Part shown: piece after piece, positions 1 to 47,703 of the stretch | Layout: every line of letters begins with the position of its first letter | Position numbering within the stretch: position 1 is the first letter of the stretch | Source: Clostridia bacterium | GTDB lineage: Bacteria > Bacillota > Peptococcia > DRI-13 > UBA5745 | Assembly (NCBI GenBank): GCA_018434325.1 | Contig: JAHDPO010000030.1 | Location: 1 to 47,703 of the forward strand | Reading direction: 5' to 3' | Length of the DNA stretch: 47,703 nt | Notes under the pieces: model-generated | What the model was told of the DNA's origin: nothing | Database searches by the model: none | The model's input: the letters and a program-made list of their open reading frames with translations, nothing else | Translations under genes and position numbers: made by a program

Positions 1-3
1 CAG

Positions 4-32
4 TTGATATACATTCCCGGTTATTGTATAAT
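4..32 (+). promoter_or_regulatory. possible rightward promoter at the window edge
   Basis: TTGATA (4-9) and TATAAT (27-32) are 17 bases apart, a good sigma-A spacing. No gene follows in this direction; transcription would meet the hairpin at 74-111 within about 70 bases. It may belong to a gene cut by the window edge, be a short antisense or small RNA promoter, or be chance in AT-rich DNA. Confidence 0.3.
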
Positions 33-59
33 CTGGCTGTAAGATTATTGGTTTCACAA

Positions 60-326
60 CTATATTTTACAACAAAAAACGGCTTCTGGCTTACGCCAGT
101 TGCCGTTTTTTGTTCCTTTTTTAGGTGCTGTTACTGCGACACGCCCTTGCTTTGCCACCGCTTCAGTCAGCGGCTCAAAGGCGATGATTTCGCCGCTCAT
201 ACCGATAGCGGATGCGCCGCTTTCCGCAAAAGCGGTCATCGGCAAAATGCTCAGCAGCATGGCAAAGGATAACGCCATTGCCAAAAGCCGCTTGAGCGGT
301 TTGTGCGTATTTGTGTTCATGATCAT
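60..326 (-). CDS. truncated secreted surface-protein fragment (88 aa)
   Basis: An N-terminal Sec signal peptide is clear: a basic start, a hydrophobic core around residues 13-27 and an AFA cleavage site near residue 33. The next 30 residues, with the EIIAFEPLTEAVA stretch, resemble the beginning of large clostridial surface proteins. The frame then runs into a transcription terminator (74-111) and stops, so the last 20 or so residues are encoded by terminator DNA. The ATG at 326 was chosen because AGGAGG lies just upstream; a longer frame opening at 473 has no such site. I infer the remnant of a larger surface protein whose body was deleted, perhaps a relative of the giant protein further right. 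A genuine short exported peptide cannot be excluded. Confidence 0.6.
   Translation of the reverse strand: MIMNTNTHKPLKRLLAMALSFAMLLSILPMTAFAESGASAIGMSGEIIAFEPLTEAVAKQGRVAVTAPKKGTKNGNWRKPEAVFCCKI
74..111. terminator. bidirectional rho-independent terminator
   Basis: The hairpin CGGC-tt-CTGGC/GCCAG-tt-GCCG is flanked by A6 on the left and T6 on the right, so it could end transcripts from either side. It overlaps the 3' end of the truncated secreted-protein frame. Confidence 0.75.
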
Positions 327-473
327 ATAATCGTCCTCCTCAGTTCGTCCCGTTTGGGATGGCTGTACTATGTAAATGAGCCTATAAATCTGCTGATACA
401 ATTTTACTGTTTTTGAGGAGAATGGGTTAGGGCGTTCATGATCGTATCTACTGACTTTTTTGCTATCCTGCAA

Positions 474-515
474 ACAAAAAAATCCCTCCGAAGCACTTTG
501 CTCGAAGGGATTTTC
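474..515 (-). terminator. terminator after the HTH-PAS-AraC gene
   Basis: An imperfect hairpin (AATCCCTcCGA / TCGAAGGGATT) is followed on the minus strand by a run of seven or more T. It lies 14 bases past the stop codon of the 529-1458 gene. Confidence 0.75.
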
Positions 516-528
516 CTTGTATTTACCA

Positions 529-1458
529 TTACGGTGTCATTGCCGCCCGATAATCGGAAGGAGTCATTCCCAACTCCTTTTTGAGCTTTTTCGCCAGCTT
601 ACCATTGTAATCCACGCCGCATTCATCAAAAACTTGAAGGATGGATAGATTGCTGTCAGACAATAGTTCCTTGAGTTTTTGGAGCTTAACAGTCTGATAA
701 TACTGATGGGGGGTCATGCCGATGTGCTGTTTGAACAGACGGGTATAATGCGGCTTGCTCATATAGACAATGCTTGAAAGCGCATCCGCGTCAAACTCAT
801 CCTTCCAATGGTCATCTAAATATTCCTTGCCTTTTATCACTTCTTCTCTGCCCTGATAGTATCGGGAGGGGATGAAAATGCCCACGACATAGGCGATTTG
901 ATGATTTTCATCATAGATGGGAAAGGAGGCCATATCAACAAATAAGCTCTCTGGAGGGAATTCTGTATTGCCGCCATACTTTGAGACGGCCTCTCGAATC
1001 GGCATCTTGACATCGTAGATATAAGCGACCTCTCCCTGATAAGCCCGTTCGACAAAATCCTTGATACCCCATTTTTCGAGATTTGGCTCGTAGCGCGTAT
1101 TAAATATTCTCAAATCTTCCGGCGGATTAGATAATTTTATATGACTAAAAAAAGCGTCGTTCGCAAATAACATCGCGCCCTCCGGGTCGCATATCTGCAC
1201 TGGGTAAGGAAAATGCTTGAACATCTCCACAAACAGATCTTTGTTTTCAGTCAGCAGCTGAAAGGGCGCTTCTTTTTCCTTTGGTATGGAAGATTTTTTT
1301 CTTCTTTTATCCTCGGGCTTGGCGGTATCTTTAGGGATGAGCCAAGTGTTTCCCTTTTTCACCGCTCCGGAGATACGCCCGTCCATCAAATGAAAGGTAA
1401 TGGCCCTCCGGGAAACACCCCATTTCTCTACAGCTTCACTGACCGTCATATATTCCAT
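529..1458 (-). CDS. fused HTH-PAS-AraC transcription regulator
   Basis: This 309-residue regulator has three visible parts. Residues 1-50 form an excisionase/MerR-like winged HTH (VSEAVEKWGVSRRAITFHL, then GNTWLIPKDTAKP). Residues about 70-200 form a PAS-like sensor (HFPYPVQICDPEGAMLFAN ... FPIYDENHQIAYVVGIF). Residues about 208-306 form a two-HTH AraC domain (MSKPHYTRLFKQHIGMTPH ... ELGMTPSDYR). PAS domains usually bind a small ligand or cofactor; none can be named here. The same architecture occurs at 8461-9439, but there it is split into two genes. The gene sits downstream of the giant surface protein and may control it (inference). Its own promoter is at 1498-1526. The start is set by the conserved N-terminal HTH; the Shine-Dalgarno sequence is weak. 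Confidence 0.85.
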   Translation of the reverse strand: MEYMTVSEAVEKWGVSRRAITFHLMDGRISGAVKKGNTWLIPKDTAKPEDKRRKKSSIPKEKEAPFQLLTENKDLFVEMFKHFPYPVQICDPEGAMLFANDAFFSHIKLSNPPEDLRIFNTRYEPNLEKWGIKDFVERAYQGEVAYIYDVKMPIREAVSKYGGNTEFPPESLFVDMASFPIYDENHQIAYVVGIFIPSRYYQGREEVIKGKEYLDDHWKDEFDADALSSIVYMSKPHYTRLFKQHIGMTPHQYYQTVKLQKLKELLSDSNLSILQVFDECGVDYNGKLAKKLKKELGMTPSDYRAAMTP

Positions 1459-1497
1459 AACACCAAACCACTCGCCTCGACATGAATTTCTACATTT

Positions 1498-1526
1498 ATT
1501 ATATTACCGATAGTGGAAGAATACAA
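1498..1526 (-). promoter_or_regulatory. promoter of the HTH-PAS-AraC gene
   Basis: On the minus strand TTGTAT (1521-1526) and TATAAT (1498-1503) are 17 bases apart and about 40 bases before the start codon. The gene-free stretch 1459-1866 otherwise holds the terminator of the giant gene and no recognised signal. Confidence 0.6.
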
Positions 1527-1805
1527 GAACTTGTGCAAATGAATACAATGTAAAAACCCCAAAATAAAAATGAAGCGACCACTTAAGTGTGCAGAGGTGA
1601 ACATGCATAATGGACTCATGTAGCGTTGTAAGGGATGAAAAGGTAACTTCGTAACCAAAGAATGAGATGAAACAGATGAAGCATAGATTCGGGAATAAGC
1701 GATTGGAATGGTCGGTATAGCAACAATTTTTTGCTGGCATGTGCCATTTCGTAACACTGGTTAGCAGCGGTGTATGTTGCGCCCTTCCTAAATTTTTACG
1801 GACAG

Positions 1806-1853
1806 AAAAAGCAAGAGTAGAAGCCGACCAACGTCGGCCTCCACCCTTGCTTT
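1806..1853 (-). terminator. terminator of the giant surface-protein gene
   Basis: Two 21-base arms (1808-1828 and 1833-1853) pair with only G-T wobbles around a short loop and are followed on the minus strand by T5. The stop codon lies at 1867. Confidence 0.8.
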
Positions 1854-1866
1854 GTATATGTGTGCG

Positions 1867-4800
1867 TTATTTACTTTTTCTCACGCCGTTTTCATTTACC
1901 TCATAGCCGTCAATTTTGGTGTTGACTGCAAGAGAACCGTCGGCCTGAAAATAATACCACTTGCCCTCAATCTGGAGCCACTTGGCGGATATCATCACGC
2001 CATCGGTGGTGAAGTAATACTTGGCGCTTTCGACAGTGAGCCAGCCTGTAGCAGCTTTGCCGTCTACGCTTATATACTGCCATTGGCCGCCGTCGTTCTG
2101 GTTCCAGCCGCGTGCCGTACCCTCGTCGATGACAAGCTCCACGAACCGACGTAGGATGGTTGATGCCTCGGCGCGGGTAGCGTTGCCCTGCGGATCAAAG
2201 GTGTTGCTGCCCTTGCCCTGCATGATGCCAGCCTGCTGGATCGCTTTCACAGCATCCTTGGCGTAAGCGGAGATCTTCGCACCATCGGAGAAGGTGACCG
2301 CTGCTATAGCTGTCGGCAGCTTGTAGCCGGTGGCCTTGGCGTAGTTCTGCATCATCACCGCCATCTGCTCGCGTGTAATCAGATCGCTCGGCCTGAATTT
2401 ACCGTTGCCGTAGCCGGATACAATCTTGTTTTTAACCGTCCACTCAATATAAGGCATGGTGGAGTCACTGCTTCTGACATCAGTGAAGCCACTGGTCTTA
2501 TAGATACTCACATCTGCACCGGAGAGCCTGCCCAATGCCGTGAGGAAATCGGCGCGGGTGATGGAGGTGTTGGGTGCAAAGGTGGTTGCGGTCGTGCCGC
2601 TGATCAGGTCACGGCTGACAACAAAATCAATGTTGTCCTTTGCCCAATGCTTCGCCGTGTCGGTAAAGGCCGGGGCAGAAGCTTTGTAACCTACGCCGTA
2701 GGTGGACAGGCTGTTCCTGCTGAAAATCAGTCTGCCGTTGTCGTAGCTGGAATTTGTAAGTAACTGCGGCTTTCCGCTCTTATCGACATACACACCAAAC
2801 AGGCTACCGGTTCTTTCCTTGTCGGTGCCTTTGTAGGCAAGGCCCAGCGTGACCGCACCCTTTCCAAAATTGCTGATCGTCTCGGTCTTGCCGTTCTTCT
2901 GATAGCTCACGGTAATGTCGAACACCGGGCGGTTGCCGATGAGCCTCTTTGCCGCAGCAGACAGCTTCGTCAGCTTCTTGGCAGAAACAGTGACTGTGCC
3001 GCTGGATTGCCCGTCAATCTCAGCAATTGCTCCTGCATCGATTGTGATGTCCAGCACCGCCGAGCCGATCTTAACAAACTTTATGCCCGCTTCTTTCAAA
3101 CATGCAATCGCTCCTGCGTCGATGGTAGCGCTCAGGCCGGTGTAGCTGCCACTGCCTGTGATGTTGAAGTCCAAAGCGATACCGTCAACCTCTTTGCCAG
3201 ATTTCTTTGCTGCATCCTGTGCTGCCTTGATGGCGTCCTTTACCATCTGCTCGGTGATCGTTGCAGAGAGAACGCCGTCCTTCACTGTGCCGGCAGCACT
3301 CATTTTCGCCGTGGTCGGCATGCCGGGCTGCTTATCGGTGACAACAGTGGATGTTGGAGGTGTAGACGTATTGCCGCCGCCATCGCCACCGCCGCTGCTA
3401 CCGCTTCCGTTGTCGGTCCAGTTGGCGGTCACAGTGACAGCCTTGCCAGGCATAGTAAAGCTGGCATTTTTGCTTCCGGCATTGGTGATTGCCACATCGG
3501 AGGAAGTCCAGCCTGCAAAGCTGTAATTGCTTCGGCTGCCCGCCTGTATGGTGACAACCTTATTTGCAGGATAGCTGCCTGCACCGGTAGGTGAAGCGTA
3601 GCTGCCGTTAACGGTTACAAGGTAGGTTGCAGCAACTGGTTCAAATATCGCCTTAACGGTGACATTTCCGGAGGGCATGGTAAACTTGTTGGCCGTGATG
3701 GTCACACCGCCGCTGACAACCTGCCATTCCTTGAAGCGGTAGTTACTGTTCGGCGTAGCAGTCAGGGTGATTTCCGTATTCTGTGCCGCAGAATTTATAT
3801 TGGCAGAAGCCGCTCCGTTGCCATCGCTTTGGACGGTGATGGCATAGTGAAAGGCTGGCAGAGCTTCATAGGTTGCTGTCGCCGTCACTGCCTGTGCGGG
3901 CATGCTGATCGATGCTGTGGCATCAGTTTTCTTTGTGTCACCTTCGAAGGATACAGCAGGGGAAACCACCCACTCCTTAAAACGCTGTCCGCCAGGTGCG
4001 GCGTTGGCGATAATGGTAACTATCGAACCCTCTGTATAGCTGCCACCGCCTGTGCCGCCTTGCACGGTCAGGGGATAGGTGGCCTGCGGAGCTTTTTGCG
4101 GAGAGAATCTAAACCTATAATTATCCCAGGTGATGTTCTTGCCTGTGACAGCACTCTCATTCACCATATAGTTGTTTCTGGCATCAATATGAGAATAATC
4201 CGCACTGCCATTCAGCACAAGCCCGGTGAGCAGGTTATCGGAGCAGTATAACTCATCCAGTTTCGGCAGGCGGCTCACATCCAGCGCCGTTAGCCGATTC
4301 TCGGAGCAGATCAATTCAGTCAGTTTCGTCGAACCGCTCACATCCAGCGCTGTGATCTGGTTAGCACGGCAGTACAACTTAGTCAGATTTGTCAAGCCGC
4401 TCACATTCAGTGCCGTTAGCTTATTCTCATAGCAGCTCAGGACAACCATCTCCGTCGAACTGCTTACATCTAACACCGTGAGATAATTCTCATTGCAGGA
4501 TAACTCAGTCAGTTTGGTCAGGCCGCTCACATTCAGTGTGGTGAGCTTATTCTTGGAACATTTTACAACGTCCAACTCCGTCAAACCGCTTACATCCAGT
4601 GCAGTAAGCTGGTTATTGGAGCAGTCCAAAGTAATCAGCGCGGTAAAATGTTCGATACCCGCAAGGCTGGTAATGCCTTTACCTACTATCCCTAAATCTG
4701 TAATTCCGGCTACATCGGCAGTATAAATGGGGTCACTGCTGTATTTGCCCAGCTTTGATCGCACCGCAGCGAGAAACTTGGAATCGGTGAAACTGCTGGT

Positions 4801-7470
4801 GATGTCAGCAGATGGAGCAGCCTTAACCCATACCACACGGTCATCGCCATCGGTATACTTGGTGTATCCGGGCTTGCTGGAATCCGCCGCACCATCGCTT
4901 TTGAGCTTTATCGTACCACTGAGGTTGATATAATTCGCTGCCGTTATAGCGCCGTCAATCGTCATGCGCCCGCCACCGCTTCCGCCACCGGTCAGCCATG
5001 CGCCAACACCATCGGCTCCGGTTGCAGTAATCGTTTTTTGGGCGGTTATGGTGCCGCCGTTTGAAATGCGCGCACCGCATGTTACCGCTTCAATAACGCC
5101 ATGCGCCAAAATGGTTCCGCCCCCTTCGGCAAACACTCCAACGCCTGTAGTCGCCACAGTCTTGCCGCGAATAGTCACTACACTCCCGCTTCCGGAAGCA
5201 TAAGCCCCTCCGGAATTCCCGATGACATCCCCTTTCACAAGAACATTCGCCTTATCCATAATGTATATACCGCTATTTATGCCATTCACATTGCCGTTCA
5301 CAATAACGTCAGTTCCCGTACCGGAGGCATAGATCCCGTTACCTCCAGCTGCTGTTGCCGTGGCATTGGTTACGGTAACTGCACCACCGCTCCACGCTCT
5401 TATGCCATAATCGGTACCGGTGACATTGAGTTCACCTGTGGTAGCAGAGAGACTGACCCTTCCAGCCGTTCCGGATACATCCAGCCCGGAACCGCCAGAG
5501 TCTGTTATATTCAGTTTATATGGTCCCACATCGAATATGATATGCTTTCCCGTGACGGCAATGCCTTTCGGATAATTAATATCTTTAAGCAGTTTGATTC
5601 TATCTCCGGATTGTACCGCGGCAAGTGCCTCATCCAATGTGGCATATTGTGTACCGCTGATTTCGCAGACCTTGTCGGACGGTACGGCCACGCCCTTGAT
5701 CCGGACTACACAGTCGTTACCGTTGGAATATTTGGTAAAGCCGGAAAGGTCGGGATCTGCCACACCATCACCCTTGAGCTTAATCGTACTGCCTAACTTG
5801 ATATAATTTACTGCTGTTATATCGCCATCTATTCTCACAGTTCCGTCATTTGTGATCCATGCGCCAATACTGTCTGCTCCGGTTGTGGTGATGTCTTTTC
5901 CTGCGATAATCCTGCCGGTGCTTACAATTTTCACGCCGCACGATTCAGCTTCAATATCTCCATGCACCGCAATATTTGCATCACTTTCGGCTTCCGCCCC
6001 AACGCCTGCCGCATTAACATTGCCGTGAACCGTAACGGAGCTTCCGCTGCCAAACGCATAAACACCTGTATGTGGTGCGTTTACATTCCCTTGCACAATA
6101 ACGCTCGATGTTTTGGGCTGGACACTGGTGGCATGAATTCCGATGCCATCCGGCCGGGTTGCTGTGGCATTGGTCACGGTGGCAGAAGCAGTTTCGCCAT
6201 TCCTCACCATCACTCCAATACGACTACCGGTGATATTAAGCTCACCCGTGGTAGAAATTAAACTGACGCTTCCGGTTACTTCAAGCCCGGTCAGATAGTC
6301 ATATTCTGTTGCTGTTATGTTCAGTATATATTGCCCCACATCAAAGATGACTGCTTTGGAAATGGTAATACTGTCGCTATAGTTGATATTTGCCGTCAGC
6401 TTGATGGTGTCACCGTCTGATAAGGCATCCAACGCATCCTTTAGCTCCTCAGGCGTACCGACCGCAATGACGGTAGCCGGTGTGTCTGTACCCTTTACCC
6501 AAACAACGCTGTCTTCGGGGCCGGTGTGAGACGGGTGCATGTATGTGCGATAACCCGCTTTCGTGGTAGATAGCATTTTGGCATCAATGGTAAAATTAGC
6601 ACCATTCACCCTGACGTAGTTTTCCGCTTTTTTTACATTGATTACACCATCGACGGTAATTTTGCCATTGCCGCTCGAAAAGACGCCGACGTCACCGATT
6701 TCGGTGCCGGTTGCAGTGGCATCCCCCTCAATATGAATGGTACTGTAAGACTCGGTTTTAGCCGCAAGCGAGCTGCCTGTGACATTTCCTATTACCGTTA
6801 TATTGCTGCTCTGCCATGCCACAACGCCATCGCTGCCATTTTCAGCAGCCTCGGCATCACCTAAAACAGTGATCTCAGAGCTGTCTACAGCAAATGCACC
6901 GTATCCGTTTGCCCCGGTGGCGGTTGCATTGGTAAGCGTAGCTGTAGACGAGCCGTTTGCTTTCACCCCATAATAATGCCCGGAGGCATTGAGTTCACCC
7001 GTGGTGAAAGCCAGCGTAACCGTACCGCCGTTTTTCACCTCAAGTCCACATCCAGTACCCGAAGAGTCTGGGTTTGTTATATTCAATTTGTATTGCCCAA
7101 CATCGAAGGCCATGGTGATACCATCAATGACAATCCCCTTATTATAATTGATATCTGCCGCCAGCTTGATGGTATTGCCGTCTGCCAGGTTATTTAACGC
7201 ATCCTCCAACTCTGCCACTGTCCCGACTTCGATTTCTGCAGGCAAGCCATATGGCACACCTCTGCTATGGATCTCATTTGCGTCGGGCGAGGGAGCAGGA
7301 CTTCGCTCCAGCCCGGTTTCCTCTGCATCTGAGGGTGTAGCTTCCGGCGCACCGCTGTCCAACACCTCCGCATAAGCCTGCGTAGTACCTATTGGCACCG
7401 TCATAAGCATGACTACTGCCAATAGCATGGAAAGAGCTTTGCAAAGCCCTTTTTTCTGATATTTCAGCAT
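1867..7470 (-). CDS. giant mosaic SLH-anchored surface protein (1867 aa)
   Basis: This is an exported cell-surface protein. In order: a signal peptide (residues 1-34, ending AYA); three homologous right-handed beta-helix modules (about 75-890), each opening with ELEDAL..L.DG..IKL..DINY and rich in short V.GNV-type turns; leucine-rich repeats of the LTALDVSGLT type (about 910-1093); three InlB-type B repeats (about 1120-1357); a GGGDGGG/STPP linker; a poorly recognised domain (about 1375-1590); three SLH domains (about 1595-1780); and aromatic cell-wall-binding repeats (GWLTVESAKYYFTTDG, WYYFQADGSL) to the end. SLH domains normally bind pyruvylated secondary wall polymers; the terminal repeats resemble choline-binding-type modules. 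ATG at 7470 is preceded by GGGAGG. An adhesin or glycan-binding role is likely but unproven. Neighbouring PAS-AraC genes may control it. Confidence 0.9.
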   Translation of the reverse strand: MLKYQKKGLCKALSMLLAVVMLMTVPIGTTQAYAEVLDSGAPEATPSDAEETGLERSPAPSPDANEIHSRGVPYGLPAEIEVGTVAELEDALNNLADGNTIKLAADINYNKGIVIDGITMAFDVGQYKLNITNPDSSGTGCGLEVKNGGTVTLAFTTGELNASGHYYGVKANGSSTATLTNATATGANGYGAFAVDSSEITVLGDAEAAENGSDGVVAWQSSNITVIGNVTGSSLAAKTESYSTIHIEGDATATGTEIGDVGVFSSGNGKITVDGVINVKKAENYVRVNGANFTIDAKMLSTTKAGYRTYMHPSHTGPEDSVVWVKGTDTPATVIAVGTPEELKDALDALSDGDTIKLTANINYSDSITISKAVIFDVGQYILNITATEYDYLTGLEVTGSVSLISTTGELNITGSRIGVMVRNGETASATVTNATATRPDGIGIHATSVQPKTSSVIVQGNVNAPHTGVYAFGSGSSVTVHGNVNAAGVGAEAESDANIAVHGDIEAESCGVKIVSTGRIIAGKDITTTGADSIGAWITNDGTVRIDGDITAVNYIKLGSTIKLKGDGVADPDLSGFTKYSNGNDCVVRIKGVAVPSDKVCEISGTQYATLDEALAAVQSGDRIKLLKDINYPKGIAVTGKHIIFDVGPYKLNITDSGGSGLDVSGTAGRVSLSATTGELNVTGTDYGIRAWSGGAVTVTNATATAAGGNGIYASGTGTDVIVNGNVNGINSGIYIMDKANVLVKGDVIGNSGGAYASGSGSVVTIRGKTVATTGVGVFAEGGGTILAHGVIEAVTCGARISNGGTITAQKTITATGADGVGAWLTGGGSGGGRMTIDGAITAANYINLSGTIKLKSDGAADSSKPGYTKYTDGDDRVVWVKAAPSADITSSFTDSKFLAAVRSKLGKYSSDPIYTADVAGITDLGIVGKGITSLAGIEHFTALITLDCSNNQLTALDVSGLTELDVVKCSKNKLTTLNVSGLTKLTELSCNENYLTVLDVSSSTEMVVLSCYENKLTALNVSGLTNLTKLYCRANQITALDVSGSTKLTELICSENRLTALDVSRLPKLDELYCSDNLLTGLVLNGSADYSHIDARNNYMVNESAVTGKNITWDNYRFRFSPQKAPQATYPLTVQGGTGGGSYTEGSIVTIIANAAPGGQRFKEWVVSPAVSFEGDTKKTDATASISMPAQAVTATATYEALPAFHYAITVQSDGNGAASANINSAAQNTEITLTATPNSNYRFKEWQVVSGGVTITANKFTMPSGNVTVKAIFEPVAATYLVTVNGSYASPTGAGSYPANKVVTIQAGSRSNYSFAGWTSSDVAITNAGSKNASFTMPGKAVTVTANWTDNGSGSSGGGDGGGNTSTPPTSTVVTDKQPGMPTTAKMSAAGTVKDGVLSATITEQMVKDAIKAAQDAAKKSGKEVDGIALDFNITGSGSYTGLSATIDAGAIACLKEAGIKFVKIGSAVLDITIDAGAIAEIDGQSSGTVTVSAKKLTKLSAAAKRLIGNRPVFDITVSYQKNGKTETISNFGKGAVTLGLAYKGTDKERTGSLFGVYVDKSGKPQLLTNSSYDNGRLIFSRNSLSTYGVGYKASAPAFTDTAKHWAKDNIDFVVSRDLISGTTATTFAPNTSITRADFLTALGRLSGADVSIYKTSGFTDVRSSDSTMPYIEWTVKNKIVSGYGNGKFRPSDLITREQMAVMMQNYAKATGYKLPTAIAAVTFSDGAKISAYAKDAVKAIQQAGIMQGKGSNTFDPQGNATRAEASTILRRFVELVIDEGTARGWNQNDGGQWQYISVDGKAATGWLTVESAKYYFTTDGVMISAKWLQIEGKWYYFQADGSLAVNTKIDGYEVNENGVRKSK

Positions 7471-7493
7471 GATAATCCCTCCCATATTTGATT

Positions 7494-7682
7494 TTAATCT
7501 TCTTCCGGCTCTGCCTGTGCGACTGCGATGCTGAACCCTGCGTCTTTCTCGATGTCTGCCTCCACTCCGGCATCCTTAAGAATTTTTTCAGCAGTCTTTT
7601 TCGCCGCCTTTTCCTTTGCGCCGCAGCCGGCAATCGAAAGAGCCATTAAAAGAATCAACAGCCCGATTAAAAATTTCTTCAT
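7494..7682 (-). CDS. small lipoprotein (62 aa)
   Basis: The N-terminus MKKFLIGLLILLMALSIAGC carries a lipobox (SIAGC, lipidated Cys at residue 20). The mature part is only about 43 residues, begins with Lys/Ala-rich helix and ends acidic. It lies 23 bases before the giant surface-protein gene, on the same strand, so co-transcription is likely. A GAGAGGAAG ribosome site precedes the ATG. It could be a small membrane-anchored partner of the surface protein; no known family was recognised. Confidence 0.75.
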   Translation of the reverse strand: MKKFLIGLLILLMALSIAGCGAKEKAAKKTAEKILKDAGVEADIEKDAGFSIAVAQAEPEED

Positions 7683-7694
7683 CTTCCTCTCTTT

Positions 7695-7793
7695 TCAATG
7701 TCTTGTGGCATAATAGCTATTGTTCTTTTCTTGAGGAGTTTCCTTGGCTGCCTCCTTATTTTCATGTTCTAATTTGTTGCTTTGCTCTGTCAT
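7695..7793 (-). CDS. possible 32-residue small protein
   Basis: This short frame starts MTEQSNKLEHENKEAAKE and ends YYATRH. A GAGGGAATTAAG ribosome site stands before the ATG, and its stop codon lies 12 bases before the lipoprotein start. It is highly charged, with no signal peptide or membrane segment. Position, spacing and ribosome site support translation; there is no family evidence. It may simply be a leader ORF for the lipoprotein/surface-protein operon. Confidence 0.45.
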   Translation of the reverse strand: MTEQSNKLEHENKEAAKETPQEKNNSYYATRH

Positions 7794-7810
7794 CTTAATT
7801 CCCTCTCTAT

Positions 7811-8296
7811 TCAAATTGTAAAAACCGCGACGCTGTGCATCACCAAGCCGTCCTCGGCTGAAATCGGAAATACAATTGCTTTACGATAGTTTTTTGGTTT
7901 TGAATCATTTTTTCTTTTTTCTGGAAATCTGAAAAGCGGATACTTCAGATCATCCAGAAAACAGGTTTCCCCGGCGAAGGCTTGCCGGACGGCACTCGCC
8001 AGCGCAATATTATCGAAGATGCAGTGATAAATGTTGAGCCTGCCAGCCCCAAGGTCTTCCGGGGTTGCCCCGGTTTCTGCGGCAAAGGCATTGTTGACCG
8101 TTTCCAGAATCCCCTGCAGCGTAAATACTGCTATGGGGTACGGACAGAAATCAATGATTTGTGAAAACAGACCTTCGTTTGCAGTAAGCATCTGGAACCG
8201 CCGGATCATCTGATCGTGATACTGTACTTTTTCCTCCAGCTCCTTTTGCAGCTCTAGCAGTTCCAACAACAGTTGTTCTTTCGTCTTCTCACCCAT
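7811..8296 (-). CDS. stand-alone PAS-domain protein without DNA-binding domain
   Basis: This 161-residue protein has an N-terminal coiled coil (residues about 1-35, LLLELLELQKELEEKVQ) and a PAS-like domain (about 40-155: FCPYPIAVFTLQGILETVN, then AFAGETCFLDDLKYPL). The domain is related to the sensor part of the two PAS-AraC regulators nearby: same PYPI/V motif, same F-GET(C/I) strand. No HTH or output domain is present. ATG at 8296 follows GGGAGG at a 9-base spacing; an upstream in-frame GTG is less likely because it overlaps that site. I infer it modulates the AraC-type paralogues by sharing a ligand or forming mixed dimers; this is unproven. Confidence 0.7.
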   Translation of the reverse strand: MGEKTKEQLLLELLELQKELEEKVQYHDQMIRRFQMLTANEGLFSQIIDFCPYPIAVFTLQGILETVNNAFAAETGATPEDLGAGRLNIYHCIFDNIALASAVRQAFAGETCFLDDLKYPLFRFPEKRKNDSKPKNYRKAIVFPISAEDGLVMHSVAVFTI

Positions 8297-8406
8297 GGAG
8301 CATATCCTCCCTTCCACCTATTTGCCTTTACTTTAATGAAAAACACCTCAATAAGATAGGCGCCACCCGACCCAATTTAGTAAGAAAAAGACCATTCGGC
8401 GCAAAT

Positions 8407-8443
8407 GAAAACAGGTCTTCGGAAAATCCGAAGACCTGTTTTC
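8407..8443. terminator. perfect 17-base hairpin terminator
   Basis: GAAAACAGGTCTTCGGA (8407-8423) is exactly complementary to TCCGAAGACCTGTTTTC (8427-8443) around AAA. T runs at both outer ends allow use on either strand. It follows the stop codon of the PAS-AraC gene at 8461 on the minus strand. Confidence 0.75.
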
Positions 8444-8460
8444 TATCACTGCCATAACAT

Positions 8461-9255
8461 TTAGCCCTGTTGTGTGTTTTTTCGATATTGGGACGGGGAA
8501 AGTCCCGTTTTTTCCTTGAAAACTTTTGCGAAATAGCCGTTGTAGTCCAAGCCGCAAGCAGTGAATACCTGAGAGATGGACAAGTTTGAATCCGATAGTT
8601 TCTCTTTGATCCGGCTGACCTTAAAATTGACGTAGTAATCGTGGGGCGTCATCCCTGTATGCTTCTTAAATAGCCTTGAAAAATGGGTCCGGCTCAGACA
8701 GGCCGCTTTCGCCATTTCGTTTATATCGAAGACTTCCAGCCAGTGGGTTTCTATGTACTCCTTCGCTCTCTCGATTTCCTCCTTACCGCGGTAGACCCTT
8801 CTGACGGTCTGGATGCCAACAACATAGGCGACCTGTCCCGCATCATCAAAGATTGGGAAGTTGGTGATGTCCTGATACATGGCCTCCATATCGTAGTCCT
8901 GCACACCAAAACGCTCCGACAGAACACTCAGAGGAATCTTAATGTCCGGGCAATAAATGGTCTCCCCCCGAAATGCCCGCTGCAACACACTGAGCGGAAT
9001 ATTGGAGGTAACGGCAGGATCTTTTAAGACATTATATTTTCCAATGACGGTTTCCTCAAGCAGTTCCCGCGTGATTCCGTATTGCTTGCGCACGGCCTCA
9101 TTGACAAACACCGTGGTTCCGTCAGGGGCAAAAACGTGAATCATATAGGGAAACAACTCAATTGCCTTTGCAAGTAGGGCTTCCTTATCAGAATTAAAAA
9201 AGGATTGGAAGGAGTCCGCCAAGCTGTTTTGATTTTCTTTATGGTTCGTTATCAT
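8461..9255 (-). CDS. PAS-AraC regulator (second paralogue, HTH split off)
   Basis: This 264-residue protein has an N-terminal PAS-like domain (about 30-160: LFPYMIHVFAPDGTTVFVN ... NFPIFDDAGQVAYVVGI) and a C-terminal AraC HTH pair (about 165-260: LSRTHFSRLFKKHTGMTPH ... KTGLSPSQYR). It matches the 529-1458 protein along its length except for the N-terminal winged HTH, which is here encoded by a separate upstream frame (9239-9439). The ATG at 9255 overlaps the end of that frame by 17 bases in another frame, so translation may be coupled. The split could be natural or a frameshift of a fused ancestor. Confidence 0.8.
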   Translation of the reverse strand: MITNHKENQNSLADSFQSFFNSDKEALLAKAIELFPYMIHVFAPDGTTVFVNEAVRKQYGITRELLEETVIGKYNVLKDPAVTSNIPLSVLQRAFRGETIYCPDIKIPLSVLSERFGVQDYDMEAMYQDITNFPIFDDAGQVAYVVGIQTVRRVYRGKEEIERAKEYIETHWLEVFDINEMAKAACLSRTHFSRLFKKHTGMTPHDYYVNFKVSRIKEKLSDSNLSISQVFTACGLDYNGYFAKVFKEKTGLSPSQYRKNTQQG

Positions 9256-9439
9256 ATGCTTCGGACTCCTTTTTTCGAATTTTCCTCGGGTCGGCGGGCT
9301 TTTTTGCATCGCTTGGAATCATCCATGACTTTCCGAAACGATGCACGCCTTGGATGCGGCCCTCCTCACAGAGCTTTTGCACTCGCCTTTGAGAGATATC
9401 CCACTTAACCGCCGTTTCTTGCACGGTGATAAAATCCAT
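9239..9439 (-). CDS. small HTH DNA-binding protein, N-terminal half of a split regulator
   Basis: The 66 residues MDFITVQETAVKWDISQRRV...GRIQGVHRFGKSWMIPSDAKKP correspond to the first domain of the fused regulator at 529-1458: excisionase/MerR-like winged HTH with the same closing WMIP/WLIP motif. GAGGAG stands 6 bases before the ATG. The frame ends inside the start of the PAS-AraC gene. It probably acts with that partner, or the pair is one gene broken by a frameshift. A promoter lies at 9471-9499. Confidence 0.7.
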   Translation of the reverse strand: MDFITVQETAVKWDISQRRVQKLCEEGRIQGVHRFGKSWMIPSDAKKPADPRKIRKKESEAYDNEP

Positions 9440-9470
9440 TGAAACGCTCCTCGTGACAAAATATATTTTA

Positions 9471-9499
9471 ATTATATACGCTATCACGAATAGATTCAA
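9471..9499 (-). promoter_or_regulatory. promoter of the split HTH/PAS-AraC genes
   Basis: On the minus strand TTGAAT (9494-9499) and TATAAT (9471-9476) are 17 bases apart. The -35 box falls at the first bases of the recombinase remnant, so the junction between the two units may have created or kept this promoter. Confidence 0.55.
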
Positions 9500-10257
9500 G
9501 AGAAATATAAATATGAAATATGGGACATTGAGCAGAATATTTTTTCCGGACTGCTTTACTGCAAGGATTGCGGAAAGACGATGGTGCTCAGCCGGGCGCA
9601 CACCATGGAAGCGGTTAAAAACAACTTCCAATGCGCTACTTGCAGAAAACGGGTCAAGGAAATCTGTTCCGGACACTACATCAGAGAGGCACAGCTGGCC
9701 GCCATCCTTTTGGACGACCTGCGCAGGTGACGCATTTCGCAAGGCAGAACGAGCTGCTTTTCGCCAAGCATATCACGCAAAAGAACGGCGCTGAGATCCG
9801 CAGCGAGATTGCTCGGACTGAGCGGGAGTTGGAAGCTCTCAAGCGCAGAGATACCGAATTGACCGCTCTTTTCAAACGGCTCTATGAGGACAACGTGCTG
9901 GGCAAAATCCCGAATGAGGTCTTCCGAAAGCTCAGTGATGACTGCCTCACCGAGCAAAAAGAAATCCAGTCCGCCATCCCCAAGAGGGAAAGTGAGCTGG
10001 AAAAGCTAAAGGGTTCGGTGGCTAACGTCAGTGCCTTCATCGAAAAGGCAAAGCAGTATACCCAGATCAATGAGCTCACCGCTGAAATCCTGAACCTCTT
10101 CATTGAGCAGGTGGAGGTCGGGGAGCGTGACGAGAAATGGTCTCACACCGCCCCGCAGGAAATCAGCATTTACTATCGGGATATCGGTTTGATGGACAAT
10201 GTAGCCGAACAGCAAGGAGAACAGGAAACATCGAGCGACCCGTCAGAGGTCGCATAA
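9494..10257 (+). pseudogene. C-terminal remnant of a large serine recombinase, frameshifted
   Basis: The first frame (9494-9730) reads EQNIFSGLLYCKDCGKTMVL ... CATCRKRVKEIC ... LAAILLDDLRR and then stops. This is the zinc-ribbon part of a large serine recombinase (Tn4451/TnpX-type). The protein continues one frame over from about 9727 with VTHFARQNELLFAKHIT, a long coiled coil (residues with RTERELEALKRRDTEL) and the terminal IYYRDIGLMD motif, to the stop at 10257. One missing G in the AGGTGA stretch explains the frameshift. The catalytic N-terminal domain is absent, and a stop lies at 9491-9493. It cannot be active. It marks an old mobile element at the border of the accessory region. Confidence 0.85.
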
Positions 10258-10491
10258 AACGGCAACGGCAGACAGCGAAACCTCACTGCCTGCCGGTACA
10301 TACCGCCCCACTTCACCACGGTTTAGAAAATGTCCCTATGATACCGTGGGGAAGGAGATGGTATGTCTTTTTTCATGCTGGAAAATACGGTATAATATAC
10401 TAGATCCTACAAATAAACAGGGGTTTGATGATTTATATTTGCAGTGTCTTTGGTGCAAAAAGAGCAAAATCATTAAAAAGGAATACATAAC

Positions 10492-11670
10492 ATGGGCGAA
10501 ATAAATATTGAACAAATCAGAAGTTTTAGGTTGCACGCTCATCATTTAGATAAAAAATATCAAAGGACGGATATAGTGGAGCTTGTCGGCGCATGTGGTA
10601 TGCAAAATACACCACCCGGCGCATGGGAAACTGCTCTCTATAATCGTGTTCCCGATTGTAGCATGTCGGAAATGGAGCATTTACTATATGAAGAAAAAGC
10701 GCTTTTACAGGCCTGGAGCTTGCGGGGAGCGCCTGTTTTATTTCCTGTTTGGGAAAGTGATGTTTTTCTATCCGCACTTATTTCAGAAGAAGGCGAACCC
10801 TGGATATATACCCCGGGGATTTTACTGGCTCTTGACTTTTTACAGATGACCTTTGATGAATTACTCGATATATTAAAACAGGTTATGCCGCAACTGGACG
10901 GTAAAGTTATCATCAGCAAAAGCACTTTAAACCAAGCGTTAGCTGAATGGATGTTGCCATTACTCCCTGTCGAAAAACGGGAATTGTGGAACAAACCTTC
11001 AATGTACGGAAGACCGGACAAGCAAACTATCGGTGGCGCGGTTGTGTCCTTTATGCTTCGGCCATGTTCCTTTAACGGCTTAGTTGTATTTGGGGAACGG
11101 AATGGCATCTACCCTACTTTTACATCTTATAAAAGCTGGACAGGTCATTCTTTAAAAGTTAGTGAGGACGCATCTAAAAAATTGGTGCGAAAATTTTTGC
11201 ATTGTTATGGACCGACAACAGTTGATATGTTTGTAAGTTGGTTAGGATGTTCCCCAAAACAGGGAAAGCGCATATGGGAAGCTGTTTCAGAAGAAATGGA
11301 GCCAGTTATGGCATTTGGGAAAAAGACCTTTATCCTATCTGTCGACAAAGAACGGCTTTTTTCTCCGGTTTCCTTTCAAAGGGAGCTTCTTCTTCTCGGA
11401 GGCCATGACCCATTTCTCGACCAACGTGACCGAGCTGTTTTGCAGTCGGATAAATCCCTGCAAAAACAGATTTGGACATTGGTAACTAATCCAGGCGTTG
11501 TTTTGTATTATGGAGAAATTATCGGTATTTGGACAAGTAAGAAAAAAGGTAAGGGAATGGAAATCAAGATGACTTTGTGGGGTAAGCCCCATAAAAAACA
11601 AAAGCTCCATAGTCTTGCCGAAGAATATGCTGCCTTTCGTCAACAGAAGTTGGTAAGCATTGAGATATAA
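10492..11670 (+). CDS. AlkZ-like winged-helix protein (HTH_42 family)
   Basis: The 392-residue protein begins EINIEQIRSFRLHAHHLDKK and continues with repeated winged-helix modules, the layout of the AlkZ/AlkX DNA-glycosylase-like family (PF06224). Diagnostic stretches include a GAPVLFPVWE segment, the LRPCSFNGLVVFGERNG segment and a C-terminal TLWGKPHKKQKLHSLAEE. AlkZ enzymes excise bulky or crosslinked bases; the catalytic QXQ-type motif of AlkZ itself was not clearly seen, so activity is not assured. It stands alone, right of the recombinase remnant. A TATAAT box lies at 10391-10396, about 95 bases upstream, with only a poor -35. Confidence 0.75.
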   Translation: MGEINIEQIRSFRLHAHHLDKKYQRTDIVELVGACGMQNTPPGAWETALYNRVPDCSMSEMEHLLYEEKALLQAWSLRGAPVLFPVWESDVFLSALISEEGEPWIYTPGILLALDFLQMTFDELLDILKQVMPQLDGKVIISKSTLNQALAEWMLPLLPVEKRELWNKPSMYGRPDKQTIGGAVVSFMLRPCSFNGLVVFGERNGIYPTFTSYKSWTGHSLKVSEDASKKLVRKFLHCYGPTTVDMFVSWLGCSPKQGKRIWEAVSEEMEPVMAFGKKTFILSVDKERLFSPVSFQRELLLLGGHDPFLDQRDRAVLQSDKSLQKQIWTLVTNPGVVLYYGEIIGIWTSKKKGKGMEIKMTLWGKPHKKQKLHSLAEEYAAFRQQKLVSIEI

Positions 11671-11773
11671 AATTTATCTACCGCATATTAGCCAATGCTC
11701 CAGAAATCGGACGCGAAGCTGATAAATTCGTGCAGAAGATATAGCAAATATATTTAACAGGAGAAATTTTGGC

Positions 11774-12286
11774 ATGATTATTTTGCAAACACCACGTTTG
11801 TTCCTGCGAAAAATACAAACAGATGATTATAGTTCTGTCTGCTCAATTTTGCAGGATATTAATGTCATGTATGCTTGGGAACATGCCTTTTCTGATGAGG
11901 AAGTAGTGCAATGGATTGACGAAAATATTATGAGGTATAATAGAGACGGTTATAGTTACTGGGCAGTGATAGAAAAAGCGTCTGATAAGTTAATTGGAGT
12001 CACCGGGTTAATTTCTGAACAAGCAGATGATGAAAACTATGTCGGAGTTGGCTATATTTATAAAAAATCATATTGGGGAAACGGGTATGCCTTTGAAGTC
12101 GCTTCTGCTTGCGTTGATTATGCTTTTAATATTTTGCATCTAAATGAAATTACGGCACAAATTCGACCGGAGAATATGGCTTCAAGAAAAGTAGCTGAAC
12201 GACTCGGCATGTCTATAAAGAAGCAATTTATTAGACGTTATAAAAACAAAGACATCCCCCATCTTCTTTATAGTCGTACAATATAA
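11774..12286 (+). CDS. GNAT acetyltransferase, RimJ/RimL type
   Basis: The 170 residues follow the RimJ/RimL layout: an opening MIILQTPRLFLRKIQTDDY, a middle strand SYWAVIEKASDKLIGVTGL, the acetyl-CoA loop around GVGYIYKKSYWGNGYAFE (residues about 92-110), and ENMASRKVAERLGM near the end. Such enzymes acetylate N-terminal or small-molecule amines; the substrate here is unknown. GGAG precedes the ATG. A second GNAT gene follows on the same strand, so the two may be co-transcribed. Confidence 0.85.
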   Translation: MIILQTPRLFLRKIQTDDYSSVCSILQDINVMYAWEHAFSDEEVVQWIDENIMRYNRDGYSYWAVIEKASDKLIGVTGLISEQADDENYVGVGYIYKKSYWGNGYAFEVASACVDYAFNILHLNEITAQIRPENMASRKVAERLGMSIKKQFIRRYKNKDIPHLLYSRTI

Positions 12287-12412
12287 GCAATGAATAGCCC
12301 TGTTTCAGCCACACACCTTCGTTTTTTGCACACTGTACAGGAATCCGATACTATTAAGATAATTTCCTATTTTTATAGAGCATTGGCAAATTTGGATTTG
12401 CGGAGAAAATTT

Positions 12413-12883
12413 ATGCAGCTAAGAAAATATCAATCCCTCGACTGCCCTGTTTTAGCACAGTTGTTTTATGATACCATACACGCAATAAATGCAAAGGACT
12501 ATAACCAAGCTCAACTTGATGCCTGGGCAACCGGCAGTGTGGATTTATCCGCCTGGGACAATTCCTTTTTAAAACATAACACCCTTGTTGCCGAAGTAAA
12601 TGGTATAATTGCAGGCTTTGGAGATATGGATGACAGCGGTTATCTGGACCGGTTGTTTGTTCATAAAGACTATCAAGGACTGGGTATTGCCTCGGCTATT
12701 GTAAAGGCACTGGAGCTTGCCGCCCTCAAACAAAATATTTTCAACTTTACCACTCATGCATCAATTACCGCTAAACCCTTTTTTGAGAAGCAAGGATATC
12801 AGGTTTTACGGGAGAATACGGTAGTAAGAAAAGGCGTCACATTAAATAATTTTATCATGGAAAAAGCTGTGCCAAGACCCTAA
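12413..12883 (+). CDS. GNAT acetyltransferase, YafP-like
   Basis: The 156-residue protein opens MQLRKYQSLDCPVLAQLFYD and has the WATG stretch, DDSGYLDRLFVHKDYQGLGI (beta4 and the acetyl-CoA pyrophosphate loop), and FFEKQGYQVLRENTVVRKG near the C-terminus, as in YafP-type N-acetyltransferases. An upstream in-frame ATG at 12290 exists, but the 41 extra residues do not fit the family, and the ATG at 12413 has GGAGA just before it. The substrate is unknown. Confidence 0.8.
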   Translation: MQLRKYQSLDCPVLAQLFYDTIHAINAKDYNQAQLDAWATGSVDLSAWDNSFLKHNTLVAEVNGIIAGFGDMDDSGYLDRLFVHKDYQGLGIASAIVKALELAALKQNIFNFTTHASITAKPFFEKQGYQVLRENTVVRKGVTLNNFIMEKAVPRP

Positions 12884-12975
12884 AAACTCCGGCAACTCCG
12901 AAAGGTCCCTCCCTCTTGCAAACTTGACGACAGCATTTGACGGAAAATATAAGCATATTAATGACAAATCTATCG

Positions 12976-13026
12976 ATGACAAACCTATTTTCAAGGAACG
13001 GCTTGAAATCAAGGTTTGTCATTTTT
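12976..13026 (+). terminator. terminator before the tetR operon
   Basis: ATGACAAACCT ... TTTTCAAG pairs with CTTGAAA ... AGGTTTGTCAT and is followed by T5 on the plus strand. It ends the GNAT transcript and insulates the tetR promoter 43 bases on. Confidence 0.75.
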
Positions 13027-13068
13027 CTGTGCCATCAAACAGGCATTCAGCAATCCCCTCCCCTTCAA

Positions 13069-13124
13069 TTGACTAACAAGTCAATTCATGCTACAATTTA
13101 AATTGTGGTTGACTAATGAGTCAA
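13069..13124 (+). promoter_or_regulatory. tetR operon promoter with two palindromic operators
   Basis: TTGACT (13069-13074) and TACAAT (13092-13097) are exactly 17 bases apart. The -35 box is the left arm of a perfect palindrome TTGACTAACAAGTCAA (13069-13084). A second perfect palindrome, TTGACTAATGAGTCAA, lies at 13109-13124, just past the expected start of transcription. The two share both arms and differ only in the 4-base centre; they are 40 bases apart. This is the layout of an autorepressed TetR operon. Confidence 0.8.
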
Positions 13125-13141
13125 CGAAAGGAGTCGTTTAT

Positions 13142-13819
13142 ATGGATTTTCTCGCAATAGAAAAAAAGGCCGCCTTCAGCCCTTCGGTTCAGGAGCACAA
13201 AATTATGACCATGGATCCGGATAAACGTGTGCGTGTCCTGAGCGCCGCCATGGAAGAATTTCTTAAAGGTTATAGCAAGGCCAATACGGATCTCATTGTG
13301 GAACAAGCGGGCATTTCCAAAGGGCTGCTCTTTCACTATTTCGGCTCCAAGAAAGGCCTCTTTCTCTTTCTGCTGCAGTATGCCATCGACATAGTCGGTA
13401 CGGAATATACCAAGGCTGTGGCTCCGAACAAGGACTTTATTGAAACTATCTGGGATATCTCTATGATCGCCGTAGATTTGCTCACCACCATGTCTCTGCT
13501 CTTTCGCTTTATGGGTTATGGCGCCTTGATTCTGCGGGAGGAATTTCCGGAAGAAGCAAGCCGATTTGCCAACCCTTTGGATCAGCTTTTTGAAAGAGCC
13601 CGGCGGCAGATGGACCACGGTGCTTTCCGGGAGGATATCGACGTCGAAAAAGCGTTGGATATGATTATCTGGACGATACACGGATACAACCGCCGGATTG
13701 CCCAGTATGACTGGAGGCAAGAGGCCTGGAGCAGGCAGATTGATAATATCAAGGGGGAGCTGCGGGAATATCTGGATTTGTTGCGCAAGGTGCTATACAA
13801 AGATGAAAACGAGGTGTGA
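13142..13819 (+). CDS. TetR/AcrR family repressor
   Basis: The 225-residue protein has a typical N-terminal TetR HTH (residues about 25-75: DPDKRVRVLSAAMEEFLKGY ... IVEQAGISKGLLFHYFGSKK) and a divergent C-terminal ligand-binding domain. An AAAGGAG site precedes the ATG at 13142. It is followed by ABC-transporter genes with almost no spacing, so it is likely to control its own operon through the two palindromes upstream. The inducer is unknown; such units often respond to amphipathic drugs or lipids. Confidence 0.9.
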   Translation: MDFLAIEKKAAFSPSVQEHKIMTMDPDKRVRVLSAAMEEFLKGYSKANTDLIVEQAGISKGLLFHYFGSKKGLFLFLLQYAIDIVGTEYTKAVAPNKDFIETIWDISMIAVDLLTTMSLLFRFMGYGALILREEFPEEASRFANPLDQLFERARRQMDHGAFREDIDVEKALDMIIWTIHGYNRRIAQYDWRQEAWSRQIDNIKGELREYLDLLRKVLYKDENEV

Positions 13820-13821
13820 GC

Positions 13822-14517
13822 ATGTTTTTAACCGTATCGAATCTTACCAAAAGCTACCATAGCGGGATTACTACCCCGGTATTAAACGGAATAAACATGG
13901 AGCTGGAACAGGGCTGTATCGGAGTGATTCTCGGCCCCTCCGGCTCGGGAAAATCCACGCTGATGAACATCATCGGCGGTGTGGACCGGGCAGACGGCGG
14001 CGAAGTCCTGGTGGATGAAATCAAAGTAACTGCACTGACCGATGATCAGCTTACCGAATATCGGCGGCAGCGGATTGGCTTTATCTTTCAGTTTTACAAC
14101 CTTGTACCCAATCTCACCGTGGCCGAAAATATTGAGGTGGTATCCAACATCAGCAAAGCGCCCCTTCCTGTTGACGCTGTGCTGTCAGCGGTAGGACTTG
14201 CCGACAAGAAACGTCGTTTTCCCCGGGAGCTATCCGGCGGAGAACAGCAACGGGTTTCCATTGCCCGGGCCATTGTCAAAAACCCGGCCCTGCTCCTCTG
14301 CGACGAACCCACCGGCGCCCTGGATTATGTCACTTCCCGGGGTGTGTTGGCCCTTCTTCAAAAGGTCAACGCCGAGTACGGTACCAGCATCCTGATGATT
14401 ACCCACAACAGCGCCATTGCCGGCATGGCGCAGGCCGTTTATAAATTAAGAGACGGCAAAGTGGCGGAAGCCTACCGCAATTCCCAGCTTGTTCCGGCGG
14501 AAAGGATTGAGTGGTAA
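13822..14517 (+). CDS. ABC transporter ATP-binding subunit (MacB/LolD type)
   Basis: The 231 residues hold Walker [10 protein letters not shown] (about 38-46), the signature LSGGE (137-141) and Walker [10 protein letters not shown] (about 157-165). These and the N-terminal LTKSYHSG match the LolD/MacB/BceA group that partners FtsX-like permeases. ATG at 13822 lies two bases after the tetR stop, with GAGGTG overlapping the end of tetR; an in-frame GTG at 13816 is less likely. Its TAA shares a base with the ATG of the permease gene. It powers the 14517-16763 permease. Confidence 0.92.
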
Positions 14518-16763
14518 TGACGCTGCAAAAGCGGATTTGGCGTACACTAAGCGAAAACAAAGGGCGTTATATCGGTATCTTCATCCTTATTTTCCTGGGG
14601 AGTTTCACCCTTGTGGCAGCCAAAGGTTTCGCTGATAATTACGCACTGCTGGTAAACCGTTTTGCTCTCCACAATTTGCAGGAAGACCTCTCCTTTTCCG
14701 TTGACCAGCCCCTGGATGGGCTGGCAGCGCTGGAACAGGAAACCGGCGCGGCTATTGAACCTTACCGGTATGCCGATATTCCTCTTTCAGACAAAGGGGA
14801 GCTGCGGTTGCTCACGCCGCAGCAAACCGTCAACCTGCCGGCCGTCACATCCGGCAGCGGACTGCAACAACCGGGTGATATTTTGATTGACCCCTTCTTC
14901 GCCGCCACCCACGGGTTTAAAATCGGCGACAGAATTGACACAGGTCATCAAAGCTTTCGCATCGTCGGTACCCTGGCCTTGCCCCACTATATCTACCCCC
15001 TCAAATACATCAACGATGTTCTGCCTCCCAGCGGCTTCGGCATTGGGTTGATTGCTGCCGCAGATATGGAGGGATATCCGGAAGCGGTAACGGTTTATTC
15101 CGTCCGCTTTGCCGGCAGGGAAAACCTCGGCGGGCAGATTATTAGTCTGCGGGAAGCTCTGGATAAACAAGGAGTGAAGCTTTCCGACTGGACTGACGCC
15201 GGAAACAACAAACGGATCCGCATGCCCTGGGCCACCATCACCGGAGCAAAAACTATAGCAGTTCCACTGCCGGTAACCATGTTCCTCCTATGCTGCCTGA
15301 TTGTGGGCATTGTGATCTGGCGAACCGTGAAGTCGGACAGCGTAATTATCGGCACACTGTACGCCCAGGGTTACCGCCGCCGTGAGCTGACCCGGCACTA
15401 TCTTACTCTTCCCTTGCTGCTGGCCGCCGCCGGGGGGCTGACGGGCGTGCTGATGGGGCTGCCGACCATCGATCCCATCGTAAAGTATATGGCAAACAGT
15501 TATTATATCATCCCCTATGAAAAGCTTGCCCTGTCCGCCGCCGATATTTTGGCCGGTATTCTCATGCCTACAATCTTCCTTGGGCTGGCCGCTTTGCTTG
15601 TCATCCGGCGGGAATTGCATAAAACTGCCGGAGAACTGATGAAAGGCGATAAGGCAAAAGTAAAAATCAACTTTTTGGAGCGCAGGCTTCGGTTGGAGCG
15701 GTTTCCTTTTGGCGCCAAGTTCCGGCTGCGGGAACAACTGCGCAGCATCCCGCGGCTGCTGTTTTTGCTGTTTGGGGTAACAGCCGCATCGGTCATGATG
15801 CTGTTTGGTTTTACGCTCAATCACTCCATGAACATAGTCTTTCAGAGCGGCGTTAACGGTACCTACAATTACGCTTGGGAGTATTCCTTCAAAGAAACGC
15901 GCCAGGGCGAAGTACCTGATGGAGCTACCCCCTTCAATGCCCTTCGCTGCTACCCGGACAGTAAAGAAAATGCTGAGTTTTACCTCACCGGTATCGCTTC
16001 TGACGCCGATGGCATCCTTTTGCGGGATGCCGACGGCAATCTCCTGCCCAAAAACCAGGTAAACATTACTTACCTGCTGGCTGACCGGCTGAAGCTGCGG
16101 GAGGGCCAACGGATTGCCTTTGTCAGCAAACTGGATGGCCAGTCTTATGAATTGGTTGTGGACGGAATTGTTCAGACCTATTCCGGTCAATTCATCTATA
16201 TGCCTCTGGAAGACTTCAACAAGCTGACCGGGCAGCCGGCAGGAAGCTATACCGGCGTGTTCAGTATGAGGGAGCTGCCTTATGAGGAGTGGGAGCTTGC
16301 CGGCGTTAAGGATTTGCAGAATCTAAACAGCGCCATGGACGATCTCGCAGCCCCCATGACCTCGATGGTAATCTTCATGGCTTTGGTTGCCGCAGTGATG
16401 GGGGCGATCATTATCTACCTCGTTACCTCTTTGATGATCGAGGAAAGCCGGCCGGCTATCTCGCTGCTTAAAGTGTTCGGCTACCGGAGCAAGGAGGTAC
16501 GGGCCCTGATTCTCAACGGCTCCGCCTGGGTGGTGCTGCTTGGCTTTATGCTGAGTATTCCGCTGATGCTTGCCTCTGCAAGTGCGCTTTACGGCTATCT
16601 GGGGGAAATGATCAATATGGTGCTGCCCATAATACTAAGCCCGGCATACGTAATTCTCAGTTTCGCTTTGATTGTCACCGTGTACCTGGCAACCAAAGAG
16701 CTAAGCGGCCGGAAAATTATAAAAATCCCTATGAGCGAAGCCCTTAAAGCAGGATCGGAATAG
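14517..16763 (+). CDS. FtsX-like ABC permease
   Basis: The 748-residue membrane protein has a first transmembrane segment at about 17-37, a large extracytoplasmic domain (about 40-240), a central block of membrane segments (about 250-365), a second extracytoplasmic stretch, and a C-terminal FtsX domain with three membrane segments (about 620-730; LISLLKVFGYRSKEVRAL-like cytoplasmic loop, here AISLLKVFGYRSKEVRAL). Mechanotransmission-type permeases of this kind move lipids, peptides or drugs out of the membrane. ATG overlaps the stop of the ATPase gene (TAATG), indicating translational coupling. It is the last gene of the tetR operon and is convergent with another FtsX gene. Confidence 0.88.
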   Translation: MTLQKRIWRTLSENKGRYIGIFILIFLGSFTLVAAKGFADNYALLVNRFALHNLQEDLSFSVDQPLDGLAALEQETGAAIEPYRYADIPLSDKGELRLLTPQQTVNLPAVTSGSGLQQPGDILIDPFFAATHGFKIGDRIDTGHQSFRIVGTLALPHYIYPLKYINDVLPPSGFGIGLIAAADMEGYPEAVTVYSVRFAGRENLGGQIISLREALDKQGVKLSDWTDAGNNKRIRMPWATITGAKTIAVPLPVTMFLLCCLIVGIVIWRTVKSDSVIIGTLYAQGYRRRELTRHYLTLPLLLAAAGGLTGVLMGLPTIDPIVKYMANSYYIIPYEKLALSAADILAGILMPTIFLGLAALLVIRRELHKTAGELMKGDKAKVKINFLERRLRLERFPFGAKFRLREQLRSIPRLLFLLFGVTAASVMMLFGFTLNHSMNIVFQSGVNGTYNYAWEYSFKETRQGEVPDGATPFNALRCYPDSKENAEFYLTGIASDADGILLRDADGNLLPKNQVNITYLLADRLKLREGQRIAFVSKLDGQSYELVVDGIVQTYSGQFIYMPLEDFNKLTGQPAGSYTGVFSMRELPYEEWELAGVKDLQNLNSAMDDLAAPMTSMVIFMALVAAVMGAIIIYLVTSLMIEESRPAISLLKVFGYRSKEVRALILNGSAWVVLLGFMLSIPLMLASASALYGYLGEMINMVLPIILSPAYVILSFALIVTVYLATKELSGRKIIKIPMSEALKAGSE

Positions 16764-16836
16764 AAAATTACAGCTGATCTGCTTCTCCAAATATTGCAGT
16801 CTATTCTTTAGTTTTTCGCTTTTCATCCATGCTCCC

Positions 16837-19467
16837 TTACATGATTTCCGTCTTCAGGGCATCGATGATATTCTCTTTCCTGACCTTGCTGCTTGAATAG
16901 AGCATGGTGGCGCCCACAATGACGAGGATGAGCACGATTGCTGCACCGTAACTTGCCCAGGGCAGGGAAAAGCGAAATTCAAAAACCTCTGAGCCTATGT
17001 TGTGGAGCAACAGCGAAATACCGGCACTGATGGGAATCCCATAGAGCAGGGCCTTGAGTCCGTAAAAGATGCTTTCAAAGCGGATCATCCGGCTGAAGCT
17101 TTTCGGCGTCATGCCCACTGAGCGCAGCATGGCGAATTCCCGGCGGCGCAGCGCAATATTTGTGGTAACCGTGTTGAAGATGTTGGCGATGCAGATGAGG
17201 CTGATCAGCGTAATAAACCCGTAGATGAATATGCCCAGCACCAGCATCATGTTGCGTTCGCTTCTGGCGCCGGCAGCCACATTGTAAACATATCTTCTGC
17301 CCGAAACGCCACGGGTCAATTCTTGTATTCTCACTTCGATCTCATCGGGGTCTTCGCAGTTCAAAAACAACTGCTGAAAGCCGGGGTTTCCGTTGGAATC
17401 AATGTTTTTCAGGCTGGCGGGGAGGCTGTCGAAGACCTCCCGGCTCACCACCGCCGATATGCTGTTAAGAGATGAAACCAAAACGCCCATGGGTCTTTGG
17501 TTGGTAAGCAATCCTACCTCCAGTTCTATGCTGTTTTCGGCCTCCCTTCCTCCCTTCTCTCCGGTTCCTCCCATCTCATTGCGGGAAAGGCTCAGGATGT
17601 CGCCTTGGCTGACGGAGAGAATCTCTCCCGCTATACGCTTGCTGTTGAGGTAGTTTTGCCCGTAGTTTACGAGGATTATTTTGGGGTTATCCGGGTTCCG
17701 ATACGCTTGGGGATCGATGCCCAGACTGCCGGCATATCGGTCAAAGGAGGCGTTATCAAAACAATAAAAGGTTGTGATAAGAGGAAAAGCTTCCCCATCA
17801 GAGGCATAATTGCGCCTCAGCAGTTCCGAAAGCTGCGTATTCTCCATAAGGAAAAAACCACTGGCGGTCTCCGCTGCCGCCATTTCCGCCACACCTTCCA
17901 GCGCGGCGATTTTGGCATTTGCCTCACTTGCTTCGGCTGCCGGCACATTTATATACGATACTAGAAGGTTGAAGTTATAGCCGGTTTCCATGGCGCCGGA
18001 AGCCCGATTCATCTCTTGGGCATAATAGGATACGGTAAGGAACAAAACCAAGCTGATAATCAGCGATAGCACGGTGGCACGGTATTTTTTCCGGCTGCGT
18101 TTGAGATTTTTCAGGGCGATTTCTCCCTCAAAGCCAAACAGCCTGCGGGTCAGGCGGGAAGTTTTCACCGCTTTGCCGGTAAGCTTTATTTCCTTTGATT
18201 GCCGAATAGCGTCGATAGGCATAATTTTTGACGAGCGCTGCGCCGGAATCCAGACCGAGGCCAGGATGGTCAATGCGGCCAGTAGGAATGCCGTGGCGAC
18301 GGACAAGAGCGAAACATGCAGCGAAAGGCCCTGGGCAGAAGAGAGGTTCATAAAGCTTGCCATCAACGGACGGATTACCGAAAGGGTGACCCCGATGCCG
18401 GTAATGCCTGCCAGTATGCCAATAGGAATGCCGATGATTCCCAGCAAAAAGCCCTCGAAATAGACGCTGTGACGCTTTTGCTTTCTGGTGGCGCCTACGC
18501 TGGCCAGCATCCCCAACTGGGTCATGCGTTCAGAAACGGAAATAGCAAAGGCGTTGTAGATAAGGGATACGGAAGCGATGATGATGATGACAGTGAAAAC
18601 CGCGGCAAAGCCGTAGAGCATGTTCTGTGCACTGTCATTGGCAACGATACCGCTATATCGCAAAAGCCCGGTATTGTAACTGATGTGAGATTCGTCCAGC
18701 CCCAGGTCTGACGCCAATTGGGCAACATTTTCATAGAGCTTGCGGTTCAGCTTTTTTGACAGCAAGGTGACGGTTACTTCATCATCCGGCGACAGTGTCT
18801 GAGTGTCAAGAAAACTAAGGGCAGTATATCCCGGCGCCCATGCGGGCTCAAAATTGGGACGTCCTATAATCCCTACCACCGTATAGGTCCGGGTCTGCTC
18901 AGGTACAAATATTTCACCGCGAGAATCGGCGGAAGCCTCTCCCTGATAGGCGTTCTGCTGCCCAAAAGAAATTCCCTCCGGGCTCATCCGCTTGCCGATA
19001 TCCAGTGTGATAGTGTCGCCGACGGAGTATTTCACATCGCCATTTGTCTCCAGATGCTCAGACAGCACAAGCTCTCTGTCATTTTGCGGCATACGGCCCA
19101 GCGTGAGCTGGATTGGGAAGATTTTATTGCTGTTTTCATCCAGCTGGCAAATAAACAGGTAGGGTTTACTTTCATTTTTTGCGTTTGCAAACCGGGCATA
19201 GCCCACATCGTGGCTCAGCGAGCTTTCATCCACAAATCCTGCCTTCTCAAAAGCGGACACGTTACCGATGGGCACACCAGAAACTGCTGCATGCCAGTTG
19301 CCGTTATCTGCAATGGCTTCGCTACGCATTAGCTCCATGAAGGATGTACAGAAGGTAGATACGGCTGCAATCATGGCAGTGGAAATGATGATGCCAATCA
19401 AGGTAACTACCGTCCATTTGCGGTTTGCTCGTAAGCTTCGCAGAGTAAAATGCTTCATGACGTTCAT
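16837..19467 (-). CDS. FtsX-like ABC permease, two FtsX domains
   Basis: The 876 residues contain an N-terminal membrane segment (about 17-40), an extracytoplasmic MacB-type domain, an FtsX domain with three membrane segments (about 265-400), a mid-protein membrane segment (about 450), a second extracytoplasmic domain, and a final FtsX domain (about 745-870; EFAMLRSVGMTPKSFSRMI). The ATG at 19467 overlaps the stop of the ATPase gene (ATGA) and follows GAGGTGAT. It works with the 19464-20147 ATPase; a neighbouring two-component system suggests a role in sensing or expelling antimicrobial peptides or cell-envelope stressors (inference from family and context). Confidence 0.88.
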   Translation of the reverse strand: MNVMKHFTLRSLRANRKWTVVTLIGIIISTAMIAAVSTFCTSFMELMRSEAIADNGNWHAAVSGVPIGNVSAFEKAGFVDESSLSHDVGYARFANAKNESKPYLFICQLDENSNKIFPIQLTLGRMPQNDRELVLSEHLETNGDVKYSVGDTITLDIGKRMSPEGISFGQQNAYQGEASADSRGEIFVPEQTRTYTVVGIIGRPNFEPAWAPGYTALSFLDTQTLSPDDEVTVTLLSKKLNRKLYENVAQLASDLGLDESHISYNTGLLRYSGIVANDSAQNMLYGFAAVFTVIIIIASVSLIYNAFAISVSERMTQLGMLASVGATRKQKRHSVYFEGFLLGIIGIPIGILAGITGIGVTLSVIRPLMASFMNLSSAQGLSLHVSLLSVATAFLLAALTILASVWIPAQRSSKIMPIDAIRQSKEIKLTGKAVKTSRLTRRLFGFEGEIALKNLKRSRKKYRATVLSLIISLVLFLTVSYYAQEMNRASGAMETGYNFNLLVSYINVPAAEASEANAKIAALEGVAEMAAAETASGFFLMENTQLSELLRRNYASDGEAFPLITTFYCFDNASFDRYAGSLGIDPQAYRNPDNPKIILVNYGQNYLNSKRIAGEILSVSQGDILSLSRNEMGGTGEKGGREAENSIELEVGLLTNQRPMGVLVSSLNSISAVVSREVFDSLPASLKNIDSNGNPGFQQLFLNCEDPDEIEVRIQELTRGVSGRRYVYNVAAGARSERNMMLVLGIFIYGFITLISLICIANIFNTVTTNIALRRREFAMLRSVGMTPKSFSRMIRFESIFYGLKALLYGIPISAGISLLLHNIGSEVFEFRFSLPWASYGAAIVLILVIVGATMLYSSSKVRKENIIDALKTEIM

Positions 19468-20147
19468 TTTCGGATCACCTCGTCCCTCGCAATGCATCCG
19501 TCTTCTATGGAGATAATACGGTCAGCCTGCAGCGCAATATTTTGATCGTGGGTGATGAGGATGAGCGTCTGATTATATCTTTTGTTAAACATACGCAAAA
19601 GACGGATGATATCCGCACTGTTTACGCTGTCCAGGTTTCCGGTGGGTTCGTCGGCCAGTATCAGGGCGGGTTTACTTACAAGTGCCCGTCCGATGGACAC
19701 CCGCTGCTGCTGACCTCCCGAGAGCTGGTTGGGGAGATGTTTTCGCCGGTCAGTCAGATTCAAGGTGGATAAGAGGCCGGCCAGTTGCTCCTGGTCCGGA
19801 TCACGTCGGTCTAGGAGCAGCGGCAGCGTGATATTTTCCTCCACACTAAGTACCGGAATCAGGTTGTAAAACTGATAGATCAATCCGATTTGCCGCCGCC
19901 GGAAGATGGCGAGCTTTGTTTCATCCAAGGTATAGATATCGGTGCCTTCTATAAATACCTTGCCCGATGTGGGCCGGTCTACTCCGCCTAAGATATGAAG
20001 CAACGTGGATTTGCCGGAACCGGACGGGCCTATGATAGCAAGAAATTCACCTTTTTCCACGGCAAAGCTCACATTATTAAGCGCCTTTACCTCGGCTTCT
20101 CCACTGCCATATGTTTTTGTCAGGTTTTCTACCCGCAGAATTTCCAA
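19464..20147 (-). CDS. ABC transporter ATP-binding subunit (MacB/LolD type)
   Basis: The 227 residues include Walker [10 protein letters not shown] (40-48), Q-loop YQFYNLIP, signature LSGGQ (142-146) and Walker B ALILADEPTG (161-170). The start is a TTG at 20147, eight bases after a strong GGAGG; this gives the expected LRVENLTKTYG beginning. It is coupled to the downstream permease by an ATGA overlap. Upstream lies a direct repeat placed like a response-regulator site. Confidence 0.92.
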   Translation of the reverse strand: MEILRVENLTKTYGSGEAEVKALNNVSFAVEKGEFLAIIGPSGSGKSTLLHILGGVDRPTSGKVFIEGTDIYTLDETKLAIFRRRQIGLIYQFYNLIPVLSVEENITLPLLLDRRDPDQEQLAGLLSTLNLTDRRKHLPNQLSGGQQQRVSIGRALVSKPALILADEPTGNLDSVNSADIIRLLRMFNKRYNQTLILITHDQNIALQADRIISIEDGCIARDEVIRK

Positions 20148-20176
20148 AATAAATTCCTCCTTTTATGGTTTGCTTT

Positions 20177-20209
20177 ATTTTAAACTCTGCAGGTGACTAT
20201 CCGGTGACT
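20177..20209 (-). promoter_or_regulatory. ABC-FtsX promoter with response-regulator-type direct repeat
   Basis: On the minus strand AGTCACC occurs twice with an 11-base period (plus-strand GGTGACT at 20192-20198 and 20203-20209). The repeats cover the place of the -35 box relative to a TAAAAT -10 (20177-20182). OmpR-type regulators typically bind such 7-base repeats spaced by one helical turn and activate promoters with poor -35 boxes. The adjacent OmpR-type regulator is the natural candidate. Confidence 0.6.
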
Positions 20210-20220
20210 CTATATCAAGA

Positions 20221-21225
20221 TTATTGTGCTTTGTCCATAGAAAACCGCAGAATAAATTCCGTTCCGCCGCCCTGAGCGTTTTTGGCTTCAAGGCTGCCGC
20301 CCTGAGCGTCCAAAATAGACTTGGACAGAGCCAGGCCTATGCCGACACTATCCTTTGTTACATTTCTTCCCCTGTAGAAACGGTCGAAAATATAAGGCAG
20401 GTCGGCCTTATCAATACCTGGCCCTCCGTCAACTATCTTAATTTCCGTGAAAAGTGCATTCTCGGATGCCCGTATACGGATTTCGCCTCGCGCCGGTGTA
20501 TGCTCCATACAGTTCTTTAAAATATTGGAAAGCGCCTCGGCTGTCCAGTTTAAGTCACAGAAAATGAAGCCTTCCACCTCCGTAATAAGGGTCTGTTCCT
20601 TGAGTTCCATGGGAATCAGCAACGAACCGCAGGCTTTACGGATAAGCTCATCCAGGGAACTGCGACAGAGCTTGAAAGCAACCGCTTCCGCATCGAGCCT
20701 TGAAAGCTTAAGCAGAGCATCGGTCAGCCATATAAGCCGCTCAAGCTGCAAGCTGAGCTGTGCGGTGAACTCAGTGCGCCTGTCATTACTGAGCTTGTTA
20801 TCAGTAAGCAGTTCCGTCATCACGGCCATAGAGGTAAGCGGAGTTTTGAACTGGTGGGAAATATCGGAAAGGGCCTCTGCCAACCGCAGCTTCTCCTGAT
20901 TCAGCCGTTGGTTTTGCTCCTTGAGGGACACCGTGATCTTATATATCTCACTTTTCAGTATGGAGAGTTCGCCCTCATCATTGTCGGGAAGCTCCAGCCG
21001 GTACTCCCCGCCGTTTATGTGCTTTAGATAATCGCTTAGACGGGCAAGCATCCGGTAACGCCGCCGGGTAAACAGCAAAGAAACGATGCCTAGAAGCAGG
21101 CAGGCAAGGCCGGCTACAGCTGCTGCACCCGGCGAAAAGGCATATGCCACAGCTGTGGCTGCAAGCGTGACCAGCAGCATGACATACAGCATCCTTTTCA
21201 CTTCTTTGTTTCGCATTAGCCGCAT
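20221..21225 (-). CDS. two-component sensor histidine kinase
   Basis: The 334-residue kinase has two closely spaced membrane helices (about 12-30 and 34-53) with almost no external loop, a HAMP-like linker, the H box SDISHQFKTPLTSM (His124), and an HATPase domain with N box (ILKNCMEH), DGGPGI and GIGLALSKSI motifs. Lack of an external sensor fits intramembrane-sensing kinases that take their signal from a partner ABC transporter, and such a transporter lies just downstream. The ATG at 21225 lies one base after the response-regulator stop; a GTG at 21234 is an alternative start. Confidence 0.9.
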   Translation of the reverse strand: MRLMRNKEVKRMLYVMLLVTLAATAVAYAFSPGAAAVAGLACLLLGIVSLLFTRRRYRMLARLSDYLKHINGGEYRLELPDNDEGELSILKSEIYKITVSLKEQNQRLNQEKLRLAEALSDISHQFKTPLTSMAVMTELLTDNKLSNDRRTEFTAQLSLQLERLIWLTDALLKLSRLDAEAVAFKLCRSSLDELIRKACGSLLIPMELKEQTLITEVEGFIFCDLNWTAEALSNILKNCMEHTPARGEIRIRASENALFTEIKIVDGGPGIDKADLPYIFDRFYRGRNVTKDSVGIGLALSKSILDAQGGSLEAKNAQGGGTEFILRFSMDKAQ

Positions 21226-21226
21226 T

Positions 21227-21907
21227 TCATTCACCCATCCTATAACCCAGTCCCCGTATCGTCCGAATGAAGACGGGATTTTGCGGGTCGTCTTCAATTT
21301 TTTCCCTTAATCGCTTGATATACACCGTAAGGGTATTATCGTTTACGAAATCGCCGCCGATGTCCCAAATATCTTCCAGCAGCCGGTTGCGAGAGAGCAG
21401 TTGCCCCCGGTTTATGGCTAGTGTGAGCAAAAGCTGGTATTCCAGTGCGGTTAACGGAACCTCAGACCCATGTTTTGTGACTCTGGCTTGTTTGGCATAA
21501 ATGGTAAGACTGCCTATGGAAATCTCATCCTTTTCACCGCCGCCTACCCGGCGCAACACCGTGCGCACCCGGGACAAAAGCTCTCGCAGGCGGAAAGGCT
21601 TTGCGATATAGTCGTCTGCACCCATATCAAGTCCCATCACCACATTGCATTCCTCGCCGAGCACCGTAAGAAAGATCACAGGCGTGTCTGATCCTGCTTT
21701 AATGGTACGGCAAAGATCATAACCGTTGCCGCCGGGCAGGGAAACGTCCAATATAGCCAAATCGAATTGCCGGCCCCTTATCTCGGTAAGGGCACAGGCG
21801 GCATCGTGGCAAACCGTCACCCCATAGCCTTCCTCCTCCAGAGAGTAGCAAAGCCCAAGGGCAATAGTTTTATCGTCCTCTACCAAAAGAATCTGCTGTA
21901 TGGTCAT
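21227..21907 (-). CDS. OmpR-family response regulator
   Basis: The 226 residues comprise a receiver domain (phosphoacceptor Asp54 in LAILDVSLPGG, acidic pair DD at 11-12, Lys in DYIAKPF) and a C-terminal winged helix (EYQLLLTLAINRGQLLSRNRL ... VYIKRLREKI ... RTIRGLGYRM). It is co-transcribed with the kinase. The direct repeat at 20192-20209 is its likely target. AGGTG stands before the ATG. Confidence 0.93.
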   Translation of the reverse strand: MTIQQILLVEDDKTIALGLCYSLEEEGYGVTVCHDAACALTEIRGRQFDLAILDVSLPGGNGYDLCRTIKAGSDTPVIFLTVLGEECNVVMGLDMGADDYIAKPFRLRELLSRVRTVLRRVGGGEKDEISIGSLTIYAKQARVTKHGSEVPLTALEYQLLLTLAINRGQLLSRNRLLEDIWDIGGDFVNDNTLTVYIKRLREKIEDDPQNPVFIRTIRGLGYRMGE

Positions 21908-21975
21908 TCACCTGCCTTCTAGTAACATTATATTGAAATATGATAGCATATCCCTTGCGGCATAAATAGGTTAAA

Positions 21976-22007
21976 CCCCCGATACAAAGCTGCATCGGGG
22001 GTTTTTT
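21976..22007. terminator. terminator between the exporter operon and the two-component genes
   Basis: CCCCCGAT (21976-21983) pairs with ATCGGGGG (21994-22001) and T6 follows on the plus strand. Genes on both sides read leftward, where only TTT follows the stem, so termination of the 22024 transcript may be incomplete. Confidence 0.6.
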
Positions 22008-22023
22008 ATACTGCAGGAAGTAT

Positions 22024-22893
22024 TTATTCCAGATTTAACCTCTTGGCTAGGATGCGCTCGGTGCCGAAGAAAAGCAAGGCAAACTGAAATAGCCCAACCA
22101 GGAAAGAGCCCAGGAACAAAAGCTGGAGGAATAAATAGCTCCACTCTGTAAAGGGTATGCTGCTCATCCTGTAAAATAGGTTTTGGATTGGGGGGAAATT
22201 GCCCAGAAACACTATACCAAAGCCGAAAACAATGTTTAATATAGTGGAAATGGCTATATAGGCCACGACGGACATCATAATCCGATGCTTGCCGGAGAGA
22301 TGGCCCAAAGCCATAGAGAAATAAATCTGATATAGGCTGGCTAAACCGCCGATGATGGAGATCAAAAGAAATTCGATCAAATAGACCGGCCATAAAGGCA
22401 GCCAGCGGGATAATTCACTCATCAACGCGGTCCAATTGCGGGCAAGTTCGGAAAAAAACGTCATAGGTCCCATCGTACCGCAGACCAGAATCAAAATCGA
22501 CAGCATAGCTACCAGCATGCTGGCAATGGACATGATAAAAGCCACCGTTCCTTTAGCAGCAATCAGCTGCCAGGGCTCTACGGGCAGGGTAAACATCAGA
22601 TAGCCCTCATCAGATAAAAGCCCTTTGTAAAAGCGCTGAATAATGATAATGAGCGTCAGCACTCCCAAGGCTACCATCACGCCAAAGTACACGAACATCG
22701 AAACACCTTGCAGGATACTGATTAAGCTGCTGAAAATGCTATTGCCTGCGAGAGCTCGATTTAAATGCCCATTCGTTATTGAGCCGAGACCAATAAAGGT
22801 GTTGATGATCGTCACTGCGATGACTGCCAAATAAGCGGGTGCAAGGGTGCGCACAAGGGACCTGAATTCATATTTACAAAGCTTACGAAACAT
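22024..22893 (-). CDS. ABC-2-type membrane subunit, copy 1
   Basis: The 289-residue protein has about six membrane helices. It opens MFRKLCKYEFRSLVR and carries LSDEGYLMFTLPV after the second helix, a segment seen in YtrC/YtrD-like bacterial exporter permeases. The ATG at 22893 follows AAGGAGG. It is the third gene of a gntR-ATPase-permease operon. A close paralogue lies at 24598-25458 (same start and same LSDEGYLMFTLPVEPWQLIAAKGT block). The substrate is unknown. Confidence 0.82.
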   Translation of the reverse strand: MFRKLCKYEFRSLVRTLAPAYLAVIAVTIINTFIGLGSITNGHLNRALAGNSIFSSLISILQGVSMFVYFGVMVALGVLTLIIIIQRFYKGLLSDEGYLMFTLPVEPWQLIAAKGTVAFIMSIASMLVAMLSILILVCGTMGPMTFFSELARNWTALMSELSRWLPLWPVYLIEFLLISIIGGLASLYQIYFSMALGHLSGKHRIMMSVVAYIAISTILNIVFGFGIVFLGNFPPIQNLFYRMSSIPFTEWSYLFLQLLFLGSFLVGLFQFALLFFGTERILAKRLNLE

Positions 22894-22910
22894 TATATTT
22901 CCTCCTTCTC

Positions 22911-23618
22911 TCAAACACTGTAGGCAAAGATCTCACGGAAGAGCTGATCCACCGACTTGCCCTCTTCCTCTCGAATACTGTCCACCGTGTCGTGACGCAC
23001 AACCTTGCCATTTTGCAAGAAGATAGCCTCATCAAGAACCCGCTCGATATCGGTGATCAGATGTGTAGATAACAATACAGTGCTGTTTTCACTATAATTA
23101 GTCAGTATGGTGTTGAGAATATAGTCCCGTGCCGCCGGATCAACGCCGCCGATAGGTTCATCCAGCAGGTAAAGCTGTGCCTTGCGACTCATGATCAGGG
23201 CCAATTGGGCCTTTTCCTTAGTGCCCTTGGACATGGTCTTGATGCGATCCTGAGCGCCGATTCCCAATGCGGTAAACATCTCCATAGCCTTCACCCGGTC
23301 AAAGTCCGAATAAAAATCGGCAAAGAAGTCGGCGAGATCGCTGATTTTCATCCAATCGGCAAAATACATTCGATCAGGCAGATAGGAAATCAGTGACTTG
23401 GTATGGATACCGGGAGTGTGGCCATCCACCTCCAAGGAACCGGATGTGGGCTGCACCAGACCGCAAAGTAATTTGATAAAGGTGGTCTTGCCTGAGCCAT
23501 TAGGTCCCAGCAGGCCGACGATACGGCCTTGCCCTACGTTCAAATTAATATGATCCAGAGCCGCCTTTGAACCATAAATCTTAGTTAGGCCCTGACAAGT
23601 GATGAGATTGCTATTCAT
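22911..23618 (-). CDS. ABC exporter ATP-binding subunit, copy 1 (YtrB-like)
   Basis: The 235-residue ATPase has Walker A GPNGSGKTT (38-46), a degenerate signature MSKGTKEKAQ (about 128-137) and Walker B LYLLDEPIGGVDP. The signature with SKG in place of SGG is typical of the YtrB/BcrA-like exporter branch. The ATG overlaps the gntR stop (ATGA). It is nearly identical over long stretches to the 25476-26183 ATPase, showing a recent duplication. Confidence 0.9.
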   Translation of the reverse strand: MNSNLITCQGLTKIYGSKAALDHINLNVGQGRIVGLLGPNGSGKTTFIKLLCGLVQPTSGSLEVDGHTPGIHTKSLISYLPDRMYFADWMKISDLADFFADFYSDFDRVKAMEMFTALGIGAQDRIKTMSKGTKEKAQLALIMSRKAQLYLLDEPIGGVDPAARDYILNTILTNYSENSTVLLSTHLITDIERVLDEAIFLQNGKVVRHDTVDSIREEEGKSVDQLFREIFAYSV

Positions 23619-23983
23619 ACGCTTTCCTCCTCTTTTTCTTGCAGCAAAGCCCGGGCCTGATCAGGCGTATAGCCCAGTGCCGTCATGGACGCTAAAAATT
23701 CATCCATTAGCTTATAAGCAAGCTCTTTGCGCACCCGGCGCAGCAGAGTCATATCTTCGTTTACGGTGCGCCCTGCCGTGCGGCGGGTCTCCACCAGACC
23801 GCGGGCTTCCAGCTCGGCCAGGGCACGCTGCATGGTGTTTGGGTTAACACCGGCTTCCCCCGCCAGCACCCGTACTGCAGGCACTGCCGCACCGGGCCCG
23901 TATTCGCCGGATACGATGCGCAGCGTCAGCTGTTCGGCAAGCTGGATCCAGATTGGTCGATCTTCTGATAGCTTCCAATTCAT
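23615..23983 (-). CDS. GntR/YtrA-family repressor
   Basis: The 122-residue protein has the short YtrA-type build: winged HTH (residues about 10-75: PIWIQLAEQLTLRIVSGEY, then EAGVNPNTMQRALAELEARG), a short helical tail and no effector-binding domain. It heads the ATPase-permease operon and follows AAAGGAGG. A perfect palindrome covers its promoter (24001-24030), so it most likely represses its own operon. The same operator stands before the second copy of the operon, which has no gntR of its own. Confidence 0.9.
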   Translation of the reverse strand: MNWKLSEDRPIWIQLAEQLTLRIVSGEYGPGAAVPAVRVLAGEAGVNPNTMQRALAELEARGLVETRRTAGRTVNEDMTLLRRVRKELAYKLMDEFLASMTALGYTPDQARALLQEKEEESV

Positions 23984-24000
23984 GTCGCTGCCTCCTTTGT

Positions 24001-24061
24001 ATCATTGTATTAATAATCTAATACAATGATACAAAATGATTGCCTCGTTTGTCAAGCATTT
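24001..24061 (-). promoter_or_regulatory. gntR operon promoter and 30-base palindromic operator
   Basis: ATCATTGTATTA (24001-24012) and TAATACAATGAT (24019-24030) are perfect inverted repeats with a 6-base centre. On the minus strand TTGACA (about 24049-24054) stands 18 bases before TATCAT, which is part of the palindrome. A repressor bound here would cover the -10 box and the start of transcription. Confidence 0.75.
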
Positions 24062-24178
24062 TATTCGGCACATTTTGTACAAATAATCAAAAAAGAGGCT
24101 GTCCCAAATAAGATGATAAGGGACAAATGAAAAAGCGGAAAGTGGCAGGGTAGTGACCGCCTGTGGCTGGAGCGCAGA

Positions 24179-24401
24179 TGTACAATTTTTACGTTTGTAT
24201 GCGTTTTCCGGATTCGGCCTGTACAATTTTTACGTTTGTGGGTGAATTGCAGCAGCTGCCGAGGCCTATTTTAGCCAATCTCAGGCTATTTTTGTGCAAT
24301 ATCTTCGGTTGTGAGGGAATACTTTCCCTGCATTTTACCTACAACCGCAATTTTTGTACACCCTGCCCCGGCCAATTGACTACAACCGCAATTTTTGTAC
24401 A
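24179..24401. mobile_element. IS21-like repeat cluster without transposase genes
   Basis: A 20-base motif, consensus TGTACAAnnnTTnCGnTTGT, occurs at 24179-24198 and 24220-24239 (identical, 41 bases apart), degenerately at 24293-24312, and inverted at 24339-24360 and 24380-24401 (identical to each other, again 41 bases apart). Multiple direct repeats at one end and inverted copies at the other are how IS21-family ends are built. No istA/istB frame lies between them. I infer a deletion derivative; the family call needs a database match. It fills most of the 24031-24597 gap between the duplicated exporter operons. Confidence 0.5.
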
Positions 24402-24525
24402 AGCTGCCGCCGTCAAGGGTCTACTAACAGCAGCACCGGGAGTCATCGCTGCCTTGTTCTATTGACGCGGCGCCGGCCAATACTCAATGAATTCGCCAAC
24501 TTTTTGACGCCCCAATCATGACATT

Positions 24526-24579
24526 GGGTCTGACTAAAATTGGTTTTCAAAAAACCAATTTTAATCAGACCCTTTTTTT
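24526..24579 (+). terminator. long hairpin with T7
   Basis: Two 22-base arms (24526-24547 and 24551-24572) pair with one mismatch around CAA, and T7 follows on the plus strand. No plus-strand gene ends here; it may belong to the adjacent mobile-element remnant, or act on the minus strand as the end of the copy-2 exporter transcript (stop codon at 24598). Confidence 0.6.
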
Positions 24580-24597
24580 CTATATTATAGTGAGCGT

Positions 24598-25458
24598 TTA
24601 TTCCAGATTAAGCTTTTTGGATAGAATCCGCTCCGTTCCAAAGAAAAATAGTGCAAGCTTACAAAGCTGACTTACCAGCAACACCAGCATAAAAAGATGC
24701 AAAAGTGAACTGCTCCATTGCTCAATGGGCAAGTCGATTATCATTCTGACAAATTTACGGCTTACAGAAAAATTGGATAGAAATTCCCAGCCAAAGTCCC
24801 ATGACGCCCTTAGTATGGCTGAAGCAGCGATAAAGGCCAGGAGAGATATCATAATCCGGTGCTTGCCGAAGAGATGTCCCAAAGCTATAGCGAAATAAAT
24901 CTGGTATAATACGGCCAGCCCAGCCACAGCCAATATCAAATATATTCCAACGAAATCAATCGGCCGAATTGCCGGATATATCTTGGTTATCTCAGAAAAT
25001 GCGTATGGGAGCGCTGAGAAAAGCTCTATAGGATTTACCGTACCGCTCATCACAAGCAAACCTGACAATATAGCTACCAACAGGCTGGCAAGAATCATGG
25101 CAAAGGCTGCCGTACCTTTAGCCGCAATGAGTTGCCAGGGTTCCACAGGCAAGGTAAACATCAGATACCCCTCATCAGATAAAAGCCCTTTGTAAAACCG
25201 CTGTATGACAAAAATGAGGGTCAACACACCCAGAGCTACCACCACGCCAAAATATAGAAATATAGAAACATTCTGCAAAACGCTGAATAATCCGCCGAAA
25301 ATACCGATGTGATCGATAGCGTAACGCAGGTACTCATCGGATATTGAGTCGTAGCTGATAAACGTATTAACGACCGCTACACCGGCTAAAGCTAAATATA
25401 TGGGTACGAGGGCCCGCGCAAGTAGCCTTAACTCATATTTGCAAAGCTTGCGAAACAT
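24598..25458 (-). CDS. ABC-2-type membrane subunit, copy 2
   Basis: This 286-residue paralogue of the 22024-22893 permease has the same opening (MFRKLCKYELR), the same LSDEGYLMFTLPV block and about six membrane helices. It diverges most in the middle third and the last external loop, so it may handle a different substrate or form a heterodimer with copy 1. The ATG at 25458 follows AAGGAGG. It is co-transcribed with the upstream ATPase. Confidence 0.82.
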   Translation of the reverse strand: MFRKLCKYELRLLARALVPIYLALAGVAVVNTFISYDSISDEYLRYAIDHIGIFGGLFSVLQNVSIFLYFGVVVALGVLTLIFVIQRFYKGLLSDEGYLMFTLPVEPWQLIAAKGTAAFAMILASLLVAILSGLLVMSGTVNPIELFSALPYAFSEITKIYPAIRPIDFVGIYLILAVAGLAVLYQIYFAIALGHLFGKHRIMISLLAFIAASAILRASWDFGWEFLSNFSVSRKFVRMIIDLPIEQWSSSLLHLFMLVLLVSQLCKLALFFFGTERILSKKLNLE

Positions 25459-25475
25459 TCTATTTCCTCCTTCTT

Positions 25476-26183
25476 TCAAGCGCTATAGACAAAGATTTCG
25501 CGGAAGAATTGATCCAGCGGCTTGCCTTCTTTCTCCCGGATGCTCTCCACCGTATCATGACACAGGACTCTGCCATTTTTCAAGAAGATAACCTCGTCCA
25601 GTACCTCTTCAATATCGCTAATCAGGTGCGTTGACAGCAGCACGGTGCTATTTTCGCTGTAATTGTTCAAAATGGTATTGAGAATAAAGTCCCGGGCCGC
25701 CGGATCAACGCCGCCGATAGGCTCATCCAGCAGATAGAGCTCTGCTTTGCGGCTCATGATCAAAGCAAGCTGGGCCTTTTCCTTGGTGCCCTTGGACATG
25801 GTCTTGATACGGTCCTGAGACCCGATGCCTAATGCTGCGAACATTTCCTTGGCCTTTGTTTGATCAAAGTCCGCATAAAAATCGGCAAAGAATTCGGTAA
25901 GATCACTGATCTTCATCCAATCGGCAAAGTACATCCGGTCAGGCAAATAAGAAATCAGCGATTTAGTATGGATGCCGGGAGCGTGTCCATCCACCTCCAA
26001 GGAACCGAATGTGGGCTGCAGCAGACCGCAAAGCAGTTTAATGAAGGTGGTCTTGCCGGAGCCGTTGGGCCCCAGCAAACCGACGATACGTCCTCTGCCC
26101 ACGGACAAATCCACATGATCAAGGGCCTTCTTAGCGCCATATATTTTGGTCAGATTCCGGCAGTTAATGAGATCACTGTTCAT
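25476..26183 (-). CDS. ABC exporter ATP-binding subunit, copy 2 (YtrB-like)
   Basis: The 235-residue ATPase shares Walker A GPNGSGKTT, MSKGTKEKAQ and LYLLDEPIGGVDP with the 22911 ATPase and differs mainly by conservative changes. GAGGAGG lies before the ATG. No gntR gene stands upstream, but the operator does (26231-26256), so this operon probably stays under control of the GntR encoded at 23615-23983. Confidence 0.9.
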   Translation of the reverse strand: MNSDLINCRNLTKIYGAKKALDHVDLSVGRGRIVGLLGPNGSGKTTFIKLLCGLLQPTFGSLEVDGHAPGIHTKSLISYLPDRMYFADWMKISDLTEFFADFYADFDQTKAKEMFAALGIGSQDRIKTMSKGTKEKAQLALIMSRKAELYLLDEPIGGVDPAARDFILNTILNNYSENSTVLLSTHLISDIEEVLDEVIFLKNGRVLCHDTVESIREKEGKPLDQFFREIFVYSA

Positions 26184-26230
26184 CGAAATTCCTCCTCTAT
26201 CTTCCGGAAAGGATCGGGCCGCCTTTCCCC

Positions 26231-26283
26231 CATTGTATTAATTATATAGTACAATGATGCAAAATGGCTCTCCATTTGTCAAG
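26231..26283 (-). promoter_or_regulatory. promoter and GntR-type operator of the second exporter operon
   Basis: CATTGTATTA (26231-26240) and TAGTACAATG (26247-26256) form an inverted repeat with one mismatch and a 6-base centre, matching the 10-base core of the operator before gntR. TTGACA on the minus strand lies at 26278-26283, in the same relative position as in the first operon. Homology extends through the whole promoter. Confidence 0.7.
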
Positions 26284-26332
26284 CAGCTTATTCTGTTGGC
26301 CTGTTCAAATGTATACACTCGAAATTTTTAGT

Positions 26333-26379
26333 AAGAAAGATTCTCCAGACTTTGAATCTTTCTTCTGATGCGTTATACT
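26333..26379 (+). promoter_or_regulatory. yciI-like gene promoter with inverted repeat
   Basis: TTGAAT (26352-26357) and TATACT (26374-26379) are 16 bases apart. AAGAAAGATTC (26333-26343) and GAATCTTTCTT (26354-26364) form a perfect inverted repeat overlapping the -35 box, which could be a repressor site. Confidence 0.5.
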
Positions 26380-26411
26380 TATTTAAAGAATTATTTTAGA
26401 GGTGATTGAAA

Positions 26412-26711
26412 ATGCAATTTTTAGTATTAGGTTATGACGGCAATGACGAACAGGCTTTAGCGCGGAGAATGCAGGTCCGGGAGCAGCATCTGGCCGGCGC
26501 AGAAAAAATGTACAGTGACAAGACTCTGCTATATGCCGCGGCCATGCTGGATGATCAAGACAGAATGATCGGTTCCATAATGGTGGTGGATTTCCCCTCA
26601 AAGGAGGCCTTGGAAAAGGACTGGCTGGCCAAGGAGCCTTACATAGAAGGCAAGGTCTGGGAAACCATTGAGATCAAGCCTTGCAAAGTTTCCGGCTTTT
26701 GCTTAAAATAG
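26412..26711 (+). CDS. YciI-like small protein
   Basis: The 99 residues have the ferredoxin-like YCII pattern: a first strand QFLVLGYDG, the helix ARRMQVREQHLAGAEKM, a central LLYAAAMLDDQDRMIGSIMV strand pair, and the acidic D...PYIEGKVWETIEIKP segment. The family includes small enzymes and domains of unclear substrate. GAGGTG stands 7 bases before the ATG. The gene is single and divergent from the second exporter operon. Confidence 0.85.
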   Translation: MQFLVLGYDGNDEQALARRMQVREQHLAGAEKMYSDKTLLYAAAMLDDQDRMIGSIMVVDFPSKEALEKDWLAKEPYIEGKVWETIEIKPCKVSGFCLK

Positions 26712-26722
26712 CCCCGCTCCTC

Positions 26723-26758
26723 AAAAAACGCCTGTGGCAAGCTGCCCCAGGCGTTTGG
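26723..26758 (-). terminator. terminator of the chemotaxis receptor gene
   Basis: AACGCCTG and CAGGCGTT arms enclose a GC-rich inner stem, and on the minus strand T6 follows. It lies between convergent genes and sits closer to T-run rules on the minus side. Confidence 0.75.
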
Positions 26759-26784
26759 CGTATAAGCTGAACGATTAATTAAAT

Positions 26785-28065
26785 TCAGCGATAAGTTTTA
26801 CTGGTTTGGTCCACACCATCTGTACGCAAATTGAAACGGCTGACCAGACTTTTGAGCAGCTGGGCCTGAGCCGACAGCTCTTCGCTGGCAGCGGCGCTTT
26901 CTTCCGAGGTGGCGGCATTGGTCTGCACCACGTTGGAAATTGTCTCGATGCCTTGGGAAACCTGGAAAACGGAAGCGGCCTGGCCATCGGCGGCAATAGA
27001 AATCAAATCGATGATTTCCGTTGCTTCCCGGACGCCGGCCACCGCAGATTCCAGAGCCTTCGCCGTTTCATCGGCAATGTGGGTGCCTTTTTCTACTGCC
27101 TGGAGAGAGCCGGCAATCAGAGCGGCGGTATTTTTTGATGCTTCGGCAGACTTACTGGCCAGGTTGCGAACTTCATCAGCAACAACGGCGAAGCCTTTGC
27201 CGGCTGCTCCGGCCCGGGCTGCCTCCACTGCTGCATTGAGAGCAAGGATGTTCGTTTGGAAGGCAATGTCCTCAATAGTCTTAATGATCTTGCCGATTTC
27301 GTTGGACTGGTGGCGGATATCGGCCATAGCCTCCAGCATCTGGTTCATTTTTTCATTGCTCTCATTAGCCGATATGCCCACGGCATTGGCTTTCGCGCTG
27401 GCCTGCCTGGCATTTGCCGCCATGTCTGCCACCTGCTCGGAAATCATCGTAATGCTGGCAGCCAGCTGCTCTACAGAAGAAGCCTGCTCCGCAGCGCCTT
27501 GGGAAAGAGCTTGAGCGCCGCTGGATACTTGATCGCTGCCGGCCGATACCTGATCCGAGGACAATAGAATCTGCAACAGCGTATCATTCATCCTCTGATT
27601 CAGCCTGCGCATAGCCAGCAAAAACTCCTGGAAATCTCCGATATAGCAATCCGATGCCCGGCTCTTGATTTTAAAATTCCCTTCAGCCAATTCACCGAGA
27701 AGATACTGGACATCTGTTACCATTCGCTGCAAATTCTCCGTCATATGCTGAAAGGCTGCCGATAAAGTCCCTACCTCATCTTGGCTATTGACCTCAAGCT
27801 TCACATCCAGGCGCCCCGCCGAAATGCCTTCCGCCGCCTGAATCATCACACTTAAAGGACGCAGAGAGCGGCGCAAGATAAGTATAAGCAGCAGGAGAAG
27901 TATCACCAAACTCGCCGCCGACATACCAATCATTAAAGGAATTGCCCGCTCCTGAGGCATATTCATTAAAAAAGTCGTTGCGAAAATCAGAAGAACAAAT
28001 ACAACAGTTAAGGTGCCACCAATAATTACGGCTAATTTTGTTGCCAGTTTCATTTTCTTAAACAT
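26785..28065 (-). CDS. methyl-accepting chemotaxis protein without an external sensor domain
   Basis: The 426-residue receptor has two membrane helices (about 13-35 and 43-65) joined by a loop of only about 8 residues (MNMPQERAI), then a HAMP domain (to about 118), a connecting helical region, and the MCP signalling domain with the [20 protein letters not shown] hairpin core (residues about 267-286). It lacks any periplasmic/extracytoplasmic ligand-binding domain. It could sense membrane or energy state, or act with other receptors. No chemotaxis partner genes are nearby. A promoter lies at 28186-28215. Confidence 0.92.
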
Positions 28066-28185
28066 CGTCTGAGAATCTTCCTTTCCTCATTCTAACATGG
28101 TAAAGAACAGGCGGCCTTAGTGATGATAATATTCGCAAAACATTTACTTATCTATTCTATTATTACTTTCGCATAATCTATATTC

Positions 28186-28215
28186 AGTATACTCTGCATT
28201 ATAGTTCTTCGTCAA
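28186..28215 (-). promoter_or_regulatory. promoter of the chemotaxis receptor gene
   Basis: On the minus strand TTGACG (28210-28215) and TATACT (28186-28191) are 18 bases apart. The untranslated leader would be about 110 bases. Confidence 0.55.
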
Positions 28216-28235
28216 CACTGGAAAAAAGTATGATA

Positions 28236-28271
28236 AAAAAAACGCCTCCAAAATTTAGTTCTTGAAGGCCT
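28236..28271 (-). terminator. terminator of birA-bioY
   Basis: GCCTTCAAGAA pairs with TTTTGGAGGC (with wobble) and T8 follows on the minus strand. It lies about 65 bases past the bioY stop. Confidence 0.7.
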
Positions 28272-28335
28272 GCTTAGGCTAACTAACTATTCTATGTACG
28301 GAAATATTTATTATCCATTATTTCCCAGGAAATTT

Positions 28336-28932
28336 TTATAGATTAATAACTTTATTAAGCCGGCGGGCCAGCCAGGCGGCTAAAGCGCAGATCAGAAGAT
28401 CCTTCGGGATTTCTAAAGATAAGCAGGATAAAACCAATGTCCAAAAGGGCAGGGAAACCTCCATAATATAATTGGTGATGAACCAGCGATAGACAATCCC
28501 CAAACTGTAGAGCGCTGCCAAACCGGCCAGACCGGCCAAGTAGTAATGGATAAACTTTCTCTCCTGCCTGGGCCTTTGATCCAGCAGCTTGCCGGTTAGC
28601 CAGGCGGCCAGACAAAAGCCAATCAAATAGCCAAAGGTAGGTTTTAATAAATAACCAAAACCGCCGCCGCCGGCAAAAATCGGTACGCCCACCAAGCCCA
28701 GCAATACATAGGCAATTTGCGCCAAGGCTCCTGCCCGGCTGCCCAAAAGCATGCCCGCCAGCAGAACGGCTAAGGTCTGGAGAGTTATATAGTCAAAATA
28801 AGGCATGGGGATTTTGAAAAAAGCCCCCGTTGCCGTCAAAGCCGTAAAAAGGGCGCAATAAATTAACTGCCGGATGCTCCAAGGAAATTCTGCCTGTTTT
28901 TCCGGCATAGATACTTGATCAATTTTTTTCAT
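28336..28932 (-). CDS. bioY: biotin transporter BioY
   Basis: The 198-residue integral membrane protein has six hydrophobic segments. It shows the BioY hallmarks: IYCALFTALTATGAFFKIPM near the start, TLQTLAVLLAGMLLGSRAGA, and FAGGGGFGYLLKPTFGYLIG with the GYL-P-GYL pattern. BioY is the substrate-binding S component of the biotin ECF transporter, and it can work alone or with EcfAA'T. It is downstream of birA on the same strand with a 108-base gap, so biotin uptake and ligation are probably co-regulated by BirA. Confidence 0.93.
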   Translation of the reverse strand: MKKIDQVSMPEKQAEFPWSIRQLIYCALFTALTATGAFFKIPMPYFDYITLQTLAVLLAGMLLGSRAGALAQIAYVLLGLVGVPIFAGGGGFGYLLKPTFGYLIGFCLAAWLTGKLLDQRPRQERKFIHYYLAGLAGLAALYSLGIVYRWFITNYIMEVSLPFWTLVLSCLSLEIPKDLLICALAAWLARRLNKVINL

Positions 28933-29040
28933 GGTAGCCTCTCTTCTCTTGGTTTTATACTATTCTGCGATTAAAATATTCCATATTTTAATCTGGTAAT
29001 TCTTGATTGCCACTGCGCCAAAGGCGCAGGCAGATTAGTA

Positions 29041-30051
29041 TTATTGCCAGCCTTGACCCTCTTGATTGCGCAAGCTGATCTCGCCTGTGTTTAATACATG
29101 GCGGCGGCCCTGCTGGTCTTCCACAATCAAAAAGCCCAATTCATTGATGTCTACTGCCTTAGCCTGTTCCAGTCCCTCATAGCCTTCAATCAGCACTTGC
29201 TTGCCCAATACACAGGAACGGCGGCAGGCTTCGCTGATCAGTCCGGAGGCAGTAAGCTCGGGCTGTTCTTCCAAATCCCTGGCCATTTGCCATATATGAT
29301 TGATTAAGGCGGCAGCCAAGGGATTGCGCAGCAGACCGCTTGTTTCCTGGCAAAGCACTCCGGCTTTATGAACCAGTTCTAAAGGAAATCCTTCCCGGCT
29401 GGATTTGACATTAATGCCCACCCCTAAAACCACGTAGTCGACTATGCCTGTTTCCCAATTGGTGGCCGCTTCCGTCAATATACCGGCAATCTTTTTTCCT
29501 TCTACATACAAATCGTTGACCCACTTTATTTTAACTTGGCAATCCCATAATTCCTCAATAGCTTGAGCGGCAGCTACCGCTACCCCCGTAGTCAGAAGCA
29601 GCGCCTGGCTGCCGGCCAGTTTTGGCCGCAGGATCATGCTGAGATAGACGCCGGCCCCGGCAGGCGAATAATAGCTGCGGCCCATTCTGCCTTTACCCTT
29701 TGTTTGCTCTTCAGCAATGATCACCGTACCGGCGGCAGCCCCCGCCAAAGCTTTTTCCTTAGCTAAGTCGTTGGTGGAGTTGAGGCTTGGGAAAACCTGA
29801 ATATTAGCCGGCTCGATATCGGCCCGCAAATAAGGGGCTATACCCGCTGCCGACAAAATATCATTATCTTCCCGCAAACGATAGCCGCCATTGGTTTGGC
29901 TATCAATGCGATAGCCCTCCTTCTGCAATTCCTTAATGGCTTTCCAAACAGCATTGCGGCTTACACCCAAAGCTTTGGCCAACTCATTGCCGGACAAGAG
30001 GCTGCCCCGTTCCTTTTCCAGCCTTTCCAGAACCAGATTCTTTGTCGCCAA
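29041..30051 (-). CDS. birA: bifunctional biotin ligase/biotin operon repressor BirA
   Basis: The 336-residue protein has an N-terminal winged HTH (about 1-60: LLSGNELAKALGVSRNAVWK ... GYRIDSQTNGGYRL) and the biotin protein ligase domain, with the biotinoyl-AMP loop KGKGRMGR (118-125), WVNDLYV and GILTEA. A short C-terminal domain follows. BirA biotinylates carboxylases and, when loaded with biotinyl-AMP, represses biotin genes. The HTH marks it as the regulatory group. Its own promoter carries a BirA box. Confidence 0.95.
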   Translation of the reverse strand: MATKNLVLERLEKERGSLLSGNELAKALGVSRNAVWKAIKELQKEGYRIDSQTNGGYRLREDNDILSAAGIAPYLRADIEPANIQVFPSLNSTNDLAKEKALAGAAAGTVIIAEEQTKGKGRMGRSYYSPAGAGVYLSMILRPKLAGSQALLLTTGVAVAAAQAIEELWDCQVKIKWVNDLYVEGKKIAGILTEAATNWETGIVDYVVLGVGINVKSSREGFPLELVHKAGVLCQETSGLLRNPLAAALINHIWQMARDLEEQPELTASGLISEACRRSCVLGKQVLIEGYEGLEQAKAVDINELGFLIVEDQQGRRHVLNTGEISLRNQEGQGWQ

Positions 30052-30087
30052 GATACGGCCCCCCTCTCATTTTGATCACTGTAGTAC

Positions 30088-30140
30088 ATTTTAAGCAGAA
30101 ACGGCAGTATTGTCAACCATTTTTTATTTATGGGTGACAA
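30088..30140 (-). promoter_or_regulatory. birA promoter with BirA box
   Basis: TTGTCAACC (30110-30118) and GGGTGACAA (30132-30140) form an inverted repeat with a 13-base spacer, which fits the TTGTnAAC-N15-GTTnACAA pattern of BirA operators. On the minus strand the same arm supplies TTGACA (-35, plus 30111-30116), 17 bases before TAAAAT (30088-30093). Pairing extends outward for a few more bases (GGCAGTA). Biotin-loaded BirA would block this promoter. Confidence 0.75.
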
Positions 30141-30179
30141 TACTGCCCGTGAGTCGCATCAACGGATACTATTAAAAAA

Positions 30180-30218
30180 TAAAAAAGCTTAGGCCATCAC
30201 GCCTAAGCCGTTTTTATA
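30180..30218. terminator. terminator of the argC transcript
   Basis: GCTTAGGC and GCCTAAGC form a perfect stem around CATCAC, with T5-6 on either side depending on strand. It follows the argC stop at 30244 on the minus strand. Confidence 0.8.
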
Positions 30219-30243
30219 AAGTTGTTCACCTTTTCTATGCTGC

Positions 30244-31221
30244 CTATTTAACCAGGCCTGTATCTTCCGGCAAGCCCATCATAATATTCATATTTTGAAT
30301 GGCAGCTCCTCCGGCGCCCTTGCCTAAATTGTCCAGACGGCAGGCTAAGGTAATCCTTTCCTGATTGCCAAAGACAAAAATCTCCGCCCGATCCGTATCA
30401 TTGCAGGCTTTGACATTCAGATAACCGGCCCCTTGGCAGCTGGCCCCTTCATAGGGCATCACTTTTACCATCAGGCTGCCCTCGTAATGCTTGGCTAAAG
30501 TCTCCCAGACCAGCTGAGGGCTGACTTTCCCCCGAGCAGCCTGCAACAGCCGGGTCTCTAGATGAGTGAACACCGCCAAGCCTCTGGGAAAGCCGGCCAC
30601 AATAGGAGAAAAAGCCGGTGCAAAGGCCAGACCGGAGTATTTCTGCATCTCCGGCAAATGCTTATGGGCTTGGCCCAGCGCGTATTCCCGGGGGGCATCG
30701 TAATCCGGGTAGCGCTCCTGCCTTTGAGGATCTTCATATTCGGCAATCATGGTTTTGCCGCCGCCGCTATAGCCGGTAATGCTGTGGCAGCTTACGGGAT
30801 AATCTGCCGGCAAAATACCCGCTGCCGCCAAAGGACTGACAGGCAGCAGAAAAGCAGAGGCATGACAGCCGGGATTGGCCAGCCGGGAAGCCTCAGCTAT
30901 GGCGGCTCTGGCCTCAGGGAAAAGCTCCGGCAGACCATAGACCCAATGGGGATGAACGCGGTGAGCGGTACTGGCGTCGATAAGCTTAGTCCTGTGGTTA
31001 TCCGGCTCAATCAAAGCCACAGCCTCAATGGCGGCCTGATCCGGCAGGCATAAGAAAACCACGTCGGCCTGATTGAGGAATTGGCGGCGCAATTTTTCAT
31101 TTCGCCTCTCCTCTTCCGGTATCCTCAGCATTTCTATAAAAGGATGGCTGGCCAAACGCTCATTAATCTGCAATCCTGTAGTGCCGGATTGACCGTCCAC
31201 ATATACCTTGATTTTTTTCAT
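30244..31221 (-). CDS. argC: N-acetyl-gamma-glutamyl-phosphate reductase (type 2)
   Basis: ArgC reduces N-acetylglutamyl phosphate to the semialdehyde with NADPH in arginine synthesis. Visible features: the N-terminal nucleotide-binding VDGQSGTTGLQI loop, DASTAHR, and the catalytic Cys119 in LANPGCHASAF. The 325-residue length and motif variants fit the shorter type 2 (AstC/argC2-like) group. Its ATG overlaps the stop of the upstream flavoprotein gene (TAATG), so the two are translationally coupled. No other arginine genes are in the window. Confidence 0.9.
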   Translation of the reverse strand: MKKIKVYVDGQSGTTGLQINERLASHPFIEMLRIPEEERRNEKLRRQFLNQADVVFLCLPDQAAIEAVALIEPDNHRTKLIDASTAHRVHPHWVYGLPELFPEARAAIAEASRLANPGCHASAFLLPVSPLAAAGILPADYPVSCHSITGYSGGGKTMIAEYEDPQRQERYPDYDAPREYALGQAHKHLPEMQKYSGLAFAPAFSPIVAGFPRGLAVFTHLETRLLQAARGKVSPQLVWETLAKHYEGSLMVKVMPYEGASCQGAGYLNVKACNDTDRAEIFVFGNQERITLACRLDNLGKGAGGAAIQNMNIMMGLPEDTGLVK

Positions 31222-32624
31222 TATATCTCACCTGTCTCCCTTACGGACAAAGCGGCGCTTTCCCCGGCAACCCAGCCGGTGGAAAAGGCTGCCTGCAAAT
31301 TGTAGCCGCCGGTAAAGCCGTCAATGTCGAGAATTTCACCGGCTAAATATAAACCGGCTGCCTTTTTGGAAGCCATGGTTTTCGGCTGAACCTCCGCCAG
31401 GGCCACACCGCCGGCAGTGACAATAGCCTCCTCCATGGGCCTGGTGCCGGTGATCGCCACCGGTAAGGCCTTCAAGGCTTTACCTAAAGCCAGGCGCTGC
31501 TCCTTCGTTAACTCCGCTACCGGCTGATTCTCTTCCAGGCCGGCTGCGGCAATTACTGCGGGAATCAGCGCTCTAGGCAGCAAATCCGTCATAGCATTGA
31601 CCAGCTGCTTTTTTTGGTATTGCAAGAAATCTCTTTGCAGCCTTTTATCCAGCACTTCATGACTCAACGCCGGTTTTAAATCAATCAATACTTTTGCGGA
31701 ATCTGCCATTTCCCTGCGGTAATAGCGGCTCAAGCTTAAAATGATCGGTCCGGTCAGCCCGAAATGGGCAAAAAGCATTTCTCCTTGGAAAGATGCCAAA
31801 AGGCGGGGGTTTTCCGGAGAATCCGCAGCAGAGGCCGCCTCCCATAAGGAAGCGCTTACATTTTTCAGGGTCAGCCCGGACAAGGCTGCCACCCATTGAG
31901 TGGAGGATTCCAAAGGTACCAAGGCCGGCCGGGGCTCCACTATGCTATGGCCTGCCGATTGAGCCCAGCCATAGCCTTCGCCGGTAGAACCGGTAAGGGG
32001 ATAGGATTTGCCGCCGGTGGCCAGGATTACCGCCTCAGCCCGGATCTCCGAGTCAGCCCAGGCATCGTATAGCTTGACGCCGGTTACCCGATAAATTGGT
32101 TTTTCTTTTAGCTTACCTTGGCCTTTTTTGCTCTTGCGTCCCGGCTGGCAACCAGCTGCCGGATTAGCAGCATCACCGCCGTCGTCCGCCTGGGGCAGCG
32201 CTTCCAAAAGCAATCCCTGCACCTTGCTGCCCTTAAGAATTTCTACGCCGGCCTTTTGAGCGGCATTTTCCAAAGCCGCCGCCACATCCGCCGCCTGGTC
32301 CGAGGCAGGAAATACCCTGCCTCCTCTTTCGATTTTTACCTCAACGCCTTCTTCTGCCAACAGCCGGCAGATATCCTCATAAAAGAAACGAGAAAAAGCG
32401 CTGTATAAGAAAGCTCCTTGCTCGCCGAACTGACTGATGAAGGAGGGAATATCTCCCGTATTCGTTATGTTGCAGCGCCCTTTACCGGTGATGCGCAGCT
32501 TTCTGCCCAGCATCTTGTTTTTTTCCAGCAAGACAACCCTGGCCCCCATGCGGGCAGCCGCGATGGCTGCCAAAAGGCCGGCAGGGCCGCCGCCGATCAC
32601 CAGTACTTCTGTCTCTTTTTTCAT
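31221..32624 (-). CDS. HI0933/YhiN-family FAD-dependent oxidoreductase
   Basis: The 467-residue flavoprotein has the FAD-binding VLVIGGGPAGLLAAIAAAR at its N-terminus, the family motif MLGRKLRITGKGRCNITN, ATGGKSYPLTGSTGEGYGWA in the middle, and the closing LYLAGEILDIDGFTGGYNLQ. Function of this family is uncertain. An extra low-complexity insert (GRKSKKGQGKLKEKP, around residues 165-185) is not typical. The ATG at 32624 lies 7 bases after AAGGAG; a TTG one codon earlier is possible. It is between ileS and argC on the same strand. Confidence 0.88.
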   Translation of the reverse strand: MKKETEVLVIGGGPAGLLAAIAAARMGARVVLLEKNKMLGRKLRITGKGRCNITNTGDIPSFISQFGEQGAFLYSAFSRFFYEDICRLLAEEGVEVKIERGGRVFPASDQAADVAAALENAAQKAGVEILKGSKVQGLLLEALPQADDGGDAANPAAGCQPGRKSKKGQGKLKEKPIYRVTGVKLYDAWADSEIRAEAVILATGGKSYPLTGSTGEGYGWAQSAGHSIVEPRPALVPLESSTQWVAALSGLTLKNVSASLWEAASAADSPENPRLLASFQGEMLFAHFGLTGPIILSLSRYYRREMADSAKVLIDLKPALSHEVLDKRLQRDFLQYQKKQLVNAMTDLLPRALIPAVIAAAGLEENQPVAELTKEQRLALGKALKALPVAITGTRPMEEAIVTAGGVALAEVQPKTMASKKAAGLYLAGEILDIDGFTGGYNLQAAFSTGWVAGESAALSVRETGEI

Positions 32625-32639
32625 CAATAAGCTCCTTGT

Positions 32640-35408
32640 TTAATCCGTCATTTGATCCAGCACCTTAGCGCAGCGGGGGCAAATTCCGGCGTCATTTAAA
32701 TCTTCATAATAGATCCAGCAGCGCTGACATTTTTCACCGGCGGCATTCGTTACCTCTACCGTTAAGTCTTCGCCGTCTACCAATAACAGCTCCGTTTGGG
32801 AAACAATGAACAAATCGGCCAGGCGTTTTTCATAATCGGTGAGCCAAACGTAAGCATCCTTGCCGGCCTTCAAGATAACCTTGGCATCCAGGGAGTGGCC
32901 GATTTTTTTGCCGGCCCTGGCTTCTTCCAAGGCTTTCAGCGCCTGCTCCCGCACCTCGATCAGCTTCTGCCAGCGTTTGTTCAAAGTTTCATCCAGCCAC
33001 TCCTCTTCCCGGCTGGGCCAAAAGGCCATCTGTGCAAAAGGAATGGATTGAGATTGGGGCAGGTATTGCCAAATTTCCTCGGCCGTGAAAGTAAGAATAG
33101 GAGCGATCATGGCCGTTAAAGCCTGCAAAACTTCCCAAAGGACCTGCTGGCCGCTGCGTCTTTGCAGGGCATCGGCTCTTTGGCAATAGAGCCGGTCCTT
33201 GATGATATCCAGATAAAAAGCGCTCATTTCTACGGTGCAGAAACGATGCAGAGCATGATAGGCTGTGTGAAACTCAAATTCATCAAAAGCCTTCGTCACC
33301 AAATCCACAAGGCGGGCCAGCTGATCCAGGGCCCAGCGGTCGATTTCCATCAGATCCTTATAGGGCTGGCGGTCTCTCTCATGGTCGTAGTCATAAACAT
33401 TGCCCAAGAGATAGCGGACGGTATTGCGGATTTTGCGGTAGGCTTCGGAGATTTGCTTCATGATGCCGTCGGAATTAGCCATGTCGTTACGGTAATCCAC
33501 TGAAGATACCCATAGCCGCAGAATATCCGCGCCCATCTGCTGGATTACTTTATGGGGATCCACCGTATTTCCCATGGATTTTGACTGCTTGCGGCCCTGC
33601 TCGTCTACTAAAAAGCCGTGGGTCAGCACAGTGCGGTAAGGAGCCTGGCCCCGGATGGCAACGCCGGTGCAAAGCGAGGAATTAAACCAGCCCCGATGCT
33701 GATCGCTGCCTTCCAAATACATATCCGCCGGCCAAGCCAGCTCGGGCCGTTTATCCAGCACCGCCATATGGCTGGAACCGGAGTCGAACCAGACATCCAT
33801 GATATCCTGTTCTTTTTTGAAGCGGCTGCCGCCGCAATGGGGGCAAACAAAGCCTTCGGGCAGAAGCTGGTCAGCCTCCCGAATCCACCAGGCATTGGAG
33901 CCTTCCCGGCCAAAGATGTCGGCCACCCGGTCGATGGTCTCCCTGGTGATAATGGCCTCGCCGCAGTCGCTGCAATAGAAAATAGGAATCGGCACGCCCC
34001 AGGTTCTCTGGCGGGAAATACACCAGTCGCCCCGGTCGGCGATCATATTGTGAATACGGTCCCGGCCCCAGGAGGGCACCCACTCCACTTCATGATCTAT
34101 AGCATCCAAGGCTTTTTGACGGAAACCGTCGATGGAGACGAACCATTGCTCCGCTGCCCGGTACATTACCGGTTTTTTGCAGCGCCAGCAGTGGGGGTAT
34201 TGATGACGCAGGGAGCCCTTGGCCAGGAGCAGGCCCTTTTCTGCCAGCAGCTTCAAGATTACCGGATTGGCGTCATCAATAAACAGGCCGGCCACCGGAC
34301 CGCCTTCCTTCGTAAAGACGCCCCGGAAATCAACGGGGCAAAGAACCTCCAGACCATAGCGCTTGCCGGTTTCGAAGTCATCCACACCATGGCCGGGAGC
34401 CGTATGAACACAGCCCGTACCGGCGTCGGTGGTTACGTGCTCACCCAGTACCAGAAGAGAATCCCGTTCCATAAAAGGATGGCTGCAGAGCAAGCCTTCC
34501 AGAGCTTTGCCTTCCACCTTCTCCAAAATCCGGCAGTTTTCCAGGCTGCAAGCCTTGGCAAAGCTCTCCAAAAGGGCCTCCGCTACCAGATACTTCTCCG
34601 TCTGATCTCCCTGGCTGGCTTCCACCACCACATAAGTCAACTCGGGATGGACGCAGACAGCCAGATTGGCCGGCAAGGTCCAGGGAGTAGTGGTCCAGAT
34701 TACGGCGCAAACATCCTGGGTCTTAATGACGTCCTTGCCGTCTTTCAGCGGGAACTTAACATAGATGGAGAAGGATTTCTTTTCTTCGTATTCGATTTCC
34801 GCTTCTGCCAGGGAAGTCTCGCAGGAGGGGCACCAGTACACCGGCTTGTGGCCTTTATAGATGTAGCCCTTAGCCGCCATCTCGCCAAAGACCCGAATCT
34901 GAGCCTCTTCAAACTGCGGCTGTAAAGTGATATAGGGATGATCCCAGTCGCCGCGAACACCCAGACGCTTAAACTCAGCCCGCTGGATATCCACAAATTG
35001 CAGAGCAAACTCCCGGCATTTTTCCCGAAAAACCAAGGTATCGATCTCATGCCGCTTCAAGCCCAGGTCTTTCATGGCCCGGTGCTCGATGGGCAGACCA
35101 TGGGTATCCCAGCCCGGCACGTAGGGCGCGTCATAGCCCCGCATGGTTTTATATTTGACAATCATATCCTTCAGAACTTTATTTAAGGCATGGCCCAGAT
35201 GAATATTGCCGTTGGCATAAGGAGGTCCGTCATGCAAAACGTATTTCGGCCGGCCGACCCGGGATTTTTGCACCAGATTATAAATATCGGCCGCCTCCTG
35301 GCGGGCCAAAATCTCCGGCTCCTTTTGGGGCAAACCTCCCCGCATGGGGAAATCCGTCTTGGGTAAATTCAGCGTATCGTTGTACTGTTTTTCTTGATCC
35401 TGTGTCAT
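32640..35408 (-). CDS. ileS: isoleucyl-tRNA synthetase
   Basis: The 922 residues charge tRNA-Ile. The class I HIGH motif is HLGH (70-73, in GPPYANGNIHLGHALNK), and the KMSKS motif is KQSKS (about 603-607). The editing domain (TTTPWTLPANLA) and the anticodon-binding domain are in place. A C-terminal zinc finger (CQRCWIYYEDLNDAGICPRC, about residues 890-910) completes the bacterial IleS1 type. It is full length. No T-box leader was seen in the upstream gap, which instead holds a palindromic element. Confidence 0.98.
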   Translation of the reverse strand: MTQDQEKQYNDTLNLPKTDFPMRGGLPQKEPEILARQEAADIYNLVQKSRVGRPKYVLHDGPPYANGNIHLGHALNKVLKDMIVKYKTMRGYDAPYVPGWDTHGLPIEHRAMKDLGLKRHEIDTLVFREKCREFALQFVDIQRAEFKRLGVRGDWDHPYITLQPQFEEAQIRVFGEMAAKGYIYKGHKPVYWCPSCETSLAEAEIEYEEKKSFSIYVKFPLKDGKDVIKTQDVCAVIWTTTPWTLPANLAVCVHPELTYVVVEASQGDQTEKYLVAEALLESFAKACSLENCRILEKVEGKALEGLLCSHPFMERDSLLVLGEHVTTDAGTGCVHTAPGHGVDDFETGKRYGLEVLCPVDFRGVFTKEGGPVAGLFIDDANPVILKLLAEKGLLLAKGSLRHQYPHCWRCKKPVMYRAAEQWFVSIDGFRQKALDAIDHEVEWVPSWGRDRIHNMIADRGDWCISRQRTWGVPIPIFYCSDCGEAIITRETIDRVADIFGREGSNAWWIREADQLLPEGFVCPHCGGSRFKKEQDIMDVWFDSGSSHMAVLDKRPELAWPADMYLEGSDQHRGWFNSSLCTGVAIRGQAPYRTVLTHGFLVDEQGRKQSKSMGNTVDPHKVIQQMGADILRLWVSSVDYRNDMANSDGIMKQISEAYRKIRNTVRYLLGNVYDYDHERDRQPYKDLMEIDRWALDQLARLVDLVTKAFDEFEFHTAYHALHRFCTVEMSAFYLDIIKDRLYCQRADALQRRSGQQVLWEVLQALTAMIAPILTFTAEEIWQYLPQSQSIPFAQMAFWPSREEEWLDETLNKRWQKLIEVREQALKALEEARAGKKIGHSLDAKVILKAGKDAYVWLTDYEKRLADLFIVSQTELLLVDGEDLTVEVTNAAGEKCQRCWIYYEDLNDAGICPRCAKVLDQMTD

Positions 35409-35436
35409 TCGTTTCTCTCCCTATCTTCCTTTATAC

Positions 35437-35602
35437 TATTTCCGGATTAAAATCCACCTGTCTTGCCGGCCTTTTTTGCGCAATACTGCGTTGCTCGTCG
35501 GTTAAATACCACTACGGGTATTCGCCCTTCTCACGCCTTGTCTTGCACAAAAAATTCTCGGCAATTTTAGGCGGATTTTAACCCGGCAACAGTATTAGAA
35601 TA
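35437..35602. repeat. palindromic REP/MITE-like element upstream of ileS
   Basis: The ends are inverted copies: CCGGATTAAAATCCACC on the left and, reversed, CCGGGTTAAAATCCGCC on the right, both next to a TACTATT/TACTGTT sequence. The inside is GC-rich and contains TTGCGCAATA and a TACCACTACGGGTA foot. No frame is present. This fits a short non-coding dispersed element. It lies in the 208-base gap between ileS and its upstream neighbour. Confidence 0.5.
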
Positions 35603-35616
35603 TGATTAGAATATAG

Positions 35617-36300
35617 TCAGTCGACAATGGTAAAGGTCGCCGTATTGGTAATATAGCCGGAGGCGTCGCTCAAATAAAGCATAGCCTCCCAATCTCCCTG
35701 GCGCTGCTGCCAATCTTTTTGCGTCAAATAAAAATCGTATACATTATAACCGGGCTGATCGTCAATTTCCGCAGCCACAGTTTCGACGCCGTCATAATGC
35801 CATTCCAACGTGATTTTTTCCCCTTCTTCCATAGGCCGGGCTAAATGTATAAGGCAATAAATTTTTTCCAGGCTGCTGCTAAAGCTGTCGGCTTCGCCAA
35901 TGGGCAGCCAGGTATTGCGATCCACTTCGCTGCACATGCGCATCAGGGTGACCCCTTGCTTTTTTTGCTGAAACGGCCTGTCGACAACTTGCGTTCCTTG
36001 TTTTTCCGCCGGTGAAAGCCGGGCATATTCTATAGCTGTGCCCTTGCTGTATTCTTGCCGTGCTCTCTCTTCCTGACCTAATTGCCGGTAAACCTCGGCA
36101 CGCCAATAATAGAACGCCGGCTCCGCCGGTTCTACATGAATCAGGTAGAAAAGGGTGGCCCCAATGAAAACCAGAAAAACACCCAGCCAAATGCCCAGGG
36201 TGTTTTCTTTGCCTTGATCTTTCGGATTCAATTGCCGCCAATCAGCCTGCTGCCGATTTGAGGAATCAAAGGCTTTCTTCGCCATTCTCATCTGTCCCAT
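35617..36300 (-). CDS. membrane-anchored DUF2914-like protein with TPR-like helices
   Basis: The 227-residue protein has a single membrane helix (about 34-54, IWLGVFLVFIGATLFYLIHV), a helical hairpin of tetratricopeptide type (FYYWRAEVYRQLGQEERARQ), and an extracytoplasmic C-terminal domain (about 115-227). Its KIYCLIHLARP, ITLEWHYDG, GDWEAMLYLSD and TATFTIVD segments recall DUF2914. That match is by eye. The coding region overlaps the end of divIVA; the start could be any of the first three Met codons (36300, 36291, 36285). It sits in the division cluster, so a role in the envelope is possible. Confidence 0.6.
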   Translation of the reverse strand: MGQMRMAKKAFDSSNRQQADWRQLNPKDQGKENTLGIWLGVFLVFIGATLFYLIHVEPAEPAFYYWRAEVYRQLGQEERARQEYSKGTAIEYARLSPAEKQGTQVVDRPFQQKKQGVTLMRMCSEVDRNTWLPIGEADSFSSSLEKIYCLIHLARPMEEGEKITLEWHYDGVETVAAEIDDQPGYNVYDFYLTQKDWQQRQGDWEAMLYLSDASGYITNTATFTIVD

Positions 36301-37243
36301 ACATTGTATCCAGAGCTTTCAGCGCCTCTTCCATCTTTTGCGCTAAAAGCACCACTTGCTCCATACTTTGCTCCATGCCGCCAGCTTCTTTATCCATCAA
36401 AAATGGCGAGGCGCCACCGGCCTCAGCTGCCGCTAAGTCTTTGGTGTCTTTTGCCGCAGCCTCAAGAGTCTCTGCAGCCTCTTCCCCTTGGCCTTGGCCT
36501 TGACCGGCAGTCTGGCTCCGTCCGTCGTTTTGGTCCTGGCTTTGACTCTCTGTTTCTTGGTTTTCCAGCCCTGCCTCGAAAGCCGCAACATCATCAGCGT
36601 CGGCGCCGGCAATCCCGGAAAAGACAGCCTCGCTTTCCTCAGTTAAGCTGTCGGCTGCTGCTGAGGCAGCATCGCTCTTGCTAATGGAAACCACATCAGG
36701 CAAAGTGTGCTTATCCCGGTCTTCTTCGCCCAAACTATGGTTTTCCCGGCCGCCGCCCAGGGCCAGTTTATCCATATCGCTGTCCGTCAAAACTGCTTCC
36801 CGGTCATTATAGCCGTCCAGCAACTCCATTTGAAATTCCAAAAAGCCTTTATGCTTTAAATATAACTGCTTCTCATAGAGGCGCAAATGCTCTATTCTCT
36901 GCCGGATATCCAAAACTTCCCGCTGAGCTTCATGGACCAGTTTTTCGCCTTTTTTTTCTGCTTCCCAAAGAATCAGTTCCGCTTCTTTTTTGGCTCGCAA
37001 GGTCTCTTCATCATAAACCTTTTGCGCCAATACCATGGTTTTTTCCAGTGCGGCACTGACTTCCCGGCCTTTTGCCGCTTCCTCTTCCATGCGGGCCACC
37101 GTTTCTTTTAATTCTTTATTTTCCCGGAAAAGGCTTTCATGGGCCCGAATAACCTCATCCAAAAAGGCGTCGACTTCTTCCATTTTATAGCCCCGAAAGG
37201 CCCGCTCAAAAACTTTATTATGGATATCCAAAGGCGTCAGCAT
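36266..37243 (-). CDS. divIVA: DivIVA-domain cell division/polarity protein
   Basis: The 325-residue protein begins MLTPLDIHNKVFERAFRGYK with the conserved N-terminal lipid-binding domain, followed by long coiled coils (about 30-155, VDAFLDEVIRAHESLFRENK and on). The C-terminal half is acidic, low in complexity and rich in Ala, Glu and Gln, ending with a second helix (EQVVLLAQKMEEALKALD). DivIVA marks poles and division septa by binding negatively curved membrane. The length exceeds Bacillus DivIVA because of that tail. A GGAGG site precedes the ATG. Confidence 0.92.
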   Translation of the reverse strand: MLTPLDIHNKVFERAFRGYKMEEVDAFLDEVIRAHESLFRENKELKETVARMEEEAAKGREVSAALEKTMVLAQKVYDEETLRAKKEAELILWEAEKKGEKLVHEAQREVLDIRQRIEHLRLYEKQLYLKHKGFLEFQMELLDGYNDREAVLTDSDMDKLALGGGRENHSLGEEDRDKHTLPDVVSISKSDAASAAADSLTEESEAVFSGIAGADADDVAAFEAGLENQETESQSQDQNDGRSQTAGQGQGQGEEAAETLEAAAKDTKDLAAAEAGGASPFLMDKEAGGMEQSMEQVVLLAQKMEEALKALDTMYGTDENGEESL

Positions 37244-37304
37244 CTACATAAACCTCCTCATTATCTACAACTCATTGCCTCAGGCAGCCTGGCCTGAGAA
37301 CTCA

Positions 37305-37571
37305 TTAAATTAAGGCCAATAATAATCCCATAACCAGCCGCCGGATTAAATAAAGAGAAAGCAGGGCCAGCATAGGGGAAAAATCTACCGGTGATGCGTA
37401 ATATCTGCTCAGCAAATTGCGGAAGATACCCAGATAAGGCTCTGTCATCTCAATAATAAATCGGGTAACGGCATTGCGGCCCATGGGTATCCAGGACAAA
37501 ATACAGCGAATAAAAATCAGGAAAATATAAACTTCAAAAACAGCATTAACCAATGTATAAAGCTGACCCAT
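37305..37571 (-). CDS. YggT/YlmG family membrane protein
   Basis: The 88 residues comprise two membrane helices (about 8-28 and 60-86) with the family signature FIRCILSWIPMG and EPYLGIFRNLL between them. YlmG-type proteins sit beside sepF and divIVA in many Firmicutes and affect envelope and nucleoid organisation; biochemical function is unknown. It lies between proC and divIVA here. Confidence 0.9.
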   Translation of the reverse strand: MGQLYTLVNAVFEVYIFLIFIRCILSWIPMGRNAVTRFIIEMTEPYLGIFRNLLSRYYASPVDFSPMLALLSLYLIRRLVMGLLLALI

Positions 37572-37622
37572 AGACTGCCCATCCTTTGTTCGTTTCCTTA
37601 CCGACGCTGCTAAACTGCAGCT

Positions 37623-38480
37623 TTACATACGGCTGTATTTTTCTGTACTGACCTTCACCGCTTCCATCAAAGCCCCGCGGAATCCGGCTTTCTCCAAAGC
37701 ATATACGCCTTCGATAGTGGTGCCGCCGGGCGAACAAACCTTGTCTTTCAACTCCTCCGGATGGCCGGTATCCCCCAACACCATTTCGGCAGCTCCCCGC
37801 ACCATCTCTGCCGCCAGCTTATGAGCAAGATGCCTAGGCAGTCCCATCATAACGCCACCGTCGGCCATAGCTTGAATCATCATGTAAACATAAGCAGGAC
37901 CGCAGCTTGATACGCCGCTGATGGCGTTAATCAGATGCTCTTCCGCGTCCACCACGCTTCCCACGGCCGAAAATATCTTTTTGGCCAAATCCACGTCCGC
38001 TTGCTCTACCTGGCTGCCGGCGCAGATAGCCGTAATACCGGCGCCTACTAAAGCCGGGGTATTGGGGATGACCCGGATGACCGACAGAATTTCTCCGGTA
38101 GGTTTAGCAGGCTGAGCGGCATCAAGAGGCGCCTTCTTAGGCACCTTCTTCCAGCTGCGCAGGTCCTCTTCCATACGGGCTGTGGTAATACCGGCCATAA
38201 TGGAAATGATGCGGTGATCCGCGCGTAAAGCTTTCTGCAGATCCGGCACTACGCTGGCATAATACTGGGGCTTTACCGACAAGACCAACACATTGCAGGC
38301 ATTGGCCAGTTCCTTGTTGTCCCCCGTCACCGTGATACCATACTTCTCCTGCATATATTCCCGGCGGGAAGCCTGGGGATCGGAGCCCCATATTTCTGAA
38401 GCGGAAAATCCGCCCTTCAGCATACCGCCTATAATAGCCTCCGCCATCATGCCGGAACCGATAAATCCGATGTTTGCCAT
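37623..38480 (-). CDS. proC: pyrroline-5-carboxylate reductase
   Basis: ProC makes proline from pyrroline-5-carboxylate with NAD(P)H. The 285 residues include the N-terminal dinucleotide motif GFIGSGMMAEAIIGG, the VLSVKPQYYASVV strand, and the C-terminal family signature around KDKVCSPGGTTIEGVYALEKAGFRGA. A slight insert (KKVPKKAPLDAAQPAK, about 112-128) precedes the RVIPNTPALVGAG motif. Location inside the ylm/sepF cluster is common in Clostridia. Confidence 0.95.
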   Translation of the reverse strand: MANIGFIGSGMMAEAIIGGMLKGGFSASEIWGSDPQASRREYMQEKYGITVTGDNKELANACNVLVLSVKPQYYASVVPDLQKALRADHRIISIMAGITTARMEEDLRSWKKVPKKAPLDAAQPAKPTGEILSVIRVIPNTPALVGAGITAICAGSQVEQADVDLAKKIFSAVGSVVDAEEHLINAISGVSSCGPAYVYMMIQAMADGGVMMGLPRHLAHKLAAEMVRGAAEMVLGDTGHPEELKDKVCSPGGTTIEGVYALEKAGFRGALMEAVKVSTEKYSRM

Positions 38481-38519
38481 AACCAGCCCTACCCTTCCTT
38501 ATCCTTAGATATCACTATA

Positions 38520-38984
38520 TCAGTCTTCATATTGTATCTGGTTAATCCAGGGAATAACCTCTTTAGGCTGAGCAATATTCAATAAATCGCCGGTAATTTC
38601 CACATGGGAAGGTACCGCCACAAATATACTGCCGCCGGCTTTTTGCATTGAGCCATCCAAAGCATAAGCCGTACCGCCTACAAAATCGATGATGCGACGG
38701 GCGGTGGGCAGATCCAAAGCCTCTAAATTAATAATAACGCTGCGTTTTGCTTTCAGATGATCGGAAATGACTTGGCAGTCATCAAAGCAAATGGGCTCCA
38801 CCAGCACGACTCGCAAGGCGTCTTTAGCAGCGGCAGTAATGGGAACAACCTTGTTCTTGGCAGCATTGCCCCGCCGGCTTTTTTCTGCCCAGTCGTCGGC
38901 TGCTTCTTCCCTTTCCTCAATGGCCTCTTCTTCCACTTCGTCACTTAGGCCCATGACCTCCATAAACTTATCAAAAACTCCCAT
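38520..38984 (-). CDS. sepF: cell division protein SepF
   Basis: The 154-residue protein has an N-terminal membrane-targeting helix (MGVFDKFMEVMGL), an acidic/Arg linker, and the SepF core (about 60-150: VVLVEPICFDDCQVISDHLK ... VINLEALDLPTARRIIDFV ... AYALDGSMQKAGGSIFVAVP). SepF anchors and bundles FtsZ filaments. GGAGGAA precedes the ATG. Confidence 0.95.
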   Translation of the reverse strand: MGVFDKFMEVMGLSDEVEEEAIEEREEAADDWAEKSRRGNAAKNKVVPITAAAKDALRVVLVEPICFDDCQVISDHLKAKRSVIINLEALDLPTARRIIDFVGGTAYALDGSMQKAGGSIFVAVPSHVEITGDLLNIAQPKEVIPWINQIQYED

Positions 38985-39034
38985 TATTCTGTTCCTCCTT
39001 AGCCGCTCTCATATCTGCAAACTGTATTCATTCT

Positions 39035-39733
39035 TCATTCGTAAATTCGATTGCCAAAAATAGCGGAGCCCACCCGGACGAAGTCTGCCCCTTCAGCAAT
39101 AGCTACCGCATAGTCATGGCTCATGCCCATGGATAAATACCGCATGTCCACCCCCGGTATGTCCCAGGAGGCTGCTGCTTCTTTCAAAGCCCGCATCTGC
39201 CGAAACAAGGGCCTGGTTGCCTCAGGGTCGGCCATATAGGGACCTATGGTCATTAAACCCTGAACCTTAAGCCCCGGCAAACCGGCAATAGCCGCAAGAC
39301 TAGCCCTTAGCTCCTCGGCGGCAAATCCGGCCTTTGTTTCTTCACCGCCCAGATTTACCTGAATCAATACCGGCATCTCCACATCTTTCAATTGGGCCTG
39401 ACGGCTGATTTCCCGGGCCAGTTCCAAACTATCTACGGAATGGATCATTGCCGCTTTATCAATTATATATTTTACTTTATTTCTTTGCAATCGTCCAATA
39501 AAATGCCAGCGAATATCTTTTGGCAAAACCGGCTGCTTCTCCATGAGCTCCTGAGCCCGGTTTTCTCCAAAAAAACGCTGCCCCAAATCATAAACCCGCT
39601 GTATATCGGCCGGTAAAAAAAACTTGGATACAGCGATAAGCGTCACATCTTGAGGAGACTTGCCCGCCTGCCGGCAGGCCTCTGTAAAAATTTCCATCGT
39701 CTGATGATAATTATTTTCTATAGAAGCTGCCAT
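39035..39733 (-). CDS. pyridoxal phosphate homeostasis protein (YggS/YlmE)
   Basis: The 232-residue TIM-barrel protein binds PLP through the lysine of VTLIAVSKF (about Lys37) and shows the family blocks FGENRAQELMEK, WHFIGRLQRNKVKYI, HSVDSL, VNLGGEETKAG, GLMTIGP and LSMGMSHDYAVAI. It helps keep free PLP balanced and has no catalytic role. ATG at 39733 was preferred; a GTG three codons earlier is equally near a ribosome site. It lies just ahead of sepF. Confidence 0.94.
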   Translation of the reverse strand: MAASIENNYHQTMEIFTEACRQAGKSPQDVTLIAVSKFFLPADIQRVYDLGQRFFGENRAQELMEKQPVLPKDIRWHFIGRLQRNKVKYIIDKAAMIHSVDSLELAREISRQAQLKDVEMPVLIQVNLGGEETKAGFAAEELRASLAAIAGLPGLKVQGLMTIGPYMADPEATRPLFRQMRALKEAAASWDIPGVDMRYLSMGMSHDYAVAIAEGADFVRVGSAIFGNRIYE

Positions 39734-39810
39734 ATTGCTCACTACCTTATACCTTTCCCAAAAAACGTTTTATCTTTCGGCAATAAACCGAATGCCCAGC
39801 GGGACAGTAG

Positions 39811-41076
39811 CTAACCCCGCAGCCGCATGCCTTCCCAAACAAACCAAGGCCTGGTAACTACCATATCGCCGGCTTTAATCTCTTGGTCTTCAACGCCTTC
39901 GATAACCTGCAGACCGTCTCGTTCTTCCAGCACTTGTACCGGCTGAAAATGCACCCTGTTTTTTTCTACTACGTAAACGCCCTGCTGGCCATTTTTTATG
40001 GTTACCGTACCCTGGCTGACCACAGCCTTATCCTCGGTACCTAAGACGAGAGTTAACTGATGCTGCCGGCCGTGACGCAAAGCCTCCAAACCGGTTTCCA
40101 GCTTTACCAATACACCCCAGCCCTCAGTAATCTTCTCGCATTCCAAAACCGTACCTTGACCCTCGCCGGCGCCTTCAAGACGCATAGTTACGGGGTCGGC
40201 TGCCGTTAATGGAGCCTCTTCTTGATCAGGCAAACGGATATAAATATAGCAATCCGATAGATTATCTGTGATTTTCATGATGACAGCGCCGGCTGCAACT
40301 TCCTTAGGCGGCGTCTTTATTACAACAGGGGGAGCAGCTTGTCCCAGTGTCGAACCGCTATTAAGAGGTTCTTCGGGAGGTGCTGCCGTTTCCTCGCCGG
40401 CGCCTTCCTGAGCCATTTTATCCTGCAGCAAACCAGCCAGCCCTTGATTTTCCTTTGCCGCCGGCGCCAAGAGATTGATTTTCTCTTCAAGCAGCGCTAC
40501 GGTCAATTCCTCATAATCTTTCTTAATACTGACGATTTCCAAACCGTCAGGCTCATAGGAAACTATCCCCGCCACCGGACTATAAAGGCGCCGGTTGCTC
40601 TCTTCATTGAGGCTGGTTCCTCCTAAATAGTTCAGCCTGGCTACTTCCAGGCCTTTTGATACCCGCTCTCCTTCATTAACAATAGGAATCAAGGTCCCTC
40701 GCTGATCCGTGGACGTGATCAGTTCCCGCTGAAAAGACCAGGCCTGACCGGATGCACTATACTCCCAAGCCATAGTTTTTATTATGTCCAAATCGGCTAA
40801 AGCGGTTAAAGCAAAACCAACTAAGCTATATAAACTGCCGGCCAAAAAAATCAAGCCTATGAATAAAACGGCGAGCCTGAACCGGCGCTGGTGTTTTTTT
40901 CTTTCCCGACGGACATCCTGCTTAGACGGCTTGTCCTGCCGCCCACCGGAAACCGTTTTTGGGGCAAGCCTTATCGGCTCTTGAAGCCTTTTTGATTCAG
41001 ACAGCCCTTTTGATGCGGGTTGTCCTTTGGCCCCTTCTCTTTTTGCCGGCCTTCTGCCGGATGACGCCATAGCCAA
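39811..41076 (-). CDS. HlyD-like membrane-anchored protein of the ylm cluster
   Basis: The 421 residues carry a basic N-terminal cytoplasmic tail (about 1-60), one membrane helix (about 67-90, FRLAVLFIGLIFLAGSLYSLVGFA) and an extracytoplasmic part with a biotinyl-lipoyl-like hairpin and beta-barrel strands (LIPIVNEGERVSKGLEVARL, GIVSYEPDGLE, ... QGVYVVEKNRVHFQPVQV). This arrangement matches HlyD-type adaptor proteins regularly found between ylmD and ylmE in Clostridia; no transporter partner is near and its job is unclear. The chosen TTG at 41076 is 7 bases from GGAGA; the ATG two codons on is an alternative. Confidence 0.8.
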   Translation of the reverse strand: MAMASSGRRPAKREGAKGQPASKGLSESKRLQEPIRLAPKTVSGGRQDKPSKQDVRRERKKHQRRFRLAVLFIGLIFLAGSLYSLVGFALTALADLDIIKTMAWEYSASGQAWSFQRELITSTDQRGTLIPIVNEGERVSKGLEVARLNYLGGTSLNEESNRRLYSPVAGIVSYEPDGLEIVSIKKDYEELTVALLEEKINLLAPAAKENQGLAGLLQDKMAQEGAGEETAAPPEEPLNSGSTLGQAAPPVVIKTPPKEVAAGAVIMKITDNLSDCYIYIRLPDQEEAPLTAADPVTMRLEGAGEGQGTVLECEKITEGWGVLVKLETGLEALRHGRQHQLTLVLGTEDKAVVSQGTVTIKNGQQGVYVVEKNRVHFQPVQVLEERDGLQVIEGVEDQEIKAGDMVVTRPWFVWEGMRLRG

Positions 41077-41102
41077 TGTCTTTTCTCCATATATCGGTAC
41101 TT

Positions 41103-41954
41103 TTATTTTTCCCTTAAACTGATAAATGCGACCTGTCTTCCTCTATCACCCCGGCGGTGGGAAAACAAGCGCTGATTTTCGCAAATCGTACAGATACCGG
41201 CAATGGAAATATGATGAGGAAGGATACCGCTTGCTTCAAGCAAAAAGGCATTAGCCTGCCATAAATCCAAATAAGCCCTGCCCGCCAGAGGAGAAGGTCT
41301 TAAAATTTGCTCCAGGGCTTGGGGCAAATTAGCAAAGCATCGTTCTGCCTGATCTAAAACCGGTTTATCCACCTCGTAATGGCAAGGCCCCGCTCCCGGT
41401 CCGATAGAGACCAATAAATCAGCGTGCTTGCTGCCGAAATGATGAACCATTGCTTCCACCATGGCGCCGGCTATATTTTGCAAAGTACCCTGCCAGCCGC
41501 CATGGGCCAGGCCAATGGCCCTATTGACCGGATCTGCAAAATAAAGAGGAAGGCAGTCGGCATGCTGGGTAACCAAGGTGATTCCCGGCTCCGCCGTAAT
41601 CTGGCCGTCTGCCCTTGGCAAAACAGGCTCCGGATCCAATACACCCAGGCCGGCCCGGGCTTTTGCAGACACCTCTATCCGGGTACCGTGAACCTGTCGC
41701 AGGCCGGACCAGCTATCCAAAGAAAAATCACAAGCCACGACCAAGCGGCGGCGATTTTCCCGAACAGCCTCAAGCTGATCACCGGAGCTATAGCTTAGGT
41801 TTAATGAATCATAAGGAGGAAGGCTAATGCCGCCCAGCCGGCCGGAGAAGCCCTGACGCACCATGCCGGATTCCATCAGAAAACTGTCCTCCAGCCAATG
41901 GACACCCTGATTGCTTTGCCACTGCCATGTATGCTGCCGCCAGCCTGCTGCCAT
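41103..41954 (-). CDS. YlmD/PgeF-family multicopper-type (laccase-domain) protein
   Basis: The 283-residue protein has the family motifs GGISLPPYDSLNLSYSSGD, RQVHGTRIEV, TQHADCLPLYFAD with its Cys-containing metal site, and IGLAHGGWQGTL, ending with NQRLFSHRRGDRGRQ. Members act on purine nucleosides or trim misincorporated amino-sugar cell-wall precursors (PgeF). The AGGAGG site is 6 bases before the ATG. It lies between nrdG and the HlyD-type gene. Confidence 0.92.
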   Translation of the reverse strand: MAAGWRQHTWQWQSNQGVHWLEDSFLMESGMVRQGFSGRLGGISLPPYDSLNLSYSSGDQLEAVRENRRRLVVACDFSLDSWSGLRQVHGTRIEVSAKARAGLGVLDPEPVLPRADGQITAEPGITLVTQHADCLPLYFADPVNRAIGLAHGGWQGTLQNIAGAMVEAMVHHFGSKHADLLVSIGPGAGPCHYEVDKPVLDQAERCFANLPQALEQILRPSPLAGRAYLDLWQANAFLLEASGILPHHISIAGICTICENQRLFSHRRGDRGRQVAFISLREK

Positions 41955-42036
41955 TTTGCCTCCTAAAATAATCTATTTATCTATATATAATATCACTTCT
42001 CCAGAGAGATTACCAGTATAACCCGGTGAAAATGCG

Positions 42037-42597
42037 CTAAGGTAAAACTCGGTCTTCATTGCCATGCTGCTTCATTGTCCTGCTGCTGTCTGCCGATTCA
42101 TCCGGCAATAAAATCACTGTTCCCTGCCCGCGGCTGGCCTTCATATCAATCACTCTTTGATTAGCCGAACCCCGAAACCTCAGAGCGATATCTTTCTGAG
42201 CCTCAATAAAAGGACCGTCCACCAAAATATCGGTCTCCGCCAGCAGCCGGGCTACGCTTTCATCCTCCCGGGCCATTTCCTGCAGTTTTTCATAAGTATA
42301 GCCGGTATACGTCACCACGTCAAAGCCTTGCCGGTGCACCCGGGCAGCCAGTTCCGCCATCTCTGCTGATTGTCCAAAAGGCTCACCGCCGGATAGGGTA
42401 ATGCCTTTCACACAGCCCGGAGCTTTGTGGATCTCCCGCAGCAGCTCCCTAACGGTTCGCTCTTCGCCGCCTCCCGGGTTCCAAGTATCGGGGTTATGGC
42501 AACCGGGACAATGATGAGGGCAGCCTTGGCTGAACACTACAAATCGTACTCCCGGCCCGTCCACTACGCTTTCATGTAAAATACCAGCTATGCGCAT
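42037..42597 (-). CDS. nrdG: anaerobic ribonucleotide reductase activating enzyme NrdG
   Basis: The 186-residue radical-SAM enzyme has the N-terminal MRIAGILHESVVDGPGVRF and the FeS-binding SQGCPHHCPGCHNPDTW (Cys-X3-Cys-X2-Cys). It generates the glycyl radical on NrdD. The ATG at 42597 lies 9 bases after AAGGAG; a longer frame reading from 42690 is not supported. It belongs downstream of nrdD, although a hairpin lies in the gap. Confidence 0.95.
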   Translation of the reverse strand: MRIAGILHESVVDGPGVRFVVFSQGCPHHCPGCHNPDTWNPGGGEERTVRELLREIHKAPGCVKGITLSGGEPFGQSAEMAELAARVHRQGFDVVTYTGYTYEKLQEMAREDESVARLLAETDILVDGPFIEAQKDIALRFRGSANQRVIDMKASRGQGTVILLPDESADSSRTMKQHGNEDRVLP

Positions 42598-42631
42598 AAA
42601 TAAAATCTCCTTAATCATGTTCACCTTATTA

Positions 42632-42696
42632 TAACGCTTTAGTAAAAAAATTTCGACTGCAGAAATTTTTCTTTCTGCTGTGCGTTTCAACGAGGC
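42632..42696. repeat. 65-base dispersed palindromic element, copy A
   Basis: This 65-base sequence aligns without gaps to 45891-45955. Shared blocks are TAACGC at one end, GAAATTTTTCT in the middle and GTGCGTTTCAACGAGGC at the other end. AAAAATTTC and GAAATTTTT form an internal hairpin. Copies lie just upstream of nrdG and of ylmC on the same strand sense. Confidence 0.55.
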
Positions 42697-42708
42697 ATAA
42701 CAAAAGGA

Positions 42709-42735
42709 AACCGTACCAGTTTTGCTGGTACGGTT
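42709..42735 (-). terminator. hairpin after nrdD
   Basis: AACCGTACCAG (42709-42719) pairs perfectly with CTGGTACGGTT (42725-42735); on the minus strand it is followed by TTCCTTTTGTT. It lies 30 bases past the nrdD stop and before nrdG, and may reduce nrdG expression relative to nrdD. Confidence 0.65.
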
Positions 42736-42764
42736 TATTTACGGCCGCATTTTGATCACAAGAA

Positions 42765-44909
42765 TCACTGGACCGTATCTTTGCGCATAAAAGGAGGAAG
42801 TTTCATATGTACCCGGCGAGCCTTAGCCTCGGCCAGTTTGCTGTCATTGAAGTTGTCCAGGGTGGACAGATAGCCGGTAATCCGCCGTACCCGGCTGATG
42901 TTTTTACTGCCGCATTTGGGGCAAACATTGGATTCGATAACGCCATTAAGGCCGCAATCCTTACAAATATCCACCGGGAAATTGACGGCAGCATAACCCA
43001 TGTCATTATCGTACATCGCCCGCACCAAGGTTTCAAAAGCCTCCAGATTGCCTTTGGGGGCAGACGGCAATTCCACATAAGAAATATGACCGGCATTGCA
43101 ATACTTATGATAAGGGCCTTCCAAGGCGATCTTTTTCAGGGCGTCAATCTCGAACTCTACCGGCACATGAAAAGAGTTGGTATACCACTCTTTGTCCGTC
43201 ACACCGGGAATAATACCAAAACGATCCACGTCCAGCTTGGTAAATTTGCCGGAAAGCTGTTCTGCCGGCGTAGCCAATAAGCTGAAGTTCAGTTTACACT
43301 GCTTGCTGGCTTCGTCGCATCTCTGGCGCATGTGGCTGACGATGGAAAGCCCCAGAGCCTGGGCGCTGTCGGATTCGCCGTGGTGTTTGCCCAACAAAGC
43401 AGTCAGGCATTCCGCCAAGCCAATAAAGCCCATGCTCAACGTGCCGTGGCGAATGGCCTTTTCCACGGGATCGTTATATCCTAAATCCTCGCTATCTACA
43501 TAAAGATGTTGCCCCATGAGGAAGGGGAAATCTTTCATTTTTAAATTTTTCTGAACCTCATACCTGGCCAGCAACTGCCGGATCACTAAATCTATGGTAT
43601 CGTCCAGACTCTGCCAGAAGGCGGACATATTTTTGCCGGATTTGATGGCCAGGCGGGGCAGGTTGATGGTAGTAAAGGACAGATTACCCCGGCCATTGGT
43701 CACTTCCATGCCATGGATATCGCTCATCACCCGGGTGCGGCAGCCCATATAGGCTACTTCTTGCTCATGGAAAGGAGCGTTGAAAGAGGAATCCTGGAAA
43801 GAGAAATTGGGAAACAGCCGGGAGCAGGCTACCTTCATGCTCAGAATGAAAAGATCGTAGTTGGGATCCTCGGGATCGTAGTTGACGCCATCCATGACTT
43901 TGAAGCAGGCATTGGGGAATAAAGGAGTCTCGCCCCTGCCCAAACCCTTTTCATAGGCCAAAAGGAATTTCTCCGTCACCATACGGCCACTCCAGGAGGT
44001 GTCTGTGCCAAAATTGATGCTGGAAAAGGGCACCTGGGCACCGGCCCGGCTGTGCATGGTATTGAGATTATAAATGAAGCCTTCCATAGCCTGATAAGTT
44101 TCGTCTTCTGTCCGCTCCAGAGCCACTTCATTGATTCTTTTTTCTTCTGCAGTCAAACCAAGCTTGTCCAGTTCTTCTTTCAGCAAACGCTGCTGCCGCT
44201 GAAATTCAAGCTCCACGTAACGCCCTAAGTCACGGTCAAAATAAGCAAAGGACTGACCGCCATGCATATCGTTTTGGTTGCTTTGGAGAATAATTGCCGC
44301 CAAAGCTGCAGCTGTCTTAATTCCCTTAGGCGACCGGATATAGCCATGGCCGTTATTGAAGCCATCCCGCAACAGCCTGTCCAAAGGAATCTGCAAACAA
44401 GTAAAAGTTTTGCCATACCAAGACAGATCGTGGATATAGATATCGCCTTCCAGATGAGCCGCGGCTTCTGCCGGCGGCACCACCCGCTTCAGGTAGTAAT
44501 TCTTTGAGGCGGCTTCAGAAATCTGCAGCACTTTGGCAGAAGGAGAGTTGCCGACATTGGCGTTATCCCGATTCGTCTCTTTTAGGATTTCCGCCACCGC
44601 ATCCATCAGTTCCGTGCGGCCTTCCCGTACCATAGAGCGTTTTTCCCGGTAAAGAATATAAGCCTTAGCCGTCTTGGCATGACCCTGCTCAATGAGAATC
44701 TTTTCTACGGCATCCTGAACCTCTTCCACAGAAAAGATATGATCCTCCGGCATTTTTTTTAATTCTTTGATAACGGCCAGCGTGACCTCCATTGCCATCT
44801 GGCGGTCCTCGCCTCCCACAGATTGAGCAGCCTTAAAAATTGCATTCGTAATTTTTGTTTCATTAAAAGGAACAACTCTGTCATCCCTTTTACGAATTTG
44901 GGTTAGCAT
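42765..44909 (-). CDS. nrdD: anaerobic (class III) ribonucleoside-triphosphate reductase
   Basis: NrdD reduces NTPs to dNTPs using a glycyl radical. The 714 residues hold an N-terminal ATP cone (about 1-95, KITNAIFKAAQSVGGEDRQM), the catalytic barrel (YIHDLSWYGKTFTCLQIPL ... NQNDMHGGQSFAYFD), a zinc site with paired cysteines (CKDCG ... CPKCG) and the glycyl radical loop RRITGYLSTLDNFN near the C-terminus. It is full length and lies after nrdR on the minus strand. Confidence 0.97.
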   Translation of the reverse strand: MLTQIRKRDDRVVPFNETKITNAIFKAAQSVGGEDRQMAMEVTLAVIKELKKMPEDHIFSVEEVQDAVEKILIEQGHAKTAKAYILYREKRSMVREGRTELMDAVAEILKETNRDNANVGNSPSAKVLQISEAASKNYYLKRVVPPAEAAAHLEGDIYIHDLSWYGKTFTCLQIPLDRLLRDGFNNGHGYIRSPKGIKTAAALAAIILQSNQNDMHGGQSFAYFDRDLGRYVELEFQRQQRLLKEELDKLGLTAEEKRINEVALERTEDETYQAMEGFIYNLNTMHSRAGAQVPFSSINFGTDTSWSGRMVTEKFLLAYEKGLGRGETPLFPNACFKVMDGVNYDPEDPNYDLFILSMKVACSRLFPNFSFQDSSFNAPFHEQEVAYMGCRTRVMSDIHGMEVTNGRGNLSFTTINLPRLAIKSGKNMSAFWQSLDDTIDLVIRQLLARYEVQKNLKMKDFPFLMGQHLYVDSEDLGYNDPVEKAIRHGTLSMGFIGLAECLTALLGKHHGESDSAQALGLSIVSHMRQRCDEASKQCKLNFSLLATPAEQLSGKFTKLDVDRFGIIPGVTDKEWYTNSFHVPVEFEIDALKKIALEGPYHKYCNAGHISYVELPSAPKGNLEAFETLVRAMYDNDMGYAAVNFPVDICKDCGLNGVIESNVCPKCGSKNISRVRRITGYLSTLDNFNDSKLAEAKARRVHMKLPPFMRKDTVQ

Positions 44910-44959
44910 TTTTTATTTTCGCCTCCAAGAACATAATAACCGGCTTGCGGCTTGTCCAC

Positions 44960-45433
44960 TTATATTCGATGATTTTTTTCCCGAGTAAGCAAATCTTGAA
45001 TTTCTTGCAAAAAGGTATTGATATCTTTAAATTCACGATATACACTGGCAAATCGAACATAAGCAACCTCATCAATTTCTTTCAGCCGCTCCATGACCTT
45101 TTCACCGATAAGGATAGTAGGAAACTCGCGGGAGCCGGAAGACTGCCGCAGCTCTCTTTCAATGGCCTGGGCCGTTTCCTCCAGCAGCTCCGTAGAAACC
45201 GGCCGCTTCTCACAAGCCCGCAGCATACCGCTCAATACTTTTTGAACGTCAAAGCGCTGGCGGCTGCCATCCTTCTTAATCACCCATAAATGTACTTCTT
45301 CCAATCGTTCAAAAGTGGTAAACCTTTGCTGGCAGGAAATGCATTCCCGTCGACGCCGGATGACGCTGCCATCCTCGCTGTCCCTGGTTTCTAAAACCTT
45401 AGAATCGTCATGTCCGCAATATGGGCAAATCAA
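44960..45433 (-). CDS. nrdR: transcriptional repressor NrdR
   Basis: NrdR represses ribonucleotide reductase genes when its ATP cone is loaded with dATP/ATP. The 157 residues comprise a zinc ribbon (MICPYCGHDD ... ECISCQQRFTTFE) and the ATP cone (about 49-139). The start is a TTG at 45433, seven bases after GGAGG; it gives the conserved first residues. Tandem NrdR boxes overlap its own promoter. It leads into nrdD with a 50-base gap. Confidence 0.96.
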   Translation of the reverse strand: MICPYCGHDDSKVLETRDSEDGSVIRRRRECISCQQRFTTFERLEEVHLWVIKKDGSRQRFDVQKVLSGMLRACEKRPVSTELLEETAQAIERELRQSSGSREFPTILIGEKVMERLKEIDEVAYVRFASVYREFKDINTFLQEIQDLLTREKNHRI

Positions 45434-45464
45434 GCTTATTCCTCCTTATGTATTAACCAATTCA

Positions 45465-45517
45465 GCCATTGGTATAGTGTCCGATACAATAATAACAACT
45501 AGATATAGGCGTGTCAA
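45465..45517 (-). promoter_or_regulatory. nrdR promoter with tandem NrdR boxes
   Basis: On the minus strand TTGACA (45512-45517) and TATTAT (45489-45494) are 17 bases apart. The 16-base CGCCTATATCTAGTTG (45496-45511) sits between them, and ACACTATACCAATGGC (45465-45480) lies downstream; both resemble the NrdR box ACACwATATnTwGTGT. They are 15 bases apart (31 start to start), the usual NrdR arrangement. This supports autoregulated control of nrdR-nrdD. Confidence 0.7.
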
Positions 45518-45530
45518 GAGCAAAAATGGA

Positions 45531-45839
45531 TTATTCATCCTCTTCATCCTCTTTATTTACTTCTCTGGTTTCTTCCGGCGCCGGAGCTAAAATCTCGCCG
45601 GTAATGTCCACCAAAATCACGTCTTCACCAATGCGATAAATTTGCTCATAGGGAATCCAAAGCTCCCGGGCGCTGCGAAATAAGGAGCTGAAACCTCCCG
45701 CAGGCTCCTCCGGCAAAATCAAGGCCAGTATCCTTCCTTCGTCTAAATCCATTTCTATATCCATGATAGGTCCCAGACGCCGCCCATCGTGGAGACTGAT
45801 AACCTCCATATCTCTCATTTCCGAAACCTTGATCAGCAT
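45531..45839 (-). CDS. YlmC/YmxH-type PRC-barrel protein
   Basis: The 102-residue protein starts MLIKVSEMRDMEVISLHDGRRLG and has a PRC-barrel (about 1-80; GPIMDIEMDLDEGRILALIL, ELWIPYEQIYRIGEDVILVD) and an acidic tail (EVNKEDEEDE). YlmC/YmxH family members are sporulation-linked small proteins of unknown action. ATG at 45839 follows GGGGGG. It sits upstream of nrdR. Confidence 0.88.
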   Translation of the reverse strand: MLIKVSEMRDMEVISLHDGRRLGPIMDIEMDLDEGRILALILPEEPAGGFSSLFRSARELWIPYEQIYRIGEDVILVDITGEILAPAPEETREVNKEDEEDE

Positions 45840-45890
45840 AACGATTCCCCCCATAAGAATATCCGGCCATCTACCTTTAAAGATGTCCTA

Positions 45891-45955
45891 TAACGCATAG
45901 GCAGAAAAATTCCTACAGTCGAAATTTTTCTACCCTCTGTGCGTTTCAACGAGGC
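45891..45955. repeat. 65-base dispersed palindromic element, copy B
   Basis: This is the partner of the 42632-42696 copy, same length and same order of conserved blocks (TAACGC, GAAATTTTTC, GTGCGTTTCAACGAGGC). AGAAAAATT and AAATTTTTCT arms form a hairpin. It lies in the 304-base space between ylmC and rpmB, which also holds an imperfect inverted repeat at 45958-46017 and the rpmB promoter. Confidence 0.55.
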
Positions 45956-46081
45956 GAGGGATATGTCCACCACTTGAAAGGATAAGCGGAAGCCGACACC
46001 TGAAAAGGTGGGGAACATATCCGGCTTTCTCGTTATAACCAAGCTTATGCGCAGAAAATGCAAATATGATAATTTTTATCC

Positions 46082-46110
46082 TTGCATTTCCTTTTTATAT
46101 TTGGTACAAT
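46082..46110 (+). promoter_or_regulatory. rpmB promoter
   Basis: TTGCAT (46082-46087) and TACAAT (46105-46110) are exactly 17 bases apart. Transcription would start about 25 bases before the AAAGGAGGTGG ribosome site. Confidence 0.7.
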
Positions 46111-46143
46111 GCTTTAGTGATAAGCCTAAAGGAGGTGGAGTTA

Positions 46144-46335
46144 ATGTCTTTTCAATGCGATATTTGCGGCAAAGGAAAATCCGTTGGCATGCAAGTCAGC
46201 CATTCTCATATCCGTACGAAGAAGGTTTGGAAGCCCAATCTTCAGCCTGTTCGAGCCAATGTTGACGGCCAAACCGTAAAGCTTCGGGTTTGCACCCGCT
46301 GCCTCCGTTCCGGCAAAGTACAACGGGCTCAGTAG
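46144..46335 (+). CDS. rpmB: 50S ribosomal protein L28, zinc-ribbon form
   Basis: The 63-residue protein is a complete L28: CDICGK near the start, [20 protein letters not shown] in the middle and [11 protein letters not shown] near the end. The four cysteines in two CXXC pairs identify the zinc-binding (C+) form. A strong AAAGGAGG lies before the ATG. It is divergent from ylmC and followed by a terminator. Confidence 0.97.
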
Positions 46336-46385
46336 TCCGGCTTTCCCCGTTATTTCCCATAGAATTATATGATTGCATGATCAAT

Positions 46386-46416
46386 GCAGGCGCTCCCATA
46401 GGGGCGCCTTTTTTAT
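46386..46416 (+). terminator. rpmB terminator
   Basis: AGGCGCTCCC and GGGGCGCCT pair with one wobble around ATA and T6 follows. It lies about 50 bases past the rpmB stop. Confidence 0.85.
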
Positions 46417-46420
46417 GGAA

Positions 46421-46921
46421 ATTGAAACGGAAGTGGAAGCGGAAGTCGAAGTGGAGTCGGAAGTGTTATCGCCGGCTAACTGTACAAAAAATGAAGTAAT
46501 GCACGACTAATAGGAATTGGCGGAATTGGGGCCAATTGAAAAAGATGTTTTTGCGTATAGAATGAATAAGAATTGATTTTTCCTCTAGAAAACGTATTTT
46601 ATTCAATTTTATCCATTTAGATTCGAGCATAAGTTCAAATTTTGTACAACTGGCCATTTTGTAGATTTCCATAGGCACGGGCTTTAACCTAAGCCCCCCC
46701 ACTCAGAGGCTGTCTTACTTGTTTTATAGATACTCAGCAGCGCCATAAGGAAAAAGCGGCCAGTATAAGGTTTAGGCAATGGCCGGTGTAAAAAACACGG
46801 CCGAATGTTTTCACTCAGAATCTGGACATTGCTCCAGGATAGTGATAAGCAGGTTTTGGAAAGATGGATGGTTTGAACAAAAATAGGAAAACGGCATGAG
46901 ATACAGAAAGATATCTGCATC
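46421..46921. other. gene-poor stretch with low-complexity DNA and possible IS debris
   Basis: At 46426-46470 the sequence GAAGTGGAAGCGGAAGTC and variants repeat in 6-base steps (GGAAGT/C). Further on, TGTACAA occurs at 46482-46500 and 46643-46660, the latter as TGTACAACTGGCCATTTTGT, reminiscent of the IS21-like repeats at 24.2-24.4 kb. An AGAGGCTGTC sequence near 46706 also occurs near 24096. No convincing gene is present. I read it as mobile-element debris, at low confidence. Confidence 0.35.
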
Positions 46922-46991
46922 ACTTCTATCTACGCTTTCTGCAGGAGTGGGCGTAGATAACAAGGGTTTGCAATGTGTCAACTGCACTCGT

Positions 46992-47703
46992 ACTTCAATC
47001 CACGCTCTCCGCGAAGGAGAGCGACGTATCCGAGCAGACCCAGGGCGCGTCCGGTACTGTACTTCGATCCACGCTCTCCGTGAAGGAGAGCGACTGAGCA
47101 TGACCGACGAGGACAATCCGCTTTCCATACTTCGATCCACGCTCTCCGTGAGGAGAGTGACTGCAGTCGGGGGATAAAGGATATAACTTATAGTGACTTC
47201 AATCCACGCTCTCCGTAAAGGAGAGCGACAATTGTCTCTGCCTTCTTCAGCACGCCGCATAAATACTTCGATCCACGCTCTCCGTAAAGGAGAGCAACGT
47301 TTTTCTAATCAAATCACGGTTAGATTACACTAACTTCGATCCACGCTCTCCGTAAAGGAGAGCGACTTTATCTCACCGAGCGCGAGTTCTCCGTAGTCAT
47401 ACTTCGATCCACGCTCTCCGTAAAGGAGAGCGACCTCGTCAGCAAATCAAGCAATTTATAGTACTTTATACTTCGATCCACGCTCTCCGCAAAGGAAAGC
47501 GACCTACTACAGCTATTCGACGAACAAGAGGATCCGTACTTCGATCCACGCTCTCCGCAAAGGAAAGCGACATAAGTTTTTTGCAGAAAGGAGGTAGGGG
47601 CAATACTTCGATCCACGCTCTCCGCAAAGGAAAGCGACTTGACTACATGCACGCCTTCCCCAGGGCCTAACTCCTACTTCGATCCACGCTCTCCGCAAAG
47701 GAA
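46992..47703 (-). CRISPR. type I-C-like CRISPR array, leader-distal end in window
   Basis: Eleven 34-base repeats (the last cut by the window edge) begin at 46992, 47061, 47129, 47196, 47265, 47333, 47401, 47470, 47538, 47605 and 47676. The ten spacers are 33-37 bases. Read on the minus strand the repeat runs GTCGCTCTCC...GGAGAGCG then TGGATCGAAGT; a GTGGAT-GAAR 3' end and GC-rich stem are typical of type I-C. The left end carries variants: R1 and R4 have TCAATCC, R3 lacks a base, and a wrecked repeat stands at 46922-46953. R8-R11 share GGAAAGC. Degeneracy at the left marks it as the trailer, so the leader and any cas genes lie right of the window. No cas gene is in the window. Confidence 0.95.

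Follow-up and report, generated by a model that had tools for sequence, protein, structure and literature searches.

In a Clostridia bacterium, a PAS-AraC regulator and the genes around it probably make up a conserved one-component sensory cassette, by which an adjacent, interchangeable surface-display operon is controlled. The module lies in the window (the whole 47,703-nucleotide stretch of DNA analysed) as listed below. All genes of the preliminary description were present where it had placed them, all on the minus strand.

9239-9439, minus: split HTH, a small excisionase-like HTH_17 protein of 66 aa (Pfam HTH_17, 29.3 bits; cut-off 27)
8461-9255, minus: PAS-AraC regulator P0005/P0011, 264 aa (HTH_18, 2.8e-21; PAS fold by AlphaFold/Foldseek)
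8407-8443, minus: intrinsic-terminator-like hairpin between the PAS-AraC gene and the operon (17-bp stem, -28.5 kcal/mol, z -8.1)
8326-8396, minus: conserved putative operator/promoter element (PWM score and alignments)
7811-8296, minus: PAS-only protein, 161 aa (conserved family with 26 aligned members; structure model)
7695-7793, minus: small ORF, 32 aa, with no assigned family (sequence)
7494-7682, minus: lipoprotein, 62 aa (lipobox AGCG)
1867-7470, minus: SLH giant, 1867 aa (Pfam SLH, 4e-40)
1805-1860, minus: terminator hairpin 3' of the SLH gene (-37 kcal/mol, z -9.3, then a T run)
529-1458, minus: fused HTH-PAS-AraC regulator P0001, 309 aa (HTH_18, 2.1e-17; HTH_17, 2.4e-4)
60-326, minus: truncated ORF with a signal peptide, resembling the beginning of a further SLH giant (MIMNTNTHKPLKRLLAMALSFAMLLSILPMTAFAESGASAIGMSGEIIAFEPL; start motif as in P0010)

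A recurrent module with varied surface cargo

The module is real, and its earlier reading as a compact unit of sensing and surface display is upheld: its gene order recurs, SLH genes are enriched near the regulator and the loci share a cis element. In the same genome, at C64, PAS-AraC (there in tandem), PAS-only, lipoprotein and SLH giant follow one another as in the window, and this order is found again in G004 of the same genus and across the phylum. The regulator was carried by 18 of the 398 genomes drawn from the phylum, and 13 of 25 regulator loci had an SLH gene no further than 10 kb away, compared with 1.7-2.4 expected (P 1e-10 to 1e-8). Downstream proteins were counted at 52 of 76 loci, the other 24, mostly at contig ends, being unjudgeable; many of the loci derive from MAGs. 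The first downstream protein of at least 300 aa more often had a signal peptide, as called by a simple heuristic, than proteins elsewhere in these loci (44/52 versus 101/281), and more often had SLH domains (21/52 versus 19/281; P 4e-9). A check for homologues lacking a surface-protein neighbour thus left the module standing, with the reservation that 8 of the 52 proteins had no signal peptide by the heuristic and that those which had one include some other kinds of membrane protein.

The SLH giant combines three SLH domains (135.8 bits), which together with a hydrophobic N-terminus identify it as an SLH surface protein, with beta-helix, LRR, InlB-B-like and choline-binding repeats (Pfam). Among the SLH giants of this genome, its beta-helix ectodomain is shared only with the protein of the C64 module. 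The 62-aa lipoprotein may be a short form of the module lipoprotein of approximately 167 aa; the profile of the 167-aa family scored 32 bits on it, across residues 1-41 only, mostly signal peptide. The cargo is varied, with 37 full-length clusters among the 52 downstream proteins, and the combination of a constant regulator with varying cargo offers a route to unannotated surface proteins.

A candidate operator ahead of the surface operon

A deeply conserved, unstructured DNA element, newly described here, occupies the gap that separates the PAS-AraC gene from the operon; the terminator lies upstream of the element and a -10 box downstream. In the window, its boxes ACTA (8381-8378) and CCTA (8360-8357) are 21 bp apart and are followed by a -10-like TAAAGT (8335-8330); the distance from the boxes to the -10 is near-fixed across the aligned elements. 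The 21-bp repeat itself is weak: a shift of 21 gave the highest mean column similarity, but permuting the columns showed no significant repeat structure, with the best window at 9 bp. A PWM built without the window sequence scored the window element, among the weakest of all, at 10.9 bits, above the shuffled maximum of 9.3, and matched in about 42 loci, most of them far over that maximum. These matches precede the PAS-only gene or, where it is missing, mostly a surface-type gene. Upstream of PAS-AraC itself, the sole common motif was a -10-like TGTAGTATAATA.

A cis element upstream of SLH-protein genes is already known from Clostridia, Negativicutes and Synergistaceae as the SLH motif RNA, a riboswitch candidate (Stav et al. 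2019, PMC6429828). By that description, the present element is set apart by its position upstream of the -10 and its lack of a consensus RNA fold (0 consensus pairs), and this lack, with no Rfam match, led us to reject an RNA element and speaks against an SLH motif riboswitch candidate.

Under the reading that we favour, PAS-AraC would be a cytosolic regulator, assisted in some lineages by an overlapping or fused HTH helper, and its PAS domain would sense either a small molecule or the redox state, and would probably also dimerise. Upon the signal, we infer, the protein would bind the operator directly ahead of the -10 box, placed as a class II AraC activator would be, switching on the PAS-only protein, the lipoprotein and the large secreted SLH protein. 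The element precedes the PAS-only gene in the window, and control of the SLH gene would need PAS-only, lipoprotein and SLH to be one transcript. The class II comparison is founded on the geometry of the ara system: as in AraC at araI1-araI2, there is an AraC DNA-binding domain (2k9s), and the boxes 21 bp apart abut the inferred -35; in contrast to AraC, the sensor is a PAS rather than a cupin domain, the repeat is degenerate and the binding is predicted.

The PAS-only protein consists of a long N-terminal helix and a PAS domain without an output domain (AlphaFold/Foldseek model, mean pLDDT 77.3, of lower confidence), and in 31 of 72 loci a PAS-only gene follows PAS-AraC at a distance of no more than 700 nt. 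It is probably a feedback partner that would pair with the PAS of the regulator. The sign of control could nevertheless be reversed, with PAS-AraC repressing the surface operon, or both repressing and activating it, and the PAS-only protein acting as a co-repressor or anti-activator in the manner of AraC negative regulators, a known class cited in PMC7098570. A co-encoded protein without an output domain, behind the operator, is what would be expected of a feedback inhibitor. However, the element sits upstream of the -10 and overlaps the would-be -35, the usual position for an activator, and the inferred -35 appears poor, as in activator-dependent promoters; we consider this reversal unlikely.

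Chances are slimmer still that the element serves another regulator or is simply part of promoters in general, PAS-AraC being no more than a stable neighbour that controls distant genes. Binding of PAS-AraC to the element is a prediction, and copies in trans do exist: a genome scan that scored at most 150 candidates per genome placed them ahead of one SLH gene, one AIM24 gene and a lipoprotein-lipoprotein-AIM24 operon. Yet these copies, too, precede SLH, lipoprotein and AIM24 genes, and the strong sites in the same scan, with the same limit of 150 candidates, were at modules. Element and regulator also co-occur: there is about one element per PAS-AraC locus, with two in L152 and L169, each of which has more than one regulator, and 30 genomes without a detected regulator held no convincing element, nothing being better than E 0.005.

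Regulators of mixed ancestry

HTH_18 scored 63.6 and 76 bits in the two regulators (Pfam cut-off 33.6), placing both in the AraC/XylS family. Pfam matches to PAS were weak and under the cut-off (PAS_4/PAS_8); despite these scores, P0011 has a PAS domain by structure match (AlphaFold/Foldseek, mean pLDDT 89.9). The common descent proposed for the three PAS regions was confirmed, P0001 and P0011 sharing 38% and the PAS-only protein matching both at E 2e-8 to 3e-8. The paralogy of the two PAS-AraC proteins is not recent, as they fall in different old clades: P0011, 77% identical to a Sedimentibacter hydroxybenzoicus protein, is sister to Sedimentibacter, and P0001 groups with the HTH-PAS-AraC of Syntrophomonas wolfei with a support of 100. 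The locus is therefore composite. For P0001, no convincing operator emerged when it was aligned with S. wolfei and G381, and the sites of tandem-fused and P0001-type regulators were divergent or not found. The truncated ORF of SLH-giant type (60-326) lies downstream of P0001.

The likeliest PAS-AraC start is the ATG at 9255, with a Shine-Dalgarno AAGGAG and a 17-nt overlap with the HTH ORF, and the split arrangement is thus probably one of two translationally coupled ORFs; the overlap recurs in the same +1 register at other loci. A programmed frameshift was considered and rejected. The window does have a dnaX-like A_AAA_AAG heptamer in phase, yet shifting by -1 runs into a stop, whereas PAS is read in the +1 frame. 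In many relatives, an in-frame stop precedes the start of PAS, and a Shine-Dalgarno and ATG are present as well, which makes coupled initiation the simpler explanation.

The two DNA-binding ends once ascribed to these proteins apply to a minority. Of 90 PAS-AraC genes, 7 have the HTH fused and about 9 have it as an overlapping ORF upstream; in about 5 it has decayed, and in the remainder none was detected. In P0001, HTH_17 was below threshold (21.7 versus 27 bits, Pfam). Judged from these sequences, the HTH is accessory, often split or lost. PAS-AraC pairs were adjacent genes in 12 cases and fused in 8 genes, with at least two origins, which suggests that paired proteins act together.

Looping and mobility

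The preliminary description also led to a version in which the HTH and AraC ends bind two sites, forming a loop between flanking surface genes, and the cassette moves as one unit; the HTH-PAS-AraC fusion conserved elsewhere (S. wolfei, Sporomusa ovata, G221, G381 and G195) and its place between SLH genes in S. wolfei speak for this version, but PAS-AraC is intact while the HTH is absent or decayed in most loci, the window regulators come from different clades, and we judge it very unlikely. Travel as a unit, taken separately, is hinted at by the patchy distribution, by the location in S. wolfei, where the module borders a strain-variable region, and by a truncated DUF4368 recombinase fragment next to the window module (Pfam). 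Against it, no boundaries, terminal repeats or dedicated integrase of a discrete mobile element were found, nor flanking repeats in positions 1-12000 of the window. Plasmid carriage was rejected, since searches gave only generic partial matches, mostly to AraC regulators, with none covering 80% of the protein.

Comparison with known systems and significance

VqmA/EL222-type factors, which were among the best Foldseek matches, likewise join a PAS sensor directly to a DNA-binding domain. Their HTH is of the LuxR type, whereas it is AraC-type here, and no cysteine was conserved in the PAS part across an alignment of 30 sequences, setting these proteins apart from LOV photoreceptors and their photocycle. 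The Streptococcus regulators of TIGR04094 (adjacent_YSIRK)/Spy1337 are AraC-family proteins next to LPXTG surface antigens and are proposed activators (PMC7098570). They resemble the present system in that an AraC-family regulator adjoins a surface-protein gene; however, TIGR04094 scored 26.5-66.8 bits here, in the AraC part only, compared with a cut-off of 200 bits, and the present cassette has a PAS sensor, an additional PAS-only gene, a target that lies downstream and not divergently, and cargo of the SLH type where the streptococcal antigens are LPXTG proteins.

No account of the cassette was found in the open literature. Since many anaerobic Clostridia-type bacteria have it, usually at a surface-protein operon with a shared control site, it looks like a widespread, undescribed switch for cell-surface display in these organisms, and it yields a regulator family, a likely partner protein and a specific candidate DNA site. 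More speculatively, and rather less likely than not, it could be a phylum-wide plug-in switch. Different giant surface proteins would be swapped into a conserved PAS sensor set that keeps one operator and comprises the HTH helper, PAS-AraC (frequently as a pair or a fused dimer) and the PAS-only protein as feedback partner; with it, Clostridia that live syntrophically or otherwise anaerobically would adjust their surface to a metabolic or partner-derived signal. The cassette is present in the culturable Syntrophomonas wolfei subsp. methylbutyratica, Sedimentibacter hydroxybenzoicus and Sporomusa ovata, and the cause of surface change in these anaerobes is therefore directly testable.

Organization and recurrence of the module

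Features at window positions 1-9500, with genes in order of transcription, and the adjoining recombinase remnant
9500-10257, plus strand: large serine recombinase remnant (DUF4368), 5'-truncated and frameshifted, directly upstream of the HTH gene and abutting the module
9439-9239, minus strand: HTH_17 protein, 66 aa
9255-8461, minus strand: PAS-AraC protein (P0011)
8443-8407, minus strand: hairpin terminator 3' of the PAS-AraC gene, z -8.1
8296-7811, minus strand: PAS-only protein
7793-7695, minus strand: small ORF, 32 aa
7682-7494, minus strand: lipoprotein, 62 aa
7470-1867, minus strand: SLH giant, 1867 aa
3' of the SLH gene, minus strand: hairpin terminator, z -9.3
1458-529, minus strand: fused HTH-PAS-AraC protein (P0001)
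3' of P0001: third hairpin, running into T, z -5.2

Because hairpins follow the PAS-AraC, SLH and P0001 genes, each regulator is probably its own transcription unit, with PAS-only, lipoprotein and SLH genes in a separate one. AlphaFold modeled P0011 as a PAS and an AraC fold (pLDDT 89.9) and, at lower confidence, the PAS-only protein as a long N-terminal helix and a PAS domain (pLDDT 77.3); Foldseek matches were the PAS regulators VqmA, EL222 and NifL, and AraC DNA-binding domains.

The same gene order was found on contig C64 of this genome, with a tandem PAS-AraC-PAS-AraC protein (515 aa), PAS-only, lipoprotein and SLH giant (2149 aa); on contig C49, an AraC-half remnant accompanies an SLH giant and an IS200-type transposase. 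Within this genome, the C64 protein is the only other SLH giant with the beta-helix ectodomain of the window protein; similar stretches occur in PAS-AraC neighbors at loci L090, L116, L138, L154, L157, L162, L164, L178 and L180. The regulator was present in 18 of 398 genomes sampled from the phylum, and a named-genome scan yielded 71 loci, including Syntrophomonas wolfei subsp. methylbutyratica, Sedimentibacter hydroxybenzoicus and Sporomusa ovata. Odd taxon labels such as Micrarchaeota and Parabacteroides are probably MAG binning errors.

Association with surface-protein genes

Recurrence beside large SLH/beta-helix proteins was the check set in the preliminary description, and for SLH it was found: 13 of 25 regulator loci had an SLH gene within 10 kb, where the number of SLH genes in the same genomes predicts 1.7-2.4 such loci (P 1e-10 to 1e-8). 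These genomes had been found without reference to SLH. This enrichment is conservative, since contig ends cut loci. The first large downstream protein (same strand, at least 300 aa, after the regulator block) had a signal peptide by a simple heuristic in 44 of 52 cases versus 101 of 281 other large proteins of these loci, and an SLH domain in 21 of 52 versus 19 of 281 (P 4e-9). Of the 72 loci at which the regulator is intact, many of them cut by contig ends, 31 have PAS-only within 700 nt downstream of PAS-AraC. Regulator and PAS-only each form one family, in contrast to the cargo, whose 52 proteins fell into 37 full-length clusters.

A conserved DNA element

K-mer counts in the intergenic region 3' of PAS-AraC gave the first pointer to a motif consisting of AATAACATTTTTCtTACTAATTATAAGCATATTcAACCTATC, about 18 nt and TAATAAAAT, with a core free of indels in 31 non-redundant loci. 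A leave-one-locus-out weight matrix (near relatives kept in), scanned over 1.19 Mb, gave about 42 matches, most at 25-62 bits versus a shuffled-sequence maximum of 9.3. Nearly all lie between PAS-AraC and PAS-only or, at loci lacking PAS-only, between PAS-AraC and whichever gene comes next downstream, often one for a surface protein. Two copies are present at each of two loci that encode more than one regulator. The sites in the window (8396, minus strand; 10.9 bits, matrix built without the window sequence) and in Sedimentibacter, the nearest relative (9.4 bits), are at the expected position. In the window, an ACTA box (8381-8378) is followed 21 bp on by a CCTA box (8360-8357), and G221, a genome with a regulator from the clade of fused HTH-PAS-AraC proteins, shows ACTA-N17-ACTA in the corresponding position. 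The direct-repeat signal is weak: shift 21 tops mean similarity, and a column-permutation test was not significant. No conserved RNA structure was found in the element, nor any match to it in Rfam; a published 'SLH motif' RNA candidate (PMC6429828) was set beside it from its description only.

Across the 18 whole genomes with the regulator, strong sites occurred at modules and at a few other places. Genome G295 has two such trans sites, one before an AIM24 protein and one at a distance of 230 nt upstream of an SLH protein of 771 aa; in G021, a site precedes a lipoprotein-lipoprotein-AIM24 operon, and the second lipoprotein there is a member of the module family. The window's own E-value in the scan of the 18 genomes is inflated, its sequence being part of the model. 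Where no regulator was detected (30 genomes), the best match had an E-value of 0.005; as at most 150 candidates per genome were scored, the absence of sites is not absolute. Proteins of the AIM24 family (PF01987) are repeatedly encoded behind the candidate operator or close to the module (L230:6362-8645, L229:1796-2701, L085, L130). On G295 contig C72 (L128:9629-10261), a stop shortens the regulator ORF; operator-like sites remain elsewhere in that genome.

What the sequences show directly is the anatomy of the module, its recurrence and enrichment beside surface-protein genes, and a cis element that co-occurs with the regulator. As to mechanism, the PAS domain may sense a small molecule, and PAS-AraC would bind the candidate element as an activator, with the surface protein as putative output and PAS-only feeding back, possibly by PAS pairing. 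The nearest documented parallel is Spy1337, an AraC regulator adjoining the R28 surface antigen and its proposed activator (PMC7098570), which works alike but is not of the same family.

Regulator phylogeny and mobility

In a regulator tree built by a quick method, support was 99 for grouping P0011 with Sedimentibacter and 100 for placing P0001 alongside the S. wolfei HTH-PAS-AraC protein. Because the two fall in different clades, the window locus is a composite of two old subfamilies, and the two regulators, called paralogous in the preliminary description, are not recent paralogues. Tandem proteins of C64, G004, G195, G384, G399 and G051 form one clade, in which the N-terminal halves group apart from the C-terminal halves (support 93 and 99); the L166 and L181 proteins seem to have arisen by separate fusions of adjoining PAS-AraC genes. 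Such units occur fused or adjacent (12 adjacent gene pairs), which suggests that two act together. Since 7 genes carry the HTH as a fusion, about 9 have it as a separate ORF that lies upstream and overlaps in the same +1 register, and about 5 keep a decayed remnant, the HTH is an accessory. One PAS protein of this family stands alone, without the AraC part (G000 C22, L027:7812-8342), and adjoins ParA/ParB-like and helicase-like genes.

The module of S. wolfei subsp. methylbutyratica lies, together with unrelated genes, at the edge of a region absent from its sister genome G059, apparently another S. wolfei (97-98% DNA identity). In the window, the recombinase remnant (9500-10257) is the trace of an integrated element. 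Of the earlier proposal that the module may travel as a unit, lateral gain is suggested by this strain-variable region and recombinase fragment; no defined unit emerged.

Other features of the window

Tandem near-duplicate ABC transporter pairs, each an ATPase and a permease, lie at 22024-23618 and 24598-26183. A CRISPR-like array at 46984-47703, with at least 10 copies of a repeat of about 33 nt (TCGATCCACGCTCTCCG...) at 67-71 nt spacing, reaches the window end.

Follow-up and report, generated by a model that had tools for sequence, protein, structure and literature searches.

The window, a 47,703-nucleotide stretch of contig JAHDPO010000030.1 from a Clostridia bacterium assembly (GCA_018434325.1), encodes a large modular surface protein on its minus strand. 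The features of the gene and its immediate flanks are listed in Table 1. The preliminary description placed the gene at 1867–7470; this is the same open reading frame, but the frame opens at 7485, and position 7470 corresponds to its in-frame second ATG (MLKYQ...). Paralogous regulators of the PAS/AraC type flank the gene on both sides (529–1458, 7811–8317 and 8461–9309) and also adjoin two other SLH genes of the same genome (locus L051, 1266–2786; locus L053, 1560–1898). They may constitute a local system that controls surface proteins. Further away, a 208-residue frame on the plus strand (9631–10257) matches DUF4368 (2.9e-20), a C-terminal domain of serine recombinases; it may be the remnant of a mobile element close to the surface-protein gene. 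A search of a phage collection returned no match.

Table 1. Positions in the window of the surface-protein gene, its modules and adjacent features
Feature	Position	Strand	Basis or remark
Terminator-like hairpin directly 3′ of the stop codon	1809..1852	minus	20 pairs and a T run; MFE -37 kcal/mol, z -8.6
Whole gene	1867..7485	minus	ORF, 1872 aa; alternative start at 7470
CBR (choline-binding-type repeat) module: three hairpin repeats and C-terminal cap, residues 1790–1872	1870..2118	minus	PF19127, PF01473; fold Z 12.1 to 3hia_B
Three SLH domains, residues 1607–1788	2122..2667	minus	PF00395; matched by sequence to SbsB and Sap in the PDB; fold Z 19.8 to 3pyw
GAIN/ZU5-like domain, residues about 1435–1606	2668..3183	minus	Predicted models and fold search; nothing above cut-off in Pfam
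S1592-L1593-S1594 at the position of the GPS cleavage triad	2704..2712	minus	Most relatives have H[FL]S
Three InlB-type (Flg_new_2) repeats, residues about 1137–1208, 1213–1284 and 1288–1360	3406..4077	minus	PF18998; bounds set by eye
Leucine-rich repeat region, residues about 898–1135	4081..4794	minus	LRR_4, 1.2e-16
Beta-helix module M3, residues 609–894; best Beta_helix stretch 658–776	4804..5661	minus	Pfam and homology
Beta-helix module M2, residues 339–602	5680..6471	minus	Homologous to M1 and M3
Beta-helix module M1, residues 85–332	6490..7233	minus	Homologous to M2 and M3
Signal peptide, residues 1–40, ...TTQAYAE	7366..7485	minus	Judged by eye from the sequence
62-codon lipoprotein-like ORF (MKKFLIGLLILLMALSIAGC...) directly upstream of the surface-protein gene	7494..7682	minus	Lipobox called by eye

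Six Pfam families exceed their curated cut-offs in the 1872-residue protein: SLH (PF00395; 4.5e-40, 135.8 bits against a cut-off of 20.8, three stretches), the divergent InlB B-repeat Flg_new_2 (2.2e-31, three stretches), LRR_4 (four stretches), Choline_bind_3 (6.5e-11, 42.4 bits against 27), Beta_helix (6.7e-7) and Choline_bind_1 (2e-6, 28.3 bits against 20.5). Choline_bind_2 (7e-5) falls below its cut-off. Together with alignments of the beta-helix modules, these matches corroborate the earlier proposal that three homologous beta-helix modules, LRRs and InlB-type repeats precede the anchors. In pairwise alignments, M1, M2 and M3 share 96/233, 93/237 and 127/258 aligned residues (39 to 49% identity); as mutual homologs, they originated by duplication. 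None of nine near genomes has a full-length counterpart of the N-terminal modules, but the tail region has one, which fits a rapidly evolving head on a conserved anchor. Judging from the domain types, the protein may have an adhesive role, and both secretion and ligand binding by the ectodomain would be expected.

We modeled the tail (residues 1425–1872) using an alignment of 32 sequences, which gave a confident prediction (mean pLDDT 90.0, pTM 0.87). The predicted SLH part adopts the trimer fold of Bacillus anthracis Sap (3pyw; rmsd 2.9 over 176 aligned residues) and also matches SLH structures determined in complex with pyruvylated ligands. The ITRAE motif is partly kept in the three SLH domains (ITRAD, ITREQ and ATRAE), with the arginine present in all of them. 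The CBR module is predicted to form a solenoid of three repeats, with hairpins at model residues 369–381, 390–401 and 411–422 followed by a cap at 432–439. It aligns with all 83 of the 83 target residues of the choline-binding domain of pneumococcal Spr1274 (3hia_B) at 45% identity. At the sequence level, the module matches solved choline-binding modules, and the matches include clostridial toxin repeats, glucansucrases, CbpF and LytA; therefore, the fold alone cannot name the ligand. The central claim of the preliminary description, SLH domains followed by aromatic cell-wall-binding repeats at one C-terminus, is thus upheld by both the profile matches and the tail model. That description had also singled out the last ~70 residues as the place where a non-binding fold would speak against it, and residues 1790–1872 proved to resemble choline-binding modules in sequence as well as in predicted fold. 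Of the two separate ways of holding on to the wall that it envisaged, what stands is a tandem of two types of wall-binding module, the CBR being a putative hold.

We then considered the ligands. CsaB, the wall pyruvylation enzyme, is needed for the SLH ligand, and the genome encodes it (TIGR03609; 283.7 bits against a cut-off of 213.1). Among 28 tail-bearing genomes CsaB is over cut-off in only 14 and without a match in seven, so that the SLH ligand can be counted on only in genomes with CsaB and not across the family. The seven genomes are G046, G048, G049, G051, G057, G062 and G064. LicD (PF04991) has no match in the present genome, which is 98.29% complete. Across a set of 28 genomes that includes this one, the others having been chosen for their tails, LicD was matched in six and had no match in 22; this set differs slightly from the one used for CsaB. 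Since CsaB is present and LicD has no match in the genome, choline is an unlikely second ligand, and phosphocholine made by LicD is probably not what the repeats bind. The label of choline-binding-like repeats thus survives as a statement about repeat type and fold, not about choline as the ligand, and without a LicD match we do not file the protein as a choline-binding protein by function. More generally, where a genome lacks LicD, a choline-binding repeat label carries no information on choline. Literal choline binding was considered and found unsupported, as LicD has no match here and is matched in only six of the 28 genomes. A version of it in which the CBR is a true choline-binding module and an enzyme other than LicD adds the phosphocholine could appeal to the close similarity to the Spr1274 domain, the presence of three repeats and the six genomes with LicD, but the lack of a LicD match here and in 22 of the 28 genomes makes it quite improbable in our view. 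A review holds that choline binding is not to be expected with fewer than three such repeats (PMC5817068); as the CBR has only three hairpins, right at this threshold, its affinity may be low.

How typical is the SLH–CBR tail? A profile search of the genome (3.83 Mb in 70 contigs) yielded 47 SLH matches in 17 frames. There are 11 Choline_bind_3 matches in seven frames and five Choline_bind_1 matches in five frames, and every one of these is also an SLH frame. LysM, a peptidoglycan-binding module, has nine matches, five of them in SLH frames. Tail types were assigned for 16 of the 17 SLH frames, all except that on contig C56. A full CBR module ends five frames (the window protein and four more), a shortened one ends two, and a CBR-like stub followed by LysM ends another five, the stub being detected by alignment and not by Pfam; three frames terminate at SLH and one has SLH at its N-terminus. 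Three giant SLH genes lie on a single 45-kb contig of this genome (G000:C68; L043 and L044), two with CBR tails and one with a LysM tail.

The tail also recurs outside this genome. A scan of named genomes returned 80 loci, with hosts including Lachnospiraceae, Oscillospiraceae, Syntrophomonadaceae, Desulfotomaculaceae and Fusibacteraceae. In 45 of these tails, scanned with Pfam, SLH was found in 45, Choline_bind_3 in 32, Choline_bind_1 in 26 and LysM in two; the ends of the others (L091, L092, L098, L106, L107 and L109–L138) were read directly. The full SLH–stub–LysM tail was detected in three of 28 further genomes (E up to 1e-60). A unique architecture is ruled out by this recurrence in the genome and in named relatives, and the pairing of SLH and CBR is not special to the window protein: it holds for all seven CBR frames of the genome and for 32 of 45 scanned tails of named relatives. 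As far as sequences can tell, the pairing is a standing cassette in clostridia and no chance fusion.

To trace the tail types, we mapped them onto an SLH tree of 61 rows (L091 and L109–L138 set aside), for which the labels were set by eye and the bootstrap had not settled. On this tree LysM tails constitute one clade (one change, 99/98), and 14 changes are required for the CBR label, of which starred branches force at least eight. The window protein groups with proteins of Anaerocolumna aminovalerica (CBR), Lysinibacillus piscis (stub) and Lutispora (no tail), and adjoins the LysM clade. Tail types therefore differ even among close SLH relatives, and this variation, together with the N-terminal modules lacking full-length counterparts on a kept tail, agrees with the mosaic build that had been suggested. 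We had considered that the window tail was swapped in and that CBR modules were shuffled freely among SLH proteins, but dropped this idea because the 61-row tree fits one replacement of CBR by LysM and many truncations. At one locus (L074, 2861–3029), a LysM-coding remnant lies in frame directly 3′ of the stop codon of an SLH–CBR gene. In five pairs (C58–L069, C34–L069, C68c–L069, C68a–L070 and C70–L084), the DNA identity between a tail of this genome and one of Marasmitruncus or Lacrimispora defluvii is 82.5 to 88.9%. IleS, used as a single yardstick gene, shares 53% protein identity with that of Marasmitruncus, and IleS of L. defluvii is of another type (35%). Taken together, these values are no more than suggestive of horizontal spread of tails.

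The distribution of tails also bears on what the CBR module might do. It could be a passive capping or stability element without a ligand, as its mere three hairpins and its truncation or absence in many relatives would allow. However, clostridia of distant families retain the repeats and the cap, and siblings have an unrelated wall binder, LysM, in this position, so that we give this possibility little credence. The solenoid could instead be an outward ligand-binding end directed at host or biofilm glycans, in the manner of CROP or glucansucrase repeats, with SLH alone holding the protein. In its favor, glucansucrases and clostridial toxins, both among the nearest matches by sequence, use this repeat fold to bind glycans, the genome has no LicD match, and the tail is lost repeatedly as SLH stays. 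On the other hand, the CBR comes immediately after SLH3, at the end nearest the wall, and five sibling proteins have LysM in its slot, a better fit with a wall ligand; we regard an outward role as unlikely.

We consider it likely that this surface protein is secreted, modular and ligand-binding and that a composite wall anchor holds it, SLH being combined with an accessory glycan lock. The N-terminal beta-helix, LRR and InlB-type modules would form a long ectodomain. The three SLH domains would act as one trimeric unit binding pyruvylated secondary wall polysaccharide, and the CBR solenoid, continuous with SLH3, may serve as an accessory lock that grips another wall polymer and probably does not bind phosphocholine. 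This accessory slot appears evolvable: CBR would be its common state, truncated or lost many times and replaced once by LysM. Stacked unlike wall anchors would then be a standing solution in clostridia, the second anchor being exchangeable while SLH stays. Proteins with CBR, LysM or no second anchor on near-identical SLH domains offer natural pairs for measuring the contribution of that anchor.

Between the InlB-type repeats and SLH1 lies a further domain, missing from the preliminary description. Modeled alone with 42 sequences, it reached a pLDDT of 90.8. In a fold comparison, 24 of the first 26 rows were GAIN, ZU5 or FIIND domains (Z 9.3 to 6.1), among them CD97 GAIN (9.3), ankyrin ZU5 (9.1), BAI3 (8.6), CARD8 (7.5), NLRP1 (7.3) and latrophilin-1 (6.3). 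The other two rows were axonemal protein chains (Z 8.9 and 8.8), and unrelated enzymes started at Z 5.5. Foldseek gave a weaker result (best E 1.6e-3, ankyrin-B ZU5). A PDB sequence-profile search with the domain found no match at E up to 1, and Pfam reported nothing over cut-off for the 42 sequences, with a weak Nup98 autopeptidase signal in three (best E 0.069). In seven rows (6v55, 8hc0, 5kvm, 7qu8, 4dlq, 7crv_C and 8vti), the alignment stops at model residue 169, which corresponds to L1593; several of these chains end at their own cleavage point. The models thus lend moderate support to residues about 1435–1606 folding like GAIN/ZU5 autoproteolytic domains.

At the triad position, 34 of the 42 aligned rows have H[FL]S and four, including the window protein, have S-L-S; a Ser at P1′ is found in 38 (Ser1594 in the window protein). 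The window protein thus lacks the H-[LF]-[ST] triad that precedes the last strand, and since its triad has no His we call the domain GAIN/ZU5-like only. Among the 15 C-terminal SLH frames examined in this genome, 14 carry H[FL]S and only the window protein does not; its residues 1425–1606 contain no His at all. S-L-S is no proof of inactivity, since CARD8 is cut at S-F/S, where the second Ser is required and changing the first to Ala causes only a small reduction (PMC3210808). According to the same study, the efficiency of CARD8 cleavage also depends on Glu and His residues in the vicinity (PMC3210808). Siblings with H[FL]S probably cut themselves in this stalk between ectodomain and anchor, and the window protein, judged by its residues, is probably covalently whole. 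After such a cut only strand pairing would hold a sibling ectodomain, which would therefore be releasable under force or denaturation. One may tentatively go further and picture a clostridial family of SLH giants with GAIN/ZU5-type self-cleavage (H-[F/L]|S), force-releasable coupling and a two-part anchor with CBR or LysM as the second lock, in which the sub-clade of the window protein has lost the catalytic His and become permanently fixed; this larger picture may be right, but we would not bet on it. If the domain does cut itself, it would provide, in bacteria and beside a wall anchor, a counterpart to the adhesion GPCR ectodomains that are held non-covalently.

Each of the modules is already known, and the combination of SLH followed by CBR or LysM is without a description in the open-access literature that we searched. 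The window protein resembles SLH-anchored proteins (Sap of B. anthracis, SpaA and SbsB) in its three SLH domains, their predicted trimer fold and the presence of CsaB in the genome, but differs in having CBR after SLH, a GAIN/ZU5-like domain before it and an ITRAE motif that is only partly kept. With pneumococcal choline-binding proteins (Spr1274, CbpF, CbpJ and LytA) it shares the repeat sequence, the solenoid fold and a LytA-like C-terminal cap; in contrast to them, it has only three hairpins, is fused to SLH and comes from a genome with no LicD match. The domain before SLH1 has the predicted fold of GAIN of adhesion GPCRs, ZU5 of ankyrin, PIDD and UNC5, and FIIND of CARD8 and NLRP1, with the triad likewise at the turn before the last strand. 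Unlike these, it is bacterial and extracellular, adjoins a wall anchor, has no sequence-profile match and carries a triad without His. Liao et al. (2014), in work on GAIN, ZU5 and Nup98, reportedly extended ZU5-like domains to bacteria. The S-F/S triad of CARD8 lacks His, as that of the window protein does (PMC3210808). ZU5 autopeptidase domains on bacterial surfaces have been proposed in large modular adhesion-type proteins, as stated in parts of two reports (PMC3482391; PMC11188070), the second of which, a 2024 preprint, links ZU5 with SLH and cell-wall-binding domains in a single domain network. The descriptions in those parts include neither SLH followed by CBR or LysM nor the Pfam-blank domain (PMC3482391; PMC11188070). 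Finally, the protein has LRRs and InlB-type B repeats in common with internalins (InlJ and InlB), but the internalin J model matches it only partially (residues 888–1108, 126.8 bits, far below the cut-off of 1700), and it is anchored by SLH and CBR instead of LPXTG or GW.
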